A DNA stretch of 64,000 nucleotides from Chryseobacterium wanjuense (GTDB lineage Bacteria; Bacteroidota; Bacteroidia; Flavobacteriales; Weeksellaceae): positions 62,001-126,000 of the forward strand of contig NZ_FOIU01000003.1 in NCBI RefSeq assembly GCF_900111495.1, read 5' to 3'. Below the pieces are notes generated by a model that saw only the letters and a list, made by a program, of their open reading frames with translations, searched no databases and was not told where the DNA came from. A program made the position numbers and the translations under genes. Below, piece after piece: positions 1-64,000 of this stretch (its first letter is position 1; every line of letters begins with the position of its first letter).

Positions 1-336
1 AATTGGCTGAAAAATAAATATAATACGTAAAAAGATTGTTTTCAACTTCAATGCCATCCAGCTTACCTTTAATAAAGAAAAAAGCAGAATTTCCATTGAC
101 ACTCAAAGTCAGTTTTTTAGTGACAGGATAATTCAGGTTATAGTCCAAACCCAATCGGCTTGCTTTGCTAGAGTTTTCAAAGGTTGTTCTCGTAATATTT
201 GTCGCAGGATCATAAGTTGAAACTTTCAGATCGATCTTATTAAAAAAGGAATAACCTAATCCAAGGTTAAGGCTGATCTTATTATTATAAGAATAATTCA
301 AATTTGAAGTCTGTAAAGGAAATATTAGATCAAATG
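1..336 (-). pseudogene. Outer-membrane beta-barrel (TonB-receptor-like) protein, 5'-truncated, runs off left edge
   Basis: Reading the minus strand from about 336 down to 1 gives one open frame of about 110 residues with no methionine start. It has alternating strand character and phrases such as LNLGLGYSFFNKIDLKVS and LGLDYNLNYPVTKKLTLSVN, typical of the C-terminal barrel of the Bacteroidetes outer membrane beta-barrel (OMP_b-brl_3) family. The frame stays open to base 1, so the true C-terminus lies outside the window. The signal peptide, carboxypeptidase-like domain and plug that should precede it are absent: upstream DNA reads as something else from about 336. I infer a gene broken by rearrangement. 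Family assignment is fairly safe; the exact breakpoint is not. Confidence 0.6.
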
Positions 337-551
337 CGAACAGACTACCAACTAATAATCAATATCATGACTCAAAAAGACCAGAATTTCTAGAGAAAAA
401 TTTAAAGTATTATAGAAACTTCCCCAAAGAAAAGAATCTTGATATTGATTTCTTACATACTCCTTCTCTTTTAAACCTAGATTCCCACTCATTGAATGAC
501 CTATTACCATTGACAAAATCGACTAGTAATGTATATCTTTTTATTCCATAA
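327..551 (+). other. Open-frame remnant of unknown protein C-terminus, plus rest of the 337-654 gap
   Basis: A plus-strand frame without a start codon stays open for about 75 codons and ends TAA at 549-551. It includes the segment RPEFLEKNLKYYRNFPKEK and ends NVYLFIP. Its composition looks protein-like, so it may be the tail of a gene whose start was lost at the same breakpoint that truncated the barrel gene on the other strand. I do not recognise the family. The remaining bases up to 654 are A+T-rich with nothing I can name. Confidence 0.25.
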
Positions 552-654
552 AAAAATTTTACAAATATTTGCACTCCTCTTTTTTTCAAAATAAAGTGAT
601 TTTAATTTTGGAAAAACATCCTATTATTTTAAATTTGTTATCAATAAGTTAATA

Positions 655-1041
655 ATGAGAAAATAGTTAATTTTAACACTATTGGTGGTAGGAAGTTTTA
701 ATTTTGCACAAGAAATTAAGAGTTCAACGGTTCAAGATTCAGTCCAACTTACAAAAGATGTCCAGGAAGTTCTTATAAAAGCACAACGAAAAAAACAATT
801 TGTAGACAAGGCAATTTATACTTTTGATGATGAAGCCTTAAAAAAAGCAAGATATGCTAATGATCTACTGCAAACCTTGCCTGAACTTCAATTTGATCCT
901 ATTTCCAGCAGTATTTCTAGTATTAAAGGGGGGAAATTTTTACTTTTAATAAATGGTGTTGAATCTACAGAATCACAGGCAAGAGGCATTCGACCGGAAA
1001 ATGTCATAAGAGTTGAGTATTATGATAACCCTCCTACCCGC
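655..1041 (+). pseudogene. N-terminal fragment of outer-membrane beta-barrel receptor, stop at codon 4
   Basis: ATG at 655 opens a normal-looking signal peptide (MRK, stop, LILTLLVVGSFNFAQE), but codon 4 is TAG at 664-666. Downstream the frame encodes the conserved start of a Bacteroidetes barrel receptor family: FVDKAIYTFDDEALKKARYA, then a plug-like part ending in VEYYDNPPTR. Homology stops at about 1041, where the sequence abruptly becomes the antisense of a cytochrome P460 tail. Receptors of this type are normally several hundred residues long, so most of the gene is missing. Both the nonsense codon and the truncation mark it as dead. A restart at TTG 682 would lack most of the signal peptide. 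Confidence 0.72.
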
Positions 1042-1044
1042 CCG

Positions 1045-1263
1045 ATTCGCCATCGGCTTGTGGCATTCAATACATTCATTATCAAAGTCATGTGTTTCTC
1101 CATAGGGCTTAAGATCATTTCCCTTCCATCTTCCCCATCCCCATTCTTTAATCTTTTTATACTTTTCTGCATCCTTTACCCTCAATTCGACCTGAAGAAA
1201 TTCACCTATTGCAATACTACCATCCTGCTTTATCAACTTTACGACAGATATTAATGTTATTTG
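1045..1263 (-). pseudogene. Cytochrome P460 family fragment (C-terminal part with CxxCH heme site)
   Basis: The minus-strand frame encodes GEFLQVELRVKDAEKYKK, then GWGRWKGNDLKPYG, then ECIECHKPMAN. This is the end of a cytochrome P460-type periplasmic heme protein; CIECH is the c-type heme attachment motif. The final residues after the CHKP segment are replaced by antisense of the neighbouring barrel-receptor fragment, and the N-terminal signal peptide and beta-sheet region are missing. The open frame formally extends to a methionine at 1311, but its first 16 residues look unrelated. I treat it as a fragment captured by rearrangement. Confidence 0.6.
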
Positions 1264-1292
1264 TCTCACAATATTTTTAATGCTTTTTTGCA

Positions 1293-1300
1293 TATTTTTG
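1293..1300 (+). promoter_or_regulatory. Candidate -7 promoter element (TATTTTTG)
   Basis: TATTTTTG matches the Bacteroidetes -7 consensus TANNTTTG and lies 41 bases before the ATG of the TPR/HTH gene. No convincing -33 TTTG is placed at the expected spacing. Confidence 0.35.
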
Positions 1301-1340
1301 TAAAAAAGCAATATTGAATGCCAATAGTGATTAAAAATTT

Positions 1341-2762
1341 ATGGGAAAAACAAAATTTATAAGAACATTATGCACATTACATTTCCTTTTTGTGTTTTTT
1401 CAGGTACATGCACAGAATACAATACCAGAAATTGACAGTCTACAAAAAAATGAAGCAAAGAGATTACAGGACATTGGTAACCTGAGAGGGAAGATTTTAC
1501 TTGAAAAATCACTGTTTAGACAATCCAAAAAATTAAAGTATAAAAAAGGAGAATTAAGAGCATGCATTGGCATCGCATCTACACTATGCGGTCTTTCGAG
1601 GCATAAAGAAAGCTTTCAGCTCTTAGAATATTCTAGCAGAGAGCTAAGGAATTTTGATGACGCTGAACTAAAAACTAAACTAAATATTGTATACGGAAGG
1701 AATTATTATAGCTTAGGAATGTACAAAAAAGCGGTAAAAAGCTTTAATGAAGGAGTAAAAAATGCTTGTGAAATTGAGGATACAAAGAACAGGAAAAAAC
1801 AGCTTTTTTATATTTATGAATGGAAGAGATCGAGCTTCTCTATGATGGGAATGAGTGATTCAGCAAAAATAATGGAACGCAAATGTATGGAATCTCCCAT
1901 TCCGATGTTATTTATAGAAATAGCGCAAAGGCATATGATGTCTGGCCAGATAGATTCAGCAGAATTTTATCTGGGTAAAGCTGCCGTTTTAGCCCAAGAC
2001 GCCTCTGCGGAGAGTAAATCCAACGTGCTTCGAGGCTATGGTGAACTGTATATGAAGACAGAAGATTATGACAAAGCACTGACCTCTTTATTCAGTTCTT
2101 TAAGCATTTCCCAAAAAGCAGGGCTCAAGAGTCGTGACAGAGAAACATACAAACTCATTGCCCAAGTTTACAACAGGCTTCATCATATTGAAAAAGAAAA
2201 CGAATATTTGCAGAAATACTCTACTCTTAATGACAGCCTTATTGAGAATGAGAAAAGCGCACTGGATATTCCGATAGAGATATTACTTAACCAAACGGGG
2301 GAGAAAGGCATCAAGAACAATACAATTCCTCCTAACTACATCGTCCTGTTATTAGCGGGTTTCACGGGTATTTTGCTCACCTACGCGATTTACAGTAAGA
2401 AGCAGAAATCTAAGAATAAAATAATCCGTGAAGAAGCATTACCTATCAATGATGATAATAAAAAACCGGATATCAGCCTGAATGAAGTGGTTCAGCTTGC
2501 CATAAATGGAGATCCCACTTTTATCATCGTATTTAAAGATTTTTATTCTGATTTTTACACTACTTTAACTTCAAAACATCCAGAACTTACGCTCAATGAC
2601 CTGCGGTTTATTGCCATGGTGAAGCTCAATTTTTCCAACAAAGAGATTGCCCAGTATGGGAATATGTCGATCCGAACTGTCGAATCAAAAAAGTATAGAT
2701 TACGAAAGAAACTGGATTTACCGGCAGACCTTGATTTTAATCAATGGGTTTTGGGACAATAG
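1341..2762 (+). CDS. TPR-repeat sensor/regulator with one membrane segment and C-terminal LuxR-type HTH
   Basis: 473 residues. Residues 1-24 form a signal peptide ending at VHAQ. Residues about 45-300 are helical TPR-like repeats (for example YSLGMYKKAVKSFNEG and YMKTEDYDKALTSLFSSL). A single transmembrane helix follows at about 330-350 (YIVLLLAGFTGILLTYAIYS). The last 70 residues are a LuxR/GerE-like helix-turn-helix (LTLNDLRFIAMVKLNFSNKE, then MSIRTVESKKYRLRKKL). This periplasmic-TPR/TM/cytoplasmic-HTH layout is common in Flavobacteriia, where such proteins are presumed one-component membrane regulators. The target is unknown. The gene stands alone between decayed genes. Confidence 0.85.
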   Translation: MGKTKFIRTLCTLHFLFVFFQVHAQNTIPEIDSLQKNEAKRLQDIGNLRGKILLEKSLFRQSKKLKYKKGELRACIGIASTLCGLSRHKESFQLLEYSSRELRNFDDAELKTKLNIVYGRNYYSLGMYKKAVKSFNEGVKNACEIEDTKNRKKQLFYIYEWKRSSFSMMGMSDSAKIMERKCMESPIPMLFIEIAQRHMMSGQIDSAEFYLGKAAVLAQDASAESKSNVLRGYGELYMKTEDYDKALTSLFSSLSISQKAGLKSRDRETYKLIAQVYNRLHHIEKENEYLQKYSTLNDSLIENEKSALDIPIEILLNQTGEKGIKNNTIPPNYIVLLLAGFTGILLTYAIYSKKQKSKNKIIREEALPINDDNKKPDISLNEVVQLAINGDPTFIIVFKDFYSDFYTTLTSKHPELTLNDLRFIAMVKLNFSNKEIAQYGNMSIRTVESKKYRLRKKLDLPADLDFNQWVLGQ

Positions 2763-3081
2763 TATACATTTATTTTTTTAAAATTTTGAATCAGTCACAT
2801 ATTTCCAACACAAAAGATACATCCTAAACACTAATAAATTAGTTTTTTTCCAAAATTTATTCTGGTAGTGTCAAATCCAATAAAAAATAATTTTAAACTT
2901 ATTTATACTTATATCTTAAATGAATTTTGAAAATATATTCAATTTCTTCTACCCTCTTTTAATCATCGAAAAAGATCAGAGCAAGTGTAATTATTCAGCA
3001 AGGTTGCAACACTCATATTCATTATCTATACTAATCAAAATAGTGTATCAATAATAACATAATGCTCTATAAATTAACAAC

Positions 3082-3319
3082 ATGAAAAATTTAAGATTAA
3101 TTATTTGTTTCTTTCTTTCTTTTTACAGCAAAAAGCATATACAGTCAGCAAATAAAATTAGAAAAGGCAAATCTTGTGCCCCATAATGTTTATATGTAAA
3201 TCAACAATTTACAAGGAGAAGATATTATTAAAGTCGTAAAAGATTCTGCTATTAAAGAAGCGGACGAGCCTACATTTGTCCAAATAAAAAACACTGAAAT
3301 ACCGGTATTTTTAATATAG
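3082..3319 (+). pseudogene. Decayed secreted-protein gene (frameshift plus internal stop)
   Basis: ATG 3082 starts a signal-peptide-like stretch (MKNLRLIICFFLSF). A one-base frame change near the T-rich stretch at about 3115-3125 is needed to continue into TAKSIYSQQIKLEKANLVPH, which meets TAA at 3197. The same frame then continues with NNLQGEDIIKVVKDSAIKEA to TAG at 3317. I infer the first fifth of a secreted protein inactivated by at least one frameshift, one nonsense codon and a 3' truncation. The wording resembles a Bacteroidetes secreted carbohydrate-binding family, but I would not name it. The rest of the 2763-3359 gap shows nothing else. Confidence 0.45.
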
Positions 3320-3359
3320 AAAATTGGAGAATAAGTCCTGCAAATTCTCCATAGAGTTC

Positions 3360-4070
3360 TTATTTATATTTTCCAATTACTTCATTGAGAAATGCTTTAT
3401 ATTTTTCACTTATGGGTACTCTTTCATTTCCAACTGTAAGACTATTTTTTCCGATAGTTTGTAAATGTTGAAGTGATATTATATGTGAATTATGAACTCT
3501 GATAAAGTTCTCAGAATCAATCTTTTCCATAATAGACTTCATTGTTTGATGCACAATAAGTTTTCTGTCCTCCGTATAAATGATAATGTAGTCTTTAAGA
3601 GCACTGATACGTTTGATCTCACTTAAATTCAATTTTACATCTTCATTATTGAAGCGCACAAAAATAAATGAATCTTTGAGAAAATTCTGAGTACTTTTCT
3701 CCTTCAGCATTTTCGAATTGCTGTAATGTTTATAGCTTTTGTAAACGGCTTTGAGAAATCTTTCAAAAGAGAATGGTTTCAACAGAAAATCAACTACTCC
3801 CATCTCGAAACCCTGTACTGCAGAATCATCATAAGCTGTAGTAATTATTACATCAGGAAGTTTGTTGAAGCTTTTCAAAAACTCTATCCCTGAGATGTTA
3901 GGTAGGTTGATATCAAGAAAAATAAGGTCGATATTTTTCTCTTGCAAAACAGGGATGGCTTCCTGGATATCATAACAGTTTTTCACAAGATTCAGGAATG
4001 GTATTCTTGAGATATATTCTTCAATAACGTGATGCGCCAATTCTTCATCATCAACAATTATACAGTTCAT
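3360..4070 (-). CDS. LytTR-family response regulator
   Basis: 236 residues. A receiver domain occupies 1-120 with the acidic pair at DDE (7-9), phosphoacceptor Asp about 53 (LIFLDINLP), conserved Thr in ITTAYDDSA and Lys in LLKPFSFERF. The C-terminal LytTR DNA-binding domain (about 135-236) carries FIRVHNSHIISLQHLQTIG. It lies two bases downstream of its sensor kinase, so the pair is almost certainly one transcript. The neighbouring Kelch/DUF4907 and DUF4270 envelope genes are the obvious candidate targets, but that is inference. Length is usual for the family. Confidence 0.93.
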   Translation of the reverse strand: MNCIIVDDEELAHHVIEEYISRIPFLNLVKNCYDIQEAIPVLQEKNIDLIFLDINLPNISGIEFLKSFNKLPDVIITTAYDDSAVQGFEMGVVDFLLKPFSFERFLKAVYKSYKHYSNSKMLKEKSTQNFLKDSFIFVRFNNEDVKLNLSEIKRISALKDYIIIYTEDRKLIVHQTMKSIMEKIDSENFIRVHNSHIISLQHLQTIGKNSLTVGNERVPISEKYKAFLNEVIGKYK

Positions 4071-4072
4071 AT

Positions 4073-5113
4073 TTAATTCAATTGAAGTTTTAAATTAATT
4101 TTATATTCTGATCCGTTATCGTTAATATCCAGCTGGTATTTTCCCGGATAAAGGAGGTTCAGCTTCAATTTGGTATTTTCCACTCCCAATTTGTTCTCGT
4201 TGGTTTTTTCATGGTTTTTTCTTTCATAAAAATTCCTGATGCTGAAATCCAGCAGCCCATTTTGCAAATGGACATTAATATCCAGAGGTCCTTTCCTCAA
4301 ATCAGCATACTTAAATGCGTTTTCCACAAATGTTAAAAGTAGAAGCGGTTCAATTTCATAAAGATCAAAATTACCATAAAATTCACAATTAATATTATTG
4401 AATTTACTGAAACGGATGGACTGTATCTCGATGTATTTCTTAATGTTGGTAATTTCATCATTCAGATTATTTCTCTGCATGTTTTTATTATTAAGCACAT
4501 AACGCATAATATCAGATAAAATAAGAATGACCCTGGGAGTGTCTTTAGACTGTGTGATGGATAATGAATAAATACTGTTAAGCGCGTTAAAAAAGAAATG
4601 GGGGTTGATTTGCTCACGCAGGATTTTTAATTCGCTGGACTGTCTTTCAAATTCCAGAGCGCTGATTTTTTTTCTGTTCTCCATCCATTTATCTAAAAAG
4701 AAAAGCAGGGTACTGAAAATAATGGAAAAAATTCCTATTTTGAAGAAAATGTCGGAAAAATGGATATCATCATTAAATGAGCCTATCTTTCCATCTTTCG
4801 GAAGAAGTGGAGGGTGCTGTGGCAATGGCGGTATAAAAACGATCATAAGAGCAATATATATCACGGCAAACGAAATCGTAATGACAAGAATTTTTTTAGG
4901 CGTCTGTCGGATAATAAACGGGAGAAATATATAATAGTTTATGTAAAACAATATCATGGAAACCAGGAATATTTTCAGGTTCATGAGGAGAAGAAAATTC
5001 CCGAAAATAGAATAGTCTATGATCAGTTTGAAGAAAATAAGAATACTCCAGATAATCCAGTGATAAATGTAGGGGGTTTGTATTTGTTTAAAAAATGAAG
5101 TCATAAAATCCAT
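4073..5113 (-). CDS. LytS-type membrane sensor histidine kinase (His_kinase family)
   Basis: I start at ATG 5113 (MDFMTSFFKQ). An upstream TTG at 5143 would fall inside a hairpin. Residues about 20-150 contain four hydrophobic helices, including FGNFLLLMNLKIFLVSMILF and FSIIFSTLLFFLD. The dimerisation/phosphorylation segment QINPHFFFNALNSIYS carries the His, and a HATPase domain follows (ENAFKYADLRKGP; KLGVENTKLKLNLLY). The protein contains no cytoplasmic sensory domain, so the signal is presumably sensed in or at the membrane. It partners with the LytTR regulator immediately downstream. Confidence 0.9.
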   Translation of the reverse strand: MDFMTSFFKQIQTPYIYHWIIWSILIFFKLIIDYSIFGNFLLLMNLKIFLVSMILFYINYYIFLPFIIRQTPKKILVITISFAVIYIALMIVFIPPLPQHPPLLPKDGKIGSFNDDIHFSDIFFKIGIFSIIFSTLLFFLDKWMENRKKISALEFERQSSELKILREQINPHFFFNALNSIYSLSITQSKDTPRVILILSDIMRYVLNNKNMQRNNLNDEITNIKKYIEIQSIRFSKFNNINCEFYGNFDLYEIEPLLLLTFVENAFKYADLRKGPLDINVHLQNGLLDFSIRNFYERKNHEKTNENKLGVENTKLKLNLLYPGKYQLDINDNGSEYKINLKLQLN

Positions 5114-5134
5114 CTGTTTATTTATGTGCACAAA

Positions 5135-5159
5135 TTCCTTCAATACGTAATTGAAGGAA
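5135..5159 (-). terminator. Hairpin between DUF4907 gene and LytS gene
   Basis: TTCCTTCAAT at 5135-5144 is repeated inverted as ATTGAAGGAA at 5150-5159 (10-bp stem, 5-base loop). It lies 22 bases past the DUF4907 stop codon, read on the minus strand. The run after it is weakly U-rich, so it may be a terminator or an attenuator that limits read-through into the two-component genes. Confidence 0.5.
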
Positions 5160-5180
5160 CTTTCATTGTAATTAAAGCAT

Positions 5181-5483
5181 CTAATACTCTATATTCATAG
5201 AATCCAGTTCATGTATAGAAATTTTTGGTAAAGAATATTTATCTATTTTACTCACAACAAGATCGGCTGTCTTTCGTGCATCTGTTTTGGTTTTAAAGCT
5301 TTTATTCCCCTGTATGGCAGGGACAAAAGGCTGGTTAATTATTATCTTTTGTTTTTTTAAGATTTGATAGCCGTATCCTGAATTTTGTTTTGTTATTTTA
5401 ATTTCAAGACTGTTATTTTTCTTTTCACAGCTGACCAGAAATATTCCCAACAAAAAGAATAGTCTCAAAAAGTTTTTAATCAT
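5181..5483 (-). CDS. Small DUF4907-type lipoprotein
   Basis: About 100 residues. MIKNFLRLFFLLGIFLVSCEK is a lipoprotein signal with lipobox LVSC. The mature part contains SGYGYQILKKQKIIINQPFV, then PAIQGNKSFKTKTDARKTADLVVSKI, the pattern I associate with DUF4907, a short periplasmic family of unknown function. The start overlaps the end of the Kelch gene: the last codons of that gene (GAT GAT GAT TAA) contain three ATGs out of frame at 5489, 5486 and 5483. The two genes are therefore translationally coupled. A longer upstream frame exists but lies inside the Kelch gene and lacks a signal peptide. Confidence 0.8.
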   Translation of the reverse strand: MIKNFLRLFFLLGIFLVSCEKKNNSLEIKITKQNSGYGYQILKKQKIIINQPFVPAIQGNKSFKTKTDARKTADLVVSKIDKYSLPKISIHELDSMNIEY

Positions 5484-6459
5484 CATCATTTTCACTTTCG
5501 TTTGGATGAAATACCCAGATATCATCAAAATACGAGGAACCACTGTTTCCTGTAAGCACATAGCCATAATTTCCTAATGAAAATGCACATGCACTTTCTC
5601 TGGCAGATCCTTCAAATGCTGTTCTTTCCGTCCAGTCATTAGTCGATGGGTTGTATTCCCAGGTTGTATTTCCTACACCACCCGTAGATCCTGTTGAAAC
5701 ATATCCTAAACCTCCGGCTGCAAAGGCTGCAGTTGAAATACGGCTTTGTGAGTCGTCGTCATTACTGGTGTCTACTTTTCTTGTCCATGTTTCAGAAGAT
5801 GCATCAAAGGCCCAAAAATCTGAAACCAGGCTGTTGTTATTACTTCCAAATCCAACATATGCTATATTATCGATGACAAAAACGGCACCATCTCTTCTCT
5901 TAGAGCCTCCTAAACTTGTTATCGTGCTCCATGATGCATCAGACTCACTGTATTTATAAAAATCTTTTAGCTCGCTTCCGTCATATCCTGTTCCTACATA
6001 ACCTTTATTTTCTATCCCGAAAGCTAAGGCTGCATATCTTCCTGTTCCAGGAAAATCATCGATCTGGCTCCATGAATTAGAGGAAGGATCATATTTGTAA
6101 AAATCTTTCAGTTTATTCAATCCATCATATCCTGTTCCTACATACCCATATAAATTAGTGGCAAAACCTACAGCAGAACTTCTTTTTGACCCTAAAAAAT
6201 CCGCTTTTTGAGTCCAGGCATTAAGATTAGGATCATAGCTCCATAAATCATTATAATAGACATCTCCGTCATATCCTCCTGTTATATATCCCTTTCCATT
6301 TACAACAAATGCTGAAGCATTGGAACGGGGTTTACCATCCAAATCCGAAACTCTTATCCAGTTACCTATCAGTTCATCGTCATCATCATCATTTCTACAA
6401 CTTACTACCAAAAATGTTCCTGCAAAAGTAAGAGCTAAGACTAAAAGTTTATTGTTCAT
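5476..6459 (-). CDS. Kelch-repeat lipoprotein, probably surface exposed
   Basis: 327 residues. A lipoprotein signal ends LVVSCRNDDDDDE; the acid run right after the lipidated Cys resembles the Bacteroidetes lipoprotein export signal that sends lipoproteins to the cell surface. The mature protein contains about six Kelch beta-propeller blades of about 48 residues, each with a GY-G-GYDG core and a YDP/W element (for example GYITGGYDGDVYYNDLWSYD, GYVGTGYDG twice, GYVLTGNSG). Kelch propellers usually bind proteins or glycans. It leads the transcript with DUF4907 and is divergent from the DUF4270 gene, which suggests a common envelope function. Confidence 0.88.
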   Translation of the reverse strand: MNNKLLVLALTFAGTFLVVSCRNDDDDDELIGNWIRVSDLDGKPRSNASAFVVNGKGYITGGYDGDVYYNDLWSYDPNLNAWTQKADFLGSKRSSAVGFATNLYGYVGTGYDGLNKLKDFYKYDPSSNSWSQIDDFPGTGRYAALAFGIENKGYVGTGYDGSELKDFYKYSESDASWSTITSLGGSKRRDGAVFVIDNIAYVGFGSNNNSLVSDFWAFDASSETWTRKVDTSNDDDSQSRISTAAFAAGGLGYVSTGSTGGVGNTTWEYNPSTNDWTERTAFEGSARESACAFSLGNYGYVLTGNSGSSYFDDIWVFHPNESENDDD

Positions 6460-6604
6460 TATTCATTTCTTTTTTGCAAAACAATTTCATTCTGATGTAT
6501 TGCGAAAATTTTTTAGACAGATCACTGCTTTTTATAGTCAGATTATATTGTTTTTACGATGGTTTAAAAATATTTCCAAAATAGCCATTTATCTAAAGGT
6601 ACAT

Positions 6605-6612
6605 TAGTTTTG
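6605..6612 (+). promoter_or_regulatory. -7 promoter element TAGTTTTG upstream of DUF4270 gene
   Basis: TAGTTTTG fits TANNTTTG exactly. It places the transcript start near 6620, so the open frame that nominally begins at TTG 6610 cannot be the coding start and the ATG at 6685 is preferred. Confidence 0.5.
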
Positions 6613-6684
6613 TCTAGAACTAACGGCCAAAGGGAGAATAAATTTTTCCTCAATAGCAGTTTCCTCTATGTTTGCGGAAAAAAG

Positions 6685-8025
6685 ATGTATAAATACCTAT
6701 TATTATGTGTTTCATTATTGTTTTTATTTTCCTGTGAAGATGAAAGCAATACGTATGAAGTGGGAAGCTCCTGGATAGATGCCCAATCCAAAATCGTGAT
6801 GATCGATACCCTTACTATGAAGATGTCGACAATTATGGTGGACTCTGTGGTGACTTCCGGAAGAAGCGTAATGATGGTAGGTAATATAAAAGATCAGACT
6901 TTCGGTAAAGTGACTTCTTCTTCCCTTTTTGAACTTACTCCTGAAAGCTATACATTAACATCTCCCTCCAATGCTGTTTTTGATTCCGTGGTCATGTATC
7001 TTACGAATACAGATTTTTATTACGGAGATACCCTGAAAACATATAAGCTTGATGTACATCCTTTAGCAGACAGGATAAAACTTAATAACGGATATCTATA
7101 TAATAAAAGTAATTTTAATTACTCGTCAAATTCTATCGGAAGTACAGAATTTTATCCCAGACCAAACACAGACAGTAGTTATGTAAAAATTAAACTGGAT
7201 CAATCGTATGGGCAAACGCTTTTTAATACCTTAAAAAACAATGATGTTAATAATCAGGAATATTTTCTGAATTTTTATAAAGGTTTGGCATTGGTTCCTT
7301 CTTCCGAAAATAATGCGATGTTGCGTTTTGGAATAAATTCTTCTTATCAGGTGCAAATCAGTAAAAGTACTAAAGAAAAAGTTTCAAATATTGTGAGAAT
7401 GTATTATCATACAATATCGCAAAACGGAACTGAGCCAGTGAAATACACATTAGATCTGAATCCGAGTACAAGTTATCAATACAATAAAATTCAAAGCGAC
7501 TTTACAGGCTCTGATCTGGCAAATCTTACCCCGGCTAATCCCATACCATCAGCAAGTTTAGGAAATAAGACTTATCTCATGGCGGGAATCGGTGTTTATA
7601 CTAAAGTAGAGCTTCCTTATCTGAAATCACTGAAAAATTTGTATGAAAATTATAAGATCATTGATGCTAATCTTTCGGTAAGTCCAGTTGCCGGATATTA
7701 TTCTCATCAATTTTATAATCCCAGTCCGCTTTATTATTATGTAGGAGATAAATTAAACCATATTGTGAGTGCATACACTTCTGACGGAAGCACTGAAATC
7801 ACATCCGGCTTATTGGCCGACAGCGAGTTTCAAAATGAGCATGTTTACAATTTTTCTTTGACAGAGTATGTTAAATCTATATTGTCAGAATCTGCAAACT
7901 CCAATTACAATACACTTATTTATCCTTCTTCATATATGGACGTACTTTCAGGAAAAACCGTATTGGGAGACCAGAAGAATACAACAAATCCTGCTAAACT
8001 TAAGGTATATATTTTAGGATATTAA
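6685..8025 (+). CDS. DUF4270 family lipoprotein
   Basis: 446 residues from ATG 6685. MYKYLLLCVSLLFLFSCEDES is a lipoprotein signal whose Cys is followed by an acidic EDE run, consistent with surface export. The body matches DUF4270: an N-terminal block with VMIDTLTMKMSTIMVDSVVT, then VMMVGNIKDQTFGKVTSSSL, and later LADSEFQNEHVYNFSLTEYV. Function is unknown; members are outer-membrane-associated in Flavobacteriia. The next gene starts 9 bases after its stop and encodes an outer-membrane barrel, so the two probably form one unit. Confidence 0.88.
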   Translation: MYKYLLLCVSLLFLFSCEDESNTYEVGSSWIDAQSKIVMIDTLTMKMSTIMVDSVVTSGRSVMMVGNIKDQTFGKVTSSSLFELTPESYTLTSPSNAVFDSVVMYLTNTDFYYGDTLKTYKLDVHPLADRIKLNNGYLYNKSNFNYSSNSIGSTEFYPRPNTDSSYVKIKLDQSYGQTLFNTLKNNDVNNQEYFLNFYKGLALVPSSENNAMLRFGINSSYQVQISKSTKEKVSNIVRMYYHTISQNGTEPVKYTLDLNPSTSYQYNKIQSDFTGSDLANLTPANPIPSASLGNKTYLMAGIGVYTKVELPYLKSLKNLYENYKIIDANLSVSPVAGYYSHQFYNPSPLYYYVGDKLNHIVSAYTSDGSTEITSGLLADSEFQNEHVYNFSLTEYVKSILSESANSNYNTLIYPSSYMDVLSGKTVLGDQKNTTNPAKLKVYILGY

Positions 8026-8034
8026 TTTAGAATT

Positions 8035-9267
8035 ATGAATAAAAAAAATAAAATATTAATCAACCTATTCTTCCTGTCTGCTTTTGCATCAGAATCTTCG
8101 GCTCAGAACTCCTCTCCGTATTCATATTTTGGAATAGGAATGTTTAATAATGTAGATGATGCCAGAAATATAGCCTTAGGGAATACCGGTATTGCATTGG
8201 ATGCACCGGATTATATCAATTCTAAAAATCCTGCGGCCATGACTGCCATTTCTACAAGGAATGTGATTTTAAATGTGAGCGGGATGCTCAAATATAATAC
8301 AATTTCCAGTAATTTAGGATCAGACAGAAGATTGAGCTCCAATTTCACCAATTTCAGTGCTGCTTTAAGGATTTCAAAAAATGCTTTTGTGGGTATCAGT
8401 ATGCAGCCGGCAACTTCTTCCGACTATAAGATCTCATCTACCATTCCAATTGAAGGAACTGCCAGCGAATATCCCGTTACTTACGAAGGAAGTGGAGGCA
8501 TCTCAAACTGGGGAATAAGTTTAGGATATAAAATTAATGATAACTGGAGTGTCGGAGGTAAAGTAAAAAATAATTTCGGAACCATTGTCCGTAAAGAAAC
8601 CATTACAACAACTTCAGAGGTTGAAATCAGCAGAAATATAAGATATACAGGCTTTAGCTATAACCTGGGAACACAGTTTAAAAAAGATTTTACAGAAAAT
8701 TTTCAGCTGACTTTGGGGGGTGTCGTTAATTTCGGAAGTAAACTGGTTTCAAAAAGGGAAGTTTCATATACCGAAAATAAAGATTATACCAACAGTGTTA
8801 TCTCAAAACTTTCTTCGAATGATTCTTCGCTTCCTTTAGAACTCGGACTGGGAATAGGTCTTTTGAAAAATGAAAGATATCGTATGACTTTTGACTTTAC
8901 ACAGAGTAATTGGGATGATGTAAAAAATACTGAAACTTCAGAGCAGTATTACAGACAGAATACCTATGGTTTGGGGGTTGAAATTCTTCCTGGAAGAAAA
9001 CAGATCGAAAAAATTTCCGAAGCGTTTATTTATCGTTTCGGAATTAATTATGATACCGGATATTATAAAATCAATAAAGCTAAAATTGACAAATTAGAAG
9101 CCACCTTTGGGCTGGGTATCCCTCTAAAAAAAGTGATGCTGAATGTAAACTATGGATATGGGATTCACGGAGTCCAAAAAAATGTTTCAATCAGAGAAAA
9201 TTATCATATGCTGAATATTAGTGTGAACATTCTCGATATCTGGTTTAAGAAACGTTATCTTGATTAA
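8035..9267 (+). CDS. Outer-membrane beta-barrel protein (FadL/OmpP1-like porin fold)
   Basis: 410 residues with a signal peptide ending SSAQNSSP. The mature start SPYSYFGIGMFNNVDDARNI followed by ALGNTGIALDAPDYINSKNPA is typical of Bacteroidetes putative outer-membrane transporters with a FadL-like N-terminal hatch. The rest alternates short beta strands and ends in an aromatic-rich strand (HMLNISVNILDIWFKKRYLD). Substrate unknown. It directly follows the DUF4270 lipoprotein (9-base gap). Confidence 0.8.
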   Translation: MNKKNKILINLFFLSAFASESSAQNSSPYSYFGIGMFNNVDDARNIALGNTGIALDAPDYINSKNPAAMTAISTRNVILNVSGMLKYNTISSNLGSDRRLSSNFTNFSAALRISKNAFVGISMQPATSSDYKISSTIPIEGTASEYPVTYEGSGGISNWGISLGYKINDNWSVGGKVKNNFGTIVRKETITTTSEVEISRNIRYTGFSYNLGTQFKKDFTENFQLTLGGVVNFGSKLVSKREVSYTENKDYTNSVISKLSSNDSSLPLELGLGIGLLKNERYRMTFDFTQSNWDDVKNTETSEQYYRQNTYGLGVEILPGRKQIEKISEAFIYRFGINYDTGYYKINKAKIDKLEATFGLGIPLKKVMLNVNYGYGIHGVQKNVSIRENYHMLNISVNILDIWFKKRYLD

Positions 9268-9451
9268 ATAAGTATTTTTTAAACAAGCATATTTAAATGA
9301 TATACAGAATTAGATCAAACCATAGCCATTATTGCCAATCAATAGACAAACTGACTATTCTGTATCAAAAGACAGTCATTTCACCCTCTAGTTTTCCAGT
9401 TTCATCGCATTATTACATCATCGGATTTAATATTTTCCTTTCTTTGTAACA

Positions 9452-10471
9452 ATGATTAAGAATGAGAGAAAAATATATCTTTATAGTGCCTTATTGATTA
9501 CTCTGGTGGTCAATTCAGCAAAACTGATGGCTCTTAATGGTGATGGAATCATTGCCCGTTACTGGCAGTTCAATATCTGGGAATATGGTTTTCAGTTTCT
9601 CTACAATATGATTTTCTGCCTGGTCCTGCTGCATGTTAATCTCTCACGAGGTAAGCTTTTTAATGTATTCAGAGAAAACAGACAGTGGTTTAAACTATAC
9701 GCATTCAACACCTTGCTGGTTGTAGCAGCCATTATACTGGGAAGCGTTATTCATTCTTTATTATTTGGAGTCGTTCAACTTCCAGGAGGCAGGATAAGAG
9801 GATATTTTGCACGCTTTTTACTCAGCAGCATAATGATTGCCGTAGTTATCCGTCTTATTCTTCTGATGCGTGAAAGCAGAAATAAAGACCTGATCAACGA
9901 ACAGCTGCATACCTCCTACCTTCAGGCCCAGCTGCAATTACTTCAGGAACAGTTAAATCCACATTTCCTTTTCAATACGCTGAGTAGCCTTTCTGCCATC
10001 GTAAGGGAAGATCCACGTCTTGCGCAGACGTATATTTTACACCTTTCCAAAGTTTTCAGATATACATTGGTGCACTCAGGCAACGAGATGGTATCCCTGG
10101 AAAAAGAACTTCAGCATCTGGAATCCTATATTCAGTTGGTGAAAATGCGGCTCGAAAATACCTTTCAGATTCAGATTAATATCAACGCAAGTATTTTAGG
10201 CAAACAGATTCTTCATTTATCACTGCAACCTTTGGTAGAAAATGCCGTTAAACATAATAGAGCTACAATTTTATATCCGCTAATGGTAGATATTTATGAA
10301 GAGAATGAATGGCTCATTATCCGAAACAATCTTCAGCTTACCATCAGTGAAACAGAAGGAACCGGACTTGGACTCGCCAACCTGAATGAAAGATACAAAT
10401 TACAAACTCATCATGAGATAGAAATACATCAGACCAAAGAATATTTTATGGTAAAACTTCCGTTGCTATGA
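9452..10471 (+). CDS. LytS-type membrane sensor histidine kinase (second copy)
   Basis: 339 residues. Four hydrophobic helices lie within residues about 10-145 (LYSALLITLVVNSAKLMAL; FLYNMIFCLVLLHVNL; TLLVVAAIILGSVIHSLLFG; FLLSSIMIAVVIRLILLM). The phosphorylation segment LQEQLNPHFLFNTLSSLSAI follows, then a HATPase part with LVENAVKHNRATI and a glycine box GTGLGLANLNERYK. Its stop overlaps the ATG of the following response regulator (ATGA at 10468-10471), so the pair is translationally coupled. It belongs to the same family as the kinase at 4.1-5.1 kb but differs clearly in sequence. Confidence 0.92.
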   Translation: MIKNERKIYLYSALLITLVVNSAKLMALNGDGIIARYWQFNIWEYGFQFLYNMIFCLVLLHVNLSRGKLFNVFRENRQWFKLYAFNTLLVVAAIILGSVIHSLLFGVVQLPGGRIRGYFARFLLSSIMIAVVIRLILLMRESRNKDLINEQLHTSYLQAQLQLLQEQLNPHFLFNTLSSLSAIVREDPRLAQTYILHLSKVFRYTLVHSGNEMVSLEKELQHLESYIQLVKMRLENTFQIQININASILGKQILHLSLQPLVENAVKHNRATILYPLMVDIYEENEWLIIRNNLQLTISETEGTGLGLANLNERYKLQTHHEIEIHQTKEYFMVKLPLL

Positions 10472-11246
10472 CACAAAATTTACATATTATAATCATTGAG
10501 GACGAAGCGGCCACAGCAAGAAACCTGGAATATATCCTGCAAGAAATTAATCCGGATATTAAGATCATTATAACATTACAAAGTATAACAGAATCAGTAC
10601 ACTGGCTAACGAATAATAATAGTGATTATGATCTGATATTTTCAGATATACGGCTTTCGGATGGATTATCATTTGAAATATTCAGACAAATCAATATTAA
10701 AAAACCTGTCATTTTTGTTACAGCATATAATGATTATGCCATTGAGGCCTTTCGGAACAATGGCATTGATTATGTTTTAAAACCTTTTGACAAGGAAGAA
10801 ATACAGCGGACGCTGCTTAAATACAACACCCTTATTGCTGCTGATTTTAAGAGGGAACAGACCAAAACAGCAGCTCTGCTGCAACAGCTCCAGTCTGCAA
10901 CGAAGCAGTATAAAAAATCATTCCTGATCCATTATTGTGGTAAGCTTATCCCGATAGAGGCAGCTAAAATCAATTGGTTTTATACTGCTAACGAGATTGT
11001 ATATGTACATACGGCAGATGGCAGGCAATACGTAACGGAATTTACACTGGAACAACTGGAGCGTGAGCTGAATCCCGCCCTGTTTTTCAGGGCTAACCGC
11101 CAGTTTATGATCAACAAAAATGCATAGATACCGTTGAATATTTTTTTAATGGAAGGCTGCTTGTCAAAATACATCCATTACCTCAGGAACAAGTGCTTGT
11201 CAGTAAAGCAAAAGCAATGCAGTTTAGAAAGTGGCTGGATCAATAA
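10468..11246 (+). pseudogene. LytTR-family response regulator with C-terminal frameshift
   Basis: Receiver domain at 1-120 (acidic pair EDE at 11-13, phosphoacceptor Asp about 60 in IFSDIRLS, Lys in VLKPFDKEE), then LytTR from about 140. In frame it ends FRANRQFMINKNA at TAG 11125-11127, about 40 residues short. Adding one base between 11124 and 11125 restores IDTVEYFFNGRLLVKIHPLP, then QEQVLVSKAKAMQFRKWLDQ, ending at TAA 11244. A one-base deletion has therefore removed the last strands of the DNA-binding domain. It may be a real mutation or a sequencing error. The upstream kinase is intact. Confidence 0.85.
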
Positions 11247-11310
11247 TAACTTCACCCCGGAATTTAGCAGGTTCACCCTTTTTTATCTTAACGGAGACCA
11301 TAGGTATTGC

Positions 11311-11318
11311 TACATTTG
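11311..11318 (+). promoter_or_regulatory. -7 promoter element TACATTTG
   Basis: An exact TANNTTTG match 28 bases upstream of the ATG at 11346. It implies a short leader and that the 11346-12808 pair has its own promoter, separate from the two-component pair. Confidence 0.45.
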
Positions 11319-11345
11319 TTTCATTAAAAATTAAATTTTTCCAAG

Positions 11346-11732
11346 ATGCTTTTAAAACAAAAAAAAAAATTGCTTCTTCTTGTAACAGCTTTTCTATGTA
11401 CGGCATTTACAAGCTTATCGGCACAAACAAAAAAATTAAAGGACAGCACTCCGGAACAGCGTGCAAAGATGCAGACCGAGTGGATGAAAACTAAGTTAGC
11501 CTTAAATACTACGCAAGTCCAGCAGGTCTATGCTCTTAACCTTCAATATGCTCAGAAGAATGACCCTGTTATTCAAAGTAATGAAGGCAAACGGGCTAAA
11601 TTCAAAAAACTGAAAGCCTTCCAGAAAGAAAAATCTGATGCACTCAGCCACATTCTGGATGCAGGACAATATAAAAAATATCAGGAGCTTAAAGATCAGA
11701 TGGTTCAAAATTTTAAAGAGAAAAGAAAATGA
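11346..11732 (+). CDS. Small secreted helical protein (Spy/LTXXQ-like, unassigned)
   Basis: 128 residues: a signal peptide ending LSAQ, then a charged, almost wholly helical mature protein (MKTKLALNTTQVQQVYALNL, QYAQKNDPVIQ, KEKSDALSHILDAGQYKKYQ). The phrase LALNTTQVQQV resembles the LTxxQ helix of periplasmic Spy/CpxP-like proteins that Flavobacteriia carry in small forms. I infer a periplasmic chaperone-like or stress protein. Its last codon overlaps the start of the hydrolase gene (ATGA at 11729-11732), so the two are coupled. Confidence 0.7.
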   Translation: MLLKQKKKLLLLVTAFLCTAFTSLSAQTKKLKDSTPEQRAKMQTEWMKTKLALNTTQVQQVYALNLQYAQKNDPVIQSNEGKRAKFKKLKAFQKEKSDALSHILDAGQYKKYQELKDQMVQNFKEKRK

Positions 11733-12808
11733 AAAAACTAGTATATCCATGGGTAATGATCATGTTCATTACCACTTCAGCCTGCTCACAGAGCAGTAGT
11801 AACGATAATGATGAAATGGCTTTACAGGCAACACCCGGTAACAGTTTTCAGGGACCCATACAAAAACCTACGTCAGGATATGGTGCAGATGGTAATTATG
11901 AGGTAGAAGAAATTACTTTTAACAATCCCCAATATGCAGGAACGCAGGTTTCAATTTTCTATCCGAAAGGGATCACTTCTCCCAGGCCTACCATATTCTT
12001 CTCACACCCATTTGGTGGGGAGGAGAAGGATTACAATATAGAGCTGTATAACTTTATTGCAAAGAAAGGCTATGCAGTGGTATTTGTACCCTACCGTACT
12101 ATTGACATCAGTGTTGATCACCGCTACCAAACCTTATGGGAAGGATTCATAAAGGCTGCTGCAGATTATCCCAATATAATTGATACTCAAAAAGTAGGAT
12201 TTATGGGACATTCTTTTGGTGGTGGAGCAAGCATCGATCTCGCCTACAAAGCATTTACAGAAAAAGGATGGGGACAGAATGGCCGTTTTCTTTTCACCAT
12301 GGCACCGTGGTATTCTTTTAACTGGAACAGTCCGTTAACCACCCAACAGCAATTGCAGAGTTTTCCGGCCAATACCAAAATGATAACACAGGTCTATGAC
12401 GAAGATGATGTAAATGATCACCGAATGGCAATTGATATCTTCAAAAACATCAATATTACCAACGCTGAAAAAGATTTTATCTATTTTAAATCATCCACCG
12501 TTAACGGATACAATTATGTAACGGATCATGCTATGCCTAGCTCCCGAAAAGCCTTTGATGCATTAGATTATTATGGAGTCTACCGTCTTTTGGATGCCAT
12601 GATGGATTATAGTTTCAATGGAAATGCCAATGCCAAAAATGTAGCTTTAGGTAATGGTTCCACTGCACAAGCTACCATGCCTTCTTACAACGGACAATCA
12701 ATGGCTCCACTGGAAGTCACAGATAATCCCACACCGAAATATCTGCAAGGCAAATATCAGTTTCAATGCGGAGACAGCACCAATCCGCGAATTTCCTATT
12801 GTAACTAA
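11729..12808 (+). CDS. Secreted alpha/beta-hydrolase lipoprotein (dienelactone hydrolase/chlorophyllase-like)
   Basis: 359 residues. Lipoprotein signal with lipobox TSAC (Cys 19), followed by SQSSSNDNDE. The hydrolase core runs from about 70: oxyanion-side motif IFFSHPFGGEEKDY, nucleophile elbow GHSFGGG (Ser about 162), a candidate acid in YDEDD and a candidate catalytic His in YVTDHAMPS. This arrangement is seen in cutinase-, PETase- and platelet-activating-factor-hydrolase-like esterases. Substrate is unknown. It is coupled to the small helical protein upstream; the region to 13030 holds only a weak AGGCT/AGCCT inverted repeat just after its stop. Confidence 0.82.
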   Translation: MKKLVYPWVMIMFITTSACSQSSSNDNDEMALQATPGNSFQGPIQKPTSGYGADGNYEVEEITFNNPQYAGTQVSIFYPKGITSPRPTIFFSHPFGGEEKDYNIELYNFIAKKGYAVVFVPYRTIDISVDHRYQTLWEGFIKAAADYPNIIDTQKVGFMGHSFGGGASIDLAYKAFTEKGWGQNGRFLFTMAPWYSFNWNSPLTTQQQLQSFPANTKMITQVYDEDDVNDHRMAIDIFKNINITNAEKDFIYFKSSTVNGYNYVTDHAMPSSRKAFDALDYYGVYRLLDAMMDYSFNGNANAKNVALGNGSTAQATMPSYNGQSMAPLEVTDNPTPKYLQGKYQFQCGDSTNPRISYCN

Positions 12809-13030
12809 TTAAAAAAAGGCTATGATATAATTAAGCCTACACTTCTTAGCTTTATAAAAAGCGACGGCGGTTAACCAAAGGATTTGCTCTGCCAATCTAT
12901 ATAATTCGATTGATATTGAGCATATATTCTCGTAGGCTAAAATATATCATTGCCTTAAAATTAGTTATACTCATTTTCTTGATGAAAATCTTTTGTGAAA
13001 GTTTTCACAGAATCTATTAATTAAAGGAAA

Positions 13031-13501
13031 TCAATTATTCAATTCTTTCTTTATCCCATTTGCCCATCGTTCAATTTCAGATTGATCTGAAGCAGAAAGC
13101 TTTGCGTTCCGATGAACAACCGTATAAGAAGTAAGCGGCATTTCACCCATTTTTACGGTTTCTACAATCTCATCAAGTTTTTCAAGCTTTTTTTCGCGGC
13201 TATAAGTATTAAATTCATCAAAGTTCAAATGTCTTTTGCCAGAATTTACGTGATCAGCCAACCACCATTTCACTGGCTGTACTTTACTGTACCATGGGTA
13301 GGAGGTATTATTGGAGTGGCAGTCATAGCAACTTGTTTTCAAAATTTCTTGAACTTTTGCCGGTATTTTATAATAATTTCCGATAGCATTCTCAGAGCGA
13401 CTTTGGCTGATATTTTCTTTAACATTAATAAACTGAATACCAATAAACAGTAACAACAGTATAATTAAAATATTTTTTACGGTGAAAAATGACTTATCCA
13501 T
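13031..13501 (-). CDS. Membrane-anchored heme-binding domain protein (Haem_bd family)
   Basis: 156 residues. One N-terminal membrane helix (ILIILLLLFIGIQFI), then a periplasmic domain with the c-type heme motif CYDCH in TSCYDCHSNNTSYPWYSKVQ and a second conserved block PVKWWLADHVNSGKRHLNFD. This matches the Haem_bd domain, thought to be a single-heme c-type protein. It is the last gene of the efflux operon, 41 bases after the adaptor gene. Whether it has a role in metal export is not established. Confidence 0.85.
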   Translation of the reverse strand: MDKSFFTVKNILIILLLLFIGIQFINVKENISQSRSENAIGNYYKIPAKVQEILKTSCYDCHSNNTSYPWYSKVQPVKWWLADHVNSGKRHLNFDEFNTYSREKKLEKLDEIVETVKMGEMPLTSYTVVHRNAKLSASDQSEIERWANGIKKELNN

Positions 13502-13542
13502 TATTTTAGGTTTTTAAATTTATATTTATATTTTTTGCGGAA

Positions 13543-14697
13543 TTACTCCTCTTCGCTTGCCGTATTTTTAAGCTTCATCAAAAGCGTGTACGCATTTTTG
13601 GCGACGATTTTTTTATTCTTGAAATCTTCAAAATTTTTGATCTGAACAAAACCGTTTTCAGCTTCTCCCAACGTTACAGGAGCCAGTTTATAGGTTTGTT
13701 TTTTTTGTTGAACAAAAACATAATTGTTCCCTTCAAAACTGACAATACTTTCCTCTGGAAGTGCATTGGAAAAGGATGTTTCAGTATCGATCTCAGCGTT
13801 CATATATATTCCGGGAATCAGGTTCTGGTCATACTGCTCAAAATGGCAATGCACATCTGCCGTTCCGTCTGCATTGATATCTTTGCTGATGAGAATAATT
13901 TTTCCATTATATTTTTTCTCCGGCTGCGTATTGGTATAGGCGGTAAATCTTTGTCCTATTTTCAGCATTTCAAGGTCTTTTTCATATACTTTAAGATTCA
14001 GATGAATGTCATTAGGATTGATGAGTTCAAATAAAACATCAGACGGATTTACAAACTTTCCTATATTCACATTCACTTTGCTCACAAAACCATTGATTGT
14101 ACTGTAGACCGGAACACTTTTTCTAATATTCTCAGCGGTTAAATTTCCCGGATTGATATTGACAAGCTGAAGCTGTTCTGCCAAAGTATTCATCATGATC
14201 CTTTGGCTGTTCATTTCAGACTGAGCCTGCTGCATTACTTTATCACTGCTTGCCTGGCTCTGGTTGAGCTTTTTCTGTCTGCCATAATCCAGTTCTGCAA
14301 AATGAAGTTTTGATTTTGCCATCAGATAATCCTGCTGAAGCTGTATAAATTGAGGATTTTCGATAACAGCAATCACCTGTCCCTTATTCACCCGCATTCC
14401 CGGAAGCAGATTGGTATTTTTCAGATAACCACCCAGAGGAACGCTTACGGAAACCAAATTCTGAGGCGGAACATCTATTTTCCCATTGATTTTAAGTACC
14501 GTAGAAATATTTTTCACAGAAAGTGACATTGTTTCTATAGGCGTGTTTTTAAGCTGGGCATCGGTAAGTATAACGATACTTTCATCTTTAGAAGTTGTTG
14601 GCTTTATAACAGCTTCTTCTTTTTTATGGCATTGAACCGAAAAAAAGAGGACAAGCATTAATAAAATCAAATATTTATTTTGAATTAATCTTGACAT
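13543..14697 (-). CDS. RND efflux periplasmic adaptor (membrane-fusion) lipoprotein
   Basis: 384 residues. Lipoprotein signal ending VQCHKK. The order is that of CusB/CzcB-type adaptors: a beta-barrel-side start, a lipoyl-like half (GGYLKNTNLLPGMRVNKGQV), a helical hairpin at about 125-180 (FIQLQQDYLMAKSKLHFAEL), the second lipoyl half (STINGFVSKVNVNIGKFVNP) and a beta barrel (IHLNLKVYEKDLEMLKIGQR). It links the inner-membrane pump to the outer-membrane channel. Its ATG lies 3 bases past the stop of the pump fusion gene, so they are co-transcribed. It lacks the extra N-terminal heavy-metal-binding domain of some relatives. Confidence 0.92.
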   Translation of the reverse strand: MSRLIQNKYLILLMLVLFFSVQCHKKEEAVIKPTTSKDESIVILTDAQLKNTPIETMSLSVKNISTVLKINGKIDVPPQNLVSVSVPLGGYLKNTNLLPGMRVNKGQVIAVIENPQFIQLQQDYLMAKSKLHFAELDYGRQKKLNQSQASSDKVMQQAQSEMNSQRIMMNTLAEQLQLVNINPGNLTAENIRKSVPVYSTINGFVSKVNVNIGKFVNPSDVLFELINPNDIHLNLKVYEKDLEMLKIGQRFTAYTNTQPEKKYNGKIILISKDINADGTADVHCHFEQYDQNLIPGIYMNAEIDTETSFSNALPEESIVSFEGNNYVFVQQKKQTYKLAPVTLGEAENGFVQIKNFEDFKNKKIVAKNAYTLLMKLKNTASEEE

Positions 14698-14700
14698 AAT

Positions 14701-17700
14701 TTATTGATTTAAAGTAATATATTCCAGTTCAATGATACTTTCATTAAGATTCCAAACGGCATCTGTATAATTATTTTTGATGCTGATTGCCTGATTGGCA
14801 AGCATTACAAATTCCAGATAATTGATATCTCCGTTGATGAACTGTTTTTGAGCAGTTTCAAGAATGGTATCGGCATTTTTCAGTTCATATTTCTCGTACT
14901 GAGAAACAATTTCCATGTTTTTCTGCTGAATCTCTGAGAGTTTTTTATACTGTTTTTTTAAGGTAAACTCGGCATTCTGAAAATCATTTTCGTTCACTGA
15001 TTCTACAATTTTTGAAGCTTCAATTCTTGCTTTATGGCTTCCCGAAAATAAAGGAACCGAAACGCCGACCTGAACAGAATGAAACTGAGGTGAAGCATTG
15101 TAAACCCTGTCATCTGCCCCCATTCCACGGAAGCTGTTGAGGTTGTAGGCGAGCTGTAAACCCGGCAGTAATTTGGATTTCTCCAAAGCCGTTTGCTGTG
15201 CTGCAATATTTTTTTGCTGTTCTAATATTTTCAACGAAGGATTATCGGAAACATCATTTTGTAGATTAGAAAGAGCGAAAATATGTTCTCCATCAGGAAT
15301 GAATTCCGTTTCTGAATTGAGAAGCCATTGCAATTGCAGCTGCAAAGTTCTAAGTTCCTGCCGCACCTGTTTAATCTGGATTTCGATAGCTGATTTTTGG
15401 TTGGCAGCAGTCGTTTTTTCCAAAATATTACTCTCACCGCTTTTTAATCTTAAAGTTGCCTTTTCCAGAAATTGAGAATAAAAGTCTAAAGATTCATTCA
15501 GGATTTTCTCCTTTTCCTGCCAATATAGAATATTGTAGAATGTAAGCGTCACGCCTTTTTTCAGCTGATATTCTTTTAATGAAATAGTAAGCTCACTTTT
15601 TTTCCATTCTTCGGTGTACAGATTTTTCTGTCTTTTGTAAACGGTGGGAAATGCAATGCTCTGTGAAACTCCGAATTTTATATCCCGGTAAGCACTATTG
15701 ATTTGTCCGTAGTCTGCAGAAATTCCTGTCTGAGGAATGTCTGAAGAAGTTTTAATAAGTGCTTTTGCATATTCTGATTTTAATTTTTCATTTTTCAGAC
15801 CTCTATTATTTTTCAAAGCTATAGCAACAGCTTCATTTAAAGTGACCTTGGTTTGAGATTTCATAACACTTCCTGTCAATACAAAAAAGATGATAAGAAT
15901 GGGTGTCACTGTATTTTTTCGTATTTTTTTCATTTTAAATCCCTTTTCAATAGTTACATACAGCAGCGGAAGCACAAAAAGCGTGAGTAATGTAGCAATC
16001 AAAAGTCCACCTATCACTACAGTTGCCAATGGCCTTTGAACTTCTGCTCCTGCTCCGTTGCTTAGAGCCATCGGAATAAAGCCTAGTGAAGCCACAAAAG
16101 CAGTCATCAACACAGGCCTTAACCTTGCTTCTCCGCCGTCTACAACAATTCTTACAATATTTTTAATTCCACCTTTATACAATCTGTTGAATTCTGAAAT
16201 CAGGACAATTCCGTTGAGAACAGCCACTCCAAAAAGAGCGATAAATCCTACACCTGCACTGATACTGAATGGCATTCCCCTGGCTGCCAGTAAGAATACG
16301 CCTCCAATGATAGAAAGTGGAATCGCAGTATAAATCAAAAGGCTTTCCTTGACCGAATTAAAAGCCAGAAACAACAGCACAAAAATTAAAACCAAAGCAA
16401 TTGGTACCGCAATCATCAGCCTGTTTTTTGCATTTTTAAGGTTTTCAAAAGAACCTCCGTATGTGATGTAGTATCCCGGAGGAAGTTTGAGCTGTCGGTC
16501 TACCTTAGCTTGAAGTTCTTCTACAATCCCCTGAACATCACGGTTTTTGATATTAAATCCCACCACGATTCTTCGTTGTCCGTTCTCCCGTTGGATTTGG
16601 TTCGGACCATCTTTAATCTCAACATTGGCAAGCTGCGAAAGCGGAATCTGATTACCTGATGGCGTAGGAACCAGTAAATTCCTGACATCATCCAGGTTTT
16701 TACGGTCATTACTATTTAATCTTACCACCATATCAAAACGTTTTTCGCCCTCAAAAACCAAGCCTGTACTTTGACCTGCAAAAGCGGTATTAATAACCCT
16801 GTTGATATCTCCGATAGACAAATGATACTGCGCTATAACCGGTCTGTTGTACTGGATAATAACCTGCGGAAGACCTGAAATGGGTTCGATATACAGATTT
16901 TGAGTTCCCTTTACTGTATTAACTATTTTTCCAAGCTGATTGGCATTTTTCACCAGTGTCTCCAGGTTTTCTCCGAATATTTTCAAAACAACATCCTGTC
17001 TTGCGCCTGTCATCAATTCATTAAAACGCATCTGAACGGGATATTGAAAACCAAATGTAACTCCCGGAACATCTTCTAAGGCTTTGCCCATTTTCCCGGA
17101 AAGCTCCGGAAAGGTTTTAGCAGAAATCCATTCGCTTTTATCTTTCAGAATTACCATCATATCAGAAGCATCCATCGGCATCGGGTCGGTGGGAACTTCT
17201 CCGCTTCCTATTTTGGTAACTACTTTCTGAACTTCCGGAAAACGGGTCTTCAGAATATGTGCCGCTTTTTGTGTACTTTCAGTTGTTGTTTTGAGATTGC
17301 TTCCGGGGAGAACTCTGGTATCAACAGCAAAATCTCCTTCTTCCAATGACGGGATAAATTCACCTCCCATTCTGCTTAAAACCACAACAGAAAAAGTAAA
17401 AAGAACAATCACGATACTGAAAATGATTTTGGGTATTCTTAAAACTTTCAGCAAAGCCTTACGATAAATTATTTCAGCTTTTGCCATTAACCGGTCTGAA
17501 AAATTCATTTTATGGCTTATTTTTTTGTTTAAAATAATAGAACTCATCATCGGAATATAGGTAAGCGAAAGCAGAAATGCCCCCAGTAAAGCAAAGGCAA
17601 CGGTTTGTGCCATCGGTTTGAACATCTTTCCTTCAATCCCCTGCAGTGTTAAAATAGGCAAATACACTATAAGGATAATAATCTGACCGAAAACTGCACT

Positions 17701-19050
17701 GTTCATCATTTTTCCTGCAGAATCTATGACAATTGTATCCATTTCCTGTTTTGAAACCGAAAGGGCTTTGCGGAATTTTGAATTATGGGTAAACTGATGC
17801 ATGACCGATTCTACAATAATAACAGCCCCGTCTATAATCAGCCCGAAATCCAGTGCGCCAAGACTCATTAAATTCCCACTTACCCCGAAGAGATTCATCA
17901 TACAAATTGCAAAAAGCATCGCCAGAGGAATAACTGAAGCTACCAATAGCCCTGCACGGAAATTTCCTAAAAACAAAACCAGCACAAAGACAACAATCAA
18001 CGCACCTTCCATCAGATTTTTCTCAACAGTTCCGATGGCGTTGTTTACCATCTTGGTTCTGTCTAAGAATGGCTCAATTACAACACCTTCCGGCAAGGTT
18101 TTCTGGATTTGCAGAATCTTAGCTTTTACATTTTTAATGACCTCACTGCTGTTTTCACCTTTGAGCATCATCACAACCGCACCGGAAACTTCGCCATTAT
18201 CATTATAGGTCATTGCACCGAATCTTGTCGCATAACCATAGCGAACATCTGCAATATCTCTTATAAACAAAGGAACATCATTGTTTTTGGTGACGATTGA
18301 AATATTTTTAATATCATCCAGATTTCCGACCAATCCTTCGCTTCGTATGTATAAAACGGTAGGTCCTTTTTCAATATAAGAACCACCCGTATTCTGATTG
18401 TTGGTTTTCAGTGCATCGAAAACATCCGTAATGGTAACTCCGTACGCATTCAGTTTATCAGGATTTACTGAAATTTCATATTGTTTTAGCTTTCCGCCAA
18501 AACTGCTGACTTCCGCAACACCTTTTACCCCAAGCAATTGTCTTCTGACAATCCAATCCTGAAGCGTTCTGAGTTCTGTAATATCATATTTACTTTCATA
18601 TCCTTTTTTAGGACGGACTACATATTGATAAATTTCCCCCAAACCTGTTGAAATAGGTCCCAGCGTGGGGGTTCCTATATCCGGAGGAATCTGATTCTGC
18701 ACCTGCTGCAGTCTTTCTGCGACCTGTTGTCTCGCCCAGTAAATATCTATATCATCATCAAAAACGATGGTAACCAGCGAAAGCCCAAACCTTGAAAAAC
18801 TCCTAATCTCTTTCAAGCCCGAAATATTACTGTTGGCCTGTTCTATGGGAAAAGTAACTAATCGTTCGATATCGGTAGCTCCGAATGACGGCGCTGTGGT
18901 TATCACCTGAACCTGATTATTGGTAATATCAGGGACTGCATCTATCGGTAATTTCGTCACCTGATAAGCTCCAACGCCTATCAATCCGAATACCAATAAT
19001 GCTATAATGAGCTTATTCTTTACAGAAAACTCAATGATTTTTGTAAGCAT
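14701..19050 (-). CDS. CzcA/CusA-family heavy-metal RND pump fused to TolC-like outer-membrane protein
   Basis: 1449 residues. Residues 1-1039 are a complete CzcA/CusA pump: MLTKIIEFSVKNKLIIALLV start, TM4 motif DFGLIIDGAVIIVE, periplasmic MRFNELMTGARQDV, and the last helix near LLIATLLTLFVLPLLYVTIE. Residue 1040 is Met and begins MKKIRKNTVTPILIIFFVLT, a former signal peptide, followed by a TolC/OEP domain (VTLNEAVAIALKNNRGLKNE; PGLQLAYNLNSF). The DFG-DGAV motif is the type linked to divalent Zn/Co/Cd export rather than Cu/Ag; that is inference. Such fusions occur in other Bacteroidetes. Membership of the metal-efflux operon is certain. Confidence 0.93.
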   Translation of the reverse strand: MLTKIIEFSVKNKLIIALLVFGLIGVGAYQVTKLPIDAVPDITNNQVQVITTAPSFGATDIERLVTFPIEQANSNISGLKEIRSFSRFGLSLVTIVFDDDIDIYWARQQVAERLQQVQNQIPPDIGTPTLGPISTGLGEIYQYVVRPKKGYESKYDITELRTLQDWIVRRQLLGVKGVAEVSSFGGKLKQYEISVNPDKLNAYGVTITDVFDALKTNNQNTGGSYIEKGPTVLYIRSEGLVGNLDDIKNISIVTKNNDVPLFIRDIADVRYGYATRFGAMTYNDNGEVSGAVVMMLKGENSSEVIKNVKAKILQIQKTLPEGVVIEPFLDRTKMVNNAIGTVEKNLMEGALIVVFVLVLFLGNFRAGLLVASVIPLAMLFAICMMNLFGVSGNLMSLGALDFGLIIDGAVIIVESVMHQFTHNSKFRKALSVSKQEMDTIVIDSAGKMMNSAVFGQIIILIVYLPILTLQGIEGKMFKPMAQTVAFALLGAFLLSLTYIPMMSSIILNKKISHKMNFSDRLMAKAEIIYRKALLKVLRIPKIIFSIVIVLFTFSVVVLSRMGGEFIPSLEEGDFAVDTRVLPGSNLKTTTESTQKAAHILKTRFPEVQKVVTKIGSGEVPTDPMPMDASDMMVILKDKSEWISAKTFPELSGKMGKALEDVPGVTFGFQYPVQMRFNELMTGARQDVVLKIFGENLETLVKNANQLGKIVNTVKGTQNLYIEPISGLPQVIIQYNRPVIAQYHLSIGDINRVINTAFAGQSTGLVFEGEKRFDMVVRLNSNDRKNLDDVRNLLVPTPSGNQIPLSQLANVEIKDGPNQIQRENGQRRIVVGFNIKNRDVQGIVEELQAKVDRQLKLPPGYYITYGGSFENLKNAKNRLMIAVPIALVLIFVLLFLAFNSVKESLLIYTAIPLSIIGGVFLLAARGMPFSISAGVGFIALFGVAVLNGIVLISEFNRLYKGGIKNIVRIVVDGGEARLRPVLMTAFVASLGFIPMALSNGAGAEVQRPLATVVIGGLLIATLLTLFVLPLLYVTIEKGFKMKKIRKNTVTPILIIFFVLTGSVMKSQTKVTLNEAVAIALKNNRGLKNEKLKSEYAKALIKTSSDIPQTGISADYGQINSAYRDIKFGVSQSIAFPTVYKRQKNLYTEEWKKSELTISLKEYQLKKGVTLTFYNILYWQEKEKILNESLDFYSQFLEKATLRLKSGESNILEKTTAANQKSAIEIQIKQVRQELRTLQLQLQWLLNSETEFIPDGEHIFALSNLQNDVSDNPSLKILEQQKNIAAQQTALEKSKLLPGLQLAYNLNSFRGMGADDRVYNASPQFHSVQVGVSVPLFSGSHKARIEASKIVESVNENDFQNAEFTLKKQYKKLSEIQQKNMEIVSQYEKYELKNADTILETAQKQFINGDINYLEFVMLANQAISIKNNYTDAVWNLNESIIELEYITLNQ

Positions 19051-19191
19051 ATAATTATTGATTAATCTTAATTATTGTGATAAATTTTGGGCATTCTGAA
19101 ACATCGGATAAAGGGTATCTGCATTATTTGCAAATACTTTTATGATAAATACAGAATACCTCCCAATCAAAGAATGATTGAGAAAAATGGA

Positions 19192-19578
19192 TTAAGATTG
19201 ATAAAATTTCGGGGGCTCCCAGATGGAATTTAAAATTTCTTTGTTGTAAAGTATACTTTTGTAAAAAGTTTTCTTTATTCCGGGAGCATTATATATTTTG
19301 TCTGTAAAATGAAAATCTACAGAAGGATTAATTATGAAAACAACGGAAAGGAGATTTGCATGTGAAACAAATGGCAATTTTTGATCTGTCTGATAATCTG
19401 CATCTTTTACGGGATGATCATAATGCATTTTCAGAAAATCTATAAGGGTGATATTTTTATTTTGTCCCTTATGTTGTAGAAAATGCTCTATAAGAACAGG
19501 AATTTTCAGCAACTGGTAAAGTTCAGTTGTTGAAACCAAATAGAAGGAAAGTAATACTATGGAAATAAGCCTTCTCAC
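19192..19578 (-). CDS. Small conserved protein heading the metal-efflux operon
   Basis: 128 residues, starting at GTG 19578 (MRRLISIVLLSFYLVSTTEL), a signal-like N-terminus that leads into YQLLKIPVLIEHFLQHKGQN and FLKMHYDHPVKDADYQTDQK. It has several His and Asp residues and ends EPPKFYQS. Small proteins of this pattern precede Cus/Czc-type pumps in many Bacteroidetes, so a periplasmic role in metal handling is plausible but undemonstrated. It lies 141 bases upstream of the pump gene. No ATG fits the signal peptide, which supports the GTG start. Confidence 0.7.
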   Translation of the reverse strand: MRRLISIVLLSFYLVSTTELYQLLKIPVLIEHFLQHKGQNKNITLIDFLKMHYDHPVKDADYQTDQKLPFVSHANLLSVVFIINPSVDFHFTDKIYNAPGIKKTFYKSILYNKEILNSIWEPPKFYQS

Positions 19579-19867
19579 AATACAAAATTAGATTTTTTTC
19601 TTTTTAGAACGATTATAAAATAATACAATTTTTAATAATGAAAAATTGGTTAAGAGCTATTATCATCAATCACTTATATCTTCTGATCTGCTATTTCTAA
19701 ATATTTAATTTTTTTTGTAAAAGATTCATTAACAGAAAAAATCATTACTGTACAAAATGTTTCCATCAGCATTTATAATATGTCCCCTCTCCTGTGATTC
19801 ACAAAGCGTTTTGTAATATCATCGATAATTTTTTATTTACTTACCGTTCTTTACCACAATTTCTCAA

Positions 19868-21673
19868 TTAGGCACCTGTAGGGATTTTTATATTGGATAT
19901 TATTGATCTATAATTATGCAATTGATGCTTAATCATTTTAAGATCTTTTTTAAACATTTCAGAATCTTGGAATAGATTATTGTAATAAGCGATCCCGGCC
20001 AAAAGGTTTTCTTTAAAGCCGGTCCATTTTTTAGATTGGGAATTGGTAATCTTTCCGGAAAAAGCTTCAATCTCTTTTTTAAAATAATCCACATACAGTT
20101 TCAACTCGCTGATAAACATATGAGGTCGATAGCCATCTGAAAGAATATTAACATTTCCGTAGATATGCCGAACCATTTGGGAAAGGGAAACTTCCTTGTC
20201 AAAAAAAGCAAGATTAGGACCAGGACAAATAACTACTCCCTGTTTTTCTCCTTTTATTTCCATACCATGCTCAAGATATGCTGAGTTCGACAGCCCGACA
20301 CATAAGCAGGATTTATCTATAATGCTCAATTTGTTTTTCTGAAATGTTTCTTCGGATAATTCGTTTTTTTGCTGTTCAAGTTCTTCTAGTTTAATTTTCT
20401 GATATTTTTTTGATGCAGTGCAGATTCCTTTCGGAGAGAACTCCTTACTCAATGCCAGAAGCTTTTTCGGACAAGAACTGCCAAATTTGTTGTTGGATAT
20501 TTTCAACTTTTTCAATGTTTCGTTGGATGTTCCTTTTATTGCATTGAAAGGCACTCCTAACGGAGAGATGTTGCTCAGGAAAAGATCTTCTGCTTTTGCT
20601 TTCATAAGCAGTTGTCTCGTTTCGGAATCTAGTGTGGTTGCCTCAGGAACAAGAAGAAAGGGAGAGCCCCATCCTATGCTGTCTGCTTCATAATGGGAGA
20701 GTAAAAATTCATGTTCGTCTGATGTTCCGACTCCTCCCTGAACAGTAATTTTCATTGGTAATGGCTTGGAAACTAAATATTTACCTTTATACTCTAAGGC
20801 TGTGATCATTAAAGAATGTGCGGATTGGATCAATTCTTCTTTTCTTTGCTTAAACTCTTCCATAATTGGTCCCAATAACATACCTTCCGTTGCAAAGGCA
20901 TGCCCTCCACAATTTAATCCTGATTCCACCCTGTATTCCGAAACCCACAGCCCTTTTTTTGCTAAGAAATTTCCTTGGATCATTGCAGAACGGAAATCAC
21001 TCACCTTTAGAATAATTTTCTTTCTCAAACCTCCGTCTAAATCTGGAAAAAAATCATCAAATTCTTCTAAATAGGAGTAAAGGCGCGGATTCATTCCAGC
21101 GGAAAGAACTACTGATGAACTAAGCTTACTTTGAGCAAACCCTCTTAGAGAACTGTGTGCATCATTGTAATATGCAGGAAGCTGTTTATTATTTTTAAAA
21201 TTGTCCTTATCTACTTTTGTCATAATATTAACATCAATATTTCCGGGAATAAGATGAGTATCTACAAAATTCTTAATAGCTAAAGCGTCATGCTCTTTTT
21301 GTCTGTCGAACCTAAGAAGAACATTTTTAATCGTTGATGCATTGGGCAGCATATTAATAAAGCCCTTCAAAGCCTCTTTATTTTTACTGATCTCCTTTTT
21401 AAATGACTCAAACTTTTCACAGACGATAGTATCAACCATGTCCAAATAAGCGCTGATCCTCCGAGCTCTATAATCTTCTTCATTGGTTGAAATGCCCCAA
21501 AAAGTAAGATTAAATTTCTTACTGTAAAGTTCCCTCATCTTTTCCACAATTTCATCATCAATGATTGAAATCACTGAAGAAATTCCGTATTGTGCCACCC
21601 GTATAGGGCTATCTATGGTATAGGCAAGTCCCATTACAGGAATATGAAAGCTATGTAATGACTTATTGTTCAT
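19868..21673 (-). CDS. Large conserved protein of unknown function, TIM-barrel/FMN-enzyme-like with cysteine-rich C-terminal half
   Basis: 601 residues from ATG, no signal peptide. The first half reads HIPVMGLAYTIDSPIRVAQY, then GISSVISIIDDEIV. The middle has GLNCGGHAFATEGMLLGPIM and VQGGVGTSDEHEFLL followed by DSIGWGSPFLLVPEAT. GG-GT-EH with a downstream G-G pattern recalls phosphate/FMN-binding loops of nitronate monooxygenase- or IMPDH-like TIM barrels. Cysteines then accumulate: SSCPKK, GICTASKK, KSCLCVG and VICPGPN, enough for an iron-sulfur cluster. I infer a cytoplasmic flavin/Fe-S oxidoreductase but cannot name it. It stands alone, flanked by gene-poor DNA. Confidence 0.6.
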   Translation of the reverse strand: MNNKSLHSFHIPVMGLAYTIDSPIRVAQYGISSVISIIDDEIVEKMRELYSKKFNLTFWGISTNEEDYRARRISAYLDMVDTIVCEKFESFKKEISKNKEALKGFINMLPNASTIKNVLLRFDRQKEHDALAIKNFVDTHLIPGNIDVNIMTKVDKDNFKNNKQLPAYYNDAHSSLRGFAQSKLSSSVVLSAGMNPRLYSYLEEFDDFFPDLDGGLRKKIILKVSDFRSAMIQGNFLAKKGLWVSEYRVESGLNCGGHAFATEGMLLGPIMEEFKQRKEELIQSAHSLMITALEYKGKYLVSKPLPMKITVQGGVGTSDEHEFLLSHYEADSIGWGSPFLLVPEATTLDSETRQLLMKAKAEDLFLSNISPLGVPFNAIKGTSNETLKKLKISNNKFGSSCPKKLLALSKEFSPKGICTASKKYQKIKLEELEQQKNELSEETFQKNKLSIIDKSCLCVGLSNSAYLEHGMEIKGEKQGVVICPGPNLAFFDKEVSLSQMVRHIYGNVNILSDGYRPHMFISELKLYVDYFKKEIEAFSGKITNSQSKKWTGFKENLLAGIAYYNNLFQDSEMFKKDLKMIKHQLHNYRSIISNIKIPTGA

Positions 21674-21974
21674 ATTTAGATTTTTTTGTATTTTATTATT
21701 ACTAAGTAATAATCACCTCATTAAATTTCCTGTAAAATTATTAATACAATACAACACCCACCATAAGAAAAAGGTATAGATTAGAACCATTCTAAATAAA
21801 ACAGCATATTTTCAATGATATAATCTATAATTCTATCTATTCTTTTAAGATTTATCTATAATTACATTAAAATTCTCAATTTAATTTGTCGGTAATACAA
21901 AAAAGTTTTTAAAGAAATGGCGATCACTGCTTCAATTACACCATTCTTTTATTACATCTCGACCCGCTTTACCT

Positions 21975-22232
21975 CTATTTCAATAATGTAAGTGTAAAAC
22001 TATTTTCAGCAAAAGTATTTCTTGTTATATTTGAAGCACATGTCCCCCAAGTTCTAACAAGCATATAATATGCTCCGGTATTAAGGTATGCTATGTTGGA
22101 AGTGTAGATAAAATCAAAGCTTCCCGGACCTGCAGCCATGTGAACATCCTGAACAGTAAATGCAGGATTAACATTAGATAAGGTACTTTGGCTCAGATTA
22201 TAGGCAATAAACTGGCTGCATCCGTTAGAACT
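21975..22232 (-). pseudogene. C-terminal remnant of a secreted surface protein
   Basis: The minus strand from 22232 to TAG at 21975-21977 encodes 85 codons with no start: GCSQFIAYNLSQSTLSNVNP, then FIYTSNIAYLNTGAYYMLVR and ends NSFTLTLLK. An in-frame TAA lies immediately upstream. The beta-rich GAYYMLVR/FTLTLLK ending resembles the C-terminal heads of the intact secreted proteins at 26-33 kb. I infer the tail of a lost family member. Confidence 0.5.
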
Positions 22233-22259
22233 TTAAAATGAAAAAAACCAATAATTTTT

Positions 22260-22357
22260 TTACTGTATGTTCAGTCCAGGTTGTTCTTTTAATCTAATTC
22301 TTCCAACAATATAGGGATATGAGCAACCGCCCTGTTTTATAATGTAGAAAAAATGAT
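22260..22357 (-). pseudogene. Second, shorter remnant of a secreted protein C-terminus
   Basis: The minus strand reads FFYIIKQGGCSYPYIVGRIR, then LKEQPGLNIQ and a stop at 22260-22262, with a stop also upstream and no start. The motif and position next to the other remnant suggest a second fragment from the same kind of gene. Short, so only tentative. The rest of 21674-22404 shows nothing I can interpret. Confidence 0.3.
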
Positions 22358-22404
22358 ATTAATGATATGATACGAATCATTAAGATTTTTTCATCCAATT
22401 GATT

Positions 22405-22412
22405 TATATTTG
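22405..22412 (+). promoter_or_regulatory. -7 promoter element TATATTTG
   Basis: Exact TANNTTTG match 43 bases before the ATG of the first AraC gene; the likely promoter for the coupled AraC pair. Confidence 0.45.
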
Positions 22413-22454
22413 TGTAAAGTTTATTAAGATTGTATCACTTTAAGAAAAATCACA

Positions 22455-23450
22455 ATGCCCATAGTAAAATATGGAATAATTGAAAAATCCTTTCCTTGGC
22501 TTGTAAAAGCATTTATTTTGTCTGTTCTGTTGGATATAGCCAATATTGTTTTACAACTCAACCTGCCGGTTCCGATGCTGTATGGTATGATATTACTTTT
22601 TTCTCTTTCTGAATACAGGATAATAAAAAAAGTATATATTCTACATTTTTTCCCTTTTCTTTCCTTTTTTATTTTCTGGATTTTTTTGAAGGTTCTATCG
22701 GTAAAAGACCCTACTTTAGAGGTATGGGGACTGTTTGAAGGAGTTTTTACTGGTGTGTATATTATCTATACCATCTTCTATCTTTACCTTGCAAAGTTGT
22801 TTATCTGTAAAAAGGACAGTGAGGAACGGGCCATTATTTTCCATGTCAGAAACTTAATGATCTTTGTCTCACTCATATCGGTAGGAAAACTTTTAAAGCT
22901 GTTCAATTTTTCTATCATAAGCTTTAATCTGGCAGCGCTGAATGGTGCTGTTGATGTTTATACGATTGTTTTTGTCATTGCACATATTTTCGTTCTGAGG
23001 AAAAAAACCAACGCAGTTCCTGCCGAACAGAAAGTGTCAAAAAAAAGCACAGCTGCATTATCGCTGTCACCGGAACTCCTTGAACAGTATAAAGCAACTG
23101 TTGAAGACTTTTTTTCCTGCAGCAGAGAATATACAAAACCCAACTTTTCCATAACCTTTCTTGCAGAGCGTACAGGAATTCCCAAACATCATCTGAGTTT
23201 TTTGTTTAACCATTACCTGAAGCAGAATTTTAATGAATACCTGGCTAAATTCCGTATAGACTATGCTGTGGAAATGATGAGTAATGACTCTTATATGAAC
23301 ATGACCATCGAAAGTATCGCATTTGAATGTGGATACAGCTCTGCCACTACCTTTAATAAATGGTTCAAGTTTTTTATGCACTGTCTTCCCAATGAATTTA
23401 TCAAAGATCTCAACCACATATCAAAAGTTGAGAGCACCACACGATTATGA
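22455..23450 (+). CDS. Membrane-bound AraC-family transcriptional regulator
   Basis: 331 residues. Residues about 10-190 hold six or so hydrophobic segments (AFILSVLLDIANIVLQLNLP; FPFLSFFIFWIFLKVL; YIIYTIFYLYLAKLFI). A linker and an AraC/XylS DNA-binding domain follow at about 215-325 (ITFLAERTGIPKHHLSFLFN; MTIESIAFECGYSSATTFNK with the usual GY-S---F signature). Such fusions of a membrane sensor and HTH are found widely in Flavobacteriia with unknown ligands. Its stop overlaps the ATG of a second AraC gene by four bases. Confidence 0.88.
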   Translation: MPIVKYGIIEKSFPWLVKAFILSVLLDIANIVLQLNLPVPMLYGMILLFSLSEYRIIKKVYILHFFPFLSFFIFWIFLKVLSVKDPTLEVWGLFEGVFTGVYIIYTIFYLYLAKLFICKKDSEERAIIFHVRNLMIFVSLISVGKLLKLFNFSIISFNLAALNGAVDVYTIVFVIAHIFVLRKKTNAVPAEQKVSKKSTAALSLSPELLEQYKATVEDFFSCSREYTKPNFSITFLAERTGIPKHHLSFLFNHYLKQNFNEYLAKFRIDYAVEMMSNDSYMNMTIESIAFECGYSSATTFNKWFKFFMHCLPNEFIKDLNHISKVESTTRL

Positions 23451-24490
23451 AACTATCTTTTTATCTGCAAATTGTAATTATTATCATCTGCATCTTTTTC
23501 ATCATAAAAAGCAACAGGGATAGCAGGCCTGTGCAGCTTGATATTATTCTTTACTTTTTCTACTATGCCCTGCTTCACAATATTTATACTTCTATTGCCT
23601 ACTATATCTACTATCCTACCGAGAAGTTTTTTTTTATAGAAATAGGGGCACCTTTCGGAACTGCCTATGGGCTGCTTCTGTATTATGCCGCTTTAAAAAC
23701 CAGCGATAGGGCGAATATTAATATTAATCTGAAAATACACATTATTCCCATTATATTCTGGTTTTTGATGTTTTTTGCATTCTTTATCAGTGGGATCTAT
23801 GAGGATGTCCCGACCAGGAAACGGTACAACGGATTCCTTTATATGTATATGGTGCTGTCGTGGCTGTTTTATATTGTAAAACTTTATATCTTCCTTTACA
23901 AATCTACTGTTAATATAAAACTGAAGTCGATCCTCTCTACCATCTCCTACATATTGGGTTTTACAGCATGTGTTTTTATATCCTACCTGCTTTCTGTTAA
24001 AAAGTACAATAATGATTTTAAACGGACTCTGATATATCTTGCCTTTCTTTTCTGCATTATTGCTGCAATAAGGTTTTATCATTACAAAAAAAGCATACTT
24101 TCTGGTAAAGAACGGTCAAAAGATCAGAATCCGGAAGAAAACAGCGGCGATATATCCAATGAAGAAGAAGACCTGAAATACAAAGAACTGGTAAGAATTA
24201 TGGAATCTGAAAAAATATACCTTACTCCTAAGCTCACTGTTGCTGAAATGTCCAGAATTACCAACATCAGTCCTCCTATTTTAGCCGAAATATTAGCTCA
24301 AAGGAACCATACTTTTGTGACTTTTGTGAACTCGTACAGGATAAATCATGCTATCGAACTTCTTTCCAATACGGATCTTCCTATTGAAGATATTGCCTAC
24401 AGAAGCGGATTCAACTCCAGAAGCGCTTTTTATAAGCAGTTCATAAAAAATACCACCCGGCACCCAAGCGATTACCGGCCTGCATCATAA
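23447..24490 (+). CDS. Second membrane-bound AraC-family transcriptional regulator
   Basis: 347 residues. Six to seven membrane helices at about 1-220 (LSFYLQIVIIIICIFFII; HIIPIIFWFLMFFAFFIS; FTACVFISYLLSV), an acidic linker (NPEENSGDISNEEEDLK), then an AraC domain from about 250 (LTVAEMSRITNISPPILAEI; LPIEDIAYRSGFNSRSAFYK). Same architecture as the gene before it, with which it overlaps (ATGA at 23447-23450), but sequence identity looks low, so this is an old pair rather than a recent duplication. I infer the two may act together on the adjacent surface-protein genes; nothing in the sequence proves it. Confidence 0.87.
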   Translation: MKLSFYLQIVIIIICIFFIIKSNRDSRPVQLDIILYFFYYALLHNIYTSIAYYIYYPTEKFFFIEIGAPFGTAYGLLLYYAALKTSDRANININLKIHIIPIIFWFLMFFAFFISGIYEDVPTRKRYNGFLYMYMVLSWLFYIVKLYIFLYKSTVNIKLKSILSTISYILGFTACVFISYLLSVKKYNNDFKRTLIYLAFLFCIIAAIRFYHYKKSILSGKERSKDQNPEENSGDISNEEEDLKYKELVRIMESEKIYLTPKLTVAEMSRITNISPPILAEILAQRNHTFVTFVNSYRINHAIELLSNTDLPIEDIAYRSGFNSRSAFYKQFIKNTTRHPSDYRPAS

Positions 24491-24506
24491 TTCGGTCTAA
24501 AAATGA

Positions 24507-24839
24507 TTATGGGAACAGCTTTCTCCATCTGGCAATGGTATTTCTGCTTAGCTTAAAATGCCTGGAAACTTCGGAGTTATTCAGATGATGCTTTTTCTGA
24601 TAATTCAGAATCGTATTGATAGTTGCCTCATCATACGATTTATGCTGCTGGTTAAAGAATTCGGTATCTTTTTCGCCGTTACCAAAAATAATTTTGTTCA
24701 GTAAGATCACATCAAAAAGCAGTATTTCATCCTTCGCCAGAATTTCTCTGCAGTATTCCAGCTTATCAGGATGCTTAAGAGTAATGATATCGCAGAATAT
24801 CTTTTTATAATTGGGCTTGCTTTTTATTATGGGCTTCAT
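24507..24839 (-). CDS. Small helix-turn-helix protein, orphan transposase-like
   Basis: 110 residues with a basic start (MKPIIKSKPNYKKIFCDIIT), a middle region with LLFDVILLNKIIFG, and a C-terminal HTH: YDEATINTILNYQKKHHLNN, then SEVSRHFKLSRNTIARWRK. The HTH resembles the IS3/IS150-type transposase helper domain, but no catalytic partner or terminal inverted repeats lie nearby. Chryseobacterium genomes carry many copies of such small proteins. It is probably a DNA-binding protein of unknown role, followed upstream by a related gene in the same direction. Confidence 0.65.
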   Translation of the reverse strand: MKPIIKSKPNYKKIFCDIITLKHPDKLEYCREILAKDEILLFDVILLNKIIFGNGEKDTEFFNQQHKSYDEATINTILNYQKKHHLNNSEVSRHFKLSRNTIARWRKLFP

Positions 24840-24904
24840 CTACTTTAATATTTGAATATTTATAGGTGTCTGACTATCGAAAATGGAAATGCTGTTTTAT
24901 AAAT

Positions 24905-25351
24905 TCAAATCGTATCATCGTATTTGCTGATCCATTTATATAGTGTCGCTTTGGGAATTCCATATTCTTTAATAATTTCAGATTTAGTTTTCTCTTTATT
25001 GGCTATTCTTCCAAGTATAAACTCTATGATTTCTTTTGTATATATGTTTTTACGGAAAACGGGCAGTTTTGTATCTTTTACATTATCCGAAGCCGATGGG
25101 GCATAAAGAATTAAATGCTGGCTATATATCCTGAAAAAATCATATTCTAAAAGTTTACTCCACCGCAAAAGTATTTCACTGTTTATACCCGGCTGTGTAA
25201 ACATTTCCAATATTTTATCTTCATCTGTTTTAAGAAAATTGCATGTCCTTACCATATCTATATTCTTTTCTTCCCATCTTTCTCTGATAATATTCCCTAT
25301 ATGAATTTCTTTAAACTTAAATTTTGAATTGCCTTTGCTATTTTCAGCCAT
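24905..25351 (-). CDS. HTH protein, second member of the transposase-like pair
   Basis: 148 residues. An N-terminal HTH-like part contains IHIGNIIRERWEEKNIDMVR, then a conserved middle LLRWSKLLEYDFFRIYSQHL, ILYAPSA, and a C-terminal transposase-type HTH (KSEIIKEYGIPKATLYKWIS). It lies 65 bases upstream of the 110-residue HTH gene in the same direction, so they probably form a unit. The paired arrangement beside an accessory array suggests a regulator pair or a domesticated transposon remnant. Function unknown. Confidence 0.65.
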   Translation of the reverse strand: MAENSKGNSKFKFKEIHIGNIIRERWEEKNIDMVRTCNFLKTDEDKILEMFTQPGINSEILLRWSKLLEYDFFRIYSQHLILYAPSASDNVKDTKLPVFRKNIYTKEIIEFILGRIANKEKTKSEIIKEYGIPKATLYKWISKYDDTI

Positions 25352-25781
25352 TTTTCTAAATAATTTATTTAATTTGTGTTCTGCAGTGATAGTCTATTGG
25401 TAGGAAGTATCTTCCGGATATTTTTTACAATAATTTTAAGAATATTATTTTAATCCTCAACTTGTCCAAAAGTAAATATCTGATAGAGCGCATATAATAG
25501 TGCCGTCTTAACTCAAAATTTTCCCATTGCTGCAATTTATTAAGATTTATTTTTGGAGTAGAATAACTTTTTCAATACATCCTACTGTCGCAAAACCAAC
25601 TCCGGCAACCTATAAGGTCTGGCAGATAAAACAATAGGCTGAACATATGAGGGAATCCAGCCTAATTGTATTGAAATGAATTTTTTCCATCATTAAAGGG
25701 TATTTACCTTCATGTTTTAGAATCATATCACTTTGTTGAGATAAATTTACATTCTATTTTACACGCAAAAAAACAAATGTT

Positions 25782-25805
25782 GTATCATTTTCCCGAAAAC
25801 AGTAC
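25782..25805. promoter_or_regulatory. 24-bp inverted repeat, operator-like site A
   Basis: GTATCATTTTC, two spacer bases, then GAAAACAGTAC, an imperfect inverted repeat with 11-bp arms. It matches sites B, C and D in this window. No intact gene follows it for 435 bases. Confidence 0.5.
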
Positions 25806-26123
25806 ATATTTTATTAAAAACATTTCATTTGTTTCAATTTTCATCCGTCAAAATTACAGGGGTCTCCAAAAAACAAGTCTACTTTATGACTGATGAGAAA
25901 AAAAGAGACTATAAAAACATTACGATCTGCCATGTATAATTATTATTAGCAGGCTTTAGCATCATCGAAAAATCGGAACTTCAAAATATCTTCTGTAAAG
26001 TAAATTGTATCTACACTGAAAATTAATGCAAGGGATTTTTAAGGATGTAAAGATAATTTCCAGCCTTAATTAACATTCTTTATAAAATATTGACAATCTG
26101 CATATTAACCTCAAAAAACAACC

Positions 26124-26147
26124 GTATCATTTTCAGGAAAACGGTAC
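26124..26147. promoter_or_regulatory. 24-bp inverted repeat, operator-like site B
   Basis: GTATCATTTTC, spacer AG, then GAAAACGGTAC. It lies 92 bases upstream of the ATG of the first intact surface-protein gene at 26240, a distance suited to activation or repression of its promoter. Confidence 0.6.
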
Positions 26148-26239
26148 AACAATCTCTATTATCTGCTTAAAATTATATATATATTTACCATTATTCTTCG
26201 GTACTCAACTATACTTATAACCCCTAAAAAAACTAAAAA

Positions 26240-26977
26240 ATGAAACACCTCTGTACTTTACTCTTAAGCCTGTATGTATCGTTGATATTCTCCCAGGTAG
26301 GAATAAATACACCTTTGCCAAACGCTACGCTGGAGGTTACGGGACAACCTTCGGATATATTAAAAATGGATGGACTTATAGCCCCAAGAATAACCGGTGA
26401 TCAGTTGAGGGCAAAAACCTATACCACCTCTCAGAACGGAGCCATAGTATACGTAACGGCAAAAGATTCGGCACCATCCGGTCAAAGCGTCGAGGTATTG
26501 AACCCCGGCTATTATTTTTTTAATGGCGACAAATGGGTGGGTATGGCAACAAGCAACGCATTCGTTCCAAATGTTGTAGCAGCAGGAAGAAGCACAAGTA
26601 CCATTGTACAGAACAGCAGTACGAATTATACAAAGTGGAACTTTACCGTAACAAGAAATGATGGCAACTGGAATACAGCGACAAATTCTTATACAATACC
26701 GAGTAGCGGGTATTATCAATTATCTCTTTCAGGAAAAGTTATGCCAAATACTACGGGTAATGCCTTCACATGGCTAGTGATGTATGGAACAGAACGGTTT
26801 GACTATAGTAATTTTGTCAATTATGCAGCAAATGCAGAATACAACAGAGGTGGAGTTATTGTTTTATATCTAATACAAGGCACTGTAGTTCATTTCGGAG
26901 GCTTCCCCTGTACGGGTTGTACAGGTTCCTACACAGTTGGAGAAAGAACTTTCAGCATTGTTTCATTAGGATCATAA
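26240..26977 (+). CDS. Secreted surface protein with GINT module and C1q/TNF-like head
   Basis: 245 residues. Signal peptide ends LIFSQ. The shared N-terminal module follows: VGINTPLPNATLEVTGQPSD, then DGLIAPRITGDQLRAKTYT and GYYFFNGDKWVGM. The C-terminal 110 residues look like a C1q/TNF beta sandwich: SYTIPSSGYYQLSLSGKVMP, a middle strand GGVIVLYLIQGTVVHFGG, and last strand ERTFSIVSLGS, with a CTGC pair in a loop. Intact members of this kind are common in Chryseobacterium; binding partners are unknown. Site B lies upstream, and a weak ATCCCGG hairpin follows its stop. Confidence 0.75.
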   Translation: MKHLCTLLLSLYVSLIFSQVGINTPLPNATLEVTGQPSDILKMDGLIAPRITGDQLRAKTYTTSQNGAIVYVTAKDSAPSGQSVEVLNPGYYFFNGDKWVGMATSNAFVPNVVAAGRSTSTIVQNSSTNYTKWNFTVTRNDGNWNTATNSYTIPSSGYYQLSLSGKVMPNTTGNAFTWLVMYGTERFDYSNFVNYAANAEYNRGGVIVLYLIQGTVVHFGGFPCTGCTGSYTVGERTFSIVSLGS

Positions 26978-27310
26978 TAACGATAAAGCAACCAATCATT
27001 TATTATCCCGGCTTTACCGAGCTTTCATATATTCTTAGTACAAAACTGCGTATTGTTTATACCATAGACAGTGTCGTAAATTCAATATAGGTAAAACAGG
27101 AATAAATTTTCCACTTATCAATTACAGCCATTTGAAAAGCTGACAATTGCGACTACCGATCATGCACAACTAAAATGAATATTCAATACAATATCAATGG
27201 GTTGCACTTTTTTTCGGGTTGATAATAATTGTGAAGCATTTTTATTCCCTTAGCACCAACATTAAAAAAAGACTAATCTAACTCCATTTAAATTTATTAA
27301 AATTAAACTC
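26978..27310. other. Non-coding gap between surface-protein genes
   Basis: 333 bases. A short imperfect hairpin begins ATCCCGG at about 27004, resembling the stems at 33.8 and 36.7 kb, and could end the preceding transcript. I find no operator-like palindrome of the 24-bp type and no gene. Confidence 0.4.
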
Positions 27311-28078
27311 ATGAAACAAAAAACCTTATTCATTTCTTTCCTTTACCTGCTAGGATTCGGTCAATATGAATCTCAAATAGGCATCAATACAACCAATCCC
27401 CAGGGTACTTTCCACATCGACGGAGCCAAAGATAATGCCGCAACGGGAGTTCCTACCCTGGCACAGCAGGCTAATGATGTTGCAGTTACACCTTCCGGAA
27501 ATGTAGGAATCGGAACAGTATCTCCTTCCGTAAAGCTGGAAGTCACCAGTCCGGTTCTTTCCGGTGCGATCAAAATTGTTGACGGATCACAGGGAGCGGG
27601 GAAAATTCTCACTTCGGATGCCAATGGCGCAGGTACCTGGTCTTCAGCGGCTACAGCAACCAAAGCCATTGTAACTGCTACAAGTACTTCTACAGCAACA
27701 ACATCCGGCACGCAGGGAGTTTTCACCTATATTCCCTCTTTAAGAATCAACTTTCCTGTCTCGGGATATTATTCTTTAACGCTGAAACCTTTTGTTGTAA
27801 ATGCAGGTGCAGCAAGAGATACGGGAGGATATGTCGGGGGATTGTATCTTCGGAATACGGCAACTCTCGCAACGATCCAAATCGGAGTGGTTAATATTAA
27901 CCCGGGATGGCCTTATGGCGGATATGGCTATGCCTTTTCATCCTATCCTTTGGAGTACATCCCTGCCGGAAATTATGAGGTCGGTGTGATAACCCTGTCT
28001 ACGGCGTCTGCTCAGCAAACTACTTTTCAGTATACGCCTCCGGTAAATAGTGTGGTGGGAATACTGTCGGCACAATAA
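27311..28078 (+). CDS. Secreted surface protein, tandem paralogue 1
   Basis: 255 residues. Signal peptide (MKQKTLFISFLYLLGFGQYE), then IGINTTNPQGTFHIDGAKDN, the LAQQANDVAVTPSGNVGIGT block, and a linker with GAGTWSSAATATKA. The C-terminal 120 residues are a beta-sandwich head: FPVSGYYSLTLKPFVVNAG, GGYVGGLYLRNTATLATIQI, IPAGNYEVGVITLSTAS and a last strand NSVVGILSAQ. The next gene is its closest relative: 70 consecutive residues from NPQGTFHIDG to GSQGAGK are identical. I infer a cell-surface or secreted adhesin-like protein; the fold assignment is by eye. Confidence 0.75.
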   Translation: MKQKTLFISFLYLLGFGQYESQIGINTTNPQGTFHIDGAKDNAATGVPTLAQQANDVAVTPSGNVGIGTVSPSVKLEVTSPVLSGAIKIVDGSQGAGKILTSDANGAGTWSSAATATKAIVTATSTSTATTSGTQGVFTYIPSLRINFPVSGYYSLTLKPFVVNAGAARDTGGYVGGLYLRNTATLATIQIGVVNINPGWPYGGYGYAFSSYPLEYIPAGNYEVGVITLSTASAQQTTFQYTPPVNSVVGILSAQ

Positions 28079-28273
28079 GCCGGTATTTGTACCAACAGAC
28101 TGAGACAAATAATAATTGCCACCTCTTATTCAGATATATAAAGATCACAAAAGAATCCTTTTAGCTGGTAATAACATCAATTATGAAATATATGCGCTCA
28201 TCTGTATTATAAAACTAAGCTACCGCATATTCTAACGATTATCTCTCTTATATAACTTAAAAATATGACTATT

Positions 28274-29041
28274 ATGAAAAAAAGAATGCTATTTATTTCG
28301 TCACTTTACCTGTTGGGATTCGGCAGATATGAAGCTCAAATAGGTATCCAGACTTCAAATCCTCAGGGTACTTTCCACATCGATGGGGCCAAAGATAATG
28401 CCGCAACGGGAGTTCCGACTCTGGCACAACAGGCTAATGATGTTGCAGTTACACCTTCAGGAAATGTAGGCATCGGGACGGTATCGCCTTCTGTGAAACT
28501 GGAAGTGACCAGCCCGGTGCTTTCGGGAGCCATTAAAATTGTTGACGGATCCCAGGGCGCAGGGAAAGTGCTTACTTCCGATTCTAACGGAGTTGGCAGC
28601 TGGTCTCCGGCAGCTACGGCTATAAAAGCTGTTGTAACCGCTACAACGACTTCTACGGTAACAACATCCAGCACCCAGGGAGTCATTACCTATTTTCCGA
28701 CGTTAAGATTAGACTTTCCTGTCTCGGGATATTATAGCCTAAGCATTAATCCACATATTGTAGATGCCAGTACAGCGAGGGATCCTAACGGATATGTAGG
28801 AGGCTTGTATCTGCGGAATACAACAACCCTGGCCACCATTCAGATCGGGGCTGCCAACGTCAATCCGGGATGGCCTTATGGGAATTACGGATACAGGTTT
28901 GCCTCTTTTCCTTTTAAGTATGTGCCTGCGGGTAATTATGAGCTCGGTGTAACTACGCTGTCTACGGCTTCTGCCCAACAGAGTACTTTTGAGTATTATC
29001 TACCGATAAGCACAGTGGTGGCAGTACTGTTTGCACAGTAA
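28274..29041 (+). CDS. Secreted surface protein, tandem paralogue 2
   Basis: 255 residues from ATG 28274, chosen because it aligns with the paralogue's start; ATG 28265 in frame would add MTI. The signal peptide and module match paralogue 1 (QIGIQTSNPQGTFHIDGAKD). The head is more diverged: FPVSGYYSLSINPHIVDAST, GGLYLRNTTTLATIQIGAAN, VPAGNYELGVTTLSTAS and ends VVAVLFAQ. The first 70-residue block is identical in protein while the DNA differs at about two dozen third codon positions, so both copies appear to be under selection. A strong terminator follows. Confidence 0.75.
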   Translation: MKKRMLFISSLYLLGFGRYEAQIGIQTSNPQGTFHIDGAKDNAATGVPTLAQQANDVAVTPSGNVGIGTVSPSVKLEVTSPVLSGAIKIVDGSQGAGKVLTSDSNGVGSWSPAATAIKAVVTATTTSTVTTSSTQGVITYFPTLRLDFPVSGYYSLSINPHIVDASTARDPNGYVGGLYLRNTTTLATIQIGAANVNPGWPYGNYGYRFASFPFKYVPAGNYELGVTTLSTASAQQSTFEYYLPISTVVAVLFAQ

Positions 29042-29073
29042 TCTGTACCCTATTCATGTAAAATAGAAATAGT

Positions 29074-29106
29074 AATCCGCCTCGGAACCGAGGCGGATTT
29101 TTTTTT
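29074..29106 (+). terminator. Strong intrinsic terminator after surface-protein paralogue 2
   Basis: AATCCGCCTCGG at 29074-29085 pairs with CCGAGGCGGATT at 29088-29099, followed by a run of eight or more T. This is the clearest terminator in the accessory region. Confidence 0.85.
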
Positions 29107-29456
29107 ACAGTTAATCATCAGTAAAATAATATATCAAACTGATAATTGATCATCATTGAAAGCTATAGTCGCACGATGCCTGCAGTTTCTGAAATTTGAA
29201 TTCGCTTAATTAATCACAACTTATTTCAGCAATCAAGAATCTAGAAAATTTAATCAGTTCGACATTTGAATGCTATAAAACACAACTTTTTCTTCTCATT
29301 TTCTATACTGATCATCAAATAAAAAAAGTGAGACATATTCTAAATCAAACAAATAGAATATTTGCCAAATAAAACGCACGTGGCACTTTAGAGTCGGGCT
29401 CACAACAATAGCTCTGATCAATCTGTACACTTTACATCATAAATTAAAACTAAACC
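29107..29456. other. Non-coding gap
   Basis: 350 bases after the terminator. A+T-rich; no open frame of interest, no 24-bp palindrome and no repeat that I can see. Confidence 0.4.
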
Positions 29457-29798
29457 ATGAAAAAAAGCAAACCGACTATTATTCCGATGCTTATTATTAC
29501 TTTCCCCATTTACGCACAAGTTGGCATAAACACAGATCTGCAGATACCATTTCATATTGCTGGCAACAGTTTTAATGGATTACCATCATTATTGCAACAA
29601 GAAAATAAATCTGCTGTATGGGCCGGAGGAAATGTAGGGATGGAAACTTTTACATCCAGTCCGAAGCTAAGGGAGAGGTTAGGAAAAAATGGAATTTTCT
29701 GTGTAGAACGCAGCCATACCATTAAAGATGTAGTTCCGAATATAGCTCAGTTCGGTTTTGGTGTAGCAGAGAATGTATTATATCAAGAAAATGTATAA
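29457..29798 (+). pseudogene. Degenerate member of the GINT surface-protein family
   Basis: 113 codons. Signal peptide (MKKSKPTIIPMLIITFPIYA), then QVGINTDLQIPFHIAGNSFN and LPSLLQQENKSAVWAGGNVG, METFTSSPKLRERLG. This follows the family pattern GINT-PQ-TFHIDG, LAQQANDV, GNVGIGT-SP-KLE, but with many non-conservative changes. The head domain is replaced by an unrelated 40-residue tail. I judge it a truncated, decaying copy, although the frame itself is open. It ends 3 bases before the stand-alone AraC gene. Confidence 0.55.
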
Positions 29799-29801
29799 GC
29801 T

Positions 29802-30161
29802 ATGATGACCAATATTACAAAACAAAAGCTGGTTGCTAAGCTTGACGAATTTGAAAAATCCGGCCTTTATCTTAGAACTAACTTTTCTCTTTCTTATCTT
29901 ACTATGTATTGTGAAACAAACAGCAAATATATTTCTTATTTGATTAAAACCTATAAGGGCAAGGATTTTAATAATTACATCAATGAACTCAGAGTGCAGT
30001 ATATTCTAGAAAAACTTCGTACATGCCCACATTATAAAAATTATAAAATGTCTACCCTGGCTTCGGAGGCAGGTTTTTCATCACCCAATAAATTTTCTAT
30101 GATTTTTAAAAAGCATACTTCATATTCACCTTCTATTTTTATAAAGTGCATGGATAAGTAA
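29802..30161 (+). CDS. Stand-alone AraC-type DNA-binding domain, copy 1
   Basis: 119 residues, no sensor domain. First HTH: NFSLSYLTMYCETNSKYISY; linker FNNYINELRVQYILEKL; second HTH: MSTLASEAGFSSPNKFSMIF, ending KKHTSYSPSIFIKC. This is the C-terminal DNA-binding half of an AraC-family regulator, close to those carried by TPR-AraC sensors in this genus. It starts ATGATGACCAATATTAC, the same as its copy at 37.4 kb. Directly preceded by a decaying surface-protein gene. Either a true small regulator or the surviving end of a larger one. Confidence 0.7.
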   Translation: MMTNITKQKLVAKLDEFEKSGLYLRTNFSLSYLTMYCETNSKYISYLIKTYKGKDFNNYINELRVQYILEKLRTCPHYKNYKMSTLASEAGFSSPNKFSMIFKKHTSYSPSIFIKCMDK

Positions 30162-30282
30162 ATTGCAGAATTAGAATTTAGATATAGCAGCGGGGATATT
30201 ATTGATCAAAATTTGTTCTAGTATTTTAAAGCAAGTAAAAACAATTATAAAAAGTAAATCCTTAATTTATAATCAGCTCAAT

Positions 30283-30329
30283 TTCGCCGGTTTTTTGTTT
30301 CCAAACATAGTAATCAACAAACCGGTGAA
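30283..30329. terminator. Hairpin after AraC copy 1
   Basis: TTCGCCGGTTT at 30283-30293 pairs with AAACCGGTGAA at 30319-30329 across a 25-base loop. Plausible terminator for the AraC gene. The 30162-30464 gap otherwise has only the next hairpin. Confidence 0.4.
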
Positions 30330-30368
30330 GTGATATTTTGAAGCTAATAAATTATTTTTAATCAATTT

Positions 30369-30406
30369 AAACAGACTTTAAATTTTAAAATATCTAAAGT
30401 CTGTTT
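30369..30406 (-). terminator. Hairpin downstream of the minus-strand surface-protein operon
   Basis: AAACAGACTTTA and TAAAGTCTGTTT form a 12-bp stem with a 14-base loop, about 60 bases past the stop of the gene ending at 30465 and before A/T runs on both sides. It could work in either direction. Confidence 0.5.
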
Positions 30407-30464
30407 TGTAAATAATTTTTGCTCCAAAGAGCATACGTATTCCTAATGACTAAATGCTTTATTA

Positions 30465-31451
30465 CTATAATTTTGTAATGGCCAAATTACCTAAAGAGAT
30501 AATATCACTTGTATCACCGTTATATTGAGCTCTTATCCTGAGTTTATCCCCTGCATTTAGATTCCCGGTCCAGAATAAACGGTTCCCATTATCAACATCA
30601 TTAAATTGTGCCACACTGATATCTGTGATCACTTTTGTCCAACCAATTCCACCATCTGTACTTTTTTCGACATGCATCATTGTCCAGAAAGCTGAAGTTG
30701 AGGTAGTGCTGGCGGTATGAGTATTGGCTATCTGAAAATTAAAAGTGTAGGTTCCTCCCATATTGGCAGGTACTGTGAAAACATTATTCGTCCAGGTATT
30801 ATGTGGGTCATAATTTTCAACGGTAAACTGAACTATTGTCAGAGCATTTATACTCCCTGCTATATTTTGATTTCCTGGTACAGAAACACTTATTACCTGT
30901 TTAGGTATGCCTAAACTGGAAGTCGGCAGAGGAGCCCATACCGTACCATTGAAGGCAAGCAAATCATTTGCTATGGGAGCTGCAGCAGAAAGAGGTTTTC
31001 CCTGCAGGGCGGTAACTGCGGTTGTGTTACTGTTGGCTGCCGCCGTGACATCTCCGCTAAGGGCGGCTCTCTGGAAGGAAATCCCGTTCAGAGGAATGGA
31101 AACTGAGCCTGTATGTTCGGTCACTGAAAATCTCTGCCAGACATTCCCATCAAAATAATAATAACCCGGTACTGTAATATTAACAGTTTTAGGGGACGAA
31201 ATACTTACTGCAGAGGATGCATAAACAATCGCACCGGCAAGTGTACCGGTGTACTGTGTATCTGCCAACTTAATCTGATTACCTGTAAGGCGGGGAGCGA
31301 TAATGCCTTCGGGTCTGCTGCCGTCCGTGGTTTTTGCGACGATATCCAGAGTAGCTTTAGGATCTGCACTGTTGATTCCGATCTGTGCCAAAATGAATGT
31401 GCCCGGCAGTGTAAGTACAGATACAAGCATTTTTTTAAAGAATTTTTTCAT
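30465..31451 (-). CDS. Secreted surface protein with tail-fibre-like middle and C1q-like head
   Basis: 328 residues from ATG 31451 (MKKFFKKMLVSVLTLPGTFI); a longer frame from TTG 31514 lacks a sensible signal peptide. Module: QIGINSADPKATLDIVAKTT, EGIIAPRLTGNQIK, GYYYFDGNVWQRF. The middle, ALSGDVTAAANSNTTAVTAL then QGKPLSAAAPIANDLLAFNG and TVWAPL, is a pattern familiar from phage tail-fibre and other trimeric surface proteins. The head (TYTFNFQIANTH, AFWTMMHVEKS, NAGDKLRIRAQYN, SLGNLAITKL) looks like a C1q/TNF beta sandwich. It follows the 31501 gene with a 49-base gap, probably one transcript. Confidence 0.75.
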   Translation of the reverse strand: MKKFFKKMLVSVLTLPGTFILAQIGINSADPKATLDIVAKTTDGSRPEGIIAPRLTGNQIKLADTQYTGTLAGAIVYASSAVSISSPKTVNITVPGYYYFDGNVWQRFSVTEHTGSVSIPLNGISFQRAALSGDVTAAANSNTTAVTALQGKPLSAAAPIANDLLAFNGTVWAPLPTSSLGIPKQVISVSVPGNQNIAGSINALTIVQFTVENYDPHNTWTNNVFTVPANMGGTYTFNFQIANTHTASTTSTSAFWTMMHVEKSTDGGIGWTKVITDISVAQFNDVDNGNRLFWTGNLNAGDKLRIRAQYNGDTSDIISLGNLAITKL

Positions 31452-31500
31452 TTTTATCAATTTAGTTAGTTTTTTTATAGATGGTTTTACATCTTTCAAC

Positions 31501-32241
31501 TTAAAACTCTTCAAGAATCATGGATTCCTTTATTCCGGATACATCGGAAAGTGTGCATGTAAATCGCAATATAGCTCCCGTTTCAAGGTCATATACATGA
31601 TACACATTATATTCATCGGCACCGCCAGCATAATTGTCGTCCAGATTAGTCCACATATTCGGAGTTATACTCTTTACAGTTCTTTTCTGGTATACAGTTG
31701 CAGATGTACCAACCCCATTTTGCCCCCAATATTCAACATCCCAGATATTAAAAGCTCTTGTTACTCCATTATTCACTTTGATCTGCCATTCCCCTCCAAC
31801 AGTTGCTGTTCCGGTATAGCGAAAAGAATATGCTCCTGAACCACTATTAAGGACAAACGAGGGACTTGCACTAACCATTTTCTGCTTAGTTACAGAAACT
31901 CCTGCAGATTCTGTATTCCCCGAAATTATAGTCCCGTTTGCATCCGTAGCCAGTATCGCTGCAGAAGGCAGCTTAGTAAGCCTGACACCGGAAGAATTGT
32001 TTATACCGCTGTTTACTTCCAGGTTTTCCGCAGGAACAACTGTTCCTACCCCTAATTTTCCTTGCGGAGTAATGACCACATCATTAGCCTGCTGTACCAA
32101 AGTAGGAACTCCGGTTGCGGCATTATCTTTAGCTCCATCAATGTGGAAAGTACCCTGAGGATTTGAAGTATTAATGCCAATCTGGCCGTTTACAGGGCTA
32201 AATAAGCAAGATGCTGCCAACATGAAAAAAAGTTTAGACAT
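31501..32241 (-). CDS. Secreted surface protein, GINT module with distinct beta-rich head
   Basis: 246 residues. Signal peptide ends SPVNGQ. The module IGINTSNPQGTFHIDGAKDN, AATGVPTLVQQANDVVITPQ and GKLGVGTVVPAENLEV is nearly the same as in the plus-strand paralogues. The head is unlike theirs: SGAYSFRYTGTATVGGEWQI, WDVEYWGQNGVGTSATVYQK, VYHVYDLETGAILRFTCTLS and ends ESMILEEF. Shared stem plus different head implies swapping of heads on a common base. First gene of the minus-strand pair. Confidence 0.72.
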   Translation of the reverse strand: MSKLFFMLAASCLFSPVNGQIGINTSNPQGTFHIDGAKDNAATGVPTLVQQANDVVITPQGKLGVGTVVPAENLEVNSGINNSSGVRLTKLPSAAILATDANGTIISGNTESAGVSVTKQKMVSASPSFVLNSGSGAYSFRYTGTATVGGEWQIKVNNGVTRAFNIWDVEYWGQNGVGTSATVYQKRTVKSITPNMWTNLDDNYAGGADEYNVYHVYDLETGAILRFTCTLSDVSGIKESMILEEF

Positions 32242-32586
32242 AGTTTTGTATTTAGTTTTATATGTTATAATGAGAACTATACAGAAAGGATTTCAAGCCG
32301 TGCTTTTAAGAATACATTTTGGGATCATGAGGATCATTCTTCAAAAAAATATTAGAACGATTATCTTTTCCAATTAACGTACGCTGAATATCAAAGAACA
32401 GCAATTGTATTTTTTTATAATTGAGGAAGACATCAAATCACATCAGATAAATACAATTTAATATCTGAGCCTTATAAAATTTTTACAAATAAGAAAAGTG
32501 TGATGTCCAAAGAATACCTAAAATAGATAGCAATGCAAATGCGTTGCATCTACAGCAGTTATTGACATAGAAAAAGTTTTATTTTT
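32242..32586. other. Non-coding gap between two minus-strand surface-protein genes
   Basis: 345 bases. A short inverted repeat (ATGCAA/TTGCAT at about 32533-32549) lies just past the stop of the 32587 gene and could be its 3' end. I see no gene and no 24-bp operator copy, although the 32241 gene must have a promoter here. Confidence 0.35.
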
Positions 32587-33327
32587 TTAGCGGATTAACT
32601 TTACAGCCATTGATACTTTTTGGGCAATGCCGGCAGCGGCAGCAGGGTTAAAAGTATCGCTCAGAAACAACGATATAACATCACCGGAATTCAGAGTGAA
32701 GAAATTAGTAGTAGAGACATCCGTTCCCATTGAAGCTATAGGTGAACCATAATGAGGAGAAGCTATCTCGGTTCCATTCTTACGTATTGACCAAGTTGTT
32801 AAATAAGGACTGGTAGTGCCTTGTGACCAGCCACTTATAGTAATTTCGTAAAGTCCGGAAACAGGTACACTTACGGTATCAGCTGTTATATCCACGGCTC
32901 CTCCCTGCCCGACAACAGTTCCTGCTGTAAAATCTATTTTACTGGGTACTGTAGTGGCTGCTCCTGCCCTCAGCAAGCCTAACCAAGAACCTGCTAACGC
33001 ATTCCACGTTCCTACTCCATTAGCATCACTCATAAGGACCTTATTAGCACCTTGGGTTCCGTCTGTTATTTTAATAGCACCATTTACATTGCCATTGTTA
33101 ATGTCAAGTTTTTGAGCAGGTACAGTAGTCCCTATTCCTACACTTCCAGCAGAGGTAATGATGACATCGTTAGCCTGTTGCAAAGAGCCTGGAACTCCCG
33201 TTGAAGGATTGTCATTGGCTCCGTCTACATGGAAGATATTCTGAGGGTTAGGTGTATTTATACCAACCTGAGAAAATATAAATAAAGGAGCAATAATAAA
33301 GCTTAAGGTAACAAATTTTTCTTTCAT
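32587..33327 (-). CDS. Secreted surface protein with C1q/TNF-like head, downstream of operator C
   Basis: 246 residues. Signal peptide ends LFIFSQ. The module reads VGINTPNPQNIFHVDGANDN, GSLQQANDVIITSAGSVGIG, then KITDGTQGANKVLMSDANGV. The head is the most C1q-like of the set: VSVPVSGLYEITISGWSQGT, TTWSIRKNGTEIASPHYGS, TNFFTLNSGDVISLFLSD and MAVKLIR as last strand, the order seen in C1q-like jelly rolls. Site C lies 57 bases upstream of the ATG, with TTACTTTG, close to a -7 element, between them. Confidence 0.78.
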   Translation of the reverse strand: MKEKFVTLSFIIAPLFIFSQVGINTPNPQNIFHVDGANDNPSTGVPGSLQQANDVIITSAGSVGIGTTVPAQKLDINNGNVNGAIKITDGTQGANKVLMSDANGVGTWNALAGSWLGLLRAGAATTVPSKIDFTAGTVVGQGGAVDITADTVSVPVSGLYEITISGWSQGTTSPYLTTWSIRKNGTEIASPHYGSPIASMGTDVSTTNFFTLNSGDVISLFLSDTFNPAAAAGIAQKVSMAVKLIR

Positions 33328-33384
33328 ATGTTATTTTAACAAAGTAAAGATATATGAAAGCATGAATATAGAAAAACACTAGTT

Positions 33385-33408
33385 ATACCATTTTCAAGAA
33401 AATGATAC
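33385..33408. promoter_or_regulatory. 24-bp inverted repeat, operator-like site C
   Basis: ATACCATTTTC, spacer AA, then GAAAATGATAC. Read on the minus strand it is GTATCATTTTC-led, like A and B. It lies 57 bases upstream of the ATG of the minus-strand gene ending at 32587. Confidence 0.6.
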
Positions 33409-34210
33409 CTTTAAAAAACTTCATTTACAATCGATATTGATTTCTTAATTATAATAGGAATCTTGTAAAGATCACTTTCTTCTGGTAACAGAACAATGTA
33501 ACTTTCTAAAGCTTATTCATAATCTACCCCTTACCTGCTCCCTCATTGTTTTGGAACATTATCAGTCTAAGCAGAATTAGTACTCCGATTGTGTTTATTT
33601 TTGATTATTGTATGATGATAATGTGACCAATAAAGTCAAACATAGACGTGATTTCAAAATTATTGAAAAGATTGCAGAGGCAGGGGGAAAACCTGCGCTC
33701 TGCAATCAAAAGAAACCATGAAAACTCTAATAGTTTCAAATTGTTCTGTTAATATCAATTTGAAACTTAACAATTAAATAAAACTGAGATTTTTCTGAGT
33801 CAAAAACTATATATATTACAATTTGTTCAATTAGTAAAAAATCCCGGTAGGTTTAACCTTCAAATATTACTACCGGGATACAACTAACCATTGGACGAGA
33901 GTTACTCTTATAACTTTTTTGGATCTAATCTGCTCGAGGTTTCATTATTTAACAGCTATCTACATCATTCTCCCTGATTTGCAATTCATTTAGTTATAAT
34001 GCATTCAGTTGCTTCCGTTCATTCTTTTTTCCCATATTCAGCACATTCAAACATCATCAATATTGTTTTATTTTTACTGATTTCCAGTTTACTTACACTA
34101 ACAACTGAAATAAGATTATTTTTTGCTAGTCAGATTAATGATTTATGTTCAAGTTTCAAGCTTAATCTGTAGACAAGAATAGGAAAGAATTTTCACGCTT
34201 AAAAACGATA
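33409..34210. other. Gene-free stretch with three consecutive hairpins
   Basis: About 800 bases with no credible open frame. Three inverted repeats follow one another: GATTGCAGAG/CTCTGCAATC (33670-33707, with an inner GCAGG/CCTGC pair), AGTTTCAAATTG/CAATTTGAAACT (33732-33767) and ATCCCGGTAG/CTACCGGGAT (33841-33880). They could be terminators of lost genes or a structured RNA. Nothing else is recognisable before site D. Confidence 0.4.
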
Positions 34211-34240
34211 GTGTTACCATTTTCCTTAAAACGGTAACAC
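34211..34240. promoter_or_regulatory. Extended 30-bp inverted repeat, operator-like site D
   Basis: GTGTTACCATTTTC pairs with an AAAACGGTAACAC right arm around a 3-base centre; the outer eight bases GTGTTACC/GGTAACAC are perfect. It contains the same CATTTTC core as sites A to C. The nearest start downstream is the decayed signal-peptide gene at 34339. Confidence 0.55.
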
Positions 34241-34338
34241 TACTGCTTTTTTCATACTAAAGTTCGGTGTAATTTTACCCTGACCATTTTAATAACCAAA
34301 AAAACTAAAATTAAAAAACTAATAATATTCAATACATC

Positions 34339-34479
34339 ATGAGAAATCCCAAAATTCCAATACGTAAGATTCGTTCTGTTTATTCAGACTTTTATTTTTT
34401 AGGTTTCTTTATCTCAAAATAACAATTCGCAGTTGCGCAAAACTATATCGTCTTACTCTTCAAAGCACACGTCATTTGA
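34339..34479 (+). pseudogene. Decayed signal-peptide gene behind operator D
   Basis: ATG 34339 encodes a basic start (MRNPKIPIRKIRSV), a hydrophobic core (FYFLGFFIS), then TAA at 34420, and in the same frame QFAVAQNYIV, resembling a signal cleavage site (VAQ), before a second stop at 34477. No module or head domain follows. The leader before the ATG (AACCAAAAAAACTAAAA) resembles that of the 26240 gene. I infer the 5' end of a lost member of the operator-controlled set. Confidence 0.4.
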
Positions 34480-34625
34480 GGAATATCCTTCCTAAACATA
34501 CACTAAATACATGATTACAATGATGATATTATTAAATCATTGGAATAAGCGATGAAGAATGAAGAACGGACCAGGTGTTTCAACATCCGGGAATTATCTT
34601 AATTAACAATAAAAAACACATATCA

Positions 34626-35213
34626 ATGAAATCAATTATCCAGATTATACTGTTAGTATTTTTCAGCTTTCTTTATGGTCAAAAGAGTCTTAAAAACATA
34701 TTAAAAAGCAATAATATCATTGAAATAGAGACTTTTCTAAAAGCAGCACATCCTGATGATCCGAGGAGGAATATTTTGAAAAAAAAACTTATAGATCTTA
34801 AAAATTCATCATGGACAAAACCGGGAATTGGTCCGTCAATGGCGGCCCGGCCGATTGTAAATAATGCAGAATTTTATGTGGATGAAGAAAAAGAAGAGTT
34901 TGACCTTCTGATTTCGGAGACTTCCAATCAGCATAAAGAAAAGACCGTCCAGTTACTAAACGCATTATTTGCCACCGATCTAGAAGGAGAATCAGCAACC
35001 TTTCTGATACAAAACAGAACAAAATGTAACATCATCTTACGAATACAGCCGAAAACAGATGATAAGATAGTATATAACCTAGCAGTGAAAGGGCAAGCAG
35101 AGAATTTCATTACTTTAAAGAAAGGACAATACTTAATCAAAGGAAAAATATGCGGTCAATTATACAGCAGTGAAAAAGAACTCAGTAAAAGCCTTCTTAT
35201 AGAATTAAAATAA
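34626..35213 (+). CDS. Secreted protein, DUF6759-like
   Basis: 195 residues from ATG 34626 (MKSIIQIILLVFFSFLYGQK), a clear signal peptide; an upstream frame extension to 34575 lacks one. The N-terminal part is helical (SLKNILKSNNIIEIETFLKA, DDPRRNILKKKLIDLKN), the C-terminal part a compact beta domain: FLIQNRTKCNIILRIQPKTD, YNLAVKGQAENFITLKKGQY and KGKICGQLYSSEKELSKSL. This pattern agrees with my memory of DUF6759, a Chryseobacterium family of unknown function; treat the number as tentative. It lies inside the accessory array but lacks the GINT module. Confidence 0.65.
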   Translation: MKSIIQIILLVFFSFLYGQKSLKNILKSNNIIEIETFLKAAHPDDPRRNILKKKLIDLKNSSWTKPGIGPSMAARPIVNNAEFYVDEEKEEFDLLISETSNQHKEKTVQLLNALFATDLEGESATFLIQNRTKCNIILRIQPKTDDKIVYNLAVKGQAENFITLKKGQYLIKGKICGQLYSSEKELSKSLLIELK

Positions 35214-35580
35214 AAGCAGGACAGGTGTATATGTCCTTTCAAACCAGCTTGTAGAAGTAAAAATATTTAACTTGAAAAAAACACGATTCTTTAAAATGCA
35301 TTGATGACACCAGGAATAGCAGAAGTTATTTCTTCTGCTATAGATCCTGGGGCTTGAGAAAACTGACTGAATTATTTATAAACTATAATACATGATAAAC
35401 AAAATGCCCCCAACACAATTAAACACCTGTAAACAAAATACTTACATTTTTCAAAACAGTCTATTCCAGAAGAAAAATAGTAATGAGTTTTCCCTTGATT
35501 AATCAATTCTTTGTTAATGAAAAAATTGTCAGTCGAACAAATATTACTTCACAACCCTCAGATTATAAAATACCTTACAA
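35214..35580. other. Non-coding gap with a long hairpin
   Basis: 367 bases. AGGACA/TGTCCT at 35218-35237 follows the previous stop and may terminate it. A longer stem, CCAGGA-ATAGCAGAAG pairing with CTTCTGCTAT-TCCTGG, spans 35310-35350 around a 6-base loop and has no T run after it. A degenerate CATTTTTC/AAAACAG sequence near 35450 loosely resembles the operator but with shorter spacing. Confidence 0.45.
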
Positions 35581-36585
35581 ATGAAAAATAAATTTACCTT
35601 GAATATTGCAGCAATGCTTTTAATATCAACAAATTTTTATGCGCAAGACGGAAGAATAGGAATCAATACCCCAGATCCCAAAACAACATTAGACGTAAAC
35701 GGTAAAACGGATGCTTCCGGAAATGTCCTCACTATGGATAAAACGGGTCTGCAGGCACCACGACTGACCCGTGCGGAACTTACAGCCAAGGGAAATACGT
35801 TGTATGGTGCTGACCAGAAAGGAGCATTGGTTTACATTACAGATGTCTCAGGAGGAGATACTTTAGATCAGAGAACAAATATTACGACCATTGGTTATTA
35901 TTATTTTGACGGCAGTATATGGAACGGGTTAAAAAATAATACAGCTTCTTATACACCAGGAGACATCAAGCATTCTGTAAAAGCAGCAGACCACGACGGA
36001 TGGTATCTTCTGGACGGGCGAACAGTCTCCAGCCTTCCCGCGAATGCTCAACTAGCAGCAAATAATTTGGGGTTTACCGTCAATATTCCCGATGCCACAA
36101 ACAGGGTTCTCAAAACGAAAACTTCCTTAGAAACTCTTGGCACGACAGGCGGCAGCAATACGCTGAATATTGCCCAAACCAATCTGCCTAATATTAATTT
36201 ATCTGGCTCCATATCGGGTACGGCTCAAGCAAATGGTGATCATTCTCATGCTTTTAGTGCCACAACATCATTGGCGGGAATCCATGCACATGGGCCGATA
36301 GCTGGAACCGGGTTCTTATTAGGAGGGACTACCATAGGTAATAATGGCACAGGAAATTATCAGGGAAACGGTCTGCAAAGTTCGTGGGGAGGTGTAGGTC
36401 TTGGGGGCGCAACAGCAAATGCCGGAAACCACACCCATACTCTCTCCGGAACTACGGCAAATACCGGTTCTCATACGCATACTGTAAGTGGAACGACAAC
36501 AGTATCTACCGGAGGAGCTAATACGGCCATGAATAATATGCAAGCATATCTGGTTGTTAATACTTTCATTTACCTTGGTCTATAA
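35581..36585 (+). CDS. Secreted protein with GINT module and phage tail-collar domain
   Basis: 334 residues. Signal peptide ends FYAQ. The surface-protein module follows: GRIGINTPDPKTTLDVNGKT, TGLQAPRLTRAELTAKG and GYYYFDGSIWNGL. From about 135 the sequence turns into a tail-collar (Collar/tail-fibre) domain: PGDIKHSVKAADHDGWYLLD then GRTVSSLP and NIPDATNRVLK. A Gly-rich region follows with paired histidines GDHSHAF, GIHAHG, GNHTHTL and GSHTHTV, and the ending NNMQAYLVVNTFIYLGL. In phage short tail fibres such HxH pairs bind metal ions in a trimer. I infer a trimeric, metal-bound surface or secreted adhesin. Confidence 0.8.
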   Translation: MKNKFTLNIAAMLLISTNFYAQDGRIGINTPDPKTTLDVNGKTDASGNVLTMDKTGLQAPRLTRAELTAKGNTLYGADQKGALVYITDVSGGDTLDQRTNITTIGYYYFDGSIWNGLKNNTASYTPGDIKHSVKAADHDGWYLLDGRTVSSLPANAQLAANNLGFTVNIPDATNRVLKTKTSLETLGTTGGSNTLNIAQTNLPNINLSGSISGTAQANGDHSHAFSATTSLAGIHAHGPIAGTGFLLGGTTIGNNGTGNYQGNGLQSSWGGVGLGGATANAGNHTHTLSGTTANTGSHTHTVSGTTTVSTGGANTAMNNMQAYLVVNTFIYLGL

Positions 36586-37068
36586 GAAAGTAAAAACTGT
36601 GGAGATTGCTTAATGGAATTCACAGACATCAGCAATTAATCACATAAGTAGGATAAGATTACATTTTTTTAATTAATGTTCCTCATCCCGGTGTAAGGTT
36701 AGATTTTATCCTCCAGTACTTTTCATCACCGGGATGTTTCTTAGTTCATTTTGTAAGCAGAGGTTTTTCCACAATACACCTGTTTTCAAAACCGATGTCA
36801 CGATTTATATTTGAAGTTTATTGGTACACTTTATTTGGCGTGGTATTGATGACCACCTATTGATGTAATCTTCCCATGACTTGCTCTGATATCTGCAGAT
36901 GCTGTCCTGAATTTAATCAATAAAAAAATGAAGCTCCTATTTGTTCAAATTTCAATAATAAAGAACAGACAGTCAAACATTTAATCTGACTAACATCACA
37001 TTTCATCGTGACGTATATCATCTTATCTTCAACAGGGTTTGCTCACCTTTGAAAAAACTTATAACAAA
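36586..37068. other. Non-coding gap with a CATCCCGGTG hairpin
   Basis: 483 bases. CATCCCGGTG at 36684-36693 pairs with CACCGGGATG at 36727-36736 across a 33-base loop, about 100 bases past the collar-protein stop. The same ATCCCGGT stem occurs at 33841. No T run follows. No gene seen; no clear promoter for the next gene. Confidence 0.45.
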
Positions 37069-37380
37069 ATGAAAACACATGTAGAATTACAAAAAGATGT
37101 TCAGGATACCATGACATGGGAGCCTTTGCTGAATTCAGTAGTAATCGGAGTAAAAAAACGGCAGGCAGAACATGCTGTAAAAAATGTTTTGAGAGTAAAG
37201 GCTTTAGTGGAAAATATTGAAGACAGGCTACCCCATCCACAGTCAAAAAATGATATAGAAATTGTCGGTAAATTATTGCTGTATTTAAAGCAATACGTCC
37301 CAGAAACAACCGAAATTTCGATTTTGAAATTCGACATGAACACCACCATAAGTACAAATTTTAAGACAATTCTGATATGA
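37069..37380 (+). CDS. Small BON-like protein with internally deleted domain
   Basis: 103 residues from ATG 37069. MKTHVELQKDVQDTMTWEPL then LNSVVIGVKK is the start of an OsmY-type BON domain, and RQAEHAVKNVLRVKALVENI matches the later part of the same domain. The usual middle strand-loop (DGVVTLSGTV and a following helix start) is missing between them, an in-frame loss of roughly 15 residues. A second, diverged half follows (SKNDIEIVGKLLLYLKQYVP). BON proteins are periplasmic or cytoplasmic stress proteins; no signal peptide is visible here. Its stop overlaps the ATG of AraC copy 2. Possibly decaying. Confidence 0.45.
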   Translation: MKTHVELQKDVQDTMTWEPLLNSVVIGVKKRQAEHAVKNVLRVKALVENIEDRLPHPQSKNDIEIVGKLLLYLKQYVPETTEISILKFDMNTTISTNFKTILI

Positions 37381-37757
37381 TGACCAATATTACAGAACAA
37401 AAGCTGAGTGCTAAGCTGGAAGAATTTGAAAGATCCACCCTTTATCTTAAAAATAACTTTTCTATAGCTTATTTAGCCGTATACTGTGGAGTAAACAGCA
37501 AATATCTTTCTCATTTGATAAAGAAACACAAGAACAAAGATTTTAACAACTACATTAATGAACTGAGAATAAACTACATCATAGATAAACTTCGGAAATG
37601 TTCACATCATAGAAATTATAAAATAGCAACTTTGGCTGAAGAAGCAGGTTTTTCCTCCCCAAATAAATTTTCCGCGGTTTTTAAAAAACACACTTCATTT
37701 TCACCTTCTTTTTTTATAAAATGCCTGGAGAAAAAACTTCCTGAATATATAATTTAG
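37377..37757 (+). CDS. Stand-alone AraC-type DNA-binding domain, copy 2
   Basis: 126 residues. Aligns end to end with the copy at 29.8 kb: same start (MMTNIT-QKL-AKL-EFE), first HTH NFSIAYLAVYCGVNSKYLSH, linker KDFNNYINELRINYIIDKLR, second HTH IATLAEEAGFSSPNKFSAVF, ending KKHTSFSPSFFIKCLEKK. No sensor domain. The ATG overlaps the stop of the BON-like gene by four bases. Duplicated small regulators bracketing part of the surface-protein array are likely linked to it, but no target is shown. Confidence 0.72.
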   Translation: MMTNITEQKLSAKLEEFERSTLYLKNNFSIAYLAVYCGVNSKYLSHLIKKHKNKDFNNYINELRINYIIDKLRKCSHHRNYKIATLAEEAGFSSPNKFSAVFKKHTSFSPSFFIKCLEKKLPEYII

Positions 37758-38147
37758 ACGTAAACTATGAAAAACACAATGACAGAGATAGGAAAAGATT
37801 ACAATTTTTAATAAATGTTGCTTGCCTGATAAAGAATCAGACGGAAACGGATACAAGGTGGAAAAAACTTTTTCCGGCTTGATAAATTGTATGTAAACCT
37901 GAGTTCGTGATAAGACATTTCTGTTTTTAATAAGGTAAGGAAGCCTGAAGAAGGAAATTATTGAGATCACAAAAAATAATTATATTTTGGTTTTGATTAA
38001 TTTTCGTAACTCTGACTAATTCAATTGTAAGAAACTATCACTCTAATAGTAACTTCAAGCCTCCCTCTTCCAGCTTCCGCCATATTAATCTTAATTTTTT
38101 AACTCATATTAAAGTATATTCTGTAAACAGCTATAATACGCAGCCTA
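37758..38147. other. Non-coding gap closing the accessory region
   Basis: 390 bases. A small GGAAAAA/CTTTTTCC palindrome at about 37860-37875 could stop the AraC transcript. The remainder is A+T-rich with no gene or repeat I recognise. Ordinary core genes begin on the right. Confidence 0.4.
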
Positions 38148-39521
38148 TTACTTAGACATAATCTGATTAATGGCTGCATACCCGCCTTCTACCTCCGTAA
38201 AGTTCGTGTACCCTCTTCTATATAACAGGCTTGCTGCTATCATACTTCTATAACCTCCCTGACAATATAAATAAAAATGGTTTTGATTATTGATTTCCCC
38301 GATCCATTGGTTTATATCCGCTAAAGGCTTATTATATGTTCCTTTAAAAGAATATTCTGAGTATTCACTTTCTTTTCTCACATCAATGGCCAGGACACCA
38401 TCATTCATTTTAGTAACAAATTCCTCTGCAGAGATACGATGAATGCGACATATCTTTTTCCCTGCTTTTTTCCAGGTTTCAAATCCGCCTTCCAGATATC
38501 CTATTACGTTATCAAACCCTATTCTACTCAGGCGGGTGATGGCTTCTTCGTGTTTTTCGGTATCAGCAACCAGTAGAATCGGTTGTTTTACATTTTGTAT
38601 CATTGCTCCCACCCAGGGCGCAAAGCTTCCTTTCAGTCCAATATTTATCGAGTTCTCTATAAAACCTTTAGAGAATTCGCCTCCATCCCTTGTATCCAGA
38701 ATGATTACATTTTCATTATTCGCTTTAGCTTCAAATTCCTCTGCCGAAAGGGGTGACATTCCACGGCTAAAAACATTCTCAAAACTTTCATACCCCGCTC
38801 GATTCATAACCGCATTCATTTCAAAATAGCCTGGCGGAGGAGAAAGACCATCAAGTACTGCCGAAATAAATGATTCCTCGTTTAGCTGATTGAGGGCGTA
38901 ATTTACCTTTTTCTGGTTACCCAAAGTATCCGAAGTTTCTTTCATCATTTTTTTCCCACATAGCGAGCCCTCTCCATGACCGGGATAAACAATAATCTCA
39001 TCTGCAAGTGGTAAAATTTTATGATATATACTTTTATAGAGAACTCCAGCCAATTCTTCCTTAGTCATATGGGCTGCTTTCTGAGCCAAATCGGGTCTTC
39101 CAACATCTCCCAGAAACAGGGTATCACCACTGAATAAAGCGGTTTCCTTACCTTCTTCATCAATGAGCAGAAAACAGGAGCTTTCCATAGTATGTCCGGG
39201 CGTATGAATCACTTTTATGGTGACATCCCCTAATTTAAAAATCTCATTATCTTCTGCCACGTGGGCTGCAAAATCGGGTCTAGCAGTTGGCCCGTACACG
39301 ATAGATGCTGAAGTTTCATTAGCCAGATCCAGATGTCCGCTTACAAAATCAGCATGAAAATGCGTTTCAAAAATATATTTGAGTTTTACTCCGTCATTTT
39401 TCAATCTTTCCAGATAGGAAACTGTTTCACGCAACGGATCAATAATAGCAGCCTCTCCTTTCGAAGTGATATAATAGGCCCCATGAGCCAGACAACTTGT
39501 ATAAATTTGTTCTACTTTCAT
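38148..39521 (-). CDS. MBL-fold hydrolase fused to two rhodanese domains (persulfide dioxygenase/sulfurtransferase type)
   Basis: 457 residues. Metallo-beta-lactamase domain at 1-250 with the iron-binding set typical of ETHE1-like persulfide dioxygenases: THFHADFVSGH, HTPGHTMES, FSGDTLFLGDVGRPDL and YPGHGEGS. Two rhodanese domains follow. The first (about 260-350) has no catalytic Cys: VADTEKH replaces the active loop. The second (about 365-457) has the loop YCQGGYRS with Cys. The enzyme probably oxidises glutathione- or bacillithiol-like persulfides and transfers sulfane sulfur in the cytoplasm. It is divergent from an outer-membrane protein gene. Confidence 0.9.
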   Translation of the reverse strand: MKVEQIYTSCLAHGAYYITSKGEAAIIDPLRETVSYLERLKNDGVKLKYIFETHFHADFVSGHLDLANETSASIVYGPTARPDFAAHVAEDNEIFKLGDVTIKVIHTPGHTMESSCFLLIDEEGKETALFSGDTLFLGDVGRPDLAQKAAHMTKEELAGVLYKSIYHKILPLADEIIVYPGHGEGSLCGKKMMKETSDTLGNQKKVNYALNQLNEESFISAVLDGLSPPPGYFEMNAVMNRAGYESFENVFSRGMSPLSAEEFEAKANNENVIILDTRDGGEFSKGFIENSINIGLKGSFAPWVGAMIQNVKQPILLVADTEKHEEAITRLSRIGFDNVIGYLEGGFETWKKAGKKICRIHRISAEEFVTKMNDGVLAIDVRKESEYSEYSFKGTYNKPLADINQWIGEINNQNHFYLYCQGGYRSMIAASLLYRRGYTNFTEVEGGYAAINQIMSK

Positions 39522-39688
39522 TCTTTCAGATATTTAATGTTTCAAAAAAGCAATTTTTCATCTCGTCTAGTACACCTGCACCAGACAATACATAATATCA
39601 AAATAAAATCCTATTTATTTTAATTAAATAACTATATTTTTTTGTTTTTATAAAATTATCACTAATATTTTAATATTTTATTGAATTA

Positions 39689-39702
39689 ATGATAAATATC
39701 AT
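39689..39702. promoter_or_regulatory. Inverted repeat ATGATA-AA-TATCAT in divergent promoter region
   Basis: A perfect 6-bp inverted repeat with a 2-base spacer in the 260-base A+T-rich region between the MBL-rhodanese gene and the barrel gene. It may bind a shared regulator, for example of the Crp/Fnr or ArsR type; I cannot say which. Confidence 0.35.
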
Positions 39703-39781
39703 AATGACAATTATCACCAATAATCATGATTGATGATTTCTAAAACATTTGGAAATTTGAGTATCTCTAAATGTTTATATC

Positions 39782-40462
39782 ATGAAAAAAATCGTATTGA
39801 TGAGTGCACTTGCTATTGCAGGATCATTCAGTGCACAGGAAAAAAACCCAGGATTAAAAGGTACTTGGTTTGCAACTGCCCAGATGGGATATCAAAGTAC
39901 AAAAGATGGGACTGAAAACGGAAAATCATCCAGTACAACAATTTTACCTGTTGTTGGATATTTCATCGCTCCATCCACAGCTCTTGGAGTCGCTGTAGGA
40001 AATATCGGAGTTAAATCAGAAAATCAGCTCGGATCTGATGTAACCCTGAAAACCAACCTGCTTGTTATAGAGCCACTAGCAAGGAAATACTGGAATATTC
40101 ATGGAGGCTTATTCTTTTTTGGGCAGCTAGCAGTTCCCATGATTACTGGAAAGACAAAAGTTACCGTTAATGGAGAATCTGTAGCTGACAGTGATATCAA
40201 GATCAGCCAATTCGGGCTGGCTCTGTCCGGAGGTCTGGATTATGTAATGACAAAACACTTCACCGTAGAATTTTCCTACAACCTGGCAAATCTATCCTTC
40301 ACCACAATTAAAAATTATCCCGGTACAACAAAGGATATTAAAACCACAGATTTTGCATTGGCGCATGTTGCTACAGTTACACCTCAATACAATGCCGCCA
40401 TATTTGGTCCATCGGGCACTGCCATTGCTCCATTATCGTTTGGATTCAAATTCTTATTCTAG
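39782..40462 (+). CDS. Small outer-membrane beta-barrel protein
   Basis: 226 residues. Signal peptide MKKIVLMSALAIAGSFSAQ, then a porin-like 8-stranded barrel: GTWFATAQMGYQSTKDG, TILPVVGYFIAPSTALGVAV, GLFFFGQLAVPMITGK, ISQFGLALSGGLDYVMTKHF and the C-terminal strand PLSFGFKFLF ending in Phe, the usual barrel-assembly signal. This outer-membrane beta-barrel type is abundant in Chryseobacterium; function unknown. A clean terminator follows. Confidence 0.85.
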   Translation: MKKIVLMSALAIAGSFSAQEKNPGLKGTWFATAQMGYQSTKDGTENGKSSSTTILPVVGYFIAPSTALGVAVGNIGVKSENQLGSDVTLKTNLLVIEPLARKYWNIHGGLFFFGQLAVPMITGKTKVTVNGESVADSDIKISQFGLALSGGLDYVMTKHFTVEFSYNLANLSFTTIKNYPGTTKDIKTTDFALAHVATVTPQYNAAIFGPSGTAIAPLSFGFKFLF

Positions 40463-40530
40463 CTATAAAAAACTTACAAATATTTTCGACTATAATAAAA
40501 TATGGCTTTTTCATAGAGCAGTTATTTGAT

Positions 40531-40560
40531 GTAAGCTCTTTGCTTATACAAAGAGCTTAC
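40531..40560 (+). terminator. Hairpin terminator after barrel gene
   Basis: GTAAGCTCTTTG and CAAAGAGCTTAC form a perfect 12-bp stem with a 6-base loop, 70 bases past the stop codon. Confidence 0.7.
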
Positions 40561-40948
40561 TAATTCAGATATACATAATGCATTCCTTCACCATTGCTTA
40601 CATATATGATTAAGGGAATACTTATATATAACTTACAGACAGGAAAATAGCATCATTTTAAAACAGTTTATCTTGAACAGCTTCCTCCGTCGTCCTTAAT
40701 CCCCAATTTATAAAGGATTACATATATTAAACACCAATTGGTAAAAAAACTTTGCAACTACAAGAAACTTAATGCTAGGTTTTGAATAGCCAGTTCTTAT
40801 TTAATTTGGCTTAAACGAATTAAATTATCGATAAAAGTGTTTGTGTAGACGTGCGTAAACGTCACATGAGAGGATTATTAATTTCTAAAATTCTTTCCAA
40901 ATCTTCCACCAAATGTTTTGATATTTCTTCGGTTATGGGTACTAAGCA

Positions 40949-40983
40949 AAATAGCGCAGACTGAAAAAGTCTGCGCTATTTTC
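40949..40983. terminator. Bidirectional hairpin terminator
   Basis: AAAATAGCGCAGAC pairs perfectly with GTCTGCGCTATTTT around a 7-base loop, with T-rich tails on both strands. It lies 82 bases past the stop of the minus-strand epimerase gene. The rest of 40463-41064 holds no gene; a 27-codon minus-strand tail at 40862-40945 is too short to call. Confidence 0.75.
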
Positions 40984-41064
40984 ATTTTAAAGCTTCCGGA
41001 TTAAAATAATTCATTTTTTAATCACGCTTCCCTCTTATCTTTTAAAATTAGAAATCAATAAAAA

Positions 41065-41847
41065 TTAAACACCCTCCGTAAATTTTTTCGGATCAGGGTA
41101 AACATAGGAGAAACCAAGATCTTTCTCTAACGATTTTGAGATAATTTTTCTGCCTTCCGGAAGAAAATCGATCGGAACAGATAATCCTTTCTGATAATTA
41201 ATAACTTCCTGTTTCATCGGATGCCACGGCGCGACAACATTGTAAGTTTTTGAAGAAATATTTTGTTTCATCATCGTTTCTATGATCCGACAAATGTCGT
41301 GATAATGCACATGATTAACGATCTGTTCAGGTGATAAAATGTTATAATTACTAAATACCCGGTTATCTCCCATCAAACCGCCTAATCTCAAAATATTAAC
41401 CTGAGAAAATTTTTCTTTCACTAATTTTTCGACATTCAACATACTTGGATTCAGTTGTTCGTCTGGTAAAGTGTTTTCCGAAATCTCTATCGGCTCTTGA
41501 GGATAAATCCCTACTGAACTCATTAAAAATAGCTGACCTTTAAAACCTTCAATATACAAGCTTATATTTTCAAAACGGTTGTGCAGTGATTCTGTCGTCA
41601 TTTTCTTTGAAAAGGGCACCGTGATGATGATTACCTCCGGATTTTGGCTTAATAAAGTGGGTTGAAAATATTCACTTATCTTTTTACTATCGGGAAAATC
41701 CACCAAAAAAGGCTGAATACCAACTTCCTGAAGCTGTTCAGCTTTTTCCTGGGTTCTTGTCGTAGCAGAGATTTCGTACTCCGGCTGCAAGTGTTTTGCA
41801 ATACGGGATCCCAACCATCCACATCCGATAATTCCGACTTTTAACAT
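41065..41847 (-). CDS. NAD(P)-binding epimerase/reductase-like protein (YeeZ-type SDR)
   Basis: 260 residues. Rossmann start MLKVGIIGCGWLGSRIAKHL with GxGxxG-type loop, SATTRTQEKAEQL at the second strand, and ISENTLPDEQLNPSMLNVEK in the central part; the family's YxxxK catalytic pair is not evident. This matches the short NAD-dependent epimerase/dehydratase-like proteins such as E. coli YeeZ. Substrate unknown, cytoplasmic. Single gene with its own -7 element at 41866. Confidence 0.8.
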   Translation of the reverse strand: MLKVGIIGCGWLGSRIAKHLQPEYEISATTRTQEKAEQLQEVGIQPFLVDFPDSKKISEYFQPTLLSQNPEVIIITVPFSKKMTTESLHNRFENISLYIEGFKGQLFLMSSVGIYPQEPIEISENTLPDEQLNPSMLNVEKLVKEKFSQVNILRLGGLMGDNRVFSNYNILSPEQIVNHVHYHDICRIIETMMKQNISSKTYNVVAPWHPMKQEVINYQKGLSVPIDFLPEGRKIISKSLEKDLGFSYVYPDPKKFTEGV

Positions 41848-41865
41848 TGCTTAATTTATATCTGC

Positions 41866-41873
41866 AAAATTAC
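41866..41873 (-). promoter_or_regulatory. -7 promoter element TAATTTTG (minus strand)
   Basis: CAAAATTA on the plus strand reads TAATTTTG on the minus strand, matching TANNTTTG, 19 bases upstream of the epimerase ATG. Confidence 0.4.
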
Positions 41874-41957
41874 GAATTACAAGGTTGTAGTTACGGAAAT
41901 TTAACGTTGAAAATAAAAGATTGAATTTTTTAATTCAATCTTTTTACAAAAATAAAA

Positions 41958-41986
41958 AACCTCCGGATCAATTGATTCCAGAGGTT
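41958..41986 (-). terminator. Terminator after the 42010 gene
   Basis: AACCTC and GAGGTT enclose a second inverted pair (GGATCAATTGATTCC), followed on the minus strand by a T-rich run. A further hairpin, AAGATTGAATT/AATTCAATCTT, lies just beyond at 41917-41942. Confidence 0.7.
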
Positions 41987-42009
41987 ATATGTATGCTTAT
42001 TATTTTTAA

Positions 42010-42618
42010 TTATAATTCTAAAAGTCCATCCGTAAGGCTTTTCCACTGTATTTTAGAAAAACCGAACATTCCGCCAAGTGCGATGAAGATATTTCTTATT
42101 TTATCTAAAAATCTGGCTTCGAAATTAGGTCTTTCGTTTCTCCCGTAAACAGCTGCTTTTATATAATTTCCTTCCCTGGCAATCATAAAGCACGAACTCG
42201 CCCGCGCTCCATAAAAGTGAGCAATATGAAAATTTTTCATCTGTCCCGGAATATATGACGGACTGCAGCACATGATTATTTTTTCGTAGCTCTCTTCTTT
42301 TTCACTGAAAATGCTGGTAATTTTCACCCAGTCATATCCTTTGGCTTCCGCATCTCCCAGTCCGGGAATGTCGATTCTGATAAAATCTCCGATTTCCGGT
42401 TTTCGGCTGAGATGATTTCCGTAAGAATCATAGAGTTGAAAATCAGCAAGTTTTTCGCTGCAATAGCTTTTCCATTGATTGACAGAAAAAAATTTCTCCT
42501 TCAAAATCTCAAATTTTTGAACTGCTACTGATGAATTTTCAAATACTTTCTGACTTTCTGTATCATGGAAACCACCATTCTTCTGTTGTGGAACACCAGA
42601 AATTTGTTTCGCTTTCAT
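42010..42618 (-). CDS. Conserved protein of unknown function
   Basis: 202 residues, no signal peptide. Recognisable blocks are VNQWKSYCSEKLADFQLYDS, GDFIRIDIPGLGDAEAKGYD, IAHFYGARASSCFMIAREGN and the ending FSKIQWKSLTDGLLEL. I have seen similar blocks in Chryseobacterium proteins of unassigned role, some near type VI secretion genes, but I cannot place this one. It is mixed alpha/beta, cytoplasmic by composition, and separately transcribed (terminator on one side, 133-base gap to the SdhC gene on the other). Confidence 0.6.
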   Translation of the reverse strand: MKAKQISGVPQQKNGGFHDTESQKVFENSSVAVQKFEILKEKFFSVNQWKSYCSEKLADFQLYDSYGNHLSRKPEIGDFIRIDIPGLGDAEAKGYDWVKITSIFSEKEESYEKIIMCCSPSYIPGQMKNFHIAHFYGARASSCFMIAREGNYIKAAVYGRNERPNFEARFLDKIRNIFIALGGMFGFSKIQWKSLTDGLLEL

Positions 42619-42751
42619 AATTTAAAATTTTATTACCTATCAAATGTATTAATCTCCTCATAAGATTATTATGAGTGAAATCATATCGTATGAATTAAAT
42701 CGCTGAAAATCAAAAGAAAATAGGTATTAAAAATCTGTTATTGTGCTATTT

Positions 42752-43414
42752 TTAATGTGCAAAATGATGAAACAAAGCAATAAAAATAAAACATGAAGGA
42801 ACCACAATCGCAAAATATCTCCCGAATTGTGCTAAGGCTCTCGCATACCGGTTATTAAAGCCCACCGACTGCATCGATGAGTAGAAACCGTGCCACAAAT
42901 GAAATCCCAACAATACAAAAGCACAGCAATACAAAAACGTACGAACCGGGCTTTGAAATTTGTGCACCAGCTCTTCATAATAGCGTGTTTCGTTCGGAAC
43001 ATTCATTTCAATAAATTTGTAATTCAGTTCCTGAAACCAGAAATCATACCAGTGTAGGCAGAAGTAAGAAAGAATCACGGCACCGGAAATAATCATATTC
43101 CTCGAGCTCCATGAGCTGTTGGCGGAACTGGCATTGCGGGCGTAGCCAACAGGTCTTGCCTTACGGTTTTGAATTTCCAGGATAAATCCCATCACAAAAT
43201 GAAAAACCAACCCGAAAATAAGTATCGGCTGACCGATATATTGTACCAGCCAATTGTACCCCATAAAATGAGAAATCTGGTTAAAAAGATCTCCGCTGAT
43301 CACCGAAGTAAAATTCAGTGAAACATGAAGCATGAGAAAACTGATGAGAAAAATGCCGGAAAGTCCCATTGCAACCTTTCTTATGATCGATGAATTTAGA
43401 ATTTGAGCTGCCAT
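42752..43414 (-). CDS. sdhC: Succinate dehydrogenase cytochrome b subunit, without neighbouring sdhAB
   Basis: 220 residues with five membrane helices (MGLSGIFLISFLMLHVSLNF; YIGQPILIFGLVFHFVMGFI; MIISGAVILSYFCLHWYDFW; TFLYCCAFVLLGFHLWHGFY; YFAIVVPSCFIFIALFHHF). Histidines in helices 1, 2, 3 and 4 are placed as in the di-heme cytochrome b of Bacteroidetes succinate:menaquinone reductase. It anchors the flavoprotein and iron-sulfur subunits in the inner membrane. Those genes normally follow at once, but here the next gene is the unrelated 42010 protein. I infer a displaced or second copy. Confidence 0.85.
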   Translation of the reverse strand: MAAQILNSSIIRKVAMGLSGIFLISFLMLHVSLNFTSVISGDLFNQISHFMGYNWLVQYIGQPILIFGLVFHFVMGFILEIQNRKARPVGYARNASSANSSWSSRNMIISGAVILSYFCLHWYDFWFQELNYKFIEMNVPNETRYYEELVHKFQSPVRTFLYCCAFVLLGFHLWHGFYSSMQSVGFNNRYARALAQFGRYFAIVVPSCFIFIALFHHFAH

Positions 43415-43510
43415 ATTACTCTGATTGTTAGTCTTTTTAAAGTTACTAAGATTTTTTGATCTCAGTTATATGACAATCCAATTTCTGATATTGGACAAGT
43501 TTTTGAAAAT

Positions 43511-43972
43511 TTATTTTTTATTAAACCTTTCTTCAAGAACTTTATACCGGTAGTTGAAAATATTTTCCAGCTTTTTCTTTACTAAAACAGAATGGGCAAT
43601 TTCACCCAGAAACCCGAAAGGCAATTCGTAATCCACCGTATCTTTCATTAAAACACCATTTTCATTTTCAATAAACTCATGATGATGATGCCAAAGTTTA
43701 TACGGCCCTTTCTTTTGAAAATCGGTAAAGCTTTTCTGAAAATCTACCTGGATAATTTCCGTCTGCCATTTCATTTTAATTCCGAACAAAGGTGAAACAT
43801 AATAATCGATGGTCATTCCTTCATAAATTTCGTCGTTGTCAAAATGCGTTAAAACAATGAAGTTCATGTCTTTCGGAGTGATTTCGGAAAGATTGTTTGC
43901 GGAAGAAAAAAACTTCCATGCAGTTTGTATGTCGCAGTTTAACTGTTGCTCGCGATAAAACTGATGTTTCAT
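43511..43972 (-). CDS. SRPBCC-fold protein (START/CoxG-like)
   Basis: 153 residues. Start KHQFYREQQLNCDIQTAWKF with the DxxxxWxFF pattern, then NLSEITPKDMNFIVLT and a His-rich turn KLWHHHHEFIE, and the final long helix HSVLVKKKLENIFNYRYKVL. This is the small lipid-binding-like SRPBCC family that in Flavobacteriia often accompanies envelope genes. Ligand unknown. It is the last gene of a three-gene set, 12 bases after the L,D-transpeptidase-like gene. Confidence 0.82.
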   Translation of the reverse strand: MKHQFYREQQLNCDIQTAWKFFSSANNLSEITPKDMNFIVLTHFDNDEIYEGMTIDYYVSPLFGIKMKWQTEIIQVDFQKSFTDFQKKGPYKLWHHHHEFIENENGVLMKDTVDYELPFGFLGEIAHSVLVKKKLENIFNYRYKVLEERFNKK

Positions 43973-43984
43973 TTTTCTTTAATT

Positions 43985-44635
43985 TTAATCATAAATCCAC
44001 ATCAAAACAGGTTTTTTAGAATTCTGAAGCATTGGATCAATTTCCCTCATGGCATTATTGGAAATCGTGGGACAACCCCAGCCCTCGGGAGAACCTTCAG
44101 GGAAAACATCATCATCACTCATTAAATTCCAGGAATGAAAAACGATGAATCTTTTCAATGCATTGCTATTGGTTTTTTCAAGACCGTGCATTAAATATTT
44201 TACATTAATTCCCCAATCGCTGTATCCTCTGCCCTCAAGTTTGTACTTGCCCAAAGATGAAAGATGACTTCCGTCTTCATTGCTGAATTCAGGATCGTTT
44301 TTGGATCCATCGCTGCTCCAGGGATTTGCTCCGCAGCCGTGACCAACCAGATATTTCTTTGAAACAGAATTATTTTTAAAATCCCAGATCAGCAATCTCT
44401 TTACTCCCGAATGAACACTCATATCAATCAGAATGCAAAAATCTGTATTAAAACCTTTTGACAGGCAGAATTTTAAAGCTTCTCCGGCCTTAGATTTTGC
44501 TTTGTTGACATTAATTTCAGGTTTCTTTTCAATCTTTACAACTTCATGATTATACTCTGTTTTGATGGTATCATTCTTTTCCGATTTACATGAAAACAAA
44601 AACAGAAATACAAAAATTAGACTAAAAATTTTCAA
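43985..44635 (-). CDS. Murein L,D-transpeptidase-catalytic-domain lipoprotein
   Basis: 216 residues, starting at TTG 44635: the signal MKIFSLIFVFLFLFSCKSEK begins exactly there and no ATG fits. The C-terminal domain matches the L,D-transpeptidase catalytic family (PF13645 type): FCILIDMSVHSGVKRLLIWD, KYLVGHGCGANPWSS, FIVFHSW and the catalytic SPEGWGCPTIS (Cys and upstream His visible). Expected role: remodelling of peptidoglycan crosslinks, or attaching proteins, from an inner- or outer-membrane lipoprotein anchor. It lies 6 bases after the TIGR02117 gene. Confidence 0.85.
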   Translation of the reverse strand: MKIFSLIFVFLFLFSCKSEKNDTIKTEYNHEVVKIEKKPEINVNKAKSKAGEALKFCLSKGFNTDFCILIDMSVHSGVKRLLIWDFKNNSVSKKYLVGHGCGANPWSSDGSKNDPEFSNEDGSHLSSLGKYKLEGRGYSDWGINVKYLMHGLEKTNSNALKRFIVFHSWNLMSDDDVFPEGSPEGWGCPTISNNAMREIDPMLQNSKKPVLMWIYD

Positions 44636-44641
44636 CGGATT

Positions 44642-45325
44642 TTATTTGTAATGTAAAAATATACCGGAATCTGTAGGCGTCCACAATGCAGCTTTTTGTC
44701 CCGCAGCTTTCAGGGCGTCGTTTGCCCAGGTGTTGCAGGTATCGAGAAAACTGTATTTTCCTTTGGCATCGTAGAAAGCATCATTATCGCTGTAGACCGC
44801 ATTGGTAGGAATCAAAACGAAGTTGCCCTTTTCATCCCGGTCGAATTTATTTTCAATAAATTGTACCAGTTTCTGGTATTGATCTCTGCTGATCATGATT
44901 TTCTTACAGTCGCTACCCTCCTTCATTTCTTTATAATATGTGCAGTGCATCGCCGATTCACTCAACCAGAATGCCGCTTTAAAAGCCGTAGAAAATTTCA
45001 GATCTGCCCAGGTCGGTGTATCAAGATAGAAGCCTTTATCGCCCCATCCGATCCCGACATAGCTGTAATCTGTTTGTTTTGATTTTGTATTATTAAAAGG
45101 GATTTTTGCAGTCCAGTCTTGCAAATCGTTTTTTACAGGCATCACAATATCAGTATGAACCCCGTTTGTATAAATATAAATCGGGACTTCTTTTTTCTGT
45201 CCGTCATCCTTCGCCGACACTTCTATAAAGGGCAATAAGTATCCCAGAGCGGCATATAAAATAACAATTCCAACGACAATTCCTAAAACTTTTAAAATGA
45301 GAAACAGCATTTTTTTCGCAGTCAT
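44642..45325 (-). CDS. TIGR02117 family (DUF2459) protein
   Basis: 227 residues. N-terminal membrane helix (LGIVVGIVILYAALGYLLPF), then the periplasmic domain IYIYTNGVHTDIVMPVKN, YVGIGWGDKGFYLDTPTWAD, AFWLSESAMHCTYYKEMKEG and LDTCNTWANDALKAAGQKAA. The conserved NGVHTD, CNTW and D residues suggest a cysteine-hydrolase-like fold, but function is not established. It leads the set TIGR02117, L,D-transpeptidase, SRPBCC, which points to cell-wall work. Confidence 0.88.
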   Translation of the reverse strand: MTAKKMLFLILKVLGIVVGIVILYAALGYLLPFIEVSAKDDGQKKEVPIYIYTNGVHTDIVMPVKNDLQDWTAKIPFNNTKSKQTDYSYVGIGWGDKGFYLDTPTWADLKFSTAFKAAFWLSESAMHCTYYKEMKEGSDCKKIMISRDQYQKLVQFIENKFDRDEKGNFVLIPTNAVYSDNDAFYDAKGKYSFLDTCNTWANDALKAAGQKAALWTPTDSGIFLHYK

Positions 45326-45686
45326 GTTTTAATTCAGATTAATAAAATTTAATTTATAATTTTTCGTAAAAGTATTTGTTTTAATCGAAATTTTCGCTAA
45401 ATTTAAGTACGAAATATTCACAAATATGCACAAAAACACGAAATCAAACAAAAGATTTAAAATAAGAGTAAAAGTAGCTCCAAAAAGAATACAAAAAAAA
45501 CGTTGATTTTCGGTGAGATTTGATCTCCTGAAAGTCAATTTTTCTTTTTAGAAAAAGCTTTTTCAAAGATTCTTATGCAAAAAATCTTTACCTCCTTAAA
45601 GCAAGAAATTTAAGGAATGGTCGATTAACCGCTTTATTTTGGAACATTAAAAATTCCAAACGAGGATTTATCACCAAAAAAATCAA

Positions 45687-46631
45687 CTAATTCTTATCCG
45701 AAGACCCTCCCAAAAATTCAATATTACGCTTTAATCCGGCAAATTTGGTTCTCTTTACGGGCGATTTTCTGAAAATTTCCGAGAACAATTCCTGGGTAAG
45801 TTCCTTCCATTCTCCTTTTTTGAAATTTTTAAGCGCTTCATTCGGTGCAAATCTGCTTTGAAGATTAGGCACTGAAAACCGATTCCACGGGCAAACATCC
45901 TGACAGACATCGCACCCAAACATCCAGTCGTCCATTTTATCTTTGAAATAATCGGGAATTTCGTTTTTTAATTCAATCGTTGCATAAGAAATACATTTGC
46001 TTCCGTCGATGATTTTATCTGAAACAATCGCGTCGGTGGGACAAGCGTCGATACATTTTCTACAGGTTCCGCAATGGTCGGTCGTTTCATGGTCTGGAAT
46101 AAGCTCCAAATCGCAGATGATTTCCGCCAGAAAATAAAATGAACCGTTTTGTTTTGTAATTAAATTAGCATTTTTTCCAACCCACCCGATTCCGGATTTT
46201 TTGGCCCAGCTTCGTTCCATCACCGGCGCAGAATCTACAAAAACACGAAATCCGAAAGCTCCGATTTCTTCCTGAAGCTCGGCAATCATTTCGCGGAGAA
46301 TTTCTTTAATCACTTCATGATAATCTTCTGCATAAGCATATTTTGAAATCTTAAAATTCTCTAATGCTGAAATTTTTTCTTTCGGGAAATAATTATAAGA
46401 AAGCGAAATCACCGATTTTGAACCTTCTACCAACAATCTTGGATCGAGTCTTTTATCAAAATGATTTTCCATGTATTTCATTTCACCATGAAAATTATTC
46501 TTCAGCCAGGTTTCCAAATGTCGAGCATCATCTTCCAAAAAATCTGCTTTGGAGATACCACAACTTTGGAACCCAAAACTTTTTGCTTTGGACTTTATTA
46601 ATTGAGAATATTTTTCAGCGTTTGAATTCAT
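45687..46631 (-). CDS. queG: Epoxyqueuosine reductase QueG
   Basis: 314 residues. QueG reduces epoxyqueuosine to queuosine in tRNA, the last step of the modification, using cobalamin and two 4Fe-4S clusters. Visible: N-terminal [25 protein letters not shown]-like [38 protein letters not shown] and both cluster motifs [12 protein letters not shown] and [13 protein letters not shown]. Length is typical. The promoter overlaps that of the divergent rhodanese gene, leaving a very short leader. Confidence 0.95.
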
Positions 46632-46644
46632 GATTTTTACATTG

Positions 46645-46652
46645 CAAAACTA
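46645..46652 (-). promoter_or_regulatory. -7 promoter element TAGTTTTG for queG (minus strand)
   Basis: CAAAACTA on the plus strand reads TAGTTTTG on the minus strand, 13 bases upstream of the queG ATG, so the mRNA leader should be only a few bases long. Confidence 0.45.
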
Positions 46653-46663
46653 AGATTATTTTA

Positions 46664-46671
46664 TAAATTTG
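46664..46671 (+). promoter_or_regulatory. -7 promoter element TAAATTTG for the rhodanese gene
   Basis: Exact TANNTTTG match 83 bases before the ATG at 46755 and only 11 bases from the divergent queG element. Confidence 0.45.
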
Positions 46672-46754
46672 TTTGGGCTTTGAATGATCGAATTGCTGTA
46701 TGGCTGTTTTTGATGGTTCAAATCTAGTTTTTAACTCTTAAATATTAATATATT

Positions 46755-47054
46755 ATGTCTTTATCAGAAGTTTTAAAATCAGGAAACTATGAATTAATCG
46801 ACGTTCGCGAGCCAATGGAGCTTGAAATGGACGGAAATATAGAAGGTGCGAAAAATATTCCATTGGGTGAAGTAGAGAACAGACAAGATGAGATTCTTTC
46901 TATCGAAAAACCTGTTGTGATCTTCTGCAGAAGCGGAAACAGAAGCGGAAAAGCACTGGAATATCTTAATTCTCAAGGTTTGAAGGACGGCTACAATGGC
47001 GGAGGCTGGGCTGAACTGAAAGCTACGATCGAAGCAAATCAAGGAACTTTTTAA
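46755..47054 (+). CDS. Single-domain rhodanese sulfurtransferase
   Basis: 99 residues. Rhodanese fold start YELIDVREPMELEMDGNIEG then AKNIPLGEV, with the active-site loop CRSGNRSG (Cys in place) and the terminal GYNGGGWAELKA. No signal peptide, so cytoplasmic. It could supply sulfane sulfur for thiolation reactions. It precedes the HD-domain gene by 31 bases in the same direction and may share its promoter. Confidence 0.9.
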   Translation: MSLSEVLKSGNYELIDVREPMELEMDGNIEGAKNIPLGEVENRQDEILSIEKPVVIFCRSGNRSGKALEYLNSQGLKDGYNGGGWAELKATIEANQGTF

Positions 47055-47085
47055 AGTTCCTTTTTTTATTTTTAAAATTTTATTG

Positions 47086-47703
47086 ATGGAATTAAAAGAA
47101 ATATTTTCACAAAACTGTTTATTATTCACTAAAGATCAACATCTTATTGAAAATTTATGGTCTGAAATCGAACAAAAATATTCTGAAAAAAGCAGATATT
47201 ATCACAACCTTGAGCATCTGGAAAATATGTTTTCTGAGCTTGATGCCGTGAAAGACAGACTTGAAAATTATTCTTTTATTTCGTTTTCTGTCTTTTATCA
47301 TGATGTGATTTATGATGCGAGTTCAAAATCCAATGAAGAGAAAAGTGCCGAGTTTGCGAAAATCCGACTTGAAAAATTACATGTAGATTCTGAATCCGTT
47401 AAAAAAATTTCAGAACAGATCATTGCTACAAAAACCCATCAGAAATCTGAGGATAATGATACCAACTATCTTCTGGATGCCGACCTTTCTATCCTAGGGA
47501 AAGATTTGAAAACTTATATGGATTATACGAAGAAAATCAGAAAAGAATATGCTATTTATCCCGACATATTTTATAAACCGGGAAGAAAGAACGTTTTACA
47601 GTATTTTCTTAAATTGAAAAATATTTTTAAAACTGAATACTTTCACGAAAAATATGAAGTCCGGGCAAGAGCGAATATTTTGTTTGAGATTGAGAGTTTG
47701 TAA
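47086..47703 (+). CDS. Predicted metal-dependent HD-superfamily phosphohydrolase
   Basis: 205 residues from ATG 47086 (a TTG one codon earlier is less likely). Visible: RYYHNLEHLENMFSELDAVK, SVFYHDVIYDASSKSNEEKS and LLDADLSILGK, with HN-H, HD and D residues arranged as in the HD family that includes proteins annotated as NMDA-receptor-like in error. Expected to bind two metals and hydrolyse a phosphorylated small molecule; substrate unknown. Confidence 0.82.
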   Translation: MELKEIFSQNCLLFTKDQHLIENLWSEIEQKYSEKSRYYHNLEHLENMFSELDAVKDRLENYSFISFSVFYHDVIYDASSKSNEEKSAEFAKIRLEKLHVDSESVKKISEQIIATKTHQKSEDNDTNYLLDADLSILGKDLKTYMDYTKKIRKEYAIYPDIFYKPGRKNVLQYFLKLKNIFKTEYFHEKYEVRARANILFEIESL

Positions 47704-47716
47704 AAGGTTTATGTTT

Positions 47717-47765
47717 TGGCTAAAGCCCCATTATTGCTGAAAAATTAGGCGGGCTAAAGCCCGCT
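47717..47765. repeat. GGGCTAAAGCCC-type intergenic repeat
   Basis: Two palindromes, TTGGCTAAAGCCCC and GGCGGGCTAAAGCCCGC, are separated by about 22 bases between convergent genes. Followed by a short CCACCCCTCC-rich stretch (47836-47868). Repeats of this style are scattered through Chryseobacterium intergenic DNA and can act as bidirectional terminators. Confidence 0.5.
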
Positions 47766-47898
47766 CTTATTGATGTTTTGAGTTTTTTTATGTTCTTAAA
47801 GTCTATTTTTATTTGACCACCCCGTCAAAAATTCTTTGAATTTTTGCCACCCCTCCAGAGGAGGGGAATTTATGACGCGCTAAAAATTCACGATTGAC

Positions 47899-48678
47899 TT
47901 ATTGACTATTTACTATTCTGTTGATAAACTCAGCTGATTTTCCCAAAACAACTTCCGGGACTTCCTTGTGTGGCGTATGTCCCACGTTTGGAATGATAAA
48001 CTTTTCCGCACTTCCGCTGACCTGTGAAATTGTTTTTTCAACCTGATTCAAAGTGCCGTATTCATCATTTTCTCCTTGAATAAATAAGAGTGGAGCTTTA
48101 CTATTTTTTAACATAGATTCAATATTCCAGCTTCGGAAACGGTCGCTGAGCCAGATTTCGGTCCATGCTTTTACCATCATATCCACCTTATCTCCGTGAT
48201 ATTTTTGCAAACGTTCCGGAAGACTCGTTGTTTTATAGGCTTCAAAAGCATCAGAAACACCTTTTACCGTCACGTCTTCCACAAAGATATGCCCAGCTTC
48301 ACAAATGACAGCTTTTGTCTTTTCCGGGTACTTAGAAGCCGAAATCAAAGCAATGGTTCCGCCATCGCTGTGACCGAAAAGAATCATTTCTTTTATCTCT
48401 AATTCATCGAGCAAATCATTCAGCAGGTCGGCTTCCGTTTCCATATAATCATTGTCTCTTTCGTAAGTAGGCATCGGGGAAGATTTCCCATAACCCAAGC
48501 GATCATAAACCAGTATATTGCATTGGGTTGCTTCACTTAATTTTTCAGGAAAATCCCTCCAAAGCTGTGTGCAACCCAGAGAATCATGTAAAAAGACAAT
48601 TGTTGGTTTATTTTTAAATGAATTCGAGTATTCTATATAAAGTTTTTTACCATTTACATCGATAATCCTTCCTTCCAT
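47899..48678 (-). CDS. Alpha/beta-hydrolase
   Basis: 259 residues. Classic alpha/beta-hydrolase: oxyanion motif VFLHDSLGCTQLW, LVYDRLGYGKS, nucleophile elbow GHSDGG (Ser), an acid in QGENDEYG and catalytic His in VGHTPHKE. No signal peptide, cytoplasmic. Substrate not deducible. It follows the nitronate monooxygenase gene by 15 bases, so the two are probably co-transcribed. Confidence 0.88.
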   Translation of the reverse strand: MEGRIIDVNGKKLYIEYSNSFKNKPTIVFLHDSLGCTQLWRDFPEKLSEATQCNILVYDRLGYGKSSPMPTYERDNDYMETEADLLNDLLDELEIKEMILFGHSDGGTIALISASKYPEKTKAVICEAGHIFVEDVTVKGVSDAFEAYKTTSLPERLQKYHGDKVDMMVKAWTEIWLSDRFRSWNIESMLKNSKAPLLFIQGENDEYGTLNQVEKTISQVSGSAEKFIIPNVGHTPHKEVPEVVLGKSAEFINRIVNSQ

Positions 48679-48693
48679 TAATTTTAACTTTAA

Positions 48694-49683
48694 TTAAAAA
48701 ACAGGCATTTTGGCGTCTTCAAATTCCTGTAATAAATTTCTGAAAACCGTTTCCACAGGAAGCACTTCATCAATCAAAGCTGAAACCTGGCCGATTTCCA
48801 GTTCACCTTCTTCCATATCGCCTTCAAACATTCCGCGTTTTGCCCTTGCTCTTCCTAAAGATGCGATCAGTGATTCTTTATTTCTACCGATATTATAAAT
48901 CTCTTCCAGCTCATTAAAGAACTTATTTTTAACCATTCTTACCGGAGCTAATTCCTTCAATGTCAAATGAGTATCACCCTCCTGAAGTTCTGTAATTTTC
49001 TTTTTCCAGTTGTCATGAGCACTGGCTTCAACGGTAGCGGCAAAACGGGATCCGATCTGAACTCCGTCTGCGCCGAGAATCATGGCTGCTTTCATCTGGG
49101 ATCCTAAGGCAATTCCGCCGGCTGCAATCAAAGGTTTTGAGATATGTTTTTTTACATTGGGAATCAGGCAGAAAGTGGTCGTTTCATCCCTCCCGTTGTG
49201 GCCTCCTGCTTCGAAACCTTCTGCAACTACGGCATCGACACCCGCGTCTTCACACTTCATGGCAAATTTTGTAGATGAAACCACGTGCGCCACCTTCAAT
49301 CCTTCTTTTTGTAAAGTTTCTGTATAAGTTTTCGGGTTTCCGGCAGATGTGAAAACAATTTTCACCCCTTCCTCCAAAATGATCTGAATAACTTCATCCA
49401 GATTCGGGTAAAGCATAGGAACATTCACCCCAAAAGGTTTGTCCGTCGCCTGTTTACATTTTTGAATATTTTCCCTTAAAATATCAGGATACATGCTTCC
49501 AGCACCGATCAACCCTAATCCTCCGCAATTGGAAACCGCCGAAGCCAGCCTCCATCCGGAATGCCAGATCATTCCTGCCTGGATGACCGGATATTTAATT
49601 GAGAAAAGTTCTGTGATTCTATTTTGCTGTGACTGCATTTCCTGAAGCTTCTTTGCTGTATTAAAATCTATAAAATTACCCAT
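48694..49683 (-). CDS. Nitronate monooxygenase (2-nitropropane dioxygenase/FabK-like)
   Basis: 329 residues. FMN-dependent TIM barrel: start YPVIQAGMIWHSGWRLASAV, GVNVPMLYP, AVVAEGFEAGGHNGRDE (the conserved His of the active site), IAAGGIALGSQMKAAMILGA and DGVQIGSRFAAT for FMN phosphate binding. It oxidises alkyl nitronates such as propionate 3-nitronate in the better-known members; some relatives are FabK enoyl-ACP reductases, so the exact activity is uncertain. First of a two-gene unit with the hydrolase. Confidence 0.85.
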   Translation of the reverse strand: MGNFIDFNTAKKLQEMQSQQNRITELFSIKYPVIQAGMIWHSGWRLASAVSNCGGLGLIGAGSMYPDILRENIQKCKQATDKPFGVNVPMLYPNLDEVIQIILEEGVKIVFTSAGNPKTYTETLQKEGLKVAHVVSSTKFAMKCEDAGVDAVVAEGFEAGGHNGRDETTTFCLIPNVKKHISKPLIAAGGIALGSQMKAAMILGADGVQIGSRFAATVEASAHDNWKKKITELQEGDTHLTLKELAPVRMVKNKFFNELEEIYNIGRNKESLIASLGRARAKRGMFEGDMEEGELEIGQVSALIDEVLPVETVFRNLLQEFEDAKMPVF

Positions 49684-49732
49684 GCTGTAAAAATACTAAA
49701 AACAAAGATTCCATAAGAGTTTTGAACATAAA

Positions 49733-49757
49733 AAAACCTCCAGAAATTCTGAAGGTT
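49733..49757 (-). terminator. Terminator after the SurA-like PPIase gene
   Basis: AAAACCTCCAGA and TCTGAAGGTTT fold back on each other just past the stop codon, with a T run on the minus strand. Confidence 0.75.
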
Positions 49758-49763
49758 TGTCAT

Positions 49764-51134
49764 TTATTTTTTAATTGAATCTTTTTTCCAGCTTCCTTTA
49801 AAGTTGCAGGAATCGTAACGGCCATCAATAGAAATAAACGTGGTCGGAAGTTTTGAATTGACAAATTTTTCAACCATTTCATTTCGTTTTTTATTGAGCG
49901 CCATCTGCTTGATTCTGTCGTAATCTGTTTCCAAAGTAATCTGGTGTGCAGGAATTACGTCCTCAATTTTTACGATTTTTACCACTTTTCTCTTTCTTTC
50001 ATCTTCATCGTCAAAAGCTGTGGTAATGTCTCCTTTGTTCAAACCAGCCAATTCGTAGCTGATGGTTCCGGGAACAGATTCTCTTTCAATCTTGTTAGAA
50101 CCGTCTGAGCCGGCAATTACCCCTGCGTTGAACTTCGTTCTTTTGTCGTCAGAATATCTGAATGCAGCATCTTTAAAAGTAATTTTACCATTACTGATTA
50201 AAGTTCTGATACTGTCTAATTTATTTTTTGCCGTTTTGATCTCTTCATCCGTAGGCGTCGCCATTAAAAGAATATGTCTTGCGTCATAGATCTTTCCTGA
50301 TCTTTTCACCAACTGAATGATGTGGTAACCAAATTCTGACTCGACAGGATCTGAAATTTCACCTTCCTGAAGGTTCAGAGCGGCAGCCTCGAAAGGTTTT
50401 ACCATTTGTCCTTTAGAAATATTTTTCATCAAACCACCATTTGAAGCCGAACCTGGATCTTCAGAATAGATTCTTGCCTGGCTTTCAAAAGTTTCTCCTC
50501 CTTCGATATCTTTCTTGATTTTTTTAAGCCTGTTGATCAAATCCTGCTTATGAGCTTCCGTAAGCTTAGGATACATCATAATCTGAGATAATGAAACCTC
50601 ATCTTTAATCTCTGGCAGCTGTGCTTTGTATGTATTGTAAAAATCGGTTACTTCGTTAGGAGTAACGTCTGCTTTTTCAGTAACTCTCTGGTATTTTGCC
50701 TGTCCGTAATATGTATCTGTATCGATCTTTTCGATAGCATTTTTCATTTCGTAACCGTTTCTGAACTTATATGCAGCCAACATCGTTTTTTCGTCAGGGA
50801 ACTGAGAAAGCAACTGCTGATATTTTGCGTTAGCCTGCTCTTTGATCGCAGCAGAACGGTTTTCAATTAAAGTATCTTTTTTCGCTTCGTATACCAGAAG
50901 TTTGTTATTCAGAAGGTTTTCCAAAAACTCACACTTATCGATATTAGAAGCTCCCTGCTGTTTTGCATAATTCATCTGCTCATTCACATCAGATTCCAAA
51001 ACGATTTCATCACCGATTACAGCAGCAATACCATCCACTAATTCTCCCTGTTTTAGCTGAGCTTTCACCATATTTGTCGCGAACAACATGATGAAAATTC
51101 CAAAAAGAAAAGTGATCTTAAGTTTATTTGTCAT
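49764..51134 (-). CDS. SurA-like periplasmic peptidyl-prolyl isomerase
   Basis: 456 residues. Signal peptide ends MVKAQ. N-terminal SurA-type chaperone segment GIAAVIGDEIVLESDVNEQM, a helical region to about 170, then two PpiC parvulin domains: SLSQIMMYPKLTEAHKQDLI with GGLMKNISKGQMVKPFEAAA and FGYHIIQLVKR, and DARHILLMATPTDEEIKTAK with FNAGVIAG. Expected role: folding of outer-membrane proteins in the periplasm. A TAAATTTG -7 element lies upstream and a terminator downstream, so it is a single-gene unit. Confidence 0.9.
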   Translation of the reverse strand: MTNKLKITFLFGIFIMLFATNMVKAQLKQGELVDGIAAVIGDEIVLESDVNEQMNYAKQQGASNIDKCEFLENLLNNKLLVYEAKKDTLIENRSAAIKEQANAKYQQLLSQFPDEKTMLAAYKFRNGYEMKNAIEKIDTDTYYGQAKYQRVTEKADVTPNEVTDFYNTYKAQLPEIKDEVSLSQIMMYPKLTEAHKQDLINRLKKIKKDIEGGETFESQARIYSEDPGSASNGGLMKNISKGQMVKPFEAAALNLQEGEISDPVESEFGYHIIQLVKRSGKIYDARHILLMATPTDEEIKTAKNKLDSIRTLISNGKITFKDAAFRYSDDKRTKFNAGVIAGSDGSNKIERESVPGTISYELAGLNKGDITTAFDDEDERKRKVVKIVKIEDVIPAHQITLETDYDRIKQMALNKKRNEMVEKFVNSKLPTTFISIDGRYDSCNFKGSWKKDSIKK

Positions 51135-51155
51135 TTTACTATTTTAAACAAGTTG

Positions 51156-51163
51156 CAAATTTA
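51156..51163 (-). promoter_or_regulatory. -7 promoter element TAAATTTG (minus strand)
   Basis: CAAATTTA on the plus strand; exact TANNTTTG on the minus strand, 22 bases upstream of the PPIase ATG. Confidence 0.45.
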
Positions 51164-51221
51164 GAATTCTTAATGAATTACACTAAATTTTTTATTATAA
51201 ATATTTCTTAAAAAGACGTAT

Positions 51222-52145
51222 TTATTGTACTTCGACGTCGAAAGTGGTCAATTCTTTAAATTGTCTCAATCTTCCGAACATATCAGATTCTTTTACTTCC
51301 TCGATTCTTTCCGTTCCGAATTTCTCAACTGTGAAAGAAGCCATTGCAGAACCTACAATTAATGCAGATTTCATTGTTTCGAAATCGAATTTCCCTTTTT
51401 TCGCCAGATAAGCTGCAAAACCACCCGCGAAAGTATCTCCCGCTCCCGTAGGATCGAAAACTTCTTCCAAAGGTAACGCCGGAATGGCAAATACTTTATT
51501 ATCATGGAAAAGCAAAGCCCCGTGTTCCCCTTTTTTAATGATAACATATTTTGGTCCCAGGGTATGAATCTTTTTAGCTGCTTTTACCAGAGAATATTCT
51601 CCTGAAAGCTGTCTTGCTTCCTCGTCGTTGATCGTGATCACGTCTGTTTTAGCAATCATATCCATCAGAATATCCCAAGCAGAATCCATCCAGAAATTCA
51701 TGGTATCGAGGATAACCAGTTTCGGACGGTTGTTCATTTTTTCAAGAACTGAAAGCTGTACTCCCGGATGAAGGTTCCCTAACAATAAAATCTCCGCATC
51801 CTGCATAGAATCAGGAATTTTCGGATCAAAATTTTCCAAAACATTTACTTCAGTTGCCAAAGTATCTCTGGTATTAAGATCGTTGTGGTATTTTCCGGAC
51901 CAGAAGAACGTTTTTCCTTCTTTTACGATTTCAATTCCTTCGATATTGATATCTCTGTCTGTAAACATATCAAGGTGTTCTTGAGGAAAATCTCCCCCAA
52001 CAACAGAAACGATTCCGGATTTTACACCCAAAATAGATGAAGTGATCCCGATATAGGTCGCTGCACCTCCTAAAATTTTATCAGTTTTTCCAAATGGCGT
52101 CTCGATCGCGTCGAACGCAACACTTCCTACAACTAAAAGTTTCAT
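51222..52145 (-). CDS. PfkB-family carbohydrate kinase
   Basis: 307 residues. Ribokinase-like: start LLVVGSVAFDAIETPFGKTD, GGAATYIGITSSILG near the substrate site, DVITINDEEARQLSG, and the C-terminal signature DPTGAGDTFAGGFAAYLA with the catalytic Asp and anion hole. It phosphorylates a sugar or nucleoside using ATP in the cytoplasm; substrate unknown. It follows gldD by 24 bases in the same direction. Confidence 0.9.
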   Translation of the reverse strand: MKLLVVGSVAFDAIETPFGKTDKILGGAATYIGITSSILGVKSGIVSVVGGDFPQEHLDMFTDRDINIEGIEIVKEGKTFFWSGKYHNDLNTRDTLATEVNVLENFDPKIPDSMQDAEILLLGNLHPGVQLSVLEKMNNRPKLVILDTMNFWMDSAWDILMDMIAKTDVITINDEEARQLSGEYSLVKAAKKIHTLGPKYVIIKKGEHGALLFHDNKVFAIPALPLEEVFDPTGAGDTFAGGFAAYLAKKGKFDFETMKSALIVGSAMASFTVEKFGTERIEEVKESDMFGRLRQFKELTTFDVEVQ

Positions 52146-52169
52146 ATTTTTTTCAAAGTATTATTAAAA

Positions 52170-52727
52170 TTATTTTTTCCATTCAAATGTGTCGAGCAGA
52201 TGTTTCATATCTTTTTTGATATAATCCACCGCAGGAGCCAAAGAATCTGGCTTTGGTCTTGTATTAAAGTATAAATAAGCCGTCACGAAATGTTTCGTGC
52301 TGTCTGTAATGTAAAATTGAAGATTGGAAGCGCTCTGCCCTTTCAGCTCGTAAAAATTCCCGTATACCTTTTTATCAGGATATTCGAAGGATTTTGTATC
52401 GATGGCACTTGCTTTAATCGTATGTTCGTAAACCATTTTTTCCGCTTCCCTGATGTGCTCTGCAAAGTCATTCTGTATCGGATAATACGTCACGAAAATC
52501 TTGGCTTTCATTTTCGGATAGTTCAGATAATACCAGCAAGGCTTTTTGGCATTCGTAATTTTAGCAAAATCAGAGTATTCAAATGTATACGCACAATTGT
52601 TTTCAAATTTCTGATATTTTGGTGCCGGATATTCCAGACGAAGTTCTCCGTAAGGCTTCGGAACAGGATCTTTTCCGCAGGACATCAAAAGCAATGCTAC
52701 AAAAATAAAAATGACGTTTTTAAACAT
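52170..52727 (-). CDS. gldD: Gliding motility lipoprotein GldD
   Basis: 185 residues from ATG 52727; five extra upstream codons are unlikely to be used. Lipoprotein signal VIFIFVALLLMSCGK, then PKPYGELRLEYPAPKYQKFE, KPCWYYLNYPKMKAKIFVTY and VYGNFYELKGQSASNLQFYI, all hallmarks of GldD. GldD is a membrane lipoprotein needed for gliding and type 9 secretion in Flavobacterium johnsoniae. mutY directly upstream in the same direction is a familiar flavobacterial arrangement, although here about 300 bases of repeat-containing DNA separates them. Confidence 0.93.
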   Translation of the reverse strand: MFKNVIFIFVALLLMSCGKDPVPKPYGELRLEYPAPKYQKFENNCAYTFEYSDFAKITNAKKPCWYYLNYPKMKAKIFVTYYPIQNDFAEHIREAEKMVYEHTIKASAIDTKSFEYPDKKVYGNFYELKGQSASNLQFYITDSTKHFVTAYLYFNTRPKPDSLAPAVDYIKKDMKHLLDTFEWKK

Positions 52728-53040
52728 TTTGCAAAAGTACAAATTAGATTTCAGATTTCGGGAGACAAATTTCAGGATTTCAATGGGTTTATGTTGAATT
52801 TGCTAAACTTAAATTTTTGTGATATTTGTTTTAACGCAAAGGACACTAAGTTTCTTTTTGACAACTATACGTTTTTAAGTTCGCAAAGGCGTTTCACTTA
52901 AATAAGATTGCAAAGATTTCTACTGATCGCTGTCATTCAGAACACAGACTGAAGGTCTGCGAACGCAGTTTAGAAGCGGAGTGAAGAATCTCTATCCACA
53001 ATTCTGTAAACTTCTATCTTCTAGCATCCATCTTCCATCC

Positions 53041-54084
53041 TTAAAGAATTCTATACGCCGTATCATAATTTTGAATATAATTTTCCAAAGGTTTTGGGAA
53101 TGATCTTTCGTGAGAGCCTTCAACATCGGTAACAATGAAATTATTTTCAGCAATAAAATCTTTCCAGATATCTTCTGAATCAACCTCAACGTTAAAAATT
53201 TCTATACTTAAATTCTTGTGTGTCAATTTATGATTAACCGTTTTTACACTTTTAATGAATGAAATTAATTCATCAGAAATAACAGGTGGAAATTCAAACA
53301 ATTTTTTCCAGATAAAATCATCTTTTCTCTGTTGAATTAAAAATTTGCCGTTTCGGTGAACGAAATAATATTTTAATGATAAATCTTCTGCTTTTACTTT
53401 TTTCGTCTTAACAGGAAATTCTGAGATTTTATTTAATGAAAAAGCCAGACAGTCTTCATGTAAAGGACATTCTCCGCAGAGAGGATTTTTCGGTTTGCAG
53501 ATTTCGGAGCCCAAATCCATCATCGCCTGGTTGAAATCCCCAACATTATCGGGTAAAATCAAATGAGCCAGTTCAGAAAAATAATTGAAAGCCCTTGAAT
53601 TTGAAATATCAAAATCATCTGCAAAAATTCTACTTAAAACACGGTAAAAATTACCGTCAACAGCCGGAATTTTTCCATCAAAACAAATACTTGAAACTGC
53701 CGCCGCTGTATATTTTCCGACACCTTTTAATTTTAAAATTTCTTCGTATTCGTGAGGAAAAGTGCCGTGATAATCGTTCATGATCTGCTGAGCCGCCCTA
53801 TGAATATTAATCGCCCTGGAATAATATCCCAATCCTTTCCAATAGAGTAAAACTTCGTTTTCTTCGGCTTCGGCCAACGTTTTTACGTCCGGAAATCTTT
53901 TAATAAAATTATTGTAATGATTCAAACCCTGATTGATTCTCGTCTGCTGAAAAACAATCTCACAAATCCAAATCTTATAAGGATCTTTTGTCTGTCTGAA
54001 AGGCAGATCTCTAGCGTTTTTCTGATACCAGTTCAGGAGTTTGCTGCCGATATGTTTGAAGGTTGGGGTTGCTGTTTTTTCCAA
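53041..54084 (-). CDS. mutY: A/G-specific adenine glycosylase MutY
   Basis: 347 residues. Removes A opposite 8-oxoG. Visible: N-terminal ARDLPFRQTKDPYKIWICEI, helix-hairpin-helix LKGVGKYTAAAVSSICFDGK, catalytic Asp region PAVDGNFYRVLSRIFAD, iron-sulfur ligands CKPKNPLCGECPLHEDC (C-x6-C-x2-C-x5-C) and a C-terminal NUDIX-like 8-oxoG recognition domain (YFVHRNGKFLIQQRKDDFIW). Complete. The 52728-53040 gap holds CGCAAAGG-type repeats but no gene. Confidence 0.95.
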   Translation of the reverse strand: MEKTATPTFKHIGSKLLNWYQKNARDLPFRQTKDPYKIWICEIVFQQTRINQGLNHYNNFIKRFPDVKTLAEAEENEVLLYWKGLGYYSRAINIHRAAQQIMNDYHGTFPHEYEEILKLKGVGKYTAAAVSSICFDGKIPAVDGNFYRVLSRIFADDFDISNSRAFNYFSELAHLILPDNVGDFNQAMMDLGSEICKPKNPLCGECPLHEDCLAFSLNKISEFPVKTKKVKAEDLSLKYYFVHRNGKFLIQQRKDDFIWKKLFEFPPVISDELISFIKSVKTVNHKLTHKNLSIEIFNVEVDSEDIWKDFIAENNFIVTDVEGSHERSFPKPLENYIQNYDTAYRIL

Positions 54085-54128
54085 AAAATGCTTTGCTTTA
54101 ATTTTGAGAAATTATGTGTTCTCATTTT

Positions 54129-54161
54129 AAACCTTCAAGGTTTTAAAAACCTTGAAGGTTT
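54129..54161. repeat. Interspersed palindrome AAACCTTCAAGG/CCTTGAAGGTTT
   Basis: A perfect 12-bp inverted repeat with a 9-base T/A loop between mutY and the next gene. A second copy sits at 63506-63537, so this is a dispersed element and not only a local terminator. Confidence 0.6.
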
Positions 54162-54194
54162 AAATTTATGATAAATATCTGCAAAGATAAAATT

Positions 54195-54659
54195 TTATTT
54201 ACCAGCTTTTACAGAATAAACCGGAGCTGCTTTCAGCCATTGGTATTTCAGATTCATTTCTTTGGCGATGAAACGATAGCCCTGTAATTTTTTAAGGTAA
54301 ACATAAGATGTAGAATCTTTTTTAAACCTTAATTCCTGATTGGCAAGAAATTGAAACGGAAAACTCACCACAGAATCCCTGGTCGTTTTTAACACCTGCC
54401 CTGAATTAACCTTATAAATAAAAACCGATTTTCCGCGACCTAAGGACTTGTCAATCAATTTAATATTTGAAGTTGAAACCACCATATCGCTTTCGTCGAA
54501 ACATTCCTGAGGTTTCATGATATAGGCCTTTCCTTCTTTCCTTTCGTTGGCAAAAAGGTCGATTTTATGATCGGTCTGTACTTTTTTGTCGTCGCAGCTT
54601 ACAGCAAAGATCATGAGAAATATGGGCAAAAAGTGTTGTAACCCGCCTTTCATATTCAT
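54195..54659 (-). CDS. Small lipoprotein of unknown function
   Basis: 154 residues. Lipoprotein signal (LPIFLMIFAVSCDDKK), with acidic residues after the Cys. The mature part, KAYIMKPQECFDESDMVVST then GKSVFIYKVNSGQVLKTTRD and YVYLKKLQGYRFIAKEMNLK, is beta-rich and not a family I recognise. It is in the same direction as tssBC but a strong terminator at 54682-54710 separates them, so a role in type VI secretion is not supported by operon structure. Confidence 0.65.
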   Translation of the reverse strand: MNMKGGLQHFLPIFLMIFAVSCDDKKVQTDHKIDLFANERKEGKAYIMKPQECFDESDMVVSTSNIKLIDKSLGRGKSVFIYKVNSGQVLKTTRDSVVSFPFQFLANQELRFKKDSTSYVYLKKLQGYRFIAKEMNLKYQWLKAAPVYSVKAGK

Positions 54660-54681
54660 ATTTTTAATGATTTGGTAGAAA

Positions 54682-54710
54682 AAAACCGATGAAAAAATTG
54701 CATCGGTTTT
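54682..54710 (-). terminator. Strong terminator after tssC
   Basis: AAAACCGATG and CATCGGTTTT form a 10-bp stem with a 9-base loop, followed on the minus strand by a T run. Ends the tssBC transcript 22 bases past the tssC stop. Confidence 0.85.
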
Positions 54711-54731
54711 TATTATTAAAATTGATATTTT

Positions 54732-56096
54732 TTATTCCTGAGCGTATTCTGCATCCCATTCGTTACCGTCGTCTCCTTTATGTCCGTCTAGTTTAATAAC
54801 GAAACTTTTTGTAGGGAAATAAGGCGTCAAACGAATATCCAGCCATACTCTGTCTTTGTTCACTCTATCCTGCTCGAAACGAACGATCTTGAACTTCTCG
54901 ATCAATTTGTCCGGACCTTTGATGCTGTCTAAGAACTGAACAATCTGTCTTCTCAAATCATCCTCATTTTTTGCATTCCAGTTTTCGAAGGCTCTTCGGT
55001 TTAGGAAATCAAGCAAAACTTTTGTTACATAATCGAATACACGAACTACAGAATAGGTCTGAAGCCCGATATTGTCTCCCGTAAACAATGTTTTTGCAGA
55101 GAATGCCATGATTTTTCCGTATTCATTCACCATCGGAACCAATCCCATTTTTTCCAACTGAGAAATTTCACTTTTCTTCAATTCGAATTTTACGGCATCA
55201 ACTTCGTTAATGTTACCATGCTTTTTACCGGCAGCAACCTGAGACATCAATGTTTTATGGATTTTTCCTGCCAATGAAGTGGAAGGCGGAAGTTCTACGT
55301 TTTCTTCTTCTCCTACTTCTTCAGCTTTTCCACGGCCAACTAGCCAGTTACACGTCATAATCACGTTACTTCTGTGTAATTCGCCACCCGTAAGATTCGC
55401 AGAATGGAATAAATCTACCACGTCGTCCGGCTTATCAAGATTAGCAAAATCCGTAACCATCATGACTTTGTTTTCGTTACAGATTTTAGCCCATTTTTCA
55501 ATGACTTTGTTGGATCCAAGATATCCCGGAATCGCAAGAATCGAATAATTGTCCCTAAGATCTAAACGGTCGTAATAGTTTTTGAATTCTTCGGCAATTG
55601 CCTCGATAAAAATAGGATTGTCCAGGTCGGAAACCTGATCAATACTTGCATTCACAATACTTACATTGTCTACTTTATCGAGTTCGGTATTTTTGTAGAA
55701 TTGAGCGACAGTTCTGTAGTTGGTTTCCATCTGGCGAACTGCGTCTAATGTATTTTTTAAGTTTTTCTTTAAATTTTCTTCAGCCTGCTGAGCTTTTGTT
55801 TTGCAGGTATCTGCCATTTTATCAGCAGATTCGTTTCCTTCCAGGAGATTCACCCAAAGGTTTATTTTCTGAAGAAGCTCTTTTCTTTCGTCGGTTTTAT
55901 TGGCGTCGGTAAGGAAGATTTCCTTTCTGGCTTTTCTCGTTGGGTTCATGTTTGCGATACCGTCTACAACGGATTCTACAAAACCAAAACCACCAATTTT
56001 ATTGAGTTCGGCAAGCGGATTCCCTTTCGGTTGCCCTGCATGTTGCTGTTGTCCCTGCTGTTGCTGGTTTTCAGCTGCCTGTAATTTACTATCCAT
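54732..56096 (-). CDS. tssC: Type VI secretion contractile sheath large subunit, Bacteroidetes subtype iii
   Basis: 454 residues. Q-rich N-terminus (ENQQQQGQQQHAGQPKG), then ADTCKTKAQQAEENLKKNLK and the sheath core ILAIPGYLGSNKVIEKWAKI, GLVPMVNEYGKIMAFSAKTL, VRVFDYVTKVLLDFLNRRAF, ending in the interlocking strand WLDIRLTPYFPTKSFVIKLD. This is the DUF5458-type TssC of T6SS-iii. With TssB it builds the contractile sheath that drives the effector tube. tssB lies 21 bases upstream. No other T6SS component is in the window. Confidence 0.9.
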   Translation of the reverse strand: MDSKLQAAENQQQQGQQQHAGQPKGNPLAELNKIGGFGFVESVVDGIANMNPTRKARKEIFLTDANKTDERKELLQKINLWVNLLEGNESADKMADTCKTKAQQAEENLKKNLKNTLDAVRQMETNYRTVAQFYKNTELDKVDNVSIVNASIDQVSDLDNPIFIEAIAEEFKNYYDRLDLRDNYSILAIPGYLGSNKVIEKWAKICNENKVMMVTDFANLDKPDDVVDLFHSANLTGGELHRSNVIMTCNWLVGRGKAEEVGEEENVELPPSTSLAGKIHKTLMSQVAAGKKHGNINEVDAVKFELKKSEISQLEKMGLVPMVNEYGKIMAFSAKTLFTGDNIGLQTYSVVRVFDYVTKVLLDFLNRRAFENWNAKNEDDLRRQIVQFLDSIKGPDKLIEKFKIVRFEQDRVNKDRVWLDIRLTPYFPTKSFVIKLDGHKGDDGNEWDAEYAQE

Positions 56097-56117
56097 GATT
56101 AATGTAAAGTCTTTAGA

Positions 56118-56564
56118 TTATTTTTCAAGTTCTTGTGCCACTTCTTTCAATACTTCGATGAATGCAGCTCTCGTCTGATCATTCTCCAGCATATTACGCA
56201 GAATTTTATTCGTTTTCAGCTGACGGACAATTTTGTTGTATTGTTCCTGTTCCATACTAAGCTGCTGTAAATAATTTGATTTCTGAGTAAGACTTTTCGG
56301 AGTGAAGTCCGCAAGATTCTGAAAACGGAATTCCTCTTCTACTACGTTGCCATCTTCTGTTTCGTGCTGTACAGCTACAGAAGGCTGGAAATGTTTGAAG
56401 ACGTCATCCACAGTCTTTAATCCTGTTACAATTTCAGGGACGTAAGATTCATCGGTTGTAAGCTGGCTCACAATCAGCGACTTATTTTCCTGTATGTCCT
56501 GAATAGCTTCATTAGCGTCTACTTTTACCTCGTTTCCGCCAACACCATAATTAAACATTGCCAT
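56118..56564 (-). CDS. tssB: Type VI secretion contractile sheath small subunit
   Basis: 148 residues from ATG 56564 (MAMFNYGVGGNEVKVDANEA); a longer frame upstream has no family match. Core: DESYVPEIVTGLKTVDDVFK, HFQPSVAVQHETEDG and FRFQNLADFTPKSLTQKSNY, typical of Bacteroidetes TssB, with a helical C-terminus ending AFIEVLKEVAQELEK. It forms the sheath with TssC, 21 bases downstream, in one transcript. Confidence 0.88.
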   Translation of the reverse strand: MAMFNYGVGGNEVKVDANEAIQDIQENKSLIVSQLTTDESYVPEIVTGLKTVDDVFKHFQPSVAVQHETEDGNVVEEEFRFQNLADFTPKSLTQKSNYLQQLSMEQEQYNKIVRQLKTNKILRNMLENDQTRAAFIEVLKEVAQELEK

Positions 56565-56773
56565 ATTATTGTTATTTTGAGATTTTCGATTTTGGTGTGA
56601 ATTGTTTTTATCAGCATCAAATAACTGACCAATCCAATGTTTAAATTTAAAAAAAAACTGCAACATACAAAATTTTGTTAATGCTTTTATTGAAATATTT
56701 AATATAATTAAACCAAATATCAAATAAAACTTAAAATTTTTGATGTCACTAAACTATGAAAAATTAAATAAAA

Positions 56774-56799
56774 AAAACGCATCATTTCTGACGCGTTTT
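56774..56799 (-). terminator. Terminator after the first M13 peptidase gene
   Basis: AAAACGC and GCGTTTT enclose an inner TCA/TGA pair; T-rich on the minus strand; 25 bases past the stop. Confidence 0.75.
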
Positions 56800-56824
56800 C
56801 TTTTCTAACAATTTTTGGCTGTTA

Positions 56825-58921
56825 TTACCAAATCTTTATTCTGTCCTGAGGTGCTTTATACATTTTGTCTCCAGGCTTGATATCGAATGCTTTGATGAAA
56901 GAATCCTGATTCACCAAAGGACCAAATGCCCTGAAAACTCCCGGCGAGTGCGGATCTGTTTTCACCTGGTTCACCATATACTGATCTGTAGATTTCGTTC
57001 TCCAAACCGTAGCCCAGCTCATGAAAAATCTCTGATCCTGCGTGAAACCGCTGATTAATCCCGGGTTTCCATGATCTTTCAGGTACATTTGAAGGGCATC
57101 GTAAGCAACAGCTACTCCACCTAAGTCACCGATATTTTCACCGCTTGTGAATTTTCCGTTCACGAAACTTCCTTTTACAGGCTCATAACTGTTGTATTGA
57201 GCAGCCAACTGTCCCACTTTTGCGTCGAAATTTTTACGATCTGCATCTGTCCACCAGTTATTTAAGTTACCATCTCCGTCGAATCTTGAACCGCTGTCGT
57301 CGAATCCGTGAGAAATCTCATGACCGATAACCGCACCGATTCCCCCGAAATTCACCGCAGCATCCGCTTTAGGATTGTAGAAAGGAGGCTGAAGAATCGC
57401 AGCAGGGAACACGATCTCGTTGTTTGAACCGCTATAGTAAGCATTTACCGTCTGCGGAGTCATTCCCCATTCTGTTTTGTCAACAGGTTTCCCTACTTTG
57501 TCTAAGCTTCTCTGATATTGCCAAGCTGCAACGTTCTGAAGGTTAGAATATAATGTTGCACCCTGAGCCGGAGCATCCACTTTCAACTGGGTGTAGTCTT
57601 TCCATTTGTCGGGATATGCAATTTTCACCGTGAATTTTGATAATTTTTCCTGCGCTTTTACTTTCGTGGCAGGAGACATCCAATCCATATCGTTGATATG
57701 TTGTTTGAATGATTTTAATAAATAATCAATATAAGTTTCCATCTGCTGTTTTGCTTCCGGAGTGAAGTATTTTTCGACATACAATTTACCAAAAGCCTCA
57801 CCCAGAACACCATTTACGAGAGAAAGACCTCTTTTATTCATCGGGCGCTGCTCTTTCTGACCCTGAAGATATTTAGAATAGAAATCAAATCTGATCTGTT
57901 CCAAGCCTTCATCCAGATTGCTTGCATTACCGTTGATTAAATGATATTTCAAATAATCTTTCAACAGCGGAAGGTTCTTTTGAGTAAGGAACGAATCCAT
58001 ATTCTGGTAATATTTAAGCTCTCCTACAATGACTCTGTCTGTATTTACGCCTGCATCTTTTAAGTATTTTGCAAGGTTTACATTTTTAACCAAACCAGAT
58101 AATTCGGATACATTTTTTGGGTTGTATCGTAAATTAGCATCTCGGTTCTGCTCAAGAGTCAATAGATAATTGGCCAATTGTTTCTCGAAATCAACCACAT
58201 TTTTTGCCGCCGCATCAGAATTTTTATAGCCTAAAACTCCGAATAACTTTCCAACATAAGTTTGGTATTCTGCCAATGTTTTGGTATTAGCTTCATTTAC
58301 TTTTTGATAATAATCTCTTCCCAAACCAAGATCCGGACCGCCAAGATACACCGCATTCATGTTTGAGTTTTTCATATCTGCACCTACTCTCCATCCGTAG
58401 AAAGAGTTGTCTCCCAGTTTCGTTGCTTCCAACAAATAGTTTTGAAGATCATTAAGGTTTTTAATGGCATCTATTTTTGCTAAATCTCCTTTGATAGGCA
58501 CTAAACCTTCTGCATTTCTTTTACTGGTATCCATAAAAGAGGCATACAGATTCTGGATTTTCTGTCCTTCCGAACCTGCAGGATATGTTTCAGATAAAAT
58601 TTTGTTTAGAATATCCAAAGAAGCATCATCTACATTTTCTCTCAACGCATTGAAAGATCCCCAACTTGCTTTATCAGAAGGAATTTGAGTGATTTTCACC
58701 CAATTTCCGTTCACATAGCTAAAAAAATCATCCTGCGGACGAACACTTTTATCCATATAAGATAAATTGATCCCCTCTTCTTTCATTTCTTCTTTCGCTG
58801 GCTTTACCACAACGTCTTTCATTGTCTCGGGTTTTTGAGTATCAGCAGTTTTTGTTGTACCACATGAGTTTAAAAATACCAGCCCGGAAAAGGCAAGTAT
58901 TCCGATATTTAGCTTTTTCAT
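56825..58921 (-). CDS. M13-family zinc metallopeptidase, lipoprotein form
   Basis: 698 residues. Lipoprotein signal (FSGLVFLNSCGTTKTAD), then the M13 N-terminal domain (INLSYMDKSVRPQDDFFSYV, NGNWVKITQIPSDKASWGSF) and the catalytic domain: NEIVFPAAILQPPFYNPKAD, zinc motif HEISH in GAVIGHEISHGFDDSGSRFD, and the third ligand in ENIGDLGGVAVAYDA. C-terminus RIKIW as usual. Neprilysin/PepO-like oligopeptidase, probably periplasmic and membrane-attached. A close paralogue lies directly upstream in the same direction with its own terminator. Confidence 0.93.
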   Translation of the reverse strand: MKKLNIGILAFSGLVFLNSCGTTKTADTQKPETMKDVVVKPAKEEMKEEGINLSYMDKSVRPQDDFFSYVNGNWVKITQIPSDKASWGSFNALRENVDDASLDILNKILSETYPAGSEGQKIQNLYASFMDTSKRNAEGLVPIKGDLAKIDAIKNLNDLQNYLLEATKLGDNSFYGWRVGADMKNSNMNAVYLGGPDLGLGRDYYQKVNEANTKTLAEYQTYVGKLFGVLGYKNSDAAAKNVVDFEKQLANYLLTLEQNRDANLRYNPKNVSELSGLVKNVNLAKYLKDAGVNTDRVIVGELKYYQNMDSFLTQKNLPLLKDYLKYHLINGNASNLDEGLEQIRFDFYSKYLQGQKEQRPMNKRGLSLVNGVLGEAFGKLYVEKYFTPEAKQQMETYIDYLLKSFKQHINDMDWMSPATKVKAQEKLSKFTVKIAYPDKWKDYTQLKVDAPAQGATLYSNLQNVAAWQYQRSLDKVGKPVDKTEWGMTPQTVNAYYSGSNNEIVFPAAILQPPFYNPKADAAVNFGGIGAVIGHEISHGFDDSGSRFDGDGNLNNWWTDADRKNFDAKVGQLAAQYNSYEPVKGSFVNGKFTSGENIGDLGGVAVAYDALQMYLKDHGNPGLISGFTQDQRFFMSWATVWRTKSTDQYMVNQVKTDPHSPGVFRAFGPLVNQDSFIKAFDIKPGDKMYKAPQDRIKIW

Positions 58922-58952
58922 TAAAATAATTTTTGATTTTACACAAACTTAT

Positions 58953-58960
58953 CAAATATA
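58953..58960 (-). promoter_or_regulatory. -7 promoter element TATATTTG (minus strand)
   Basis: CAAATATA on the plus strand; exact TANNTTTG on the minus strand, 32 bases upstream of the first M13 peptidase ATG. Confidence 0.45.
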
Positions 58961-59016
58961 CGAATTGTTTATAAATGATTGAGGGTTTAGGGATTAAAGT
59001 TTCGGGGTGCGGGTGT

Positions 59017-59058
59017 GAGTTTCGAGTTTTGAGTTTTGAGTTTTGAGTTTTGAGTTTA
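59017..59058. repeat. Tandem heptamer GAGTTTT, six copies
   Basis: Six consecutive 7-base units GAGTTTN, the four central ones identical (GAGTTTT), in the intergenic region between the two M13 genes. A simple-sequence repeat of this kind can change copy number by slippage. Confidence 0.85.
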
Positions 59059-59231
59059 ATGTTGATGGTTGCTAGTTGATGGTTGAAGTTTTAGTTTTGG
59101 TGAAGGTTTTGGTATTGATGTGGAATGGTTTATTTTAATTAAATGCTTTCTCTTTTTCTAAAGATATAATTTTTCTATTGCAAATCTAAAGGAGGTTCTC
59201 GAAGCATCTTTAATTATAATTTTAAAACAAA

Positions 59232-59257
59232 AAAACCGCTCATTACTGAACGGTTTT
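59232..59257 (-). terminator. Terminator after the second M13 peptidase gene
   Basis: AAAACCG and CGGTTTT form a stem with an imperfect extension (TTCAGTAATGAG loop), followed on the minus strand by a T run; 19 bases past the stop. Confidence 0.75.
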
Positions 59258-59275
59258 GCTATTTTTTGGTAATGA

Positions 59276-61327
59276 TTACCAGATTTTAATTCTGTCTGCA
59301 GGAGCTTTGTATAATTTATCTCCCTGTTTCACGTCGAATGCTTTGTAGAAGGCATCAACATTGATGATAGGTCCAAAACTTCTGAAATATCCAGGAGAGT
59401 GCGGGTCTGTTTTCACTTGGTTTACCATGTATTTTTCACTTGATAAGGTTCTCCAAACTGTTGCCCAGCTTAGGAAGAATCTCTGATCCTGCGTGTAACC
59501 GCTGATAGATCCCGGGTTTCCTTTATCTTTCAAATACATTTGAAGGGCGTCGTAAGCGATGTTTACACCACCTAAGTCAGCAATATTTTCACCGTTTGTG
59601 AACGTTCCGTTTACGAAAGTTCCTTTTACTGGTTCGTACTTATCATACTGAGCAGCAAGAGCTTTTGTTGCTTTTTCGAAGTTTGCTTTATCTTCCGGAG
59701 TCCACCAGTCTACCAAGTTACCGTCTGCATCGAACTGTGCACCAGAATCATCAAATCCGTGGCTCATTTCGTGACCGATAACTGCACCGATTCCACCGAA
59801 ATTCACCGCAGCATCAGCTTTAGGATTGAAGAAAGGCGGCTGAAGGATCGCAGCAGGGAAAACGATTTCGTTGTTTACCGGGTTGTAATAAGCATTTACC
59901 GTTTGTGGAGTCATTCCCCACTCCGTTTTATCCACCGGTTTTCCGATTTTAGCTAAATCTTTGTTGTACTGCCATTCTGTGATATTCTGAAGGTTTGAAT
60001 ATAGATTTCCACCTTTAGATTCTGGAACGATCGTTAATTTAGAATAATCTTTCCATTTGTCCGGATAGGCAACTTTTACAGTGAATTTGTTTAATTTCTG
60101 CATTGCTTTTTCCTTCGTTGTAGAAGACATCCACGCTAAATTGTTGATGTGAACTGCAAAGCTTTTCTTTAAATAATCAATTAACTCAACCATTTGAGCT
60201 TTAGCTTCTGCAGGGAAATATTTTTCAACATATAATTTTCCGAAAGCCTCACCCAAAGTCCCGTTGATCAACTCAAAACCTCTTTTGTTCAGGGCTCTTT
60301 GTTCTTGCTGACCTCTCAAGTATTTACCATAGAAAGCAAACTTCATGTCACCCAATTTTTCGCTTAGGTAAGAAGCACTTCCGTGGATCATGTGGAATTT
60401 TAGATAATCCTTGATTACAGGAAGATTCTGAGCACTGATGAATTTATCTAAATTTTTGTAATATCCGATTTCTCCGATGATTACTTTATCTGTATTTACT
60501 CCAACAGCTTTAAGATAAGCAGGAAGATTTACATTTTTCACTAAACCTGAAAGTTCAGTCATTGTTTTTGGGCTGTACTGAAGCGTATTGTCACGGCTCT
60601 GCTCGTTTGTAAGATACGTCTGAGCGATGCTTTTTTCGTAATCTACGATACCCTTTGCCGCTGCATCAGCGTTTTTGTACCCTAATTCTTTCAACATAGA
60701 AGCCACATATTTTGTATATTCTGCAAGAGCTTCCGTGTTTTTTTCGTTTACTTTCTGATAATAATCTCTTCCTAAACCAAGTGATGCATTACCCAGATAA
60801 ACAGCGTTCATTTTAGAATCTTTCAAATCTGCATCTACACCCCATCCGTAGAACGTATTTTCACCTTCTTTCGTTACAGAAGTCAGATAATTCTGAAGAT
60901 CCGTAAGGTTTTTAATAGCATCGATTTTACTGATATTTGCCTGAATAGGCTTGATTCCGTCAGCATCTCTCTTCTTCATATCCATGTACGTCGCGTACAG
61001 ATCCTGAATTTTTTTCCCTTCCGTTCCGTCTGCAAATTTATCTTTCAAAAGAGAGTTCAGAATCGTCATTGAATTATTGTCTGTATCTTCAGCCAATTTG
61101 TTGAAACTTCCCCAAGTTGGTTTATCAGAAGGAATTTTGGCAGTTTTCATCCATGTTCCACTTACATAGTTATAAAAATCATCCTGCGGACGAACTGATT
61201 TATCCATCAGGCTAAGGTCTAAACCTTTATCTGTATTTGCTGCGGTTTTCACAGCACTAGCCTGGGCGTTCACTGTTTGCGAACAAATTCCTGCTAATAA
61301 AAATAGAGAAAGCGTTAATTTTTTCAT
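59276..61327 (-). CDS. M13-family zinc metallopeptidase, Sec-secreted form
   Basis: 683 residues. A plain signal peptide ending TVNAQASA instead of a lipobox. Otherwise collinear with its neighbour: LDLSLMDKSVRPQDDFYNYV, NEIVFPAAILQPPFFNPKAD, GAVIGHEMSHGFDDSGAQFD (HEMSH zinc motif), ENIADLGGVNIAYDA, C-terminus RIKIW. Presumably a soluble periplasmic or exported endopeptidase. Similarity across the whole length shows an old tandem duplication in which the two copies took different cell locations. Confidence 0.93.
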   Translation of the reverse strand: MKKLTLSLFLLAGICSQTVNAQASAVKTAANTDKGLDLSLMDKSVRPQDDFYNYVSGTWMKTAKIPSDKPTWGSFNKLAEDTDNNSMTILNSLLKDKFADGTEGKKIQDLYATYMDMKKRDADGIKPIQANISKIDAIKNLTDLQNYLTSVTKEGENTFYGWGVDADLKDSKMNAVYLGNASLGLGRDYYQKVNEKNTEALAEYTKYVASMLKELGYKNADAAAKGIVDYEKSIAQTYLTNEQSRDNTLQYSPKTMTELSGLVKNVNLPAYLKAVGVNTDKVIIGEIGYYKNLDKFISAQNLPVIKDYLKFHMIHGSASYLSEKLGDMKFAFYGKYLRGQQEQRALNKRGFELINGTLGEAFGKLYVEKYFPAEAKAQMVELIDYLKKSFAVHINNLAWMSSTTKEKAMQKLNKFTVKVAYPDKWKDYSKLTIVPESKGGNLYSNLQNITEWQYNKDLAKIGKPVDKTEWGMTPQTVNAYYNPVNNEIVFPAAILQPPFFNPKADAAVNFGGIGAVIGHEMSHGFDDSGAQFDADGNLVDWWTPEDKANFEKATKALAAQYDKYEPVKGTFVNGTFTNGENIADLGGVNIAYDALQMYLKDKGNPGSISGYTQDQRFFLSWATVWRTLSSEKYMVNQVKTDPHSPGYFRSFGPIINVDAFYKAFDVKQGDKLYKAPADRIKIW

Positions 61328-61536
61328 TATAATTACAATTTATACAATAAGTATATTTTTTCTAAACTTTGTTACTTGAGTTTTAATTAATTTTTAAAAA
61401 TAAGATTATTTCGGCTTATCAATAAAATTTTAAGATTAAATTAATGAATCGACATTTTAAACACTGGTTCTCTTTACTTTAATTTAATTTCAACCTAATT
61501 TTTGGGTCAATAAAATCCTGATTTTTAAACATAAAA

Positions 61537-62787
61537 CTACTCCGAAATCAAGACTCCAACCAAGTCCTGAATGATTTTCTGCGAAACGAAATACATAAAA
61601 TCCAGCCTGTCCAAATGTGGCATATACAGTTTTGAAGTGACCACCTTGTCATTGACTCTGATGGTATAAAAAACCGTTCCCACCTCTTTTCCATCCTCCC
61701 CTTTTTCGGGACCGGCAACGCCTGTTGTAGATAGTGAAATATGGGTATCAAATAATTTCTGACAACCTTCCGCCATTTCGGACGCCACCTGCTCACTTAC
61801 CACTGTAAATTCATCTACGGTTTCTTTTTTTACCTTTAAAATTTCAATTTTCTTTTCGGTTGCATAGGCTATAATTCCGCCTACAAAATATTTTGAACTT
61901 CCGGAATTTGAGGTGATCATTTTTGCCAATTCTCCACCGGTACAGCTTTCTGCCGTGGAAATCGTCATATTTCTTTCCATTAAAAGTTCAGCAAGAATTT
62001 TTTCAATTTTGTCTTCAGAAGTTGCGATGACATTATCTTTAATTAAAGGCAATAATTTTTGGATTTCCTCTTCCAGTTGCTGCTGTAAAACGGCTTCATT
62101 TTCGCCGGTTGCCGTCAATCTCAACTTCACGCGGGTTCCAACCGGAAGATATGACAAAGCTAAATTTTGAGGCAAAGCCAATTCCCAGTTTTCAATGGTA
62201 TCCGCCAGAATGCTTTCGGGAATTCCTACAACGGAAACTATTCTTGTTGAAATATAATTTAGATTAAATTTTTCCTGTAAATACGGAATAATCTGATCTT
62301 TTATCAATGGTTTCACTTCATAAGGAACACCAGGAAGACTGAACAGCAATTTTCCGTCCTGCTCCATCATCATACAGGGAGCCGTTCCGTAATGGTTTTG
62401 AAAAACGGTTGATTTCGTAGGCACAAAGGCCTGTTCGCGGTTTCTTTCAAGGATTTCCAGGCGGCCGCGTTTTTCCATATAGGCTTTCAGATGATTAAAA
62501 GTAACCTCATCCAAAGCAATTTCATCATTAAAGAATTCTGCGATGGCTTTTTTGGTTTTATCATCTCTAGTAGGGCCTAATCCACCTGTTGTGATGATTA
62601 AATCTCCGGTTTCAAATGCGGATGTTAAAGTATTTTTGATGGTTTCAATTTCGTCAGAAATCGTGAAGATCTGTGAAACTCTTATCCCAATATTTTTAAG
62701 TTCGGCAGCGATGAAATTCGAATTGGTATCTACGGTATTTCCGGAAAGTATTTCATCCCCAATAGTAATCAGAACAGCTTTTTCCAT
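61537..62787 (-). CDS. cinA: CinA-like protein (competence/damage-inducible, MoCF plus NMN amidohydrolase domains)
   Basis: 416 residues from ATG 62787 (MEKAVLITIGDEILSGNTVD); ten extra in-frame codons upstream are not conserved in the family. N-terminal COG1058/MoCF domain with TGGLGPTRDDKTKKAIAEFF and YGTAPCMMMEQDGKLLFSLP; C-terminal CinA/PncC amidase domain with STAESCTGGELAKMITSNSG, YFVGGIIAYATEKKIEIL and TGVAGPEKGEDGKEVGTVFY. Expected to hydrolyse ADP-ribose-like compounds and deamidate nicotinamide mononucleotide in the cytoplasm. Complete. Confidence 0.93.
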   Translation of the reverse strand: MEKAVLITIGDEILSGNTVDTNSNFIAAELKNIGIRVSQIFTISDEIETIKNTLTSAFETGDLIITTGGLGPTRDDKTKKAIAEFFNDEIALDEVTFNHLKAYMEKRGRLEILERNREQAFVPTKSTVFQNHYGTAPCMMMEQDGKLLFSLPGVPYEVKPLIKDQIIPYLQEKFNLNYISTRIVSVVGIPESILADTIENWELALPQNLALSYLPVGTRVKLRLTATGENEAVLQQQLEEEIQKLLPLIKDNVIATSEDKIEKILAELLMERNMTISTAESCTGGELAKMITSNSGSSKYFVGGIIAYATEKKIEILKVKKETVDEFTVVSEQVASEMAEGCQKLFDTHISLSTTGVAGPEKGEDGKEVGTVFYTIRVNDKVVTSKLYMPHLDRLDFMYFVSQKIIQDLVGVLISE

Positions 62788-62899
62788 ATATTTATTTTCG
62801 AAAAAATTCTCCTGCAAATGACGTGAAATTCTGCATCACGGGCAATATAAATTGATTTTTTCTATTCCTTACTCGGAAGAGTGGTTTTAAAAGTTTAAA

Positions 62900-63442
62900 T
62901 TATTGATTATGCTTCACCCAGATCAGCTCATCTGTATTGTAGCCGATTTTTTTAGCTTTTTCAAGGAATCTTGTTCGTATACTTTCAGGGATTTCGGTGG
63001 TTCTGGACAGAATCCAAAGATATTTTAAACTACTTCCTGCAACCAAAGCGTACTGATAGTTATCGTCAATATCGATTACATTATAGCCCGCCCAAATAGG
63101 TTTGAAAAATGAAACTTTTAAACGCGCTTCCGTTTTTTCCTTAACAAATTTCGCTTCCCCTACCGATTGTTTCCACTCTTTTTTTACGTAATTATATCCT
63201 TTGTTATCTACACGAATTGTCCCGTCCGGATTTTGAGAATAAGTGGCCATCACATTATCCATATTTCTTTCGAATTTATAGTCGAAACGTGCGATTTCAT
63301 ACCATTTTCCGAGGTATTTCTGAGCATTAAAATTACGAACTGCCGCCGCACCATTCGGGATTCCGACCGAACATGAATTGAGAATAATTAATCCTAAAAC
63401 ACCCAGAGAAACGGGTATAACTATTTTTTGAAACGTCTTCAT
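62900..63442 (-). CDS. Lipocalin (Blc-like) lipoprotein
   Basis: 180 residues from ATG 63442. Lipoprotein signal ends LIILNSCSVG. Lipocalin motif 1: NAQKYLGKWYEIARFDYKFE (GxWY). Further blocks MATYSQNPDGTIRVDNKGYN, LKVSFFKPIWAGYNVIDIDD and ALVAGSSLKYLWILSRT follow the bacterial Blc/apolipoprotein D order. Expected at the outer membrane, binding lysophospholipids or fatty acids. A 14-codon upstream extension exists but would spoil the signal peptide. Confidence 0.92.
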   Translation of the reverse strand: MKTFQKIVIPVSLGVLGLIILNSCSVGIPNGAAAVRNFNAQKYLGKWYEIARFDYKFERNMDNVMATYSQNPDGTIRVDNKGYNYVKKEWKQSVGEAKFVKEKTEARLKVSFFKPIWAGYNVIDIDDNYQYALVAGSSLKYLWILSRTTEIPESIRTRFLEKAKKIGYNTDELIWVKHNQ

Positions 63443-63505
63443 AATAATATTAGTTAAGTTTGTGGTTATGATGAAAAACTTCAAAAATAATGCCTGAATT
63501 ACATT

Positions 63506-63537
63506 AAACCTTCAAGGTTTTTGAAACCTTGAAGGTT
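63506..63537. repeat. Second copy of the AAACCTTCAAGG/CCTTGAAGGTT palindrome
   Basis: AAACCTTCAAGGTTT, three bases, then AAACCTTGAAGGTT. Matches the element at 54129. It lies between the LytTR gene's stop and the lipocalin start. Confidence 0.6.
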
Positions 63538-63546
63538 ATTAATCCT

Positions 63547-64000
63547 TTATGAAAAAACTTTAAGAAAATTATCCTTAAAACTTCCTGAAACTTCAATTTC
63601 CGTATCATCAGAAAGGGTTGCGGTTCCGCTTTTATGATAAGACTTCACAAAATTGGTGTTGATAATATGTGAACGGTGAACCCTCACAAAAGGATTTTCC
63701 AACAGGTCATCGAAATGTTTTAAAAATCTGCAAACCATCTTCTTAGAACCATCCGTAAGATAAACCTGGGTGAAATTCCCATCCGCCTGAAGTCTGACGA
63801 TATCTTCCGTTTTCACCACATCAAAACCTTGTAAAGTGGGAAGGATAAGCTGTTGTTTTTCAGGCTTTAATTTTAAATTTTCAAGGAGAATTTTATTCCT
63901 GTTAAGTTCTTCCTTTTTTTCAAGACTTTCCGCCACCTTGTTTACCGCCAAAATAAGCTCCTGAATATCAATTGGTTTTAAAATATAATAACTCGCAGAT
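63547..64000 (-). CDS. LytTR-family response regulator, truncated by window edge
   Basis: The minus-strand frame is open from the right edge: ASYYILKPIDIQELILAVNK is the end of a receiver domain (with the conserved Lys-Pro), then a helical linker and a LytTR domain: GFDVVKTEDIVRLQADGNFT, then NPFVRVHRSHIINTNFVKSY. The start and phosphoacceptor lie outside the window. Third LytTR regulator here; its partner kinase is presumably further right. Confidence 0.9.
   Translation of the reverse strand, partial: SASYYILKPIDIQELILAVNKVAESLEKKEELNRNKILLENLKLKPEKQQLILPTLQGFDVVKTEDIVRLQADGNFTQVYLTDGSKKMVCRFLKHFDDLLENPFVRVHRSHIINTNFVKSYHKSGTATLSDDTEIEVSGSFKDNFLKVFS

Follow-up and report, generated by a model that had tools for sequence, protein, structure and literature searches.

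Probably, an array of secreted-protein genes in Chryseobacterium wanjuense is a repertoire of tip-swapped fibres resembling the mosaic adhesive trimer (MAT) fibres of Bdellovibrio, in part controlled by an AraC-type regulator. The genes, named here by their first position, lie in a window of 64,000 nucleotides (contig NZ_FOIU01000003.1, positions 62,001 to 126,000), the whole stretch of DNA that was analysed. The array is part of a genome-wide family and is itself accessory; neither point was made in the original prediction, which was drawn from the letters of the window.

A Genome-wide Family with a Common Base

The seven intact genes that had been predicted, six and a collar gene, were all found (26240, 27311, 28265, 30465, 31501, 32587, and 35581). 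Each encodes a signal peptide ending before a Gln, a GINTxxP base, and a head that differs between members (Table 1). For the third gene the first ATG gives 28265–29041, and its paralogue gives a start at 28274. As listed, the open reading frame (ORF) of 30465 starts with a TTG and reaches 31514, and the signal peptide fits the ATG at 31451 better. Bases were sorted into A, B, and other by a crude rule, type A having two GI[NG]TxxP repeats, as in 27311. The base of 31501 is 78% identical to those of 27311 and 28265 over 58 aa.

A seven-row profile of the module gave 92 matches in 49 clusters across the 4.67 Mb genome (E ≤ 1e-3), far above chance; 88 fell within 83 ORFs and 4 outside any ORF. 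At least one family gene (C3:36207) escaped the profile, so these counts are lower bounds. The motif pattern was present in 80 of the 83 ORFs, and in 79 of those a Gln lies at most six residues before it. The module is not low-complexity sequence, a reading for which the original prediction had left room. Most of the proteins are short, 67 of the 83 ORFs encoding 210–440 aa. Between 27311 and 28274, synonymous sites of the module have diverged about as much as those of the head, so that the conserved module points to purifying selection more than to a recent copying event.

The family was found in all 23 other congeners sampled. A close relative of the AraC gene 23447, used as a marker of the locus, is carried by 2 of 173 congener genomes, the own genome included, and the flanks differ. 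The locus is thus not identical in all strains, and the array is an accessory island, which would contribute to a genome-wide set of short, secreted proteins of fibre type.

Table 1. Features of the island and its flanks, in window coordinates
Feature	Position	Strand	Remarks
Orphan decayed head without base	21978–22232	−	Head class of G032 17072, C1:857704, C1:859156
Pair of AraC-type regulators	22455–23450, 23447–24490	+	Hydrophobic N-terminal halves, C-terminal HTH_18 (Pfam E 6e-15, 3e-16)
Pair of short HTH proteins	24507–24839, 24905–25351	−	HTH_28/HTH_Tnp_1
Putative operator palindrome 25782–25805, −7-like box 25743–25749	25743–25805	−	
Putative operator palindrome 26124–26147, −7-like box 26180–26186	26124–26186	+	32 bp between
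Family gene, base type B	26240–26977	+	
Family gene, base type A	27311–28078	+	TNF/C1q-type head ~115–255 (weak model)
Family gene, paralogue of 27311	28265–29041	+	Base 96% (80 aa), head 69% identical to 27311
Truncated family member, base without head	29457–29798	+	42% over 77 aa to 27311
Solo AraC-type DNA-binding domain protein, 119 aa	29802–30161	+	HTH_18 E 3e-10
Family gene, base type B	30465–31451	−	
Family gene, base type A	31501–32241	−	Distinct beta head (predicted) ~115–246
Family gene, base type A	32587–33327	−	Weak BclA_C (C1q-like) head
Putative operator palindrome 33385–33408, −7-like box 33346–33352	33346–33408	−	Upstream of 32587
Putative operator palindrome 34214–34237, −7-like box 34270–34276	34214–34276	+	Upstream of DUF6759 gene; segment conserved in G032
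DUF6759 protein inside array	34626–35213	+	Signal-peptide-like start; Pfam E 8e-25; G032 relative 77% identical
Family gene, base type B	35581–36585	+	Phage tail/collar-fibre-type head
Second solo AraC-type DNA-binding domain protein, 126 aa	37377–37757	+	71% identical to 29802

Heads of the Family

Heads begin about 95 aa after the start of the repeat-motif base, by a split of our own. BLAST placed 79 of them in 26 clusters, the largest of 44; from the 83 ORFs, three without the motif pattern and one that was too short were left out. C1q/TNF-like sandwiches had been expected among the heads of the array. The head of 27311 is modeled with low confidence as a TNF/C1q-type lectin fold (mean pLDDT 63.9); 32587 gave just a weak match to BclA_C, under the curated cut-off. 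A distinct beta head, also expected, is that of 31501. In the predicted structure it is a beta fold different from that of 27311, and it matches solely viral models, mainly of tail fibres; the base of this model is poorly predicted, with pLDDT blocks of 46–58 across residues 11–110. By BLAST at E 1e-4 the 31501 head has no match to the heads of 27311 and 28265. No TNF-fold family is among the matches listed for the 31501 head, an observation that carries no weight as evidence. The tail-collar domain assigned to 35581 held up at the level of phage tail and tail-collar fibre families (phrog_2097, E 1.5e-9; phrog_4618, tail collar fibre, E 0.002), but PF07484 was not matched in the Pfam scans.

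Exchange and Decay of Heads

Recombination between heads and bases is seen directly in the family. One head class occurs on three different bases and once more as the decayed orphan at 21978–22232. Over 85 aa this orphan is 88% identical to the intact head of gene 17072 in a relative (G032), with 83% nucleotide identity over 260 nt; identity to C1:857704 is 62% and to C1:859156 58.5%. In several pairs the identities of base and head are decoupled. The interchange of heads on a shared base, as first proposed, is therefore borne out by this head class and by chimeras. It is only occasional, since at the one comparable locus the five pairs of positional orthologues have retained their heads (68%–78% identical over nearly full length).

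Such retention would also be expected of a plain birth-and-death family of paralogues, in which chimeras are incidental and there is no tip-swap mechanism. That account would make 29457 and the orphan heads simple products of decay and fits the absence of long near-identical repeats from the locus, but it sits badly with one head class on three bases and with the decoupled identities, and we regard it as rather unlikely. Phase variation by inversion and recent gene conversion were considered separately and rejected, as no near-identical long repeats were found in the locus: 300-nt direct repeats are 83% and 78% identical, and the best long inverted repeat 79%.

Four decayed members had been listed originally. 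The truncated module of 29457 and the tail at 21975, which is the head remnant described above, are genuine. The tail at 22260 gave no match to family proteins, and 34339 was rejected as a member, because tblastn found no family protein match and the segment is conserved before the DUF6759 gene in the relative as well. On the tip-swapping reading, tips would come from a pool that includes folds of the phage-tail-fibre and TNF/C1q-lectin kinds as well as other beta folds; recombination would join an existing base to another head, and displaced heads would decay as orphans.

Predicted Secretion and Location

Each protein would begin with a Sec signal peptide cut before Gln and continue with a base whose GI[NG]TxxP repeat is that of trimeric beta-helix fibres; a tip would form its C terminus. 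Most likely the proteins assemble as trimers, which would lie outside the inner membrane and, presumably after export through the outer membrane, on the cell surface or released, with tips that may bind glycans (a lectin activity) or proteins of other surfaces.

NCBIfam includes models of type IX sorting domains. Scanned against it at E 1e-3, the 82 aligned members (of the 83 ORFs, one 74-aa fragment was omitted) matched five families and no surface-anchoring or type IX sorting model. This, the short length of the proteins, and the match of one head to soluble TNF-like lectins would suit release as soluble lectins or as matrix or biofilm proteins, with a nutritional or matrix role instead of cell recognition. 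We consider such a role unlikely, if a little more than marginal: the homologous Bdellovibrio fibres are surface displayed (PMC10769870), and the conserved base, whose module has a low dN in one gene pair, hints at a common docking or assembly role.

A Palindrome and Promoter-like Box before Some Family Genes

A 24-bp palindrome is followed exactly 32 bp on by a TAnnTTT box at 17 of 19 sites examined, where the direction of each site was chosen by its neighboring gene and the last G of TAnnTTTG was not required. TAnnTTTG is the −7 consensus of flavobacterial primary-sigma promoters (PMC9723704). The site at 25782 lacks a box in the chosen direction and has one on the other strand; C1:856080 has none. 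The alignment comprised 18 of the 19 paired-site loci and the own genome. This palindrome-box element stands before some family genes, and its geometry is new here, being absent from the original prediction. We read it as a putative shared operator-promoter, under an AraC-type regulator that would bind the palindrome, so that several family genes may be expressed coordinately from it. Among the seven intact window genes, only two lie directly downstream of the element. The promoter of the 31501 orthologue in G032 is a homologue of the site at 25743–25805, which is perhaps a displaced promoter relic.

The exact pattern occurred 99 times in 59 other genomes, against 47 for the reversed control, so about half of these may reflect chance or other sequence conservation. 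Of 34 distinct exact sites at loci in 30 other genomes, 9 are followed by a family gene, one judged by eye, and many of the 34 sit where a TPR-AraC gene ends and have no intact family gene after them. Matrix matches above 9 bits in regions of the own genome added 13 sites, of which 5 precede a family gene by at most 450 bp and the other 8 do not. A near-full palindrome was present in eight other genomes, in three of which (G065, G029, and G039) no family or TPR-AraC gene is adjacent; in G029 a TPR-AraC-like ORF lies about 2.4 kb away. The bare core TTTTCNNGAAAA was discarded as a specific signal (108 places against 55 for the reversed control).

Could the palindrome be a terminator or an RNA hairpin? 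At the 34214 site the stem can be extended to 16 pairs, and the minus strand there receives a terminator-like score, but the fixed 32 bp to the box and the lack of any Rfam match across 21–39 kb make this very unlikely. Lying upstream of the −7 box, the palindrome would be absent from the transcript of the downstream gene. A strong terminator-like hairpin follows the 28265 gene, at 29074–29099.

AraC and HTH Neighbors

The AraC genes noted among the array were confirmed by Pfam (HTH_18). Elsewhere, a TPR-AraC protein combines a signal-peptide-like start, TPR repeats, and an AraC domain, and is probably a membrane sensor. The palindrome is contained in 26 of 30 TPR-AraC regulator loci; a family ORF lies within 1.5 kb at only 5 of 29 such loci in other genomes. 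The solo protein 29802 shares 55% identity with the DNA-binding portion of a TPR-AraC protein, and both solo proteins (29802 and 37377) belong to the same subfamily as these regulators, by a cut-off set after the search result had been seen. The palindrome is probably bound by this adjoining subfamily, represented by TPR-AraC proteins elsewhere and by two solo DNA-binding domains in the island.

The neighbors described earlier as transposase-like do carry an HTH, and 24905 just passes the HTH_Tnp_1 cut-off (24.6 versus 24.1 bits), but both are short (24905, 148 aa; 24507, 110 aa) and, beyond the HTH and weak unrelated matches, gave no match to a catalytic domain. The genome has six copies of 24905, five of them at most 3.5 kb from a family gene; in other genomes a family ORF lies within 1.5 kb at 9 of 29 loci of its relatives.

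A bolder proposal is a dedicated tip-swapping fibre system. It would comprise dozens of base-plus-tip genes spread on islands, a subset of which answers to a single operator-promoter design with TPR-AraC membrane sensors and solo AraC domains as its readers. We put this forward tentatively, as somewhat less than an even prospect. If true, it would be a co-controlled recognition repertoire outside predators, similar in its logic to the prey-recognition fibres of Bdellovibrio, but larger and with a common sensor-regulator. The exact geometry of the putative operator-promoter would offer an immediate handle on the regulon, the regulator, and the inducing signal.

Comparison with Known Systems

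Many members match phage tail-fibre families, and the phage tail fibres and endosialidase S74 chaperone group share with them similar repeats and several heads, S74 itself being found in 2 of 82 members. With the viral models matched by the 31501 head, this could indicate domesticated or remnant phage genes. Against such an origin, which we think most improbable, the family is chromosomal, has Gln-type Sec signal peptide ends, and is carried by every other congener sampled; scans recognized no phage gene beside family genes and no tail gene beside the array, and 27311 had no tblastn match in 50,697 phage records. YadA head repeats, of the trimeric autotransporter adhesins of the YadA group, were matched by 1 of 82 members and by no other at E 0.001, and each autotransporter-model match came from one member only. 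From the TNF-like bacterial lectins BC2L-C and PLTL the domain differs in its sequence (9% identity) and in its fusion to a fibre base.

In the accessible records of the Chryseobacterium literature there was none with "tail fiber domain-containing" or "peptidase S74", and for C1q domain-containing secreted proteins just a lectin review; among the titles and abstract openings of related literature, nothing was recognizable as the family. The main text of PMC10769870, as distinct from its supplementary tables, which name other bacteria, has no word beginning with Bacteroid-.

The closest relatives are the MAT fibres. Searched against the PDB, the 82-member profile found only two sequences, both Bdellovibrio MAT fibres (8ond, E 5.8e-13; 8ojn, E 0.0018). 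The first makes MAT Bd2133 a homologue of the base or shaft repeat and was also matched by 27311 alone and by 32587 alone; 31501 alone had no MAT-fibre match in the PDB. The MAT fibres of Bdellovibrio bacteriovorus, described as the recognition tools of a predator, are surface displayed and comprise 21 proteins of typically ~1,000 residues (PMC10769870). Analogous to the present family, they have a signal peptide, a conserved N-terminal part, a homologous shaft repeat, C-terminal tips with a wide range of folds, TNF/C1q-like and S74 among them, and chimeras with swapped C termini. Here, in contrast, the repeat motif directly follows the signal peptide, the ORFs are more numerous (83) and mostly far shorter, and several family genes have a common putative operator-promoter and are close to AraC and HTH genes. 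If a common genus has a homologous repertoire of this kind, larger and partly co-regulated, then recognition by mosaic fibres would be a strategy used more widely among bacteria.

Composition of the array and its family

Seven intact genes were found in the array (window starts 26240, 27311, 28265 with an alternative start at 28274, 30465, 31501, 32587 and 35581), each encoding a signal peptide, a base module and a head, as described in the original prediction. The base module is of two main kinds. Type A has the consensus FHIDGAKDN...GVPT..QQ.ND...G..GxGT..P and carries two GI[NG]TxxP repeats; type B has the consensus TLDV...GIIAPRLTGDQ...GALVYVT...GYYYFDG.W. By a crude rule, 80 ORFs were divided into 22 with type A, 37 with type B and 21 with other bases. 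A glutamine lies at most six residues ahead of the motif in 79 of the 80 ORFs that fit the motif pattern, which, judged from sequence, is as expected from the Bacteroidetes Q-rule, in which signal peptidase cleavage exposes a glutamine that is then cyclised (PMC5837995).

In the host genome (4.67 Mb in nine contigs), a profile built from seven rows gave 92 matches in 49 clusters, 88 of them falling in ORFs (83 ORFs in total). Named relatives of the window proteins are mostly from Chryseobacterium. The comparison of the module with other genomes, proposed with the original prediction, was made on a sample of 39 genomes including this one; counts are lower bounds in some of them. All 23 other congeners were positive, with at least 2–47 matches each, and at least 3 of 15 genomes from other genera had a match.

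Variation of the locus and exchange of heads

The locus is not the same in all strains, the other comparison that had been proposed: close relatives of the AraC gene 23447 (E ≤ 1e-40) occur in 2 of 173 congener genomes, this one and G032, and the locus is read as an island. Window 22404–36590 is broadly collinear with G032. Outside it, no flank ORF of at least 120 aa matched the G032 flanks (17–18 kb compared per side), except for one weak match of 26%. The solo AraC gene 37377, outside the collinear part, matches a solo AraC gene within the G032 locus. That locus has three additional family genes at its left and two collar-type bases, and is without 26240 and the second copy of 27311.

The predicted sharing of bases between differing heads was confirmed. 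G032 gene 17072 and its neighbor 18180, the orthologue of 35581, are 80% identical over 116 aa and have different heads. A decayed orphan in the window is 88% identical to the final 85 residues of the 17072 head and lies inverted, at the far side of the locus from 17072. The same head class is intact on two further bases in this genome, C1:857704 (67% over 138 aa) and C1:859156 (59%), and a further fragment (46.5% over 43 aa) was found on contig C3. Non-matching heads also occur on the bases of 30465 and C1:857704, which share 72.5% identity over 80 aa. Between 27311 and 28274, dN is 0.044 in the module versus 0.199 in the head (dS 0.80 and 0.96), which indicates that the base is held constant and the tip varies. 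Five positional pairs between the window and G032 have retained the same heads (68%–78% identity), which argues against constant exchange.

A proposed shared operator and promoter box

A 24-bp palindrome, approximately GTAYCATTTTC-NN-GAAAATGRTAC, recurs in the array. With up to three mismatches it occurs at six places genome-wide, all on contig C3 (reversed control, 1), and five of these are in or beside fibre loci. A weight matrix built from 12 sites gave 13 new matches above 9 bits in the fetched regions of this genome, with 5.7 expected from a shuffle model; five lie upstream of family genes (table) and eight do not.

Coordinates of sequence features associated with the fibre genes
Feature	Location	Remark
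Palindrome sites	window 25782, 26124, 33385, 34214	absent from all 100 shuffles
Upstream matrix matches	C1:651570, C1:651518, C1:858865, C1:861333, C3:35765	≤450 bp upstream of family genes
Intergenic segment	window 25626–25808	perhaps a displaced promoter
Terminator-like hairpin	window 29074–29099	strong; directly 3′ of 28265
DUF6759 gene	window 34626–35213	inside the fibre array
HTH pair with protein 24905	window 24507–25351	24905 a putative regulator or mobility factor
Decayed orphan head	window 21978–22232	17072 head class
Head fragment	C3:34702–34821	17072 head class

Nineteen palindrome sites were examined for a downstream box; besides sites at family genes they include the 25782 site and those of two DUF6759 and two TPR-AraC genes. 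In 17 of the 19, a TAnnTTT box begins exactly 32 bp downstream; 10% of random places have such a box anywhere at 20–42 bp. The −7 box of the flavobacterial primary sigma factor is given as TAnnTTTG (PMC9723704). The exact pattern of core plus box had nine matches in this genome versus one for the reversed control. Seven have the palindrome 58–231 bp ahead of family genes (C3:36207 among them), one is the minus-strand 25782 site and one looks like chance. In 59 other genomes, 99 matches were obtained versus 47 for the control. Among 34 distinct exact sites in loci from 30 of these genomes, nine are followed by a family gene, one judged by eye and another, in G040, having contributed to the weight matrix. 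The G032 orthologues of 27311, 30465, 31501 and 32587 have one site each.

A second fibre island was observed in G050 (G050:C3, L205:4442–14728), where the putative operator-promoter design stands ahead of three family genes, with a TPR-AraC gene and the HTH pair adjoining; the island holds three more family genes, and a fourth exact match sits within the TPR-AraC gene. The DUF6759 gene of the window has its own putative operator-promoter; its protein is 77% identical to the G032 relative and among the better conserved of the island. The intergenic segment around 25782 has 79% and 75% identity to homologous promoter regions of two fibre genes in G032, and no fibre gene reads from it here.

Candidate regulators

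Of 30 loci surrounding TPR-AraC genes, 26 contain sites scoring above 12 bits; of 30 surrounding the HTH-pair gene, three do, this window among them. Nineteen of the TPR-AraC loci have two palindrome cores, spaced 51–53 bp apart around the gene end, and in the 18 that were aligned these cores are followed by a conserved −7-type box. An intact family gene comes after the paired sites in L122, and remains of one were recognized by eye in L123, L127 and L128; in most other paired-site loci, no family gene was seen after the TPR-AraC gene. Across L122–L140, the paired cores and box are retained in many species even without an intact family gene, which might reflect a small RNA or a target since lost.

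TPR-AraC proteins combine TPR repeats, an AraC domain and a signal-peptide-like start, and the two solo AraC proteins of the array are 55%–58% identical to their DNA-binding part. In this AraC subfamily, whose cut-off was chosen after looking at the data, 7 of 10 members have a family gene no more than 3 kb away (p = 2.6e-6), or 5 of 8 without the window's two members (p = 1.8e-4); for other AraC genes it is 7 of 55 (p = 0.17). Five of the six copies of the HTH-pair gene are close to a family gene (p = 3.5e-5); with the window left out, four of five are (p = 3.2e-4). Among loci from other genomes, 9 of 29 for the HTH gene and 5 of 29 for TPR-AraC have a family ORF at most 1.5 kb away, with about 2% expected from an estimate of family density. 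We infer that an AraC-type regulator binds the palindrome. Relatives of the HTH protein were present in 40 of 40 genomes searched, including this one, at 1–18 copies each, and often adjoin family genes.

Proposed working and relation to MAT fibres

In the proposed scheme, a signal that TPR domains may sense on the outer side of the inner membrane would lead the AraC-type protein to act at the palindrome and turn on fibre genes in sets. Expression of 26240, 27311 and 28265 could depend on the 26124 site, with the hairpin after 28265 possibly ending a three-gene transcript; 32587, 31501 and 30465 could depend on the 33385 site. Co-transcription behind either site is a guess. The products would be exported and are predicted to assemble, probably as short trimeric fibres with putative surface-binding tips.

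A profile of 82 members matched two PDB sequences only at E ≤ 0.01: 8ond, which is Bd2133 (E = 5.8e-13), and 8ojn (E = 0.0018, with no single stretch passing), identified as Bd3182 in the data section of PMC10769870. Both belong to the mosaic adhesive trimer (MAT) fibres of Bdellovibrio bacteriovorus, described there as carrying trimeric beta-helices with capping loops and, among their tips, TNF-like, C-type-lectin and S74 domains; in one MAT pair the N-termini are 75% identical and the C-termini exchanged (PMC10769870). In single-sequence searches, 27311 (E = 1.7e-5) and 32587 (E = 4.9e-5) matched MAT fibres, and 31501 and 35581 gave no significant match. The Bd2133 stretch aligned to 27311 contains a GxGxxxP repeat, which probably corresponds to the capping loop. 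The original observation is confirmed; its interpretation, a trimeric surface-display or secreted lectin-like set with head exchange, is supported in part and extended. With shaft homology to MAT fibres and mosaic tips, the array proteins are best filed as a MAT-like variant, known here from sequence.
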